From NCBI GenBank assembly GCA_017549805.1, contig JAFYNJ010000014.1, positions 1 through 33,163 on the forward strand: a stretch of 33,163 nucleotides of DNA. The letters run 5' to 3'. Below the pieces are notes generated by a model that searched no databases, was not told where the DNA came from, and saw only the letters and a program-made list of their open reading frames with translations. This document shows positions 1-33,163 of this stretch, one piece after another (positions within the stretch are counted from its first letter, which is position 1; each line of letters begins with the position of its first letter). Source of the DNA: Bacteroidales bacterium. Its GTDB lineage: Bacteria; Bacteroidota; Bacteroidia; Bacteroidales; F082. The position numbers were made by a program, and so were the translations under genes.

Positions 1-144
1 CTCTAAATTGGACTGCGAATCCAAGTTGTGAACGGCCTACTTGCTTAGCTCCATAAAGATACTTCCTTTTTTCATATACTGCTGTACTTTCTGTTATTTT
101 CTATTCTTTCCGGTGTTCGCCGGTTCGGTACTCTAAACTTTCCT

Positions 145-152
145 TATCTTTG
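145..152 (+). promoter_or_regulatory. Bacteroidetes -7 element (TATCTTTG)
   Basis: TATCTTTG matches the Bacteroidetes sigma-ABfr -7 consensus TAnnTTTG. It lies 23 bp before the ATG at 176, so transcription should begin near 159. This argues against a GTG start at 155 for the gene that follows. No good -33 TTTG is visible at the expected spacing; TTCG at 124-127 is the nearest. It probably drives the FISUMP-like/fucosidase/DPP III operon. Confidence 0.6.
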
Positions 153-175
153 CGGTGGACTTAATACCGATCAAA

Positions 176-1654
176 ATGAGAAAGACTTTACTCTTTGCGA
201 TGCTGCTTATCGCTTTGTCAGTTCAAGCACAGGAGGCGGTGACCGTGAAGTTCACTGCAGCTACAGAGACTGGAGGATACGTTCCGTTCACCTCTGTGAT
301 GGTTACAGACCTTACCCAAGGCTGGATGACAATCCTTAATTATCCTGATACAGTACTGGTTCTATCCCAGCCTAATGTGGGTGTGGGAGCGTGGCAAGGC
401 CAGAACTTCAATTTTGGGGCAGCTTTCCCGAACCCATTCAAGGATGAGACTTGCGTGCCTATAGAACTATCTGAGGCTTCGGATGTGTCCTTGCAAGTGA
501 TTCGCGCCGATGGTAAAGTGGTGGCTGCTCGAGATGTGCGTCTGGATTCTGGCCTCCATGATGTGATGGTGCGTCTGTCCACCCCTGGCATGGCATTCTT
601 ACGTGCAGTAACGCCTTATGGCAGTTCAGTGGCTCGATTGGTGTGCATGGGCAATGGCGATGTCGATGACGTAAGTGTGGATTCTGGAAGAGGTTCTACC
701 TTGAAACGCGGCGATAATCCCGGCGTGTTCGAACCGGGCGACCTCATGCGCTATGAGGCATTTCGATCGGTGAGTGGAACGACGATACATAGTACGGTGG
801 TGGAACAAGCACAATACATGAGCGAAACGGTGACCCTTTTCTTTGCAGTGGAGACCCCTGAAGGTGCCATTGACGGCCTATTCACCATCAATGACGAAGG
901 TGGGAAGGTTTTCTTCTCCATGGGTAACCTTCAGTACAATAAGAACAGTGGGGTCTGGTCGTTTATGGAACATCAATATGATATGGTGGAACTCCTTGGA
1001 CAGGATGTGGGAGAGGACTATGCCGATCAAAACATCGTCAGTCTTTTCGGCTGGGGCACCAGTGGCTACAACCATGGTGCTCACTGCTACCAACCCTGGA
1101 ATACCACTCAGTCTTACGAAGACTACCATGCTTACGGCAACCATAACTTCAATCTCGATGACCAGACGGGTCAAGCCGACTGGGGCTACAATGCCATCGC
1201 CAATGGCGGCAACACGGAGCATCTATGGCGCACATTGACCACGGAAGAATGGAACTACGTCTTCGAAACACGAGATACACCCTCGGGTATTCGATTCGCT
1301 AAAGCGCAAGTGGGTAACGTGAATGGAGTGATTCTGCTTCCCGATGACTGGAGTGGCAGTTATTTCAGCCTGAATTTCCCTAATACAACCAATGTGTATT
1401 ACGAAAACAATCCGATTTCATTTGAACAATGGGATATAATTGAGCAATATGGCGCGGTCTTTTTGCCGGCTGCAGGCTACCGTTTGGGTACGGAGGTTCT
1501 CAACACAGGTAGTAGTGGTCATTATTGGTCATCCTCCAACTACAACGAATCTCGCGCAAACTGCGTGTCTATCTTCGATTCCGGCTTGTATCCTCAGGCT
1601 ATCGACTTCAAATATAACGGATTCTCAGTGCGTTTGGTGCAGGTTGCACATTGA
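176..1654 (+). CDS. Secreted FISUMP-like surface protein with internal T9SS-like domain
   Basis: This 492-residue protein begins with a signal peptide ([19 protein letters not shown], cleavage after AQA/Q). The ATG at 176 is chosen because the upstream in-frame GTG at 155 lies at the predicted transcription start. Residues about 75-160 resemble the beta-sandwich found at the C terminus of type IX secretion cargo: FPNPF at 84-88, then a short strand-rich stretch with DGKVV and SGLHDV. Here it is internal. Residues about 230-492 form a FISUMP-like domain common in Bacteroidales: [54 protein letters not shown] and the terminal NGFSVRLVQ. The fold is probably C-type-lectin/sulfatase-modifying-like, which is an inference. 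The exact role is unknown; surface adhesion or glycan binding is plausible. A paralogous C-terminal domain occurs in the gene at 31044. It lies 5 bp before the fucosidase gene. Confidence 0.75.
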
Positions 1655-1659
1655 TCGGC

Positions 1660-3855
1660 ATGAAACGCATCCTCTGGTTCATTGTCACATTCGTTTGGGT
1701 TTCTTTGCTGCTGTCCTGTTCCAAAAAAGCCCAAACGCATGATGTTGTCATGAACTTCGATGCTCCGGCATCCATTTGGGAAGCGTGTATCCCTCTGGGC
1801 AATGGCCATATTGGCATGATGCCTGACGGCGGCCCGTTCCATGAGACCATCACCCTCAACGACATCACACTATGGTCGGGTGCCCCATCGGATGATTCGA
1901 ATCCATTGGCCAAGGAATCGCTTCCCAGAATTCAACAGTTATTGATAGAAGGCAAGAACTACGAGGCCCAACAGTTGATGTATGAGACCTTTGTCTGTGG
2001 AGGAGAAGGCTCGGGGAATGGCCAAGGTGCCAATGTGCCTTTTGGTTGCTATCAGATGCTCGGTTCCTTGTCCCTCGACTATGAACTTGATTCGTCATGC
2101 GTTGTGAACGATTATCGACGGTCACTTGACCTTGGTTCTGCTACTTCATCAGTGGAATATGCCCTTGGGGAACATCATTATACCAGAGAATATTTCATCT
2201 CACGAGAAGATGATGTGGCCGTCATTTACATGACTTCCGACACTGCTTTCAGTCTTGACTTCCATCTCGATCGCCCCGAATGTGCCGAAGCCATCAGGAC
2301 TGGTAACAGTGCCGTCTTGAAAGGCCAACTCCATAGCCATGTTGATGGAGTAGAGGGCATGCGATTCTATGCCAAGGCACTTTTGGTTCCGTCCAACGAT
2401 TCCACAAATGCGACCCTGCTTTTTGCGGCAGCCACCAGCTTTCTGTGCGACAATCCTGAAAAATATGTCAACGAAGCCATTGAAAAAGCCATGGCGCTCG
2501 GCTATGAACAGCTCTATCAAAGGCACTTGAAGTCCTATCGCGAGCTGTATAATAGGGTGGAACTTGACATTAACGACGCCTTGAAAAACGATGTTGGTAA
2601 CATGACACTTCAGGAACATGTGCAGCGTTTCCTTGAGGAAGATGATGCCTGGCTGCCCGTCTGCTATTTCCAATTCGGTAGGTATCTATTGATCAGCTCC
2701 ACGCGTGAGGACTTGTTGCCTCCCAACCTGCAAGGACTTTGGGCGAATACCATCCAAACGCCCTGGAACGGCGACTATCACCTGAATATCAATGTGGAGA
2801 TGAACCACTGGCCCTGCGAGGTTTGCAACCTTTCAGAACTGCATCTACCCTTGATCCGTTATACACAAGGCTTGATGCCATCGGGACGAACGACGGCCGA
2901 TGGCTTTTATGGTGCGCGTGGCTGGACGGCCCATGTGGTTAGCAATCCATGGGGCTTCACCGCTCCGGGCGAGCATCCTTCATGGGGAGCCACCAACACG
3001 GGTGGGGCTTGGCTGGCATTGCATGCATGGCAACACTACCAATTTACGCAGGATACGGCTTTTCTTCGAGAGGTTTTCCCAATGATGAAAGAAGCCGCCT
3101 TGTTCTTCCTCGACATCATGATCGAAGAGCCCGAACATGGCTGGCTGGTCACGGCTCCGACCACTTCCCCAGAGAATGCTTTCTATGATTCAGCAGGTCG
3201 AGAAGTCTCCGTTTGCTTGGGCAGTACGATGGATGTCCAGATCATCAGCGAGCTCTACGATGCCGTTGCCGAAGCCTCGGAAATCCTGCATATAGACAAG
3301 GATTTCAGCGATTCGCTCCAAACAGCCAAATGCCATTTTCCGCCTATACAGGTCAGCGAACAGGGCTATCTCATGGAATGGCTCAAGGACTACCGGGAAG
3401 TGGAACCCCAGCATCGCCATGTGTCACATCTCTTCGGTCTTTATCCGGGATCGACAATCACTAAAAACAAAACGCCGGAGTTGATGGATGCCTGTTGTGA
3501 GACCTTGAAACGCCGAGGCGACGAAGGCACGGGATGGTCCAAGGCATGGAAGATCAACTTTTGGGCGCGACTGGGCGATGGCGACCATGCCTATCTGTTG
3601 CTGAAAAACCTGGTGAAAACCAGCTATCCCAATCTGTTCTGCGCCCATCCTCCTTTCCAAATCGACGGCAACTTTGGCGGTACGGCTGGTATTGCCGAGA
3701 TGCTTTTGCAAAGCCATGATGGCGAAGTCGAACTGCTCCCGGCATTGCCTTCCGCTTGGGAAAATGGCTATTTCAAAGGATTGAAAGCTCGTGGTGGCAA
3801 AACGGTGGATTGTGAATGGAAAAATGGAACAATAACTCACTTAATCATACAATAA
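1660..3855 (+). CDS. GH95 alpha-L-fucosidase (lipoprotein)
   Basis: Glycoside hydrolase family 95 enzyme, 731 residues, expected to remove alpha-1,2-linked L-fucose (some relatives act on L-galactose) from host or plant glycans by inversion. The N terminus is a lipoprotein signal with lipobox LLSC, so the enzyme should be anchored in the outer membrane or periplasm. The start at 1660 is preferred over the in-frame TTG at 1651, which overlaps the previous gene and adds only three residues. The N-terminal GH95 motif GNGHIGMM is followed by [13 protein letters not shown]. By analogy to bifidobacterial AfcA, the catalytic set is visible: N376 and N378 in the [10 protein letters not shown] motif, general acid E505 in TSPEN, and base D669 in QIDGNFGG. 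It is somewhat shorter than many Bacteroides GH95 proteins, mainly in the central linker. Substrate specificity cannot be told from sequence alone. It is 1 bp upstream of the peptidase gene. Confidence 0.9.
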
Positions 3856-3856
3856 A

Positions 3857-5908
3857 ATGAAAAAACTAATGATCTGTATTGGATTGACAGCTGCTTTGAT
3901 GGGCTGTGCCCCGAAGCAACCTGAAAACATCGAACAACCCCAACCGGAAGAATTCAAGTTTCTGGTTGACCAGTTCGCCGACTTGCGCATCATGCGTTAC
4001 CAACTCGACGATTGGGACCAGTTGACGCTGCAGCAGAAGGCTTACGTCTATTACCTTAGCGAAGCCGCCCGCTGCGGTCGCGACATCCTCTTCGACCAGA
4101 ACTTCAAGTACAACCTCTGCATCCGCAAAACCATCGAGGCAGTGCTGAATTCCTATCAAGGCGACCGTGAATGCGCCGATTTCCAGAACTTCCTGGTCTA
4201 TGCCAAATGCGTGTTCTTCAGCAACGGCATCCATCACCATTATGCCGAAGACAAGTTCTTCCCCGAAATCTCTGAAGCTTATTTCGCCGACTTGGTGAAA
4301 GGCAGTGATGTCGCCCTGTTACCCTTGAACGAAAGGGAGACGGTGGATGAATACATAGCCTTCCTTACGCCAGTGGTTTTCGACCGCGATCTCTACAAAA
4401 TGCGCCGTAGCAGTGAGGAGGATATCATCGCCAATTCCGCAGTCAATTTCTACGAAGGTGGCATCACCAAGAAAGAAGTGGAAAGCTTTTACGACAAGAT
4501 GCGTAAACCCAACGATGCCACCCCAATTTCCTATGGCTTGAACTCGAAGTTGGTGAAGGAAAAAGGCAAGATCTATGAGGATGTTTACAAATCCGACGGC
4601 CTTTATGGAGATGCCATCAATGCCATCATTGGTTGGCTGGAGAAAGCCAACGAAGTGGCCGAAAACGACATCCAGCGCGACTATACCCAAAAGCTTATCG
4701 ATTATTACAAGACCGGCGACCTGAAGACTTGGGACGAATACAACATTGCCTGGGTGCAGGACTCAGTCTCGCACATCGACTTTGTGAACGGCTTTATTGA
4801 GGATTACAATGACCCGATGGGCATGAAGGCCACTTGGGAATCCATTGTGGATTACAAGGATCTTGAAGCTACCAAGCGCTCGAACGTCATTGGTGAGAAT
4901 GCCCAGTGGTTTGAGGATCATTCGCCGGTAGATCAGCGTTTCAAGAAGGAACAGTGCAAGGGTGTCTCTGCCAAGAGTATCATCGTCACCGCCTTGGGTG
5001 GTGACTGCTTCCCGTCGCCTCCCATCGGCATCAACTTGCCGAATGCCGATTGGATCCGTAAGGATTACGGCTCCAAGTCGGTGACCATCACCAACCTGAT
5101 GATTGCCTACGACAAGGCCGCTGAAGAATGCCCCAAGAGTGCCTTGAAGGAATTCGCCTATTCCGAGGAAGAAGTCGAGCTTTGCAAAAAATACAGCTCT
5201 GAGACGGACATCGTCCATACCACCTTGCACGAATGCCTCGGCCATGGCTCAGGCAAGCTGTTGCCGACCACCCAGCCCGGTGCTTTGAAGGAATTCAGCT
5301 CCACCTTGGAAGAGGCCCGCGCTGATCTGTTTGGCTTGTATTATCTGGCCGATCCGAAGATGGTGGAACTCGATGTGCTGCCCGATATGGAGGCCTACAA
5401 GGCCGAGTATTGCGGCTATATCCGCAACGGCATGATGACCCAGCTGGCCCGTGTGGAACTGGGCAAGGATGTGACTGAGTCGCACATGCAGAACCGCAAG
5501 CTCATCGCCGAGTGGTGCTATGAGCACGGCCGCGACAACAACGTCATCGAGAAGAAGGTGGAAAACGGCAAGACCTATTTCGTGATTAACGACTACGAAG
5601 CCTTGCGTGACCTGTTTGGCGAGTTGCTGGCCGAAGTGCAGCGCATCAAGAGCGAGGGCGACTATGCCGCTGGCAAGGCCCTGGTCGAGCAATATGCCGT
5701 CAAGGTCGATCCCGAGTTGCATAAGGAGGTCAAGGAGCGTTATGATGCGTTAGGCCTGAAGCCATACGGCGGATTCATCAACCCCGTCATCACTCCTGTC
5801 GAGCAAGACGGCAAGGTGGTGGATTACCAAGTGGAGTATCCTTCAGATTTCGTCGCCGAACATTTGGATCTTGGCAAACGCTATAGCTTCTTGAAGGCCG
5901 TTCATTGA
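3857..5908 (+). CDS. Dipeptidyl peptidase III, M49 family (lipoprotein)
   Basis: This 683-residue zinc exopeptidase of family M49 should remove dipeptides from peptide N termini. The hallmark zinc motif HECLGH lies at residues 458-463, and the third ligand is in LEEARADL (Glu485/486), as in Bacteroides DPP III. The N terminus MKKLMICIGLTAALMGC is a lipoprotein signal (lipobox LMGC), which places the enzyme in the envelope rather than the cytosol. The ATG follows the fucosidase stop codon by one base, so the two are almost certainly co-transcribed. Combined release of fucose and dipeptides suggests glycoprotein (mucin-type) scavenging, but that is inference. The family assignment is firm. Confidence 0.93.
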   Translation: MKKLMICIGLTAALMGCAPKQPENIEQPQPEEFKFLVDQFADLRIMRYQLDDWDQLTLQQKAYVYYLSEAARCGRDILFDQNFKYNLCIRKTIEAVLNSYQGDRECADFQNFLVYAKCVFFSNGIHHHYAEDKFFPEISEAYFADLVKGSDVALLPLNERETVDEYIAFLTPVVFDRDLYKMRRSSEEDIIANSAVNFYEGGITKKEVESFYDKMRKPNDATPISYGLNSKLVKEKGKIYEDVYKSDGLYGDAINAIIGWLEKANEVAENDIQRDYTQKLIDYYKTGDLKTWDEYNIAWVQDSVSHIDFVNGFIEDYNDPMGMKATWESIVDYKDLEATKRSNVIGENAQWFEDHSPVDQRFKKEQCKGVSAKSIIVTALGGDCFPSPPIGINLPNADWIRKDYGSKSVTITNLMIAYDKAAEECPKSALKEFAYSEEEVELCKKYSSETDIVHTTLHECLGHGSGKLLPTTQPGALKEFSSTLEEARADLFGLYYLADPKMVELDVLPDMEAYKAEYCGYIRNGMMTQLARVELGKDVTESHMQNRKLIAEWCYEHGRDNNVIEKKVENGKTYFVINDYEALRDLFGELLAEVQRIKSEGDYAAGKALVEQYAVKVDPELHKEVKERYDALGLKPYGGFINPVITPVEQDGKVVDYQVEYPSDFVAEHLDLGKRYSFLKAVH

Positions 5909-5921
5909 GCCATTACCGTTC

Positions 5922-6105
5922 GCATCCCATGATGGGAGCTAGCTCTAATGGGGTAACCCTTACTGGTCGCACCCCGTTAGGGGTGCTAGCTCTATAGAAA
6001 ACGGTTATCCCAATGATTAAGAGACTCGGCGAGGCTTTGCCTCGCCGAGTCTCTTAGGTTTAATGGTCTTATTCGTTCTATAGAGCTAGCATCCCGAAGG
6101 GATGC
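5922..6105. repeat. Cluster of three small palindromic repeats (REP-like)
   Basis: Three related units occur in the convergent intergenic region. Unit 1 (5922-5947) and unit 2 (5969-5997) are in + orientation and unit 3 (6076-6105) is inverted. Each is a short hairpin joined to the shared tail GCTAGCTCTA (with TAG in units 2 and 3). The hairpin stems are TCCCAT/ATGGGA in unit 1, GCACCCC/GGGGTGC with loop GTTA in unit 2, and GCATCCC/GGGATGC with loop GAA in unit 3. Loop and stem bases change while pairing is kept, which indicates a dispersed palindromic element family. The units bracket the strong hairpin at 6018-6056. Confidence 0.7.
6018..6056. terminator. Bidirectional terminator-like hairpin, 17-bp perfect stem
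   Basis: The left arm 6018-6034 and right arm 6040-6056 are perfectly complementary over 17 bp, with a CTTTG loop (6035-6039). It sits between the convergent DPP III and TonB-receptor genes. Neither side has a strong T tract, so efficiency as an intrinsic terminator is uncertain. Its symmetric location suggests it serves both transcripts. Confidence 0.65.
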
Positions 6106-6110
6106 CTTTA

Positions 6111-8489
6111 TTAAAACCGTAACGTCAGATTTCCCATCACATTGAATCCCGCCATCGGGATGAAACCGATTTGGTAATAGCGGTTGTCATTCGGATGGCC
6201 ATAGCTGTCGCAGATGGCTGAATAAACCCAGCCGCTGGCGGCGTAGCGCTTGTTGAAGATGTTGTTGAGATTTACCTTGAACACGGCTTCTTTCACCATG
6301 TTTTTCGGCTTTAAGGTGTAGCTCAAGCTAACGTTTGAAACTGAGTATTCAGGCAGTGAACGGTCGAGGTTCTCGGTGTTGTCGAGATACATCCTTGAGA
6401 CATAATTGCTGTGCCATGATGCTGCAAAGCCTTTATGATGGAAGGTGACAAAACCATTGAGGATGGCCGAAGGGGAGAAGGCCAAGGTGGAGTTGTCGTA
6501 ATGGATGGTGGTGGTGCCGTTGTCCCAGTCTTCCACCACTTCGTCGAAATCCAAAATCCTGTTCTGGCTCAAAGCCGCATTGGCCTCGATGGTGAGCCAT
6601 TTGGTGGCATTGACACCGGCTTGCAGTTCAACGCCCATCCGATACGAATCCTTAATGTTTGTGGTCAGTGCTTCGCCAATGTCACTCACCTCGCCCGTTT
6701 GCACAAATTGGTCGGTGTAATCCATATAGTAGAAGTTGGCACCAGCTTGCCAGATATTGCCGTTATAGTCGTAACCCAACTCATAGTCAAGAAGCTGTTC
6801 GGGCTTTGGGAAAGGATAGGAGCCGTTGTCGGTGAAGTTGTTGCGCTCAGGTTCGCGGTGGCTCATCGCCACGGAAGCGTAGGCGTGATGGTTGTTCAAA
6901 TCCCATGAAATACCGCCCTTCGGGTTGAAGAAGGGGTAGGTCTCATAGATGTTGAGCGATTGGTTGAAGTATTGACTGTCTTCTTCGTAGAACTTGTCAT
7001 TGATGCCAGTGGTTTTATAGGCCACATAACGGAACTGCAAGTCTCCAAAAACCGTCCATTGATCGGTAATGCTGAAGGTCGCCTTGGCAAAGGCACTTCC
7101 ATCCAACTTGTTGGCATCGGAGTCGTAGTACTTATAGTCGCCGTTGTACAAATACTTTTGGGCGACATCTTCGTTGGCAATATAGGAGATGTATCCGAAA
7201 TGGTTTCCGATAAAACCCTGTAAAGAAATACCGCCAACGACATTCCATCGCTCGTCTTTGTAATTGGCATTCCAAATCATGCCGAAAGTATGCTGTGTGA
7301 GGCCCTTTTTGCGCACAAAATCTGATCTTTTTACGATGCTTCCGTCAGGATAGGTATAGGTCAACCCGAATTTCGAAAGCTTGTTGTTGTAGCGGAACTC
7401 CTCATAATAGCCGTAACCGTAGGTGTAATGTAGCGATGCTGAGGTGGTCCAATGCTCGTCAAGCTCCCAAGCCGCCGAAAGGATGTTGTGGTTCTGCCAG
7501 AAATTGTCGGTGGTGCGATCCCAATAGCTGCCGTCGTTCATTTGGTAGCGTTCGGTGACATAGTTGCCATTCTCGTCTTTCAAGAAATTGCCGTCGTCGT
7601 CATAGAGAAGATGCTCGTAAAGCGAGTTGTATTGTCCTAGTCCGACATTGTACATATCTTGGTAAGTCTTGATGCCTGTCGCTGCGCCATAGGTGCCGTC
7701 CATGAGGCTGAGGTCGTTGTCGCCTGCCGTCACGCCGTTCCAGGCCTGACCGGTTTTTTCGAAGTTGCCGATGTTCTTGTAGCGAAGTTGGAAGTTGTTT
7801 TTATTATAGGTGATGCCTCCGTAATAGCTCCCGCTACGACCTTGTGTGCCGTGGATGAAGCCGTCGGTGCTGGTTTCGTGATAGGCTCCGTCAACGATGA
7901 GATGGTTCCGAAGGAGTCCCGTCGAGGCTTTGACGCCGAAGTTAAGGGTATTGAACGAGCCATAGGAACCTGTAATCTCGGCGCTTGGGGTGACAGAAGG
8001 TATTGCCGTTGACAGGGCCACGGTGCCGCCAAAAGCGCCGTCGCCGTTGGTGGAAGTACCCACGCCACGCTGGATTTGCACATTGCCAAGCAGGGAGCCG
8101 TAGCTGTTCATATTAGCCCAAAAAACGCATTGGTCTTCCGGTGAGTTGAGCGGCACACCGTCGAGGGTGACATTGATGCGTGAATCGCCGGCACCACGGA
8201 TGCGCATATAGCTGGTGCCTGTGCCAACACCGTTTTCGCTCCAGGCGATGATGCCGGGGGTCTTTGCGAAGAGGAAGGGCAGTTCCTGTCCTGTTTTCGA
8301 AAATTCGTTCAGCTCAAGCTTGTTGATGTTGCTGACGGCAAAAGGTGCGTTTTTCTGGACGCGGACACCGCTGACCACCACTTCGTTCAGCAATTCGAAA
8401 TGAGATGTGTCGATGACCGCTTTTTCATTCTGGGCATACGCGTTTGCTGCTAAAAAAAGAGCTGTGATACCAATAAAAATCCTTTTCAT
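6111..8489 (-). CDS. TonB-dependent outer-membrane receptor, predicted thiamin/precursor uptake
   Basis: This 792-residue TonB-dependent receptor has a signal peptide (MKRIFIGITALFLAANAYAQ), then a plug domain at about residues 35-160 (EVVVSGVRV, LPFLFAKTPGI, MRIRGAGDSRINVTLDGVPL, VQIQRGVG), and then a 22-strand-type beta barrel. The barrel ends in an aromatic Phe (NLTLRF), as outer-membrane beta signals do. No N-terminal carboxypeptidase-regulatory domain or SusD partner is present, so it is not a SusC-type glycan importer. A TPP riboswitch in its 5' leader indicates repression by thiamin pyrophosphate. The likely cargo is therefore thiamin, a thiamin phosphate or a pyrimidine/thiazole precursor, as for the TPP-controlled Bacteroides receptor. 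It appears to be a single-gene unit. Confidence 0.9.
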   Translation of the reverse strand: MKRIFIGITALFLAANAYAQNEKAVIDTSHFELLNEVVVSGVRVQKNAPFAVSNINKLELNEFSKTGQELPFLFAKTPGIIAWSENGVGTGTSYMRIRGAGDSRINVTLDGVPLNSPEDQCVFWANMNSYGSLLGNVQIQRGVGTSTNGDGAFGGTVALSTAIPSVTPSAEITGSYGSFNTLNFGVKASTGLLRNHLIVDGAYHETSTDGFIHGTQGRSGSYYGGITYNKNNFQLRYKNIGNFEKTGQAWNGVTAGDNDLSLMDGTYGAATGIKTYQDMYNVGLGQYNSLYEHLLYDDDGNFLKDENGNYVTERYQMNDGSYWDRTTDNFWQNHNILSAAWELDEHWTTSASLHYTYGYGYYEEFRYNNKLSKFGLTYTYPDGSIVKRSDFVRKKGLTQHTFGMIWNANYKDERWNVVGGISLQGFIGNHFGYISYIANEDVAQKYLYNGDYKYYDSDANKLDGSAFAKATFSITDQWTVFGDLQFRYVAYKTTGINDKFYEEDSQYFNQSLNIYETYPFFNPKGGISWDLNNHHAYASVAMSHREPERNNFTDNGSYPFPKPEQLLDYELGYDYNGNIWQAGANFYYMDYTDQFVQTGEVSDIGEALTTNIKDSYRMGVELQAGVNATKWLTIEANAALSQNRILDFDEVVEDWDNGTTTIHYDNSTLAFSPSAILNGFVTFHHKGFAASWHSNYVSRMYLDNTENLDRSLPEYSVSNVSLSYTLKPKNMVKEAVFKVNLNNIFNKRYAASGWVYSAICDSYGHPNDNRYYQIGFIPMAGFNVMGNLTLRF

Positions 8490-8544
8490 TTAATGAACTG
8501 TTTGTTAGTTAATTATAAATGCAAAGGGGAATGTTTGAATCTAT

Positions 8545-8638
8545 CCAATCCCTACGCCGGCATTACCCGGATCAGGTAAGAGGGTATGATCTCAGCCTGT
8601 CTTTCAATCTGCCGTGGCAGATAAGGCACCCCTAATTG
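8545..8638 (-). promoter_or_regulatory. TPP riboswitch (THI element)
   Basis: Read on the minus strand, the leader holds the classical THI-box landmarks in order: GGGGTGCC, a variable hairpin (ATCTGCC/GGCAGAT), CTGAGATCATACC, then CCTGATCCGGGTAATGCC and GGCGTAGGGA. Closing stem P1 can form between CAAT (8635-8638) and ATTG (8546-8549). It lies between the -7 element at 8645-8652 and the receptor ATG at 8489. No intrinsic terminator is seen after it, so control is probably at translation initiation. A CCCC tract at 8526-8529 on the message could pair with the AGGGG of the aptamer, but that is speculative. Confidence 0.95.
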
Positions 8639-8644
8639 ACGCGG

Positions 8645-8652
8645 CAAATATA
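8645..8652 (-). promoter_or_regulatory. -7 promoter element for the riboswitch/TonB receptor
   Basis: On the minus strand the sequence reads TATATTTG, a full match to TAnnTTTG. The expected transcription start falls right at the 5' edge of the TPP aptamer, which supports both calls. Upstream lies an A-rich tract and then a 29-bp palindrome; no -33 TTTG is visible. Confidence 0.7.
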
Positions 8653-8667
8653 CTCTTTTTTTTCTTT

Positions 8668-8696
8668 GTTACTTTTCCATCAATGGGAAAAGTAAC
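8668..8696. repeat. 29-bp palindromic repeat, copy 1
   Basis: The arms GTTACTTTTCC and GGAAAAGTAAC flank a short ATCAATG centre. An identical 29-base sequence is present at 16773-16801. This copy lies between the end of the universal stress gene and the promoter of the TonB receptor. It may act as an insulator or terminator, but it lacks a T tract on the correct side for either transcript. Confidence 0.75.
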
Positions 8697-8699
8697 AAA

Positions 8700-9506
8700 T
8701 CAATTCCTTGGTAAAACCAGTAAGGGAATATGAAGATTGTAGAAATCGTTCTTTGTCACCTTATCCTTGAAGAAGAGATGATAGAAATGACGACGGTGGG
8801 GAATGAACGCCGCCAAGCTGATGTTGTTCTCCTCGCAGAAGGCCTTCATGCTGTCGCGCGGGTTACTGTTGTAAACCAACTTGAACGACAACTCCCCATT
8901 CAGATTCAAATAGCACAGAGTTTGCTCCAGCTCCTTCATCTGTTTCGCGGCCTTGGCGGGATCGCCGTCGATGACAAAACTCACCACATGGAGATGCAGC
9001 TTGTAAGGTTTCAAGATGTCGAACACCTTGGCGATGGATGCCGAATCGCCTTTATCGAAGTTGGTCACATACAACACCTCATTGTTCGGCTTGTAGTGGT
9101 ATTCTTCATGGATGGTCAGCAGCGGCACGGGCGACTTGCTCATCAGGCTTTTCGACATGCTGCCTTCCAGGAAGCCTTTCCTGCCACGACCACGGGTGCC
9201 CATCAGCACCAAGTCGGGTTGGATCTCGCGTGTGACATGCAACAGCTGTTGTTCAGGATAGCCGTCCGTCAGCCTGGTGCTGATCTCTATGTTGTTCAGC
9301 CCTTCTCTTTGGATGGCCTCGTTGAGGAAAGACACACTCTTTTTCATCTCCTCTTCGGCGGCTGTCTTGGCGTCAGTCACCTCGAAGTGGTCCATATAGG
9401 CGTGGAACAGTACGATGGTGCCTCCCGTCGGTCTCAAAAGGTCGAGGGCGTAGGGTACTAACATCTGGTTTTCTTTGCTGAAGTCGGTGGCGAGGATGAT
9501 TTTCAT
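8700..9506 (-). CDS. Universal stress protein, tandem UspA domains
   Basis: This 268-residue protein has two Usp domains. The first starts MKIILATDFSKEN and contains the nucleotide-binding signature GTRGRGRKGFLEGSMS (GxxG...GS pattern, about residues 132-147), so it probably binds ATP. The second domain (about 155-268) is more diverged and lacks a clear glycine-rich loop. It is a cytoplasmic stress-response protein of unknown precise role. It is downstream of and 12 bp from the exporter gene on the same strand, so they likely share the promoter at 10632-10639. Confidence 0.85.
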   Translation of the reverse strand: MKIILATDFSKENQMLVPYALDLLRPTGGTIVLFHAYMDHFEVTDAKTAAEEEMKKSVSFLNEAIQREGLNNIEISTRLTDGYPEQQLLHVTREIQPDLVLMGTRGRGRKGFLEGSMSKSLMSKSPVPLLTIHEEYHYKPNNEVLYVTNFDKGDSASIAKVFDILKPYKLHLHVVSFVIDGDPAKAAKQMKELEQTLCYLNLNGELSFKLVYNSNPRDSMKAFCEENNISLAAFIPHRRHFYHLFFKDKVTKNDFYNLHIPLLVLPRN

Positions 9507-9518
9507 GTTATTAAAGAA

Positions 9519-10613
9519 TTAGAAACCGATGAAATAACAGGTGTATCCGCATATCGCGGCGATGAGCGCGTTGATGATCTTGGCCTTGACAAAGCTGCGT
9601 TTGCTTTCGGCAAGCAGTGGGAGCGAGGCATGTCCGTCCTGTGATATCGAGCTGGCCAGCAGCACCGAGAACGGTACCATGCCGGTGGCGAATAGGGTCA
9701 CAAACAGAAGATGGGGCCCCGATTCAGGGATGATGCCCACCAGCAGCGCCAACAGGATCATCCAGGGGATGTTGGAGTTGATCCACGACTCCATGTCGAG
9801 GTAGTGGAGACCAAGTTCGATGACCAACAGGGCGCCGAAAGTCCAAAGGAAGATGGTGAGGAAGTGCTTCTTGATGACGTGTTCCCAAAGGTGTTCCTTG
9901 ACGACGTGCTCGTTGGCGGTGGCGATGAACCACACCACAAACAAGCTGACCACGGCAAAGAACAGGTTCATCCAGTATTCGTCGAAGATGTTGAGATGGC
10001 TTAGGGTTTCGGCCGCTTCATGTTCATGCTCGTGGTCGTGTTCCAGCAAGCCGAATGCCAAGGCAATGATGAAGATCACCACGCCCAACAGCAGGGCGAT
10101 GCGCTCGGCACTGGCATGTCTCAGGTTCTTGAGACTTGGCTTTTCGCTAACAGCGCCGTGATGGTGCTCGTCATCATGGATTTGGAATCCGTCTTGGCAA
10201 CATGAGCTCTCCGGCTCCTTTTTCTTGGAAAGCAGATCGACAATCCATCCAGCCAAAATGGCCACAACAAACAGCACGGCACAAAGGATCAAGGCTTCCT
10301 TGGGAATCATGGCCAGCATCACGAAGGCCTCGTCGCCCGATGAGGCAATCATCATGGCAATCAAGGCACCGAAGCTGAGCAGCTTGTGCGAGTACATCGA
10401 AACGGCGGCGAAACCGCCCATGCAGCCGGGGATGATACCCAATCCTGCACCCAACACTACCTGTCCGAAACGGTGCTGGCGCAGCTTGGTGAAAAACCTT
10501 CCTTCGGAATGGATGTTGATGTATTCAATCATGAGCATCATGATGATCACCAATCCAGTGATCAAGAAGCTGTTTCTCAGCACATCCAAGAACAAATCCA
10601 GAAAATCGTGCAT
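9519..10613 (-). CDS. Putative 10-TM heavy-metal/manganese exporter (ArsP_2/DUF2899 type)
   Basis: This 364-residue polytopic membrane protein has several hydrophobic helices: ITGLVIIMMLMIEYINI near the start, two glycine-rich segments (LGAGLGIIPGCMGGFAAVS and VGIIPESGPHLLF) in pseudo-symmetric positions, and a terminal helix. The paired GIIPxxG motifs and the size match the ArsP_2 (formerly DUF2899) family, often labelled putative manganese transporter. Two cytoplasmic-type His/acidic clusters (HDDEHHH and EHDHEHEHE) and a CC pair (SSCCQ) suggest metal binding. Transport direction and metal are inferred from family only. Its promoter is back-to-back with that of rimM. Confidence 0.75.
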   Translation of the reverse strand: MHDFLDLFLDVLRNSFLITGLVIIMMLMIEYINIHSEGRFFTKLRQHRFGQVVLGAGLGIIPGCMGGFAAVSMYSHKLLSFGALIAMMIASSGDEAFVMLAMIPKEALILCAVLFVVAILAGWIVDLLSKKKEPESSCCQDGFQIHDDEHHHGAVSEKPSLKNLRHASAERIALLLGVVIFIIALAFGLLEHDHEHEHEAAETLSHLNIFDEYWMNLFFAVVSLFVVWFIATANEHVVKEHLWEHVIKKHFLTIFLWTFGALLVIELGLHYLDMESWINSNIPWMILLALLVGIIPESGPHLLFVTLFATGMVPFSVLLASSISQDGHASLPLLAESKRSFVKAKIINALIAAICGYTCYFIGF

Positions 10614-10631
10614 GGCTCGTTATTTACATGG

Positions 10632-10639
10632 CAAAGATA
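10632..10639 (-). promoter_or_regulatory. -7 element for exporter/usp operon
   Basis: Minus-strand TATCTTTG, followed by a predicted start near 10625 and the ATG at 10613. It is only 11 bp from the divergent rimM -7 element at 10651. Confidence 0.6.
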
Positions 10640-10650
10640 GAAAAAACTCT

Positions 10651-10658
10651 TATTTTTG
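10651..10658 (+). promoter_or_regulatory. -7 element for rimM
   Basis: TATTTTTG matches TAnnTTTG and lies 21 bp before the rimM ATG. It is back-to-back with the exporter promoter, so the upstream regions of the two promoters overlap each other's transcripts. Confidence 0.55.
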
Positions 10659-10679
10659 CATTTGAAAAAATAGCAAAAA

Positions 10680-11204
10680 ATGACAAAAGAAGATTGTTTT
10701 TATCTGGGTCGAGTGGCCAAGACGCATGGCATCAAGGGTGAGGTGACCATCAAGCTGGATGTCGATGATCCCTCTGAATATCTTGATCTGAAGTATTTCC
10801 TGGTGGAGATCAACAAGGTGCTGACGCCTTTCTTTGTGGAGAAGATCGTTTGCAATGGCGACAAGTTCTTCGTGTCCATCCAGGATATCAAGACGGTGGA
10901 GGCGGCTTCTGCGCTGACAGGGAAGGAGGTCTGGCTGCCTTTGGAGATGCTGCCCAAGCTTTCGGGCAAGCAGTTCTATTATCACGAGGTGAAAGGCTTC
11001 ACGGTGGTTGACGAGGTGCATGGCGAATTGGGTCCCATCGCCGAAGTGATTGAGTATCCCACCCAGGCCATCATCCAGGTCTACAAGGACAAGAAGGAGA
11101 TCCTGATTCCCATCTTGGATCAGGTGATCCAGAAGGTCGATCGCAAAGCGAAAAAGCTATATGTGAAAGCCCCGGAGGGGTTGATAGAGATGTATTTGGG
11201 ATAA
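10680..11204 (+). CDS. rimM: Ribosome maturation factor RimM
   Basis: This 174-residue protein binds ribosomal protein S19 and assists maturation of the 30S head. The N-terminal RimM barrel is recognisable from YLGRVAKTHGIKGEV. It is followed by LTGKEVWLP and the C-terminal PRC-like barrel (YYHEVKGFTVVDE, LGPIAEVIEYPTQAIIQV, EILIPILDQVIQKVD), ending in the typical PEGLIEMYLG. Length is normal for Bacteroidetes. The common neighbours rpsP or trmD are absent; it is followed by a palindromic intergenic repeat. Confidence 0.93.
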   Translation: MTKEDCFYLGRVAKTHGIKGEVTIKLDVDDPSEYLDLKYFLVEINKVLTPFFVEKIVCNGDKFFVSIQDIKTVEAASALTGKEVWLPLEMLPKLSGKQFYYHEVKGFTVVDEVHGELGPIAEVIEYPTQAIIQVYKDKKEILIPILDQVIQKVDRKAKKLYVKAPEGLIEMYLG

Positions 11205-11323
11205 CGTCATTGCGAGCGAGCCATAGGCGAGCGTGGCAATCCAACATGAACTATCAAGACTTTTCGGGTCAGGTTGGATTGCTTCGTCCCGCCACGCTTT
11301 GCTCGCGGTCCTCGCAATGACGT
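11204..11323. repeat. Nested inverted repeat (CGTCATTGCGAG family)
   Basis: The outer 13-bp arms 11204-11216 (ACGTCATTGCGAG) and 11311-11323 are perfectly inverted. Inner arms GCAATCCAAC (11236-11245) and GTTGGATTGC (11273-11282) are also perfect. The whole can fold into one long stem just after the rimM stop codon. The same CGTCATTGCGAG...GCAATCCA signature occurs inside rmlB at 22682-22720. It is a dispersed palindromic element that may serve as a terminator here. Confidence 0.8.
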
Positions 11324-11368
11324 GGTCAAGAGACTCTTAATAGTTTAATAGAGTAAAAACAAATCATA

Positions 11369-11659
11369 ATGAAAAAGAGTTACGTCTATATCTTGTTTAA
11401 TCAACCTCATGGGACTTTATATACGGGCGTGACTTCAGATTTGCGTGAACGTATCATTCAACATAAGTCCAAATTCGACCCTAATTCGTTCACTGCCCGA
11501 TATGGTGTTGACAAATTGGGATATTTCGAAGAATTCCAATCGATCCAGGACGCAATTGACCGGGAAAAACAAATCAAAGCTGGATCAAGAGTTAAAAAAA
11601 TCCATTTAATCATGAGTATCAATCCCGAATGGGAAGACTTGTCGGATAACCTTATTTAA
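11369..11659 (+). CDS. GIY-YIG nuclease superfamily protein
   Basis: This 96-residue single-domain protein starts MKKSYVYILFN, with the YVYIL/GTLYTGVT pair corresponding to the GIY-YIG signature, a conserved Arg in LRERIIQH, and the Glu in DREKQIK. It resembles YhbQ/UvrC-N-type small proteins that are abundant and multicopy in Bacteroidetes. Endonuclease activity on DNA is possible but not established for this class. It ends 5 bp before trmN6, implying co-transcription. Confidence 0.88.
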   Translation: MKKSYVYILFNQPHGTLYTGVTSDLRERIIQHKSKFDPNSFTARYGVDKLGYFEEFQSIQDAIDREKQIKAGSRVKKIHLIMSINPEWEDLSDNLI

Positions 11660-11664
11660 AAATT

Positions 11665-12366
11665 ATGTCCCGTTTTCATTTTAAACACTTTAGCTTGAAT
11701 CATAATCGCTCCACCATGAAGGTGGGGACTGATGCGGTATTGCTGGGTGCTTGGGTGGAGGTGAAGCCTACCGACTGGGCGTTGGACATTGGCACGGGGT
11801 GTGGTATCTTGCCGTTGATGCTGGCGCAGAAAGGCGTCGCAAAAGTCCATGCGGTGGACCTTGACGAGCCCTCTGTGTATGAGGCTTCGGTCAATTTCGA
11901 CGCGTCGCAGTGGCGCGACAAGCTGTTTGCCTTTCATGCCGATATTCGTCAATTCACCATGCAGTGCGGCTATGATCTCATCGTCTCCAATCCTCCGTTT
12001 TTTGTCAATTCCTTTAAATGTGACGCTGACCGCAGGAACCAGACCCGTCATACCGACAGTTCGCTCACTTTTCCCGAACTGGCGGGTGCGGTGCGACGGC
12101 TTCTGAAGCCTGATGGACGCTTTGCGGTGGTGCTTCCCGAGCGAGAGTCGCACGACTTCATCCCTGTGGCGGAGCAGTGCAATTTGTTTGTCCACTGCAT
12201 ACAGTATCTCATTCCTGTGGAGGGTAAGGAGCCGAATAGGGTGAACATGGTCTTTCGTTTTGGAAAACCGGATAAAACAAGGGAATCCTCGCTGGTGTTG
12301 CGGCATGCCGACAACAGCCTGACGGAGGATTACAATGTGTTCCTAAAGGATTTTTACCTAGGATAA
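11665..12366 (+). CDS. trmN6: tRNA1(Val) (adenine(37)-N6)-methyltransferase
   Basis: This 233-residue class I SAM-dependent methyltransferase resembles E. coli YfiC/TrmN6, which methylates A37 of tRNA1(Val). It has the N-terminal FxFKxFxxxHxRxxMKVGTDAVLLGAW signature, SAM-binding DIGTGCGILPLMLAQ at about 35-50, acidic VDLDE, and the catalytic adenine-N6 motif NPPFF at about 110-114. The rest of the C-terminal half (LKPDGRFAVVLP) is canonical. Close spacing to the GIY-YIG gene indicates an operon. It is convergent with the PorT-like gene, with only 2 bp between the stop codons. Confidence 0.9.
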   Translation: MSRFHFKHFSLNHNRSTMKVGTDAVLLGAWVEVKPTDWALDIGTGCGILPLMLAQKGVAKVHAVDLDEPSVYEASVNFDASQWRDKLFAFHADIRQFTMQCGYDLIVSNPPFFVNSFKCDADRRNQTRHTDSSLTFPELAGAVRRLLKPDGRFAVVLPERESHDFIPVAEQCNLFVHCIQYLIPVEGKEPNRVNMVFRFGKPDKTRESSLVLRHADNSLTEDYNVFLKDFYLG

Positions 12367-12368
12367 AC

Positions 12369-13217
12369 TTATCTGTTCCTCTTCTTTTCTTCTTTCTGGA
12401 TCTCGCGGTTGATCAGGGCGCGGTCTTCACCGAAGATGTAAGTCAGGCGCAGTGCAATCTGATTGTTGTATTGTTGCCTGACTTTATAGTCGAGCATGGG
12501 ATCATATTCCTCGAAGAGCCTGATACGAATGGGCATCAACGAATACTGGTATCTCAACTGGGCATGAAGGCCTTCCCAGATGCGGATGCGGAAATCGGCA
12601 CAGATGCTGAGGTCGTGTTTGCTATAGGTGTTCGAGTTCTGAACTCGGATGGTCGGCGGCAGCTCAGTGTCGTCATACAAGCCTGAGGTGGAGAGATCGT
12701 CGAGCGTGCGTATCTCACTCAAGTCGATGTCATCGGATCCTTGATCGCCGTCTTTCCAGCGCAGGTAACCATCTCCAACGCGAATGTCTGTGGCTATACC
12801 GTTGATCTTCTCGGAAACTCCCACCAGTCGGCCGTAGGAAAGGCCGAGACCCACAGTGTATTTGTGTTTGTCGGTAAGATAGAGCATCACGGGAATCTCG
12901 ACATAATTGAGCTTCAGGTTGTAAGTGCCGGCAAAATGCCCACTGTTGCCAACAAGGGTGTCACTACGCAAAGCACCTTTCGGATTATAGACGATTTCAA
13001 GTCCAACGTCAAGCCAGTCCTGATCGGTGAGCGACAGCAACACGCCCGCTCCCAATTGTCCGTTGAAGCGTTTGTATCCATAGCACTCGTCGCCGTCAAC
13101 TTGTGCGAGGCTGGCTCCAGCAAAGGCTTCGCCCTTGAAGACTTGTGCTGTGGCGTTGTTGAAATGGGAGCAGAACAATAACACTGTTCCAAACAAAAGC
13201 AGTTTATGCAGTTTCAT
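12369..13217 (-). CDS. PorT-like outer-membrane beta-barrel protein
   Basis: This 282-residue protein has a signal peptide (MKLHKLLLFGTVLLFCSHFNNATAQ) and alternating strand-rich segments typical of the Bacteroidetes outer-membrane beta-barrel (PorT/porin-like) family: GAGVLLSL, LDVGLEIVYNPKGA, NYVEIPVMLYLT, YTVGLGLSYGRLVG and AQLRYQYSLMPIRI. The short basic tail EEKKRNR after the last strand is unusual for a barrel that normally ends in Phe. Function is unknown; there are no neighbouring T9SS genes to support a PorT role. Confidence 0.75.
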   Translation of the reverse strand: MKLHKLLLFGTVLLFCSHFNNATAQVFKGEAFAGASLAQVDGDECYGYKRFNGQLGAGVLLSLTDQDWLDVGLEIVYNPKGALRSDTLVGNSGHFAGTYNLKLNYVEIPVMLYLTDKHKYTVGLGLSYGRLVGVSEKINGIATDIRVGDGYLRWKDGDQGSDDIDLSEIRTLDDLSTSGLYDDTELPPTIRVQNSNTYSKHDLSICADFRIRIWEGLHAQLRYQYSLMPIRIRLFEEYDPMLDYKVRQQYNNQIALRLTYIFGEDRALINREIQKEEKKRNR

Positions 13218-13237
13218 GGTCTATGAGTCTAATGATG

Positions 13238-13245
13238 CAAAAATA
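13238..13245 (-). promoter_or_regulatory. -7 element for PorT-like gene
   Basis: Minus-strand TATTTTTG lies 20 bp before the ATG at 13217, with an expected start near 13231. Confidence 0.55.
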
Positions 13246-13287
13246 CGACAATTTAACGTTGGTTTGAAAAAATTATTGTCTTTGCTC

Positions 13288-13318
13288 TTGACAAAACCTA
13301 ATAAGTTATATATCTTTG
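13288..13318 (+). promoter_or_regulatory. Promoter for DUF5618-like gene
   Basis: TATCTTTG (13311-13318) is preceded at 20-bp spacing by TTG (13288-13290), which fits the Bacteroidetes -33/-7 arrangement. The ATG follows at 13341. Confidence 0.65.
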
Positions 13319-13340
13319 CAGAAATAATGTTTTTGAAACC

Positions 13341-13748
13341 ATGAGATTATTTAAAAAGTGTCAATCGGATACCATAGAAGAGGCGAGGCGGTATGTGTCT
13401 AATGCAAAAGATACATTACGGAAGCATGGACATTTGGAGGAAGATGGGACAGCATATCGTGACCGAAAATATGTTCGTGCCGCTGGAAACTATCTTTGGC
13501 TGGGAGTTTTGATAGCTCTTGACGTTGTGTTTCACGTAAGTGAGGGAAGGCGTACACGACCTGATATCAATGATTACCGTGAAGCGGTGTCGGATCGTGA
13601 CAAAAAGTTGCTGTCATTGGTGAATATAGGATACGAAACGATTCATCTTTCCATGAATTACGATGGAAATCAAAGTAAAGCTGTTTGTGATGAGGGTTTC
13701 CGTTTATCCAAAGAAATCATTGATCGGTGTGAGCGTATGGTTTCTTGA
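13341..13748 (+). CDS. Small DUF5618-like protein
   Basis: This 135-residue, mostly helical protein resembles the Bacteroidetes DUF5618 family: an EEARRYVSNAKDTLR opening, a central YVRAAGNYLWLGVLIALDVVF helix, and a SDRDKKLLSLVNIGYETIHLSMNYDG segment. The overall pattern (repeated helix, A-x-R-Y-x-x-N-A) recalls HEPN-like helical bundles, but the catalytic RxxxxH motif of toxic HEPN RNases is not seen. No toxin-antitoxin partner is adjacent. Function unknown. It has its own promoter and converges on aroE, 7 bp from its stop. Confidence 0.6.
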   Translation: MRLFKKCQSDTIEEARRYVSNAKDTLRKHGHLEEDGTAYRDRKYVRAAGNYLWLGVLIALDVVFHVSEGRRTRPDINDYREAVSDRDKKLLSLVNIGYETIHLSMNYDGNQSKAVCDEGFRLSKEIIDRCERMVS

Positions 13749-13755
13749 TCTTATG

Positions 13756-14472
13756 TTAAGAGTTCCATACTTTCCATGATGCCTCGGCCTGCGCATGAAG
13801 CATGGCCAATCCGTTGATGGTTGTGGCTCCTTGTTCTTCTCCGTGACGAAGGAAAAGCGTTATTTCTGGGTTGTAGATCAGGTCAATCAGAGTGTGGTTT
13901 GGTGTGATGGCATCGTAAGGGATGTCGGGTAATGCATCGATATGTGGTGCCATGCCAACAGGTGTGCTGTTTATAATAAGGAGGTGATCCTTGACGATTT
14001 CGGGAGTCAATTGATCATAGGTATAGTCTCCTTTCTTGGCATCGCGGCTCACCAGCTGGAAGTCAATGCCGTGTTTTTTCAGGACATATTGAACGGCCTT
14101 GGAAGCGCCACCGGTGCCGAGAATGAGTGAGGAATGAGGAATGAGGAGGGAGGAATGGGGAATGAGGGATTCAAAGCCGATAACATCCGTGTTGAAACCA
14201 ATTAGCTTTCCATTTGGAAGGACCCTCACGGTGTTCACGGCTCCAACTTCAGCGGCCACTTCATCCAGTTTATCCAGATAGGTAATGATGTCTTCTTTAT
14301 AGGGGATGGTGACGTTAAAACCGTTCAGGTTGGATTGCTTAATAAGGGAGATGTCTTCAAGGTCGTAGTTCTGATAATCGCAATCCAGGCCTTCCGTCTC
14401 GAATTTTGCCGTGAAGTAAGTTTTCGAGAAAGAGTGTCCCAATGGATGTCCGATCAGCCCGTAGTGTTTCAA
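13756..14472 (-). CDS. aroE: Shikimate dehydrogenase with embedded heptamer repeat
   Basis: The enzyme reduces 3-dehydroshikimate to shikimate with NADPH. Motifs seen are GHPLGHSFSKTYF (shikimate-binding SxS), FNVTIPYKED (catalytic Lys), GFNTDVIGF (catalytic Asp), the nucleotide-binding LGTGGASKAVQYVL, NSTPVGM and the C-terminal TINGLAMLHAQA. I place the start at the TTG at 14472, giving MKHYGLIGHPLGHS at the canonical AroE N terminus and 238 residues. An ATG at 14514 would add 14 non-homologous residues and overlap the upstream gene. Between the GFNTDVIGFE motif and the nucleotide-binding loop there is an insertion-like segment (SLIPHSSLLIPHSSL) encoded by a heptanucleotide tandem repeat. 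It appears functional otherwise. Confidence 0.88.
   Translation of the reverse strand: MKHYGLIGHPLGHSFSKTYFTAKFETEGLDCDYQNYDLEDISLIKQSNLNGFNVTIPYKEDIITYLDKLDEVAAEVGAVNTVRVLPNGKLIGFNTDVIGFESLIPHSSLLIPHSSLILGTGGASKAVQYVLKKHGIDFQLVSRDAKKGDYTYDQLTPEIVKDHLLIINSTPVGMAPHIDALPDIPYDAITPNHTLIDLIYNPEITLFLRHGEEQGATTINGLAMLHAQAEASWKVWNS
14131..14165. repeat. Heptanucleotide tandem repeat inside aroE (5 x GGAATGA)
   Basis: There are five consecutive 7-bp units: GGAATGA twice, GGAGGGA, GGAATGG and GGAATGA. On the coding (minus) strand the unit is TCATTCC, which has no stop codon in any frame and translates as a cyclic LIPHSSF/L peptide. It lies between the catalytic-Asp motif and the Rossmann loop of AroE. 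Confidence 0.85.
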
Positions 14473-14488
14473 AGATAAGAGATAAATG

Positions 14489-14986
14489 TTAGTGGATGCC
14501 GAAGAGGGCGCCAAAGCCCAAGGTGCAGAGCACGCCTACGATGATGCCGGCCAGCGCTACGCCGCCCACCACGGCAAGAATGCTTTTCTTGAAGTCCATG
14601 TTGAGAAAACTGGCTGCCAGGGTGCCCGTCCAGGCGCCGGTGCCGGGCAACGGGATGCCAACGAATAGCAACAGCGCAACGTAGAGCCCGCGACCTGCTT
14701 TGGCTTGCAGTTTCTCGCCGCCTTTTTCACCTTTGTTGAGGCACCAGGTGAAGAACCGGCCGATGTATTTCTTGTCCTTGCCCCATTCCAGCACGCGGCG
14801 GGCAAAGAAGAAGATGAATGGTACAGGCAGCATGTTGCCGATGGCAATGATGATGTATGCCCACACCAGGTTGAAGTCGGCGGGATTGTCGAGGGCGGCT
14901 TTGATGCCGTAGGCCACGGGGATGGCGCCGCGGAGCTCGACCAAGGGGATCATTGATATTAGAAATACGTATATATAGTTTTTCAT
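14489..14986 (-). CDS. COG2426-type small multidrug-export membrane protein
   Basis: This 165-residue integral membrane protein resembles Sm_multidrug_ex (COG2426). It begins with a hydrophobic helix (YIYVFLISMIPLVELRGAIP, with the family's ELRGAIP motif), then IIIAIGNMLPVPFIFFFAR, VALLLFVGIPLPGTGAWTG (the conserved PLPGTGAW motif) and a terminal glycine-rich helix. The family's transport function is only putative. It is 16 bp upstream of the aroE TTG start and probably in the same transcript as aroE. Confidence 0.82.
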   Translation of the reverse strand: MKNYIYVFLISMIPLVELRGAIPVAYGIKAALDNPADFNLVWAYIIIAIGNMLPVPFIFFFARRVLEWGKDKKYIGRFFTWCLNKGEKGGEKLQAKAGRGLYVALLLFVGIPLPGTGAWTGTLAASFLNMDFKKSILAVVGGVALAGIIVGVLCTLGFGALFGIH

Positions 14987-14994
14987 CAGTGGTC

Positions 14995-15029
14995 AGTTTG
15001 AAGTTTTCAGTTTTCAGTTCTCAGTTATC
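14995..15029. repeat. Heptanucleotide tandem repeat (5 x AGTTTTC)
   Basis: The 7-bp units are AGTTTGA, AGTTTTC, AGTTTTC, AGTTCTC and AGTTATC. On the minus strand the unit GAAAACT contains TGA in one frame, and it supplies the last codons and the stop codon of the TPR gene (15014-15016). Confidence 0.8.
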
Positions 15030-16450
15030 TTCTTAATCATTTCCATTACTTCAATATCGTTTGTGATCATTTCCGGATTGTATTCGATAAACTCCTTATA
15101 ATATTCTGGGTTGGCGGTAAGGGCCTGTTCAAGGTAGGTCAAGGCCAGTTGGCGTTCATTGCGTTCGAGGTGGAGATAGGCGAGGAGGTAGAGCAGGGTG
15201 GAATCGTTGTTGGTGCGTTCCAGGCCGAGTTTCAGGTAGCAGATGGCTTCGTCGCAACGGTCCATGTCGGCTAGCAGGTCGCCGAGGAAGAAATACAGGT
15301 CGGGGTCGTTGGGTTGGTGCTTCTCGATCTCTAGCAAATAGGAGAGGGCCTTCTCGTTGTCGTTGATCTTGCGGTGCTCGGCGGCGAGGTTGTAGAGATG
15401 GTCGTCGTTGAAAGGCTCCAGGCGGTAGGCTTTTTCGAAGAACTTGATGGCGTTGCGGCTGTCGCCGGTGTCGCTATACACATAGCCGAGTCCCGACCAG
15501 GCTTCCGTCAGGTATTCGTTGATGGCTAGGGCTTTGTTGTATTCGTTGCGAGCATCGATGTAGTTCTCCAGCCGGTAATGGCAGTCGCCCAAGGAGGCAT
15601 GGATCATGGAGGTCTCTACATCGTGTGCCAGGGCTTCGTTCAGTGAGTCGATGGCTTCCTGGAAGCGGTTGAGGTCGTAATAGGAGTTGGCAAGGTGCAT
15701 GTTGGCCCAGAGATGAGTGGGGTCGATGGCCAGCACATATTCATACATCTCGATGGCTTCCTCTAGCCGGTCGGTCCGGCGGTACAGGTCGCCCAAGGCC
15801 GACCACGACTCGGCTTCCTGTGGGTTCTCTTCGATGCGTTGATTGAAGTAGGCGAGGCCTTCTTCCATGCTGTCGGTCAAGAGGTAGCAGTTGACCAGGT
15901 CGATCAGGGAGTTGTTGGTCTGCAAGTCCTCGGTGTCCACATCAAGCGATTTCTTATAGTATTCGATGGCTTTGTTGAGTGCGCCTAGGTTTTGGTATTC
16001 ATAGCCGATGGCGTGATACAGCTCGCTTTTCTCGTCCTCGTCGAAATAGGCCAGTGCCGAGGTGTAGGTGTCAATGGCTTTCTGGTGTTTCCCGAGGGCG
16101 GCGTAGCAGGAGCCGAGGGTGAGGAAATAGTCGGGTTCGTCGTAGTTGATCTCAATCTGGTCGAGCAGGTCGAAGGCCTTTTTAGGGTCGTTCTCTACGA
16201 GGAATTGACGGGCGTTCTTGATGCGTAGGTTGATGTCGTCGGGATGCTGTGCCAATGCGAGATCCACAGCCTGACGTGAGCGTTTCAGGTTGTTGTTCTG
16301 CATGTAATAGTCGATGATCAACTCGAATTCCTCCGCGTCGAAGTAGGTGGGACGCTGGTTTTCAAGCATGTCTTCGAAACGGGTGACGGCTTCGTTGGTG
16401 AGGTCGTCGTCGTTTTCTTCTTCCCAGGAGTTGTCGTCGTCGGTAAACAC
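15014..16450 (-). CDS. Tetratricopeptide-repeat protein
   Basis: This 478-residue protein consists almost wholly of TPR units, at least ten helix-turn-helix repeats of about 34 residues (for example AESWSALGDLYRRTDRLEEAIEMYEYV and LTEAWSGLGYVYSDTGDSRNAIKFFEKA). It follows an acidic N terminus (FTDDDNSWEEENDDD). No signal peptide is seen, so it is presumably a cytoplasmic scaffold for protein interactions; the partner is unknown. The start is the GTG at 16450, because no in-frame ATG occurs before residue 28 and a -7 element lies just upstream. The last residues (ITEN, stop) derive from the heptamer repeat at 14995-15029. Confidence 0.85.
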   Translation of the reverse strand: MFTDDDNSWEEENDDDLTNEAVTRFEDMLENQRPTYFDAEEFELIIDYYMQNNNLKRSRQAVDLALAQHPDDINLRIKNARQFLVENDPKKAFDLLDQIEINYDEPDYFLTLGSCYAALGKHQKAIDTYTSALAYFDEDEKSELYHAIGYEYQNLGALNKAIEYYKKSLDVDTEDLQTNNSLIDLVNCYLLTDSMEEGLAYFNQRIEENPQEAESWSALGDLYRRTDRLEEAIEMYEYVLAIDPTHLWANMHLANSYYDLNRFQEAIDSLNEALAHDVETSMIHASLGDCHYRLENYIDARNEYNKALAINEYLTEAWSGLGYVYSDTGDSRNAIKFFEKAYRLEPFNDDHLYNLAAEHRKINDNEKALSYLLEIEKHQPNDPDLYFFLGDLLADMDRCDEAICYLKLGLERTNNDSTLLYLLAYLHLERNERQLALTYLEQALTANPEYYKEFIEYNPEMITNDIEVMEMIKKITEN

Positions 16451-16471
16451 TATTAGTTACTATTTAAGGTG

Positions 16472-16479
16472 CAAAGATA
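16472..16479 (-). promoter_or_regulatory. -7 element for TPR gene
   Basis: Minus-strand TATCTTTG lies 21 bp before the GTG start at 16450. Upstream is an A-rich tract followed by a hairpin at 16496-16523. Confidence 0.6.
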
Positions 16480-16495
16480 ATTCTTTTTTTCTTTT

Positions 16496-16801
16496 GCCCC
16501 TTTTGTCTTGATACAAAAGGGGCGGAAAAAATCAAGGCCAAAAATAATGGCCCACCCCACATCCGTTCTAATTGGCTGATCCCCAGGCGGGCTGGAACGG
16601 CCGACATGCGGGGAAGCGTGAGCCAAAAGGTGGACTAAGTGCTTGAGCGTCAGGAGCGGCGCGACGCGTTAGCGGAGCGTTTGCCTTCGGAACAAAGGCA
16701 CCCCGCGACATGACGCTCAGGTGCTTAGGACCACCGTGCGGTAGGTCCGATCATGTCGGCCTAGATCTTTTGGTTACTTTTCCATCAATGGGAAAAGTAA
16801 C
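16496..16801. repeat. Gene-free structured intergenic element
   Basis: This stretch has no credible gene. It contains three structured parts. First, a hairpin at 16496-16523 (GCCCCTTTTGT/ACAAAAGGGGC). Second, a long imperfect stem-loop at 16599-16761, whose outer arms GGCCGACATG (16599-16608) and CATGTCGGCC (16752-16761) are perfect. Inner arms 16629-16652 and 16711-16735 pair with several G-T positions, and a terminal hairpin TGCCTT/AAGGCA lies at 16682-16700. Third, a 29-bp palindrome (16773-16801) identical to 8668-8696. It is probably a dispersed non-coding Bacteroidales element or a structured RNA. Orientation and transcription are unknown. Confidence 0.65.
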
Positions 16802-16810
16802 AAAAAAGAA

Positions 16811-17416
16811 TTAATTAAACGCTGTTCTATTCTGTATCGACCTCCCCAAAGTAATCTCATCCACATACTCCAATGTGTCGCCGACGGCGATGCCTTTGGC
16901 GATGACAGTGACTTTGCCTTTGAAGTCTTTCAATTGTCTGTAAATGTAGAAGTTGGTGGTGTCGCCTTCAATGGTTGCTGGAAGTGCGAGAATGATCTCT
17001 CGGATGTCTTCGGTTTGGACGCGTTGAACGAGTTCCTCGATCTTCAAGTCCTTGGGCGCGATGCCTTCGATGGGACTGATGACACCGCCTAACACATGGT
17101 AGAGTCCGTTGTAGGCTGCCGTGTGCTCAATGGCCAACACATCGCGCATGTCGGCCACTACGCACAGCGTGTTCTCATCACGACGGGGATTGGAGCAGAT
17201 GGAGCAGATTTTGGTGTCGGAGATATTATAGCACCGCTCGCAGAGCATGATATTGTGTTTCATCTTGAGCAAAGCGTCGGCAAGTTGCTCTGTCTGAACA
17301 TTATCCTCGTTGAGCAGATGAAGCGCCAGTCGTAAAGCGGTCTTCTTGCCGATACCGGGCAACTTCGAGAGGGCCTCGACTGCGTTTTCCAGTAATATGC
17401 TTGAGTATTCTGCCAT
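16811..17416 (-). CDS. recR: Recombination mediator RecR
   Basis: This 201-residue protein acts with RecO/RecF to load RecA at gaps. It has an N-terminal helix-hairpin-helix (ALSKLPGIGKKTALRLALHLL), a C4 zinc finger with C59, C62, C71 and C74, a Toprim domain (LCVVADMRDVLAIE, GLYHVLGGVISPIEGI), and a Walker-B-like C-terminal region ending in LGRSIQNRTAF. The start is the ATG at 17416, where RecR homology begins (MAEYSS); an in-frame upstream extension to 17524 runs through promoter sequence and is rejected. It is divergent from the sugar dehydrogenase gene. Confidence 0.93.
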   Translation of the reverse strand: MAEYSSILLENAVEALSKLPGIGKKTALRLALHLLNEDNVQTEQLADALLKMKHNIMLCERCYNISDTKICSICSNPRRDENTLCVVADMRDVLAIEHTAAYNGLYHVLGGVISPIEGIAPKDLKIEELVQRVQTEDIREIILALPATIEGDTTNFYIYRQLKDFKGKVTVIAKGIAVGDTLEYVDEITLGRSIQNRTAFN

Positions 17417-17422
17417 GGCTTG

Positions 17423-17430
17423 CAAAAATA
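17423..17430 (-). promoter_or_regulatory. -7 element for recR
   Basis: Minus-strand TATTTTTG ends only 6 bp before the recR ATG, so a transcript starting about 7 nt downstream would be leaderless or nearly so. The match is exact but spacing makes the call tentative. Confidence 0.45.
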
Positions 17431-17472
17431 GGAAATACTTATTAATTATCTTTGAGGTATCAAAAAAAAACC

Positions 17473-17480
17473 TAAATTTG
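17473..17480 (+). promoter_or_regulatory. -7 element at head of polysaccharide locus
   Basis: TAAATTTG matches TAnnTTTG, with TTTG at 17451-17454 upstream (18-bp spacing, slightly short of the usual 19-21). It would start transcription near 17487, just before the ATG at 17499, and is the likely promoter for the polysaccharide operon. Confidence 0.55.
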
Positions 17481-17498
17481 CAAATTAACCCAATTTGG

Positions 17499-18800
17499 AT
17501 GATTATGGACTTTTGCAAAAACATTGATGAGACAAAGATCTGTGTAATAGGTCTTGGCTATGTGGGTCTCCCTCTGGCCAGATTGTTTTCAACAAAATAT
17601 GAGACCGTCGGTTTCGACATGAATCAATCTCGCGTGGATGCCTTGATGACAGGTCATGATGCTACTCTTGAGGTAAGTGACGAACTGCTTCAGGATGCCA
17701 TCCAAAACCACGGCTTCCGCTGTACCACCAACCTTGATGAAATCAAACAATGCAACTTCTATGTTGTCGCTGTGCCTACCCCTGTCGACAGTGACAATCG
17801 TCCTGACCTGAAACCGTTGTGGGGAGCCAGCGAGACCGTTGGCAAGGTCATTTCGAAAGGCGACGTGGTAGTGTATGAGAGCACCGTCTATCCCGGCGTT
17901 ACGGAGGAGGAATGTCTCCCGGTGGTGGAACGTGTCAGTGGATTGAAATTCAATGTCGATTTCTATGCTGGCTACAGTCCTGAGCGCATTAACCCTGGTG
18001 ACAAACTGCATACGGTAGAAAAAATCAAGAAGGTGACGTCAGGCTCCACGCCTGAGATTGCCGATTATGTGGATGCCATTTACAATAGTGTCCTTATCAA
18101 TGGTACCCATAAAGCCCCGAGCATCAAGGTGGCTGAAGCATCCAAGATCATCGAGAATTCACAGCGCGACGTCAACATCGCCTTCATGAACGAGCTGGCC
18201 AAGATCTTCAATGCCATGGGTATCGACACCCACGACGTGATCGATGCCGCTTCCTCCAAGTGGAACTTCATCAAGCTGAGTCCCGGCTTGGTGGGCGGGC
18301 ACTGCATCAGCGTGGATCCCTACTACTTGATCCAAAAGGCTCAGGTGTATGGCGTCCTACCTCGGATTATGCATGCCTCAAGACGTTTGAACGACGGCAT
18401 GGGTGCCTACGTGGCCAACCAGACCATTAAATGCATGAACAAAAAAGGCGTGATGGTGAAAAACGCGAGAATTCTTATCCTTGGCATCACCTTCAAAGAG
18501 AACTGTCCTGACATCCGTAACACCAAAGTGGTGGACATTTACCATACTTTGAGAGAATACACACCGAATATCACGGTACTTGATCCTTGGGCCAATTCCA
18601 ATCATGTGCTCAAAGAATACGGCATCGTCGTCAACTCCCAACTGCCAACTGCCAACTGCCAACTGTTTGACGCAGTCATCTTGGCTGTTGCCCATAAGGA
18701 ATTCCTCGACATGGATGTGAAAACCTTGGTTAGGGAAGGTGGCGTCATTTACGATGTGAAAGGTATTCTTCCAAGAGAGATTGTCGATGGAAGACTGTAG
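17499..18800 (+). CDS. TviB/WbpO-type UDP-N-acetylhexosamine 6-dehydrogenase
   Basis: Nucleotide-sugar dehydrogenase of 433 residues that oxidises C6 of a UDP-hexose (most likely UDP-GlcNAc/GalNAc) to the uronic acid with 2 NAD+. The N-terminal Rossmann motif is ICVIGLGYVGLPLARLF. The catalytic Cys269 lies in GLVGGHCISVDPYYL, the form found in TviB/WbpO/CapL enzymes rather than in short UDP-glucose dehydrogenases. The C-terminal domain has GITFKENCPDIRNTKVVD. The ATG at 17499 (or 17505) is chosen since homology begins there and promoter elements lie just upstream; a longer in-frame extension would overlap recR. The stretch SQLPTANCQL (about residues 378-389) is encoded by four CCAACTG heptamers and has no counterpart that I know in the family. 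First gene of the polysaccharide locus. Confidence 0.88.
   Translation: MIMDFCKNIDETKICVIGLGYVGLPLARLFSTKYETVGFDMNQSRVDALMTGHDATLEVSDELLQDAIQNHGFRCTTNLDEIKQCNFYVVAVPTPVDSDNRPDLKPLWGASETVGKVISKGDVVVYESTVYPGVTEEECLPVVERVSGLKFNVDFYAGYSPERINPGDKLHTVEKIKKVTSGSTPEIADYVDAIYNSVLINGTHKAPSIKVAEASKIIENSQRDVNIAFMNELAKIFNAMGIDTHDVIDAASSKWNFIKLSPGLVGGHCISVDPYYLIQKAQVYGVLPRIMHASRRLNDGMGAYVANQTIKCMNKKGVMVKNARILILGITFKENCPDIRNTKVVDIYHTLREYTPNITVLDPWANSNHVLKEYGIVVNSQLPTANCQLFDAVILAVAHKEFLDMDVKTLVREGGVIYDVKGILPREIVDGRL
18638..18665. repeat. Heptanucleotide tandem repeat inside sugar dehydrogenase (4 x CCAACTG)
   Basis: Four perfect 7-bp units follow a degenerate TCAACTC unit (18631-18637). The unit is stop-free on this strand and encodes cyclic PTANCQL in any frame. 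It lies in the C-terminal nucleotide-binding domain just before FDAVILAVAH. Confidence 0.9.
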
Positions 18801-18836
18801 TGTACCGCACCACGATGAACGGAAAACAAAAATGAG

Positions 18837-20768
18837 ATGCGCATGAGTAGGTTGAACAAATACTTTCAGCAATACCTGAGTACAAAGGTTATCTTTGCGA
18901 TTGACCTTGTGCTGTCGGTGTTGGCTTCGGCAGTAGTGATGCTGTCCTTGGTCTTTTTCGCCAAAACAGGTTCTGATTACTATAGAGGGATGTTCTCCCT
19001 TTGGTGGATGACTAGCAGTATTGTCGGCACGGTGGTTGGCATGCTGGTGTTCAAAAGCTACAATGTGGTGGTCCGTCACATGACTTTGCCGGATATTATC
19101 CATTATATCCTGGTTTTGTTGGCCAAAGTAGTTGTAATCGGGATCGTGGTGGGTATTGCTAAGAAAATCAATTCTAGTATTGGCATTGCGCTTGTGTACG
19201 ATTTTTTGTTATCCTTGTTTTTCTGGATCTGTGTCCGTCTTTTGATGTTCTTTGTGTATGATCTATACAAGAAGAAATTCAAGGAACTTAGCGACCGTCA
19301 GCGAGTACTAGTCTTCAGCACTTCCGATAAATCGGCCGCTGTCGTAACTCGTTTGGAGAACTCTCCACATTATGATGTGGTTGGCTTTATTTCTCGTGAC
19401 GATAATAGCAAGAACCTGCGTATCAACGACCTGCCCGTGTTTGTGTGTCATACCGATAAACAGGTGGAAAAGGTCCTTGACCAGCTTTCGACGCGCGCCA
19501 TCCTGTTTTCGAGCGAAGCCGATGTGATGCGCGAAAACACGGATCTGGTGGAATACTGCAACCGAAACAATGTCAAAACGCTGATCATACCTACTATTGA
19601 TGAACTGGAGACGAACCAAAGGATGCGTGACCGTGTGCGTGAGGTGAAGATAGAAGACCTTCTCGGACGCCAGGAAATCAAAATCTCGATGGACGAAATC
19701 AAAGCCAACTTCAATGGCAAGGTGGTAATGGTCACTGGCGCTGCAGGATCCATCGGTTCGGAGCTTTGTCGCCAGTTGGCTACCTTTGGCATTAAGAAGT
19801 TGGTGCTGTTCGACAATGCAGAGACACCCATGCATAACCTGAGATTGGAGTTGGAACAACGCTTCCCCAAACTTGATTTTGTGCCGATTATCGGCGATGT
19901 TCGTCATAAGGATCGTCTCGACTTCGCTTTCCGTGAATGGCATCCTCAAGTGGTGTTTCATGCCGCTGCCTATAAGCATGTGCCATTGATGGAGGAGAAT
20001 CCTTGTGAAGCTGTTTTGGTCAATCTCCATGGCTCCTGCAATGTGGCTGACAAGTGTTTGGAGTATGGAACCGAGATGATGGTGATGATCTCTACCGACA
20101 AGGCGGTGAATCCCACCAACATCATGGGATGTTCCAAGCGTCTGGCGGAGATCTACGTGCAGTCGCTGGGGTTGGCGGTCGAGCAGGGCAAGGTGCCGGG
20201 CAAAACCAAGTTTGTTACTACCCGTTTCGGCAATGTATTGGGTTCCAATGGATCTGTCATCCCTCGTTTCCGTGAACAGATTGCCAATGGCGGTCCTGTC
20301 ACAGTGACCCATCCCGAAATCACACGTTTCTTCATGACCATCCCCGAAGCTTGCCGTCTGGTGATGGAAGCTGCCATTTTGAGTACAGGTAACCAGATCT
20401 TTGTGTTTGATATGGGTGAATCTATCAAGATTGATACCTTGGCCCGTCGCATGATTACCCTTGCCGGTATGAAGGTGGGAGAGGATATCGAGATCCAATA
20501 CACGGGCTTGCGTCCGGGCGAGAAACTGTATGAGGAAGTGCTGTCTAACAAGGAGAACACATTGCCTACATCGCATGACCGTATCCGAATTGCCAAGGTT
20601 CGTGAATATGAATATGACCAGATGAAGGTTGTGTTGGAGGAATTGGTCGATCTTGCCCACAAGGTGAAGATTCCTGAGATGGTTATCCTGATGAAGAAGA
20701 CTGTGCCGGAGTTCATTAGCAAGAACAGTAGGTTTGAGGAATACGATAGGCTGAAAGCTGAGAGCTGA
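18837..20768 (+). CDS. CapD/WbpM-type membrane nucleotide-sugar 4,6-dehydratase
   Basis: This 643-residue protein has four N-terminal transmembrane helices (about residues 14-140), then a CoA-binding-like regulatory domain (residues about 150-270) and a C-terminal extended SDR domain. The SDR has GAAGSIG at 301-307, VFHAAAYKHVPLMEENP, and the STDKAVNPTNIMGCSKR motif, where Met-x3-Lys replaces the usual Tyr-x3-Lys, as in long FlaA1/WbpM dehydratases. It should convert UDP-GlcNAc to UDP-4-keto-6-deoxy-GlcNAc at the inner membrane, giving precursors such as QuiNAc or FucNAc. It lies 36 bp after the dehydrogenase. The ATG at 18837 is used; the terminal residues KAES and the stop come from a GCTGAAA heptamer repeat. 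Confidence 0.9.
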   Translation: MRMSRLNKYFQQYLSTKVIFAIDLVLSVLASAVVMLSLVFFAKTGSDYYRGMFSLWWMTSSIVGTVVGMLVFKSYNVVVRHMTLPDIIHYILVLLAKVVVIGIVVGIAKKINSSIGIALVYDFLLSLFFWICVRLLMFFVYDLYKKKFKELSDRQRVLVFSTSDKSAAVVTRLENSPHYDVVGFISRDDNSKNLRINDLPVFVCHTDKQVEKVLDQLSTRAILFSSEADVMRENTDLVEYCNRNNVKTLIIPTIDELETNQRMRDRVREVKIEDLLGRQEIKISMDEIKANFNGKVVMVTGAAGSIGSELCRQLATFGIKKLVLFDNAETPMHNLRLELEQRFPKLDFVPIIGDVRHKDRLDFAFREWHPQVVFHAAAYKHVPLMEENPCEAVLVNLHGSCNVADKCLEYGTEMMVMISTDKAVNPTNIMGCSKRLAEIYVQSLGLAVEQGKVPGKTKFVTTRFGNVLGSNGSVIPRFREQIANGGPVTVTHPEITRFFMTIPEACRLVMEAAILSTGNQIFVFDMGESIKIDTLARRMITLAGMKVGEDIEIQYTGLRPGEKLYEEVLSNKENTLPTSHDRIRIAKVREYEYDQMKVVLEELVDLAHKVKIPEMVILMKKTVPEFISKNSRFEEYDRLKAES

Positions 20769-20770
20769 AC
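20750..20770. repeat. Heptanucleotide tandem repeat (3 x GCTGAAA)
   Basis: The units are GCTGAAA, GCTGAGA and GCTGAAC. The unit contains TGA in one frame, and it provides the stop codon of the dehydratase gene (20766-20768). The following 50 bp before the PnuC gene hold short GAAGC-rich repeats and no gene. Confidence 0.7.
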
Positions 20771-20818
20771 GGCGAAGCCCTCAACGAAGCGAAGCGAGTT
20801 AAAGCGGAGAACGTAAAA

Positions 20819-21400
20819 ATGGAGTTCCTGAGCAATCATTGGCTGGATATTACGACGACGGCATTGGGGTTGGCCTATATCCTGTTGGAATACAAGGCCA
20901 GCGTTTGGATGTGGGTAGTGGGTTTTTTCATGCAATCGCTGGGCATCGTTCTTTACTATCAGAAAGGGCTGTATGCCGATTGTGGCATGGAGTTCTATTA
21001 TTTGGCCATGACGGTTTATGGATTTATTGCATGGATGCGCCATAGGCAGAAGGTAAAGGATCTGCCCATCCGTCACATGCCGAAGAAAACGGCCTTGTCA
21101 TGGGTGCTTGTCGCTACAGTTGTCTGGGCACTCATTTACTTTGTGTTGTCGCGTTTCACCAACAGCACGGTTCCCGTACTTGATGCCTTTACCACCGCCT
21201 TGAGCATTGTGGGTATTTGGGCCTTGGCCAGAAAATATTTGGAGCAGTGGTTCGTTTGGATTGTGGTGGATGTCGTGACCTGCGGCCTGTATTTCTACAA
21301 GGATATCCCCTTCAAGGCCAGCTTATATGGGTTGTATGTCATCATCGCCATCTTTGGCTATTTTAAGTGGAAATCAATTATGAAAGAAGAAACGATATGA
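20819..21400 (+). CDS. PnuC-family vitamin/nucleoside transporter
   Basis: This 193-residue membrane protein with about seven predicted helices belongs to the PnuC family of facilitators for nicotinamide riboside and related vitamins. Family features seen are [16 protein letters not shown] near the N terminus, the aromatic-rich [19 protein letters not shown], and the C-terminal signature [19 protein letters not shown]. In Bacteroides a PnuC homologue (PnuT) imports thiamin; that is possible here because a TPP-regulated outer-membrane receptor is in the same window, but this gene has no riboswitch. Its stop codon overlaps the rmlA start (ATGA), an unexpected coupling to sugar-nucleotide synthesis. 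Confidence 0.85.
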
Positions 21401-22314
21401 AAGGAATTGTATTGGCAGGTGGTTCGGGGACGCGTTTGTACCCAATTACGAAAGGCGTAAGCAAACAGTTGCTTCCCATCTATGACAAGCCCATGGTCTA
21501 TTATCCCATCTCGGCTTTGATGTTGGCTGGGATTCGCGACATTCTCGTTATCTCTACCCCATACGACTTGCCAGGCTTCAAGCGTTTGCTGGGCGATGGC
21601 TCCGACTATGGCGTGCATTTCGAGTATGCCGAACAGCCTTCGCCTGATGGGCTGGCTCAGGCCTTCATCATCGGTGAGCAGTTCATCGGCGACGATTGTG
21701 CCTGCTTGGTGCTGGGCGACAACATCTTCCACGGATCGGGCTTTACGAGCTTGTTGAGACATGCCGTTGAAGATGCCGAAAAGAACCACAAGGCCACGGT
21801 GTTTGGCTATTGGGTGTCGGATCCCGAGCGTTATGGCGTGGCGGAGTTCGACAAGCAGGGCAACTGCCTGAGCATCGAGGAGAAGCCCAAGGAACCCAAG
21901 AGCAACTATGCCGTGGTGGGTCTCTATTTCTATCCCAACAAGGTGGTTGACATTGCCAAGACCATCAAGCCGTCGGCCCGTGGCGAATTGGAGATTACCA
22001 CGGTGAACCAGGAGTTTCTGAAGGCAGGTGAGCTGAAAGTCCAGACCTTGGGACGGGGCTTTGCTTGGCTCGATACGGGGACCCACGACAGCTTGGCCGA
22101 AGCCTCCACCTTCGTGGAAGTCATTGAGAAGCGGCAAGGCCTGAAGATCGCTTGCTTGGAAGGCATCGCCTATCGTCATGGATGGATTAGCGAGGAGAAG
22201 ATGCGCGAGTTGGCCAAACCCATGCTGAAAAACCAATATGGCCAGTATCTCCTTCGGGTGATCGATGAGATGAAGGAGCAAATCAATTCGATAACCTTTG
22301 AAAACACAAAATAA
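21397..22314 (+). CDS. rmlA: Glucose-1-phosphate thymidylyltransferase
   Basis: This 305-residue enzyme makes dTDP-glucose from glucose-1-phosphate and dTTP. The N-terminal nucleotidyltransferase motif [20 protein letters not shown] and KPMVYYP are canonical. The metal-binding [10 protein letters not shown], the [19 protein letters not shown] segment and [16 protein letters not shown] are also present. The ATG at 21397 is chosen because homology starts at MKGIVLAGG; it overlaps the pnuC stop codon, suggesting translational coupling. The stop overlaps the rmlB start by one base (TAATG). The first two steps of dTDP-deoxysugar synthesis are therefore encoded together. Confidence 0.95.
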
Positions 22315-23477
22315 TGGGAAGAACCATCATCATTACGGGAGGAGCGGGCTTTATAGGCAGCCATGTCGTTCGCCTTTTTGTGAACAAATATCCCGATTAC
22401 AAGATCATCAATCTCGATAAGCTGACCTATGCCGGCAACCTTGCCAACCTTCAGGATATTGAGGACATGCCCAACTATCGCTTTGTCAAGATGGATATCT
22501 GCGATTTTGAAGGTGTATACCAGTTGATGCAAGAAGAACATGTTGACGGCATCATCCACCTTGCCGCTGAGAGCCATGTGGATCGTAGTATCAAGGATCC
22601 GTTCACCTTCGCCCAAACCAACGTGATGGGAACGTTGAGCTTGTTGCAGGCCGCGAAACTTTATTGGGAGTCGACGAATTTCGTCATTGCGAGGGAGGAA
22701 CGACCGAAGCAATCCATCCCTTGCCGTTTCTATCATATCAGCACCGACGAAGTCTATGGTGCCTTGGAGATGACCGATCCTGAGGGTATCGAGCCGCCAT
22801 TTACTACGAAGGCCAGCAGCGGCAAGCATCATCTGGCTTATGGAAGCAAGTTCTTCACGGAGGATCTGAAATACCAGCCCCACAGCCCTTATAGCGCCGC
22901 CAAGGCCAGCAGCGACCATTTTGTGCGTGCTTTCCATGACACGTACGGCTTGCCGACCGTTGTGACGAATTGTTCAAACAACTACGGTCCCTACCAGTTT
23001 CCTGAGAAGCTGATCCCGCTGTTCATCAACAATATCCGCCATCGCAAGCCGTTGCCGGTGTATGGCAAAGGCGAGAATGTGAGGGATTGGCTCTATGTGG
23101 AAGACCATGCCCGTGCCATCGACTTGATTTTCCATGAGGGCAAGATAGGGGAGACCTACAACATCGGCGGCTTCAACGAGTGGAAAAACATTGACCTGAT
23201 CAAGGTGCTGATTAACACGGTGGACAGGCTGCTGGGCCGTCCCGAGGGTGCCGACATGGACTTGATCACCTATGTTACCGACCGTGCCGGCCACGACCTG
23301 CGCTATGCCATCGACTCTTCCAAGCTTCAGATGGAACTCGGTTGGGAGCCCAGTTTGCAGTTCGAGGAAGGCATCGAGAAGACCGTCCTTTGGTATCTCG
23401 AAAACCAAGAATGGCTGGATAACGTCACCAGTGGCGATTATCAGAAGTATTATGAAAGCTATTACGGAAAACTCTAA
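22314..23477 (+). CDS. rmlB: dTDP-glucose 4,6-dehydratase with embedded palindromic repeat
   Basis: This 387-residue extended SDR converts dTDP-glucose to dTDP-4-keto-6-deoxyglucose. It has NAD-binding GGAGFIGSHVVRLF, LAAESHVDRSI, the catalytic HISTDEVYG (Asp-Glu pair), YSAAKASSDHFVRA (Tyr-x3-Lys) and NNYGPYQFPEKLIPL. Residues 123-136 (FVIAREERPKQSIP), between LYWEST and FYHISTDEVYG, are the in-frame translation of a copy of the CGTCATTGCGAG-type intergenic repeat; the surrounding sequence is normal. The insertion is probably in a surface loop, so activity may persist. rmlC and rmlD are not in the window. Confidence 0.95.
   Translation: MGRTIIITGGAGFIGSHVVRLFVNKYPDYKIINLDKLTYAGNLANLQDIEDMPNYRFVKMDICDFEGVYQLMQEEHVDGIIHLAAESHVDRSIKDPFTFAQTNVMGTLSLLQAAKLYWESTNFVIAREERPKQSIPCRFYHISTDEVYGALEMTDPEGIEPPFTTKASSGKHHLAYGSKFFTEDLKYQPHSPYSAAKASSDHFVRAFHDTYGLPTVVTNCSNNYGPYQFPEKLIPLFINNIRHRKPLPVYGKGENVRDWLYVEDHARAIDLIFHEGKIGETYNIGGFNEWKNIDLIKVLINTVDRLLGRPEGADMDLITYVTDRAGHDLRYAIDSSKLQMELGWEPSLQFEEGIEKTVLWYLENQEWLDNVTSGDYQKYYESYYGKL
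22682..22720. repeat. Palindromic-repeat family copy inside rmlB
   Basis: Starts CGTCATTGCGAG and ends GCAATCCA with GAAC/GACC spacer, the same arm layout as the intergenic repeat at 11204-11245. It is translated in frame as part of RmlB. Only one half of the larger inverted structure is present. Confidence 0.75.
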
Positions 23478-23499
23478 ATTCTTAATTCTAAATTCTAAT
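23472..23499. repeat. Heptanucleotide tandem repeat (4 x TTCTAAA)
   Basis: The 7-bp units are CTCTAAA, TTCTTAA, TTCTAAA and TTCTAAT. The unit contains TAA, and the first unit carries the rmlB stop codon (23475-23477). The repeat fills almost the entire 27-bp gap to the next gene. Confidence 0.8.
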
Positions 23500-23504
23500 T
23501 TTTC

Positions 23505-24755
23505 ATGAAGATAGCAGTAGCTGGAACGGGTTATGTCGGCCTGAGCATCGCCACCTTGTTGTCGCAGCGTTATGATGTGACTGCGGTTGATATTGTGCCG
23601 GAAAGGGTGGATAAGGTCAATAGGAGAGAGTCGCCTATCAAGGATGAATTGATTGAGGAGTATTTTGCCCAAAAGGAATTGCGTCTTCAAGCCACGCTGG
23701 ATGCCGAACAAGGTTACGGCGACGCAGATTTCGTGGTTATCGCGGCGCCTACCAACTACGACAGTGTGAAGAATTTCTTTGATACCACCGCAGTGGAGGA
23801 GGTGATTAACACGGTGATGCGCTACAATCCCCATGCCGTGATGGTAATCAAATCGACGGTGCCGGTTGGCTATACCGAGTCGATCAGGCAGAAGACGGGA
23901 TGCCGCAATATCCTCTTTGCACCGGAGTTTCTGCGCGAAAGCAAGGCGCTTTACGACAATTTGTATCCGTCGCGCATCATCATTGGTTACGAACAAGGCA
24001 ATGAAGAACTAAAGAATAAGGCAAATCAATTTGCACTTATGCTACAGCAATGTGCATTGAAAACCGATATTCCCGTGTTGTTTATGGGTACTACTGAGGC
24101 GGAAGCGGTGAAACTGTTTGCCAACACTTATTTGGCGTTGCGTGTAAGTTATTTCAACGAATTGGATACATACGCCGAGATGAAAGGGCTTGACACCCGA
24201 TCGATTATCGAAGGGGTGTGTCTGGATCCCCGTATCGGAAGCTATTACAACAATCCCAGTTTTGGCTATGGCGGCTATTGTTTGCCCAAGGATACCAAGC
24301 AGCTTTTGGCCAACTATGCTGATGTGCCGCAAAACATGATGAGTGCCATCGTGGAGAGCAACCGCACCCGCAAGGACTTCATCGCCGACCAGGTCCTGAA
24401 AATGGCTGGTTATTACGCCTATTCCGAGAACAACCAATACGATTCAAAACTTCCAACTGCCAACTACCAACTGCCAACTATTGGCGTTTATCGCCTGACC
24501 ATGAAGTCGAACAGCGACAACTTCCGCCAGAGCAGCATCCAGGGAGTGATGAAGCGCGTGAAGGCAAAGGGAGCCAAGGTCATCATCTATGAGCCGACTT
24601 TGCCTGATGGGACCACCTTCTTCGGCAGCTTGGTAGTCAACGATTTGGAACGCTTCAAGACCATGAGCCAAGCCATCATCGCCAACCGTTACGACAGTGT
24701 CCTCGACGACGTGAAGGATAAGGTTTACACCCGTGATATTTTCAAGAGGGATTAA
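23505..24755 (+). CDS. ugd: UDP-glucose 6-dehydrogenase with embedded heptamer repeat
   Basis: This 416-residue short-type UDP-glucose dehydrogenase oxidises UDP-glucose to UDP-glucuronic acid. It opens [19 protein letters not shown] and has [30 protein letters not shown] (substrate-binding), the catalytic Cys259 in [15 protein letters not shown] and the C-terminal VIIYEP segment. The family usually has about 390 residues; the excess is partly the segment [12 protein letters not shown] (about residues 315-327), encoded by a 28-bp heptamer repeat between the helical linker and the C-terminal domain. It closes the first half of the polysaccharide locus and is followed by a terminator-like hairpin. 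Confidence 0.93.
24453..24480. repeat. Heptanucleotide tandem repeat inside ugd (4 x CCAACTG/A)
   Basis: Units alternate CCAACTG, CCAACTA, CCAACTG, CCAACTA. They are the same unit family as in the other dehydrogenase gene at 18638-18665, but at a different place in the protein. Stop-free on the coding strand. Confidence 0.9.
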
Positions 24756-24794
24756 GCAAGCCTTTCCATGGTGTTTATTGGGCAAAAAAACTTG

Positions 24795-24826
24795 TTCTTT
24801 TCTTTGAAAAGAAAAGGTTTTTTTTC
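24795..24826 (+). terminator. Intrinsic terminator-like hairpin with T tract
   Basis: A perfect 8-bp stem TTCTTTTC/GAAAAGAA with loop TTT (24795-24813) is followed by AAGG and an eight-T run. It lies 40 bp after the ugd stop and could divide the locus into two transcription units. The remaining gap to 24964 holds a weak TATTTTCG -7-like motif at 24828-24835 and short hairpins, with no gene. Confidence 0.6.
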
Positions 24827-24964
24827 TTATTTTCGCAAATTATATTTTGGATTGCTAAAGCAACGGATGGCGTTCATCCATAACTTTGTGTCAATCAACG
24901 CCTTGTCGCCACACCCTGTGACTGACGGGGCGAAGCTGTGAAATAAACAAATTTTCTTTGAATT

Positions 24965-26062
24965 ATGGGATATAAAGAAAAGTTTGAAGATAAGTTGTTC
25001 GACTTTTGCCGTTGGACACACAAAGTATCGGGGATGAAAAAAAGGATTAATGATTTCAAGAAAAAGCCTTTTTCAAATGCCTTGACAAAAGAACAAGAAA
25101 AAGAAGTTTTGTCGTTCTACAAACCATACGCTAAGCCTTCTTTGGTTTTTCATCGTTATTTTACTGGGGTTTCGGGTACCTTTTATCCCAATTATATCCC
25201 TCAAGACTTATATGTTGGTTATATCGACCCCTATTTCAATGACATCATTGCAGCCAAGTATTATGATAACAAGACTAACTATGACTCCTTGTTTCATGGT
25301 ATTCCACAGCCAAAGACCTTGTTGAAAAGGGTCAATGGCATTTGGACAGATGGTGACAACCGGCCTGTTTTTGGCGAAAACTGCCAACAGCCGGATGATG
25401 TCCGGTTATCCGTGAACACAGGTTGTTTTGTAAAAGAAGCCCAAAAAACGGCTGGTGGGAGCGGGGTTACATACATTCCTCAAGGAGAGTTCTCGTTTAA
25501 GAAAGTGTTGGATATTGCAAACAAATATGATACGGACATTATTGTACAGGAAGAGCTTGTCCAACATGAGGCTATTGCGCGTTTGCATAAGGATTCGTTG
25601 AATACGCTTCGCATTTATTCCGTCTTGGAAAAAGACGGCAATGCGACCATCTATTCGGCGGTGGTGAGAATGGGTGCAGGCAATGCTAAGCTTGACAATT
25701 ATAGCGCCGGTGGATTGACTTGTGGTATTCAACCCAATGGTAGATTGAGGAAATACGGCTATAATAAGAAGTTTGAGAAGATGGAATGCCACCCGACTTC
25801 AAAGGTTGTCTTTTCCGAATATGAGATTCCTAATTATCAAGGTGCCGTTGATTTGATCAAAAAGGCACACCCAATGGTTGCACATTTTAGATCCATCGCA
25901 TGGGATATAGCCATTGGGCAAGATGGGACTCCTGTTTTGATTGAAGCTAATCTTTGCCGAGGTGGTATTGATTCCTTGCAGCTTAACAATGGTCCGCTGT
26001 ATGGTAAAGATACTATCAAGATTCTCGATGAAGTCTTCGGACACAAAAAAGCAAATCAATAA
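24965..26062 (+). CDS. Sugar-transfer-associated ATP-grasp protein 1
   Basis: This 365-residue protein resembles the sugar-transfer-associated ATP-grasp domain (PF14397), found in polysaccharide loci and presumed to ligate a carboxylate to an amine using ATP. The ATP-binding region includes FVKEAQKTAGGSGVTYIPQ (glycine-rich lid), then IIVQEELVQHEAI (adenine contact) and SLNTLRIYSVLE. The metal-binding end is WDIAIGQDGTPVLIEANLC (Asp, Glu, Asn), followed by LQLNNGPLYG. The N-terminal 100 residues are basic and helical. It is 12 bp before a second member of the family. Substrate is unknown; uronic acid amidation is my inference from the neighbouring dehydrogenases. Confidence 0.8.
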   Translation: MGYKEKFEDKLFDFCRWTHKVSGMKKRINDFKKKPFSNALTKEQEKEVLSFYKPYAKPSLVFHRYFTGVSGTFYPNYIPQDLYVGYIDPYFNDIIAAKYYDNKTNYDSLFHGIPQPKTLLKRVNGIWTDGDNRPVFGENCQQPDDVRLSVNTGCFVKEAQKTAGGSGVTYIPQGEFSFKKVLDIANKYDTDIIVQEELVQHEAIARLHKDSLNTLRIYSVLEKDGNATIYSAVVRMGAGNAKLDNYSAGGLTCGIQPNGRLRKYGYNKKFEKMECHPTSKVVFSEYEIPNYQGAVDLIKKAHPMVAHFRSIAWDIAIGQDGTPVLIEANLCRGGIDSLQLNNGPLYGKDTIKILDEVFGHKKANQ

Positions 26063-26074
26063 TAATTCAAGAAT

Positions 26075-27256
26075 ATGACAGACTACGATCTCTTACTTGA
26101 AAAAATCCGGGCGATTGGTATGGACTATCGTTGGGCCGGAATGTTTGTAAAGAAACTCCGTGATGATGAAAATGCGTTTCCCGTTGATGATTTGGAAAAG
26201 AAAAAGTGGGCCTTGGAACGCGGTTTCTATCCTGGCCGCATTGAGTTGTACGGGTTGACGGAAGACAATTATCGCGATTATGTTCCGGATTTCCAGTATT
26301 TCATGCTGCATCCAATGAACAATCACTTTTTAAAGTGGCTTGATAAAACCACATTGAAATATGTACTGAACAGTAATGGATGTGAGGATACCATGCCAAA
26401 ATACTATGTGTATGTTGAGAATGACTTGTGTGGCGGCCGTTTTACCTATCTGATGGATTGTCCAACCGACATTCCACACGACAAGGATTTCCTTTGGAAT
26501 CTGCTAAAGGAAAAGCGCATCCTTGCCATGAAGCCCAATTCAGGTACCAGCGGAGGGCTTGGCTTTATCAAGATGGAGTTGCGTGACAATGGCATTTATG
26601 AAAACAACAAACCTATCGACATGGCTCGTTTTGAAGAGATTCGTGACACCATGCGAAACTATATTGTCACAGAGTATTGCCATCAGCATCATGAGTTGGA
26701 GAAGGTTTGGCCCGACAGTGAATGCACGCTTCGCGTGATTATGTGCAAGGATCATACGGAAGACCGTTATGCGCTAACCACATGGTCTTGTGCTGTGTCA
26801 TACGCACGATTCGGTACCTCAATCAATGGAGGAGCAAGTAATTTGTCTTCTGGTGGTGTTGGAGTAGGATTCGATTTTGAAACCGGAAAATACAAGGATT
26901 TCTGTATTCGTTACAAGCGCTTCACTCCCGATGGGAAATGGTTGTTGGACAAGCATCCTGACACAGGAATCGTTTGGAAAGACAATGCACTTCCCAATTG
27001 GTCATTGGTGCGGAATAAGATCAACAAGCTTTGCCAACATGTTTCATCGTTGGATTACATGGGACTGGATATCATCATTACCGAAGATGGAATGAAGTTG
27101 TGTGAGATCAATTCGCATCCAGCAATCGATTATGAGCAGGTGATGTGTGGTCCCGTATTGAAGAATGAAAAGGTCAGAGCGTTCTTCGAGCACAAAGGTT
27201 TGCGCAAGTGGGATGGAAACTTACTATATCAAGCCTACATGGAAAGTCAAAAGTGA
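26075..27256 (+). CDS. Sugar-transfer-associated ATP-grasp protein 2
   Basis: This 393-residue protein has the same domain type as its upstream neighbour but is highly diverged, so it is not a recent duplicate. The glycine-rich ATP-binding loop is clear in ILAMKPNSGTSGGLGFIKME (about residues 149-168). It is followed by NYIVTEYCHQH, CTLRVIMCKD, and the metal-binding end MGLDIIITEDGMKLCEINSHP, then YEQVMCGPVL, paralleling the D-x-L-Q...GP ending of the first protein. No signal peptide or membrane helix is seen, so it is cytoplasmic. The pair could add two different groups, or act sequentially, on the repeat unit. Confidence 0.78.
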   Translation: MTDYDLLLEKIRAIGMDYRWAGMFVKKLRDDENAFPVDDLEKKKWALERGFYPGRIELYGLTEDNYRDYVPDFQYFMLHPMNNHFLKWLDKTTLKYVLNSNGCEDTMPKYYVYVENDLCGGRFTYLMDCPTDIPHDKDFLWNLLKEKRILAMKPNSGTSGGLGFIKMELRDNGIYENNKPIDMARFEEIRDTMRNYIVTEYCHQHHELEKVWPDSECTLRVIMCKDHTEDRYALTTWSCAVSYARFGTSINGGASNLSSGGVGVGFDFETGKYKDFCIRYKRFTPDGKWLLDKHPDTGIVWKDNALPNWSLVRNKINKLCQHVSSLDYMGLDIIITEDGMKLCEINSHPAIDYEQVMCGPVLKNEKVRAFFEHKGLRKWDGNLLYQAYMESQK

Positions 27257-27282
27257 TTTATTGGATTGATGAAACATTGGTT

Positions 27283-27879
27283 ATGTACAAGCATTTCTTT
27301 AAACGAGTATTGGATTTTTTAATCTCTTTGATCGCCATTATTTGCCTTAGTCCTTTTCTTTTGGTAATGATGCTTTTACTTCATTTTGCCAACAAAGGGG
27401 CGGGCGTGTTTTTCTTACAGGATCGTCCTGGCAAAGACGCAAAGATCTTTAATGTCATTAAATTCAAGAGCATGACGGATGAAACGGATGAGAATGGCGT
27501 TCCGTTGCCGAATGATCAGCGTATTACCAAGATTGGAAAATTCATGCGTAAGTTCTCCATCGATGAATTGCCACAGCTTTTCAATGTGTTGAAAGGCGAT
27601 ATGTCATTGATAGGTCCTCGTCCTTTGTTGACAAGATACTTGTTGCTTTATTCACCCGAACAGGCAAGGCGTCATGAAGTACGTCCTGGTCTTACCGGGT
27701 GGGCTCAAGTCCATGGTAGGAACAACATTACTTGGAAAGAGAAATTTGAATTGGATATTTGGTATGTTGACCATTGTACCTTGTGGACGGACATCAAAGT
27801 GATTTTTATGACGATCAAAAATGTATTGTCTGGTAAAGATGTGAGTGTTATGAGCGGTAGTTTTGATGGAACTAATTAA
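27283..27879 (+). CDS. Small phosphoglycosyl transferase (PglC/WcaJ-type sugar transferase)
   Basis: This 198-residue monotopic phosphoglycosyl transferase (PF02397) transfers a sugar-1-phosphate from a UDP-sugar to undecaprenyl phosphate, starting repeat-unit assembly. A single N-terminal membrane helix (LDFLISLIAIICLSPFLLVMM) is followed by VIKFKSMTDE, the catalytic Asp-Glu dyad in FSIDELPQLFNVLKGDMSLIGPRPLL, and RPGLTGWAQVHGRN. The ATG at 27283 is chosen because the membrane helix and homology start just after it; a longer frame would overlap the upstream ATP-grasp gene. The likely donor is the CapD-type product, which is inference. It is the only sugar-transferring enzyme in the locus. 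Confidence 0.92.
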   Translation: MYKHFFKRVLDFLISLIAIICLSPFLLVMMLLLHFANKGAGVFFLQDRPGKDAKIFNVIKFKSMTDETDENGVPLPNDQRITKIGKFMRKFSIDELPQLFNVLKGDMSLIGPRPLLTRYLLLYSPEQARRHEVRPGLTGWAQVHGRNNITWKEKFELDIWYVDHCTLWTDIKVIFMTIKNVLSGKDVSVMSGSFDGTN

Positions 27880-27902
27880 GTGCCGTATTTAAAAGAGTAA
27901 TA

Positions 27903-29165
27903 ATGGAAGAACAGGATTTGATCATATATGGTAGCGAGAACAGGTCTCTTGGGGACAAGTTTTGTGCTTTGGCTCTCGCATTGGCGCCTCTTTTACAACA
28001 TTATAAGGGACTTGTCCAAAATGCTGGTTTTACAATATTGCTTCTTATCACTCCCGTTTTGTTATTGCACACATACAAGAAGTTGCATGTTGGCGTAGTT
28101 GATAGAAGGAGTTTCATTGCCATAATTCCTTTAATTATCTTCTATTTTTATACCATCATTATTCGAGATTTCAATTTTATGCGACTTGGGTATGTGCTGC
28201 TTCTCTCATGGATTTTCATTTGTGTTTCGAATGGTAGTGTAAATATCTCATATTTCTTTAAATATGCCACTAAGATCGCTGTATTAGCGACGGTTGCCAT
28301 TATTATACAATATATAGCACATTATTTGGTGGGTAGAACCATTGATTTTCGTCCTTTGTCATTATTGGTTAGCCAGGATGTGATTTGGGTTAGAACTGCT
28401 GAAAATTATGGCGCTGCTGGATTCATGTATCGTCCTTCTGGCTTTTTCCTTGAACCTTCGCATTTCTTTTTGTATTCATTCCCGATAATCTGTATATCGT
28501 TGCTCTCGGTAAAGAGAAACAGGAATAATATTCGTACTGCATTGTTTTTGTCCTTGGGCTTATTGCTGACCACTTCGGGAATGGGTATTGCTGTAGTTTT
28601 GGGTTTATGGATGCTGTATTATTTAATCTACAGAAAACTATCCAACTACAATGTTAGGATAGGAAAAGTGATTAATGTAAATAATGTGGCTCTTGTAATC
28701 GTGTTTATAATAATCGTTTTTGTCGCCTATCTTTGGATTCCGTTTTTTCATAATAGTATTCAGAGAGTGTTTACTGAAGACGAAACATCAAATGCTATTG
28801 AAGGAAGGGTTCGACTTGTGAGTGATTATGTTAGAGGTATTTCTGGAAAGGCTGTTTGGGTTGGTACTCCTATGAATGAATTGGACGACCTTGGTTTTAA
28901 TATTCCTGGATTGTTTGCTACCTATATAAAATGGGGTATATTTGGCTTGATTTTCAGTTACTGGTTCTATATCCAAGGCTTGTTTAAACTAAAAGGACCT
29001 TATTTTTGGCTTTCGTTTATTATCATCATTATTTCCTATTTTACGGCACATACGCATGGTACTTTTTATATGCTTTACTTTGTCCTGTTTTTAATGAATG
29101 GCTATTACGAAAGCAGTTGGTATCGGGTTGCTGCACCTCGAAGTTCTGCGATAGGTTTTTGTTGA
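27903..29165 (+). CDS. Wzy-like polysaccharide polymerase/ligase
   Basis: This 420-residue protein has about ten transmembrane helices and one large periplasmic loop near the C-terminal third (residues about 285-345: VFTEDETSNAIEGRVRLVSD and on). That layout is typical of O-antigen polymerases (Wzy) and ligases (WaaL), which show little sequence conservation. The motif RPSGFFLEPSHFFLY and the EGR in the loop fit the Wzy_C-like pattern. Base composition is visibly AT-richer than in flanking genes, as is usual for polymerase genes exchanged between strains. It should join lipid-linked repeat units in the periplasm. Confidence 0.75.
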   Translation: MEEQDLIIYGSENRSLGDKFCALALALAPLLQHYKGLVQNAGFTILLLITPVLLLHTYKKLHVGVVDRRSFIAIIPLIIFYFYTIIIRDFNFMRLGYVLLLSWIFICVSNGSVNISYFFKYATKIAVLATVAIIIQYIAHYLVGRTIDFRPLSLLVSQDVIWVRTAENYGAAGFMYRPSGFFLEPSHFFLYSFPIICISLLSVKRNRNNIRTALFLSLGLLLTTSGMGIAVVLGLWMLYYLIYRKLSNYNVRIGKVINVNNVALVIVFIIIVFVAYLWIPFFHNSIQRVFTEDETSNAIEGRVRLVSDYVRGISGKAVWVGTPMNELDDLGFNIPGLFATYIKWGIFGLIFSYWFYIQGLFKLKGPYFWLSFIIIIISYFTAHTHGTFYMLYFVLFLMNGYYESSWYRVAAPRSSAIGFC

Positions 29166-29204
29166 AGTTTTGTTCGTGTGTTTTTGTATAAACTGATTTG
29201 AAAT

Positions 29205-29789
29205 ATGAAGAATTCTAAAAGATTGTTTTATTCCCTTTGGTCATGTCTCTATCAAAGTCCGAAAAAGCGTACTGAGTTTTTTCGAAGGAAACATGTTTTC
29301 GGTCATTTAGGAGAAAAATGTTCAATTCAAGATCGCATGTTGCCGCTTTATCCTAACCTCATCTATCTGCATAATAATGTTAGGATGGCATCAAATGTTG
29401 TATTTGTTACGCATGATATCATTCACATGATGCTTAATAATAGGGAGGGGGACGATAAGGGTTATATAGAACGAGTTGGTTGTATTGAAGTAATGGACAA
29501 TGTGTTCATTGGTACAGGAACCCATATCCTTTACGGTGTTAGAATTGGGACAAATGTTATTATTGGTTCGAATAGCTTGGTTAACAAGGATGTACCTGAC
29601 AATTCTGTTTATGCTGGGGTGCCTGCACGATATATTTGTAGTTTTGATGAGTATATGCGTAAAGCACGTTTGCAAACTGAACAATTCAAAGAACGGTATG
29701 GCGTTTCTAGACTGGGTGGTGTGGTAAGCGATGAATTGGCAGCGGTTATGTATGAGGATTTTTGTAAAAGCAGAGAAAGCAAGGAATAA
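29205..29789 (+). CDS. Hexapeptide-repeat acyltransferase
   Basis: This 194-residue left-handed beta-helix acyltransferase has a hexapeptide pattern from about residue 45 to 145 (NNVRMASNVVFVTHD, MDNVFIGTGTHILYGVRIG, TNVIIGSNSLVNKDVPDNSVYAGVPARYI). The His in FVTHDIIHMM is a candidate catalytic residue. It probably O-acetylates (or N-acylates) a sugar of the repeat unit, using acetyl-CoA. The C-terminal helix after 150 is a common oligomerisation tail. It follows the polymerase by 39 bp. Confidence 0.88.
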   Translation: MKNSKRLFYSLWSCLYQSPKKRTEFFRRKHVFGHLGEKCSIQDRMLPLYPNLIYLHNNVRMASNVVFVTHDIIHMMLNNREGDDKGYIERVGCIEVMDNVFIGTGTHILYGVRIGTNVIIGSNSLVNKDVPDNSVYAGVPARYICSFDEYMRKARLQTEQFKERYGVSRLGGVVSDELAAVMYEDFCKSRESKE

Positions 29790-29802
29790 ACCAGGGTAAT
29801 CT

Positions 29803-31029
29803 ATGAAATCGTTAGTAATCGCAGGCGGTGTGCCTCAAATAGAGTTGATCAAGCAACTCAAGGCTCGTGGAATTGAAACCTTGTTGGCGGACGGCAGTCC
29901 GAATGCCGTGGCCAGACCTTATTGTGACAAATTCTTTCATGTGGATGTCTTCGATATGGAAGCCATAAAAGATATTGCCGTTAAAGAAAAAGTGGATTTC
30001 CTCATCACCGTTTGTGCCGACCAAGTTTTGTTGGTGGTAGCGAAGGTGTCGGAAATGCTAGGGCTTCCTTGCTATATTGATTACGAGACTTGCCAAAATG
30101 TGTCTGATAAAATCCGCATGAAACGTATCTTCAAGGCACATGGTATTCCCACGACTGATTACGTTGAAACCGATAAACTTGATATGGGAGTGATAGGTAA
30201 ACTGAAGTTCCCCTTGGTGGTGAAGCCGGTGGATGCCTATAGTTCCAAAGGAGTGAGAAAAGCAGAGGATATCGAGGAATTGAAGCGTTATTACGAAGAA
30301 GCCCATCAAATCAGCCGCAGCGGTGGCGTGATTGTGGAGGAATTCTTTGCCGGTGAAGAGATCAGCGTGGATGCTTTTGTGGTGAATGGCAAAGCTCATG
30401 TGCTGAATGTTACCAATAGTGAGAAAGTGAAGGACAAAGACCGTTTTGTCATTTTCCGTGGTCGCTATCCCGTGAAAGCCTCAGAAGCTGTGCTGAAACA
30501 GATAGATGAAATTGCCCAAAAGATTGCCGACGGCTTCGGTTTGGTGAACGCTCCCTTGTTGATTCAGTTGCTGCATCATGGCGACGAAGTGTCGGTGTTG
30601 GAGTTTTGCGCCCGTACGGGTGGCAATATGAAATACTTACTTATCAAATATTCTACGGGTGTGGACGTGATCGGCGCAACTATTGACATTACCCTTGGAA
30701 AGGATCCTGATTTGAGCAAGAAATGCAAGAGTTACAATATTGTGGTGAATGATTTCATCTATTGCCAACCTGGTGTTTTCGATCATTTTGAAGGATTCGA
30801 GGAATTGGAGAAACAGGGCTTGATCAACGAATTCCACCCTGTAAGGATCAAAGGAACGGAAATGCGTGGCGTGACCAGCAGCAGCGACCGTGTTGCCGGC
30901 ATGAACATCGTTGCGGATTCCATTGAGCAATACAATGAGAAGCTCCAACAAATCAATGCCTCGGTTAAGGTGATCGACAAAGAAGGGAAAGATATCATGC
31001 GGCATGATTTGTTGCCTGATTTGATTTAA
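29803..31029 (+). CDS. ATP-grasp carboxylate-amine ligase
   Basis: This 408-residue protein has an N-terminal pre-ATP-grasp domain (MKSLVIAGGVPQIELIKQLK, LADGSPNAVARPYCDKFFHV), a central ATP-grasp (FPLVVKPVDAYSSKGVRKA, GGVIVEEFFAGEEISVDAFV), and the metal-binding SVLEFCARTGGN. It belongs to the carbamoyl-phosphate-synthase-like/PurK/BacD group of ligases that form amide or peptide bonds via acyl phosphates, and differs from the two PF14397-type ATP-grasp proteins upstream. It is 13 bp from the acyltransferase and 14 bp from the next gene. Third ATP-grasp enzyme in the locus. Confidence 0.82.
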   Translation: MKSLVIAGGVPQIELIKQLKARGIETLLADGSPNAVARPYCDKFFHVDVFDMEAIKDIAVKEKVDFLITVCADQVLLVVAKVSEMLGLPCYIDYETCQNVSDKIRMKRIFKAHGIPTTDYVETDKLDMGVIGKLKFPLVVKPVDAYSSKGVRKAEDIEELKRYYEEAHQISRSGGVIVEEFFAGEEISVDAFVVNGKAHVLNVTNSEKVKDKDRFVIFRGRYPVKASEAVLKQIDEIAQKIADGFGLVNAPLLIQLLHHGDEVSVLEFCARTGGNMKYLLIKYSTGVDVIGATIDITLGKDPDLSKKCKSYNIVVNDFIYCQPGVFDHFEGFEELEKQGLINEFHPVRIKGTEMRGVTSSSDRVAGMNIVADSIEQYNEKLQQINASVKVIDKEGKDIMRHDLLPDLI

Positions 31030-31043
31030 CCAATCATTAAGTG

Positions 31044-33053
31044 ATGAAAAGAACGAGAAAGAAAGTCGTGTTATTATCGCTTCTATTGGCAATGGGAGCG
31101 TTGCTTTCTGTCAACTTGCGCGCACAATCGCAGGAAAGGCCTGGGGGACTGTTTGGACCAACGTCCATTAATTCCTCCAACGGGATGCTGAATCATAGCA
31201 TAGATGTAGCTGGGAGCAACCTTAATGGTCAAGGCTTTGGAGGCACAAATTGCGACATTACCGGCCAGACTTTCGGCGACAATGTACCATTGGGTAGCGG
31301 ACTTTTCGTCCTGCTTGCGGCAGGCGCAGGATATGCAACAATCAAATCGAGAAAAAACCAAAACAGAGAGGAAAAAATGAAAAAGAGAAATATCCTATTA
31401 GCGGCATTGGTGGTGTTGGTTTCATTGACGCAATGTAAGAAGGAAGAACAACAAACTTCACCAGCCAACGAATACAACCCAGTAGCCATTACGCTTGACG
31501 TCAAAGGCAACGGTGCCAGGATGGACGTGAACACCAATACGGGCGCAGTGACTTACGAGAGTGGCGACGTGGTGTATGTGGCCAGCGGAGGCAAATATGT
31601 CGGCACATTGACCCACAACGGCACCAACTTCGGCGGTACCATCACCAACCCGACCGTGGGCGAGCCGCTTCATTTCTATTTTCTTGGCAATGCGACACCC
31701 GCTGAGACCCTTGTGTCTGGAAGTACCACTTCCTGTTCCGTGATCATCAGTGACCAAACGGAGGAGTTGCCCGTGATAGAGTATGCACCCTCCTGTGAGA
31801 CCTACATTTCAGGTGCGACCACTTTCACGGCCATGCTGTTGAACAAGTGTGCTTTGGTAAAGTTCAATGTGACCACGGCTTCTGAAGCTGCCACTTGCAT
31901 CACTGGGATGAACAACAAGGTGACGGTGAATTTCGCCGAGAACACCTTGACTCCTTCGAAAGAAGTCGAGGGTCTCATCAAGCTCTCGGCGGGCAGTGGC
32001 GAAAAATGGGCCATCTTGTTGCCGCAAGACGCGGTTGAGGAAGGCAGTGCCTATTCTGACGATGGAGAATACACTGGCACACGCGCTGCGGTGCCTGCCA
32101 TCACTGATAATGCATATCATACTATGGGTATTGAAGTGACGGTTACTACTGAGGTTAATGTTAACGAAGTGCCTGTTGGCGCCATCAACGGCAAGTTCAC
32201 CATCAACTCCAATGGCGACCAAGTGTATTTTTCGCAGGGCAATTTGCAATACATTGGCAGTGCCGCCACCCCTTATTGGCAATTTGCCGACCACCAATGG
32301 GATTATCTTGGTACATCGACGGGACAAAACGGCGATGACCCTTATGTCGACCGCGACTTGTTTGGTTGGGGTACTAGCGGTTGGGACAATGGGAACCTTT
32401 ATTATCAGCCGTACTGTACGACGGAACTAAATTATGATGCTGATTATGATCCACAAGAAGCAATAGGATTTGGTTATGGCCCGACTGACGGCATATGTTA
32501 CACTTACGACTTGACAGGTCAGTATGCCAATGCTGATTGGGGCGTTTATAATGCTATCACCAATGGCGGCAACATGCCGAACCAATGGCGCACTTTGACA
32601 GCAGAAGAATGGGGATATGTTTTCGATAGACGCATCACACCCTCTGGTATACGCCGTGCCTGTGGAAACGTGGGTGGTGTGAATGGCGTCATTTTATTAC
32701 CTGATAATTGGAATACGGAGATTTGCATGTTAAATAACACTAATGGCGATGATTTGGATGATGGGGAGACACCGTATGATGGGGAGTCGCCGTATAATTC
32801 AAACATATTCACTCTCGATGAATGGGAAACATTGGAGAACAATGGTGCTGTATTCCTTCCTTTGGCAGGCCATCGGCAAGGAGTTATTGTTACAAGCGTT
32901 GGGTATGGAAGCTATTATTGGTCGGCATCAGGATCGGAAGCGGGTTTGAATACAGCGTTATTTATGGATTATTCTTGGGGGGCTTTCTCGTCCGAACCTG
33001 ATTATCGCTTCAACGGTAATTGTGTGCGCTTGGTACAAGATGTTGAACCCTAA
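31044..33053 (+). CDS. Fused ORF: small secreted protein + fimbrillin/FISUMP-like lipoprotein
   Basis: One open frame of 669 residues appears to join two proteins. Residues 1-111 form a small secreted protein: signal peptide (VVLLSLLLAMGALLSVNLRAQ), a Gly/Asn-rich middle, then a single membrane helix (VPLGSGLFVLLAAGAGYATI) and a basic tail. Residue 112 (ATG at 31377, preceded by purine-rich AGAGAGGAAAAA) begins a complete second lipoprotein signal, MKKRNILLAALVVLVSLTQC, with lipobox Cys131. A fimbrillin-like beta region follows (about 140-385), then a FISUMP-like domain (about 390-669; GKFTINSNGDQVYFSQGNLQY, WRTLTAEEWGYVFDRR, GVILLPDNW, GAVFLPLAGHR, YYWSAS, NCVRLVQ). The two halves may normally be separate genes with the stop codon lost. 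The C-terminal domain is paralogous to that at 176-1654. Internal initiation at 31377 is plausible. Confidence 0.7.
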   Translation: MKRTRKKVVLLSLLLAMGALLSVNLRAQSQERPGGLFGPTSINSSNGMLNHSIDVAGSNLNGQGFGGTNCDITGQTFGDNVPLGSGLFVLLAAGAGYATIKSRKNQNREEKMKKRNILLAALVVLVSLTQCKKEEQQTSPANEYNPVAITLDVKGNGARMDVNTNTGAVTYESGDVVYVASGGKYVGTLTHNGTNFGGTITNPTVGEPLHFYFLGNATPAETLVSGSTTSCSVIISDQTEELPVIEYAPSCETYISGATTFTAMLLNKCALVKFNVTTASEAATCITGMNNKVTVNFAENTLTPSKEVEGLIKLSAGSGEKWAILLPQDAVEEGSAYSDDGEYTGTRAAVPAITDNAYHTMGIEVTVTTEVNVNEVPVGAINGKFTINSNGDQVYFSQGNLQYIGSAATPYWQFADHQWDYLGTSTGQNGDDPYVDRDLFGWGTSGWDNGNLYYQPYCTTELNYDADYDPQEAIGFGYGPTDGICYTYDLTGQYANADWGVYNAITNGGNMPNQWRTLTAEEWGYVFDRRITPSGIRRACGNVGGVNGVILLPDNWNTEICMLNNTNGDDLDDGETPYDGESPYNSNIFTLDEWETLENNGAVFLPLAGHRQGVIVTSVGYGSYYWSASGSEAGLNTALFMDYSWGAFSSEPDYRFNGNCVRLVQDVEP

Positions 33054-33104
33054 ACTGACTTTAAACCCTAAACTTTTAAAGATATTATTCAAACAACTAA
33101 AAAT

Positions 33105-33163
33105 ATGAAAATAGGTATCATCAAAGAAACCAAGACCCCGATTGACAATCGCGTGGCCTTGTC
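33105..33163 (+). CDS. Alanine/saccharopine dehydrogenase-like N terminus (partial)
   Basis: Truncated by the window edge after 19 codons. MKIGIIKETKTPIDNRVALS matches the start of alanine dehydrogenase/pyridine nucleotide transhydrogenase-alpha-type proteins (GxIKE-x(4-5)-xxRVALxP), which also includes Bacteroidetes saccharopine-dehydrogenase-like enzymes. The exact member cannot be decided from this fragment. The gap upstream holds two copies of AACCCTAAACT (33046-33056 and 33064-33074). Confidence 0.5.
   Translation, partial: MKIGIIKETKTPIDNRVAL

Follow-up and report, generated by a model that had tools for sequence, protein, structure and literature searches.

How could a surface glycan be assembled at a locus that carries several ATP-grasp ligases and in which no glycosyltransferase is found? 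The window analysed here (33,163 nt) is the entire contig C15 of a Bacteroidales gut bacterium, whose genome (G000) is a 33-contig assembly with an estimated contamination of 7.58%. The genes named in a first-pass annotation of this DNA are confirmed at the positions it gave; they are listed here with neighbouring genes and the end of the contig.

17496..18800, + strand, TviB-like nucleotide-sugar 6-dehydrogenase, UDP-GlcNAc to UDP-GlcNAcA type (NF011729, TIGR03026)
18837..20768, + strand, CapD/PglF-type membrane UDP-HexNAc 4,6-dehydratase, CapD/PseB-like (PF02719, 385.7 bits)
20819..21400, + strand, PnuC nicotinamide riboside transporter, preceding RmlA/RmlB (PF04973; TIGR01528 above cut-off)
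21391..22314, + strand, RmlA glucose-1-phosphate thymidylyltransferase (TIGR01207, 489.8 bits, above the cut-off of 360.65)
22314..23477, + strand, RmlB dTDP-glucose 4,6-dehydratase (TIGR01181, 455.5 bits, above the cut-off of 365.1)
23505..24755, + strand, Ugd-like UDP-glucose 6-dehydrogenase (NF011631, 543.8 bits, under 757; TIGR03026, 299.4 bits, above cut-off)
24965..26062, + strand, ATP-grasp 1 (PF14397 ATPgrasp_ST, 128.4 bits, cut-off 31.4)
26075..27256, + strand, ATP-grasp 2, a divergent PF14397 protein and conserved marker of the module (85.5 bits, cut-off 31.4)
27286..27879, + strand, small monotopic phosphoglycosyl transferase, the priming enzyme (PF02397 Bac_transf, 220.4 bits)
27903..29165, + strand, Wzy/O-antigen-ligase-like multispanning membrane protein (assigned via homologues)
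29205..29789, + strand, left-handed beta-helix (hexapeptide) acyltransferase (PF00132, 35.0 bits)
29803..31029, + strand, ATP-grasp 3, L-amino-acid-ligase/PylC-like (PF13535, ATP-grasp_4, 55.1 bits)
31041..33053, + strand, downstream exported protein: a small protein with a sub-threshold PID-CTERM motif, fused in frame to a lipoprotein-like protein
33092..33163, + strand, locus continuation: 72 terminal bases shared exactly with the beginning of contig C28

The closest model for the first dehydrogenase is TviB (NF011729, 521.9 bits, under the equivalog cut-off of 592), and the protein also scores 385.5 bits against the NDP-sugar dehydrogenase subfamily TIGR03026 (cut-off 189.8). It is 89% identical in a relative, G113. 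The CapD-type dehydratase scores 188.7 bits against the PseB model, under its cut-off, and has no match within the G113 stretches fetched. PnuC is probably a passenger in the locus.

Comparison of contig ends reveals that the locus continues beyond the window. The last 72 bases of C15 overlap exactly with the first 72 of C28, and in G113 both halves lie on a single contig in nearly the same gene order. The joined locus, of about 34 kb, contains six ATP-grasp genes, one phosphoglycosyl transferase, the Wzy-like protein and a flippase. Its C28 part runs through an AlaDH-like gene, an unknown gene, a STAS-like gene, wzx, a PF14397 gene, a TupA-type ATP-grasp gene (5395-6318; PF14305, 143.8 bits), capA, another PF14397 gene and a gene designated TIM298. 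These are followed by genes for a C-C bond lyase, an AKR, PrpD, Ppd, an exported 435-aa protein, fumarase-like beta and alpha subunits and a LegC-like DegT aminotransferase (16951-18228). The first-pass annotation had seen no Wzx flippase in the window, correctly; it lies instead on C28 (2602-4074; PF13440, 308.3 bits), and the locus thus has both a flippase and, at 27286..27879, the priming transferase characteristic of a Wzx/Wzy-type system. The putative polymerase is a softer assignment, because the protein itself has no Pfam match and its G113 homologue scores under the Wzy_C cut-off (25.1 against 31.7 bits). Homologues are present in three other loci described below (L047, L052 and L054), of which only L054 also shows a Wzy_C match, again under threshold.

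Profile searches detect no glycosyltransferase among the scanned genes of the full C15-C28 locus, in which five proteins have no family. The absence noted for the window at first reading therefore extends over the whole locus, and of the genes suspected to lie just outside the window the flippase is there, while glycosyltransferases were not found. HMMs built in this study for GT2 and GT4 (from 11 and 3 sequences, respectively, some of them from the loci scanned) give no match in the window or in the rest of the locus. Elsewhere in the genome there are nine PF00534 and 15 PF00535 places, none on C15, and many glycosyltransferases are on contig C14. An arrangement without glycosyltransferases recurs in G113 and in L047. 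In the G129 stretches these HMMs gave no glycosyltransferase, and a Pfam search of ten further proteins there gave none either; three of the ten have no family. Since HMM matches in the loci that supplied training sequences are partly circular, glycosyltransferase counts for the loci with ATP-grasp 2 are taken from a separate search, which gives matches in seven of the 14 (G112, L048, L049, L051, L052, L055 and L056). Absence of glycosyltransferases is thus not a property of the ATP-grasp 2 module. Two likely GT4 genes in L056, recognized by eye, also escaped the HMMs, so zero counts beyond G000, G113 and L047 are provisional.

All three ATP-grasp proteins named at first reading have conserved residues at what we take to be the expected metal positions, which bears out their identification as ligases. 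These are E327 and N329 in ATP-grasp 1 (6/6 aligned PF14397 proteins), D332, E344 and N346 in ATP-grasp 2 (14/14 aligned) and E267 and R271 in ATP-grasp 3 (10/10 aligned, from 10 loci). The PF14397 profile, suggested at first reading as a check on the three, matches ATP-grasp 1 and 2 but not ATP-grasp 3 in the Pfam search. Its nearest PDB chains by sequence are 4dim (E 1.1e-18) and then 3vot (E 2.8e-18). The latter is the L-amino acid ligase BL00235, which makes dipeptides; the gene for ATP-grasp 3, by contrast, sits in a glycan operon. ATP-grasp 1 is 86% identical in G113 and 51% in L047.

PF14397, the 'sugar-transfer associated ATP-grasp' family, reportedly received its name in 2009 from Iyer and colleagues on the basis of gene context. 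In the open-licence literature searched, no paper mentions either PF14397 or that name, and no tested reaction was met. ATP-grasp 1 and 2 resemble the family in scoring above its cut-off and in lying within a glycan locus. ATP-grasp 2 differs in forming a divergent branch that is itself strongly conserved (identities of 71-94% with 13 homologues; 66-83% between Bacteroidales and Clostridia MAGs), usually accompanied by a phosphoglycosyl transferase and ATP-grasp 3. In a Foldseek search with its predicted model (pLDDT 70.5) the top matches are ATP-grasp enzymes, RimK being the best (E 2.7e-6), and TM-scores normalized by query are 0.24-0.34 among the 50 matches listed. This predicted structure is enough to indicate the fold of ATP-grasp 2, but not its substrate. 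No homologue was found in viral contigs, and six plasmid records contain distant matches (identity 26.7% or less).

The 14 loci with ATP-grasp 2 comprise three from one genus and 11 from outside it, the latter covered by at most 10 kb of DNA per side, several by less, and the genus loci by longer stretches; contig ends truncate L050, L053 and L054. ATP-grasp 2 is accompanied by a phosphoglycosyl transferase in 12 of the 14 and by ATP-grasp 3 in 11; L046 has none of the partner genes. The most compact example, Clostridia locus L047 (5631-16049), consists of eight contiguous genes encoding a dehydratase, an aminotransferase, three ATP-grasp proteins, a phosphoglycosyl transferase, a Wzy-like protein and a flippase, with no glycosyltransferase. 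Of the 11 loci outside the genus, seven have a LegC-like aminotransferase and none a TviB/Ugd uronate dehydrogenase match. There is no aminotransferase match in L046, L049, L052 or L054, the last of which starts 111 bases before the gene. Uronate dehydrogenases occur in three of the 14 loci, all of the one genus, and these three also have the aminotransferase, 11-26 kb from ATP-grasp 2. In all six aminotransferases scanned, and in the C28 copy, LegC is the best-matching model, under its cut-off.

Between the groups formed by the phosphoglycosyl transferases, likeness is only 28-47%, whereas ATP-grasp 2 stays 66-94% alike, so the pairing has been re-made; this suggests that ATP-grasp 2 acts at the priming step. 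Distances for ATP-grasp 2 and 3 are weakly correlated, with a Mantel r of 0.37 (p 0.037, n=11) that falls to r 0.20 (p 0.17, n=9) once two same-genus rows are removed. Inheritance of a single operon as a unit is not supported, as there is weak agreement among distances for the three core genes. The Clostridia labels come from the MAG records, and given these and the contamination estimate for G000, misbinning is possible. A ligase and priming-enzyme core common to Bacteroidales and Clostridia-labelled genomes points to a little-known route to cell-surface glycans.

From this gene content we infer the substrates, step order and product of a possible pathway. The CapD-type dehydratase and LegC-like aminotransferase would generate a UDP-amino-6-deoxyhexosamine, the sugar of which the phosphoglycosyl transferase would place on undecaprenyl phosphate. 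ATP-grasp 2 and 3, and perhaps the others, would convert carboxylic acids or amino acids into activated acyl phosphates and then couple them to the free amine or amines of the priming sugar. The flippase would export the acylated unit, and the Wzy/O-antigen-ligase-like protein would polymerize it or transfer it to protein or lipid. TIM298, the C-C lyase, the fumarase-like proteins and PrpD probably make or tailor the ligated acid, and uronic acids (from TviB and Ugd) and the TupA-type ligase may be additions in this genus. Taken with all its steps, this lipid-linked (Wzx/Wzy-type) locus, with little or no glycosyltransferase and with ligases supplying much of the structure, has in our estimation an even chance of being correct. 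A bolder version is unlikely: a polymer class made largely without glycosyltransferases, with one primed amino sugar per unit, amide diversity from variable ATP-grasp proteins (plus CapA/TupA) and an undescribed acid from the TIM298 set.

The closest known system is in Neisseria, where the pgl pathway employs a dehydratase and an aminotransferase, and where the end enzyme belongs to the superfamily of Wzy-like proteins. One report describes PglB2 as an ATP grasp/phosphoglycosyl-transferase responsible for the glyceramido sugar (GATDH), and its wording suggests that glycerate ligation is performed by the ATP-grasp part (PMC11130364). Dehydratase, aminotransferase, phosphoglycosyl transferase, ATP-grasp protein, flippase and Wzy-like end enzyme all have counterparts here, with the 4,6-dehydratase (CapD) in the window and the sugar aminotransferase (LegC-like DegT) on C28. 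The ATP-grasp domains are likened by description. The present locus differs in having several separate ligases, the ATP-grasp and phosphoglycosyl transferase genes being unfused in all 12 loci that have both (the window included), and in its additional acid-making set, uronate dehydrogenases, TupA and CapA.

The first-pass annotation proposed instead that uronic acid carboxyls are amidated; in this reading the ligases would join amino acids or amino alcohols to C6 of GlcA or GlcNAcA. The presence of two dehydrogenases that yield uronates within one operon is consistent with this, as is the TupA-type ligase on C28. A precedent exists in the Campylobacter jejuni capsule, where UDP-uronate is supplied and the TupA-like C-terminal domain of Cj1438 is reported to join serinol-P or ethanolamine-P to GlcA as an amide (PMC11800379). 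There, however, the TupA-like domain shares a polypeptide with a GT2 that requires the amide, whereas the window's ligases are of PF14397 and amino-acid-ligase type, none of the three matches the TupA family, and neither a GT2 nor any other glycosyltransferase to place a uronate was found in the locus. Uronate supply is also not retained with ATP-grasp 2 outside the genus, within the DNA covered. As LegC-like aminotransferases are frequent there and uronate dehydrogenases have no match, an amine is the more likely partner on the sugar side. Matches to PIG-L deacetylases, enzymes that free amines, in 4/14 loci (one, L049, confirmed by Pfam) support this. Ligation of acids to the amines of a bacillosamine-like priming sugar, as suggested for PglB2, is therefore favoured on comparative grounds, and uronate amidation is improbable as the main reaction, though the TupA-family protein and the C. 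jejuni precedent suggest that it may hold for part of the product.

Two further explanations accept the same genes. In one, an N-acylated amino sugar is transferred singly to protein or lipid, with the Wzy-like protein as an O-oligosaccharyltransferase, so that no glycosyltransferase is needed; it departs from the pathway proposed above only in the last step. The steps resemble, part for part, those of Neisseria for a monosaccharide (PMC11130364), the best NCBIfam model for the C28 flippase is an O-glycosylation flippase (286.9 bits, under its cut-off of 720), and an exported protein is encoded directly downstream in G000 and G113. Against this, weak Wzy_C is the only Pfam match of the Wzy-like homologues, a level at which polymerase and transferase look alike, and several ligases, CapA and TupA would better suit a polymer; we give this outcome a low probability. 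The other envisages a conventional polysaccharide, with glycosyltransferases supplied in trans by genes located elsewhere. Glycosyltransferases on other contigs, especially C14, and those near half of the ATP-grasp 2 loci would fit, but C14 resembles, by eye, a separate system, and the glycosyltransferase-free arrangements in G113, L047 and the G129 stretches make this explanation rather doubtful.

If N-acylation of the priming sugar is correct, amide ligases rather than glycosyltransferases could carry much of the surface-glycan diversity of gut and rumen bacteria, with a bearing on phage receptors, host recognition and the prediction of glycan structures from genomes. In the bolder version, ligase sets would take on the diversifying role that glycosyltransferases have in normal O-antigen loci. 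The eight-gene block of L047 and the constancy of ATP-grasp 2 in MAGs of two phyla give PF14397 ligases a small, testable context.

The acid set consists of TIM298, the C-C bond lyase and fumarase-like alpha and beta proteins, often with PrpD and in some cases also AKR and Ppd. TIM298 lacks any notable sequence match in Pfam, NCBIfam or the PDB, and its predicted model is poor (pLDDT 48.1, from an alignment of four near-identical rows). It is present in 13 of 99 genomes of the genus, within about 5 kb of the C-C lyase in all 13. In fetched stretches of unequal size, every carrier has some ATP-grasp match (mostly at 21-37%) and 10/13 have an aminotransferase match. The Ppd homologue on C28 scores 390.5 bits, above the phosphonopyruvate decarboxylase cut-off (312.5). 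Despite this, a phosphonate product is disfavoured or would need another route, as no PEP mutase scores above cut-off in the genome (one match at 21.5 bits, cut-off 31.5).

The exported protein at 31041..33053 scores 18.9 bits against NF046080 (cut-off 26), and its G113 counterpart is two separate ORFs. A PID-CTERM/exosortase link is rejected, since matches are only under threshold, and any connection of this protein to the glycan is putative. No Wza/Wzc genes are seen in the C15-C28 locus; genes of this type, judged by eye from ORF starts, are located on C14, near six GT2 places.

The window is the complete contig C15 (33,163 bases) of G000, a genome of 33 contigs and 2.73 Mb with an estimated completeness of 100% and contamination of 7.58%. 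Its glycan genes all lie on the forward strand, from the start of a TviB-like dehydrogenase (17496) to the end of the third ATP-grasp gene (31029). Family scans support the gene list of the first-pass annotation: a CapD-like dehydratase, RmlA, RmlB, a second, Ugd-like dehydrogenase, a Bac_transf protein, a hexapeptide protein and three ATP-grasp proteins. Two of the ATP-grasp trio belong to PF14397; the third falls among enzymes of the L-amino acid ligase and PylC-like kind. The Wzy assignment of 27903-29165 is based on homologues that score below threshold for Wzy_C. The locus extends beyond the window: C15 ends in exactly the 72 bases with which contig C28 begins, and in G113, a close relative of the same genus, both halves lie on a single contig in nearly conserved order. 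The full locus spans approximately 34 kb and contains six ATP-grasp genes.

Window, 24965-26062, forward: ATP-grasp 1
Window, 26075-27256, forward: ATP-grasp 2
Window, 29803-31029, forward: ATP-grasp 3
C28, first genes: AlaDH-like, unknown, STAS-like, Wzx flippase
C28, next: PF14397 protein, TupA-type ATP-grasp (PF14305), CapA (PF09587), second PF14397 protein
C28, metabolic genes: TIM298 (298 residues, without family), C-C bond lyase (PF15617), aldo/keto reductase, MmgE/PrpD
C28, further metabolic genes: phosphonopyruvate-decarboxylase-like enzyme, exported 435-residue protein, fumarase-like beta and alpha
C28, 16951-18228: LegC-like aminotransferase

Proteins at both ends of C15 (155-1654 and 31041-33053) are related to one and the same G113 protein, with identities of 42% over 324 and 65% over 565 residues respectively; this might account for the contig breaks. 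At 31041-33053, a small PID-CTERM-like protein and a lipoprotein-like protein are fused in a single open frame; the same pair in G113 occupies two overlapping ORFs (17415-17759 and 17756-19405 of its stretch, L040). The interval from the AlaDH-like gene to the flippase varies among relatives (L006:1287-2537, on C28, L041:871-1659 and L092:13583-15746). Its contents include STAS-like genes, a polyvalent-protein kinase and a Panacea-domain protein, and insertions may be frequent at this site.

No glycosyltransferase was detected among the scanned proteins of the full G000 locus, five of which had no family over the cut-off (Wzy-like 27903-29165, 31041-33053, C28 1287-2180, TIM298 and the 435-residue protein). 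The failure to find glycosyltransferases, first noted in the window, extends to the scanned genes of the whole locus, but the reported lack of Wzx does not, the flippase being encoded on the adjoining C28. No glycosyltransferase was found in the G113 locus either, where genes were named by G000 homology or Pfam (covering the locus genes and all but a few flanking ORFs), and our own GT2 and GT4 HMMs gave no match across its four stretches. A second glycan locus of G000, on contig C14, has six GT2 places and one GT4 place, together with export genes identified by eye from ORF starts; it is therefore possible that glycosyltransferases act in trans on the window locus.

Within the genus, 24 genomes have a PF14397-type match to ATP-grasp 1. 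Control windows (20, from 18 genomes) omitted G047, G051 and G094, with G000, G112 and G113 handled separately. A C28-type flippase occurs with PF14397 genes in eight of the 20, seven of these also with CapA. Our GT2/GT4 HMMs, which are weak and give provisional results, had no match in 7/20 windows and 5/8 flippase windows. In G129, ten further proteins compared with Pfam included no glycosyltransferase, and three had no family. Within the genus the locus thus seems to vary, the variable genes being those for ATP-grasp and CapA-like proteins.

ATP-grasp 2 is rare, being present in one of 393 genomes sampled from the order (G000 itself) and, as a close match, in 3/99 genus genomes (G000, G113 and G112), with one distant match (27%). 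A protein search of genome contigs revealed 13 loci, G113 and G112 included, in MAGs labelled Bacteroidia/Bacteroidales, Clostridia or subgroups; G000 makes 14. The homologues are 71–94% identical to the window protein, and pairwise identity is 66–94% (12 compared), or 66–83% across the two phyla. In the DNA read (>50 kb for G000, G113 and G112; ≤10 kb each side for the other 11, with L050, L053 and L054 truncated by nearby contig ends), ATP-grasp 2 is accompanied by a phosphoglycosyl transferase in 12/14 loci, ATP-grasp 3 (at least 45% identity) in 11, a LegC-like aminotransferase in 10, a flippase match in nine, the Wzy-like protein of the window in five, a PIG-L match in four and a uronate dehydrogenase in three. 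Glycosyltransferase matches lie near it in seven (G112, L048, L049, L051, L052, L055 and L056), immediately upstream in G112. L046 is an orphan copy, and in L055 ATP-grasp 3 is interrupted (two ORFs, 11985-13214), so the core is not intact in every copy.

Descent of the core partners as a single clonal operon is disfavoured by the divergent phosphoglycosyl transferase groups (28–47% identity between groups) and by weak distance correlations: ATP-grasp 2 against ATP-grasp 3, r 0.37, P=0.037, n=11 (r 0.20, P=0.17, n=9 without two same-genus rows), and against the phosphoglycosyl transferase, r 0.21, P=0.11, n=12. ATP-grasp 2, itself slow to change, has been paired repeatedly with divergent priming enzymes, a pattern suggesting that it acts on or beside the primed sugar.

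A minimal arrangement from another phylum is that of L047 (MAG RGIG7448, labelled Clostridia), a glycosyltransferase-free block of eight contiguous genes (5631-16049): CapD-type dehydratase, LegC-like aminotransferase, ATP-grasp 1, ATP-grasp 2, phosphoglycosyl transferase, Wzy-like protein, flippase and ATP-grasp 3. A dehydratase and an aminotransferase have roles in the Neisseria pathway that builds a monosaccharide on undecaprenyl. The L047 part list resembles this pathway, in which PglB2 is described as an 'ATP grasp/phosphorglycosyl-transferase' and as responsible for the glyceramido sugar (PMC11130364). By analogy, the ATP-grasp enzymes would join an acid to the amine formed by the aminotransferase. 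The first-pass annotation instead proposed amidation of uronate carboxyls. This best suits the TupA gene on C28, the known reaction of the Campylobacter jejuni TupA-like domain being amide formation on a uronate carboxyl (PMC11800379). For ATP-grasp 2 and 3 we judge amine acylation more likely, since the genes that accompany them outside the genus are amine-forming, not uronate-forming: the aminotransferase is present in 7/11 such loci and a uronate dehydrogenase in none (≤10 kb each side). The three loci of the genus also contain the aminotransferase, at a distance of 11 to 26 kb from ATP-grasp 2.

The locus is real and unusual. Searches of the open-licence literature for 'PF14397' and 'sugar-transfer associated ATP-grasp' returned no paper, and abstract openings on ATP-grasp with capsule, bacillosamine or polysaccharide did not describe this arrangement. 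ATP-grasp genes in glycan loci are not new per se, since a clostridial locus with glycosyltransferases also contains such a ligase (PMC4000134). We regard the locus as a novel variation on lipid-linked glycan assembly, not a proven new category; that ligases replace glycosyltransferases in generating polymer diversity is a bolder reading, possible but rather unlikely.

TIM298 (L006:8733-9629) matches nothing notable in Pfam, NCBIfam or the PDB. It is present in 13/99 genus genomes (94–100% identity), in L052 (93%) and in 1/395 genomes of the class sample, G000 itself. In the 13 genomes (14 kb to >60 kb read, some ending at contig ends), a C-C lyase is encoded no more than about 5 kb from TIM298 in all 13, at 86–100% identity to the G000 copy in five and 52–54% in eight; fumarase-like beta occurs in 12/13, some ATP-grasp in 13/13 and an aminotransferase match in 10/13. 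This putative acid-making set is tied to ATP-grasp ligation, from which the identity of the acid does not follow. The 435-residue protein within it (L006:14270-15577) belongs to no family and has, by eye, a cysteine-peptidase-like CSGF motif; it may act on extramembrane amide bonds.

On the short contig L054, ATP-grasp 2, phosphoglycosyl transferase, Wzy-like protein, flippase and ATP-grasp 3 are joined by a polysaccharide deacetylase and a PrpD protein that shares 66% identity with its C28 counterpart. Downstream of the L047 block (18910-21177) is a tandem pair of proteins; Pfam assigns one of them to Wzy_C, and the second shares 60% identity with the first. Three Clostridia-labelled loci (L047:17201-18562, L055:14311-15666 and L056:6184-7539) have a DctM (TRAP transporter) gene close to the ligase core, 69–77% identical to the L047 copy and, by eye, alongside a LysR-like gene in two; the transporter could import an acid substrate.
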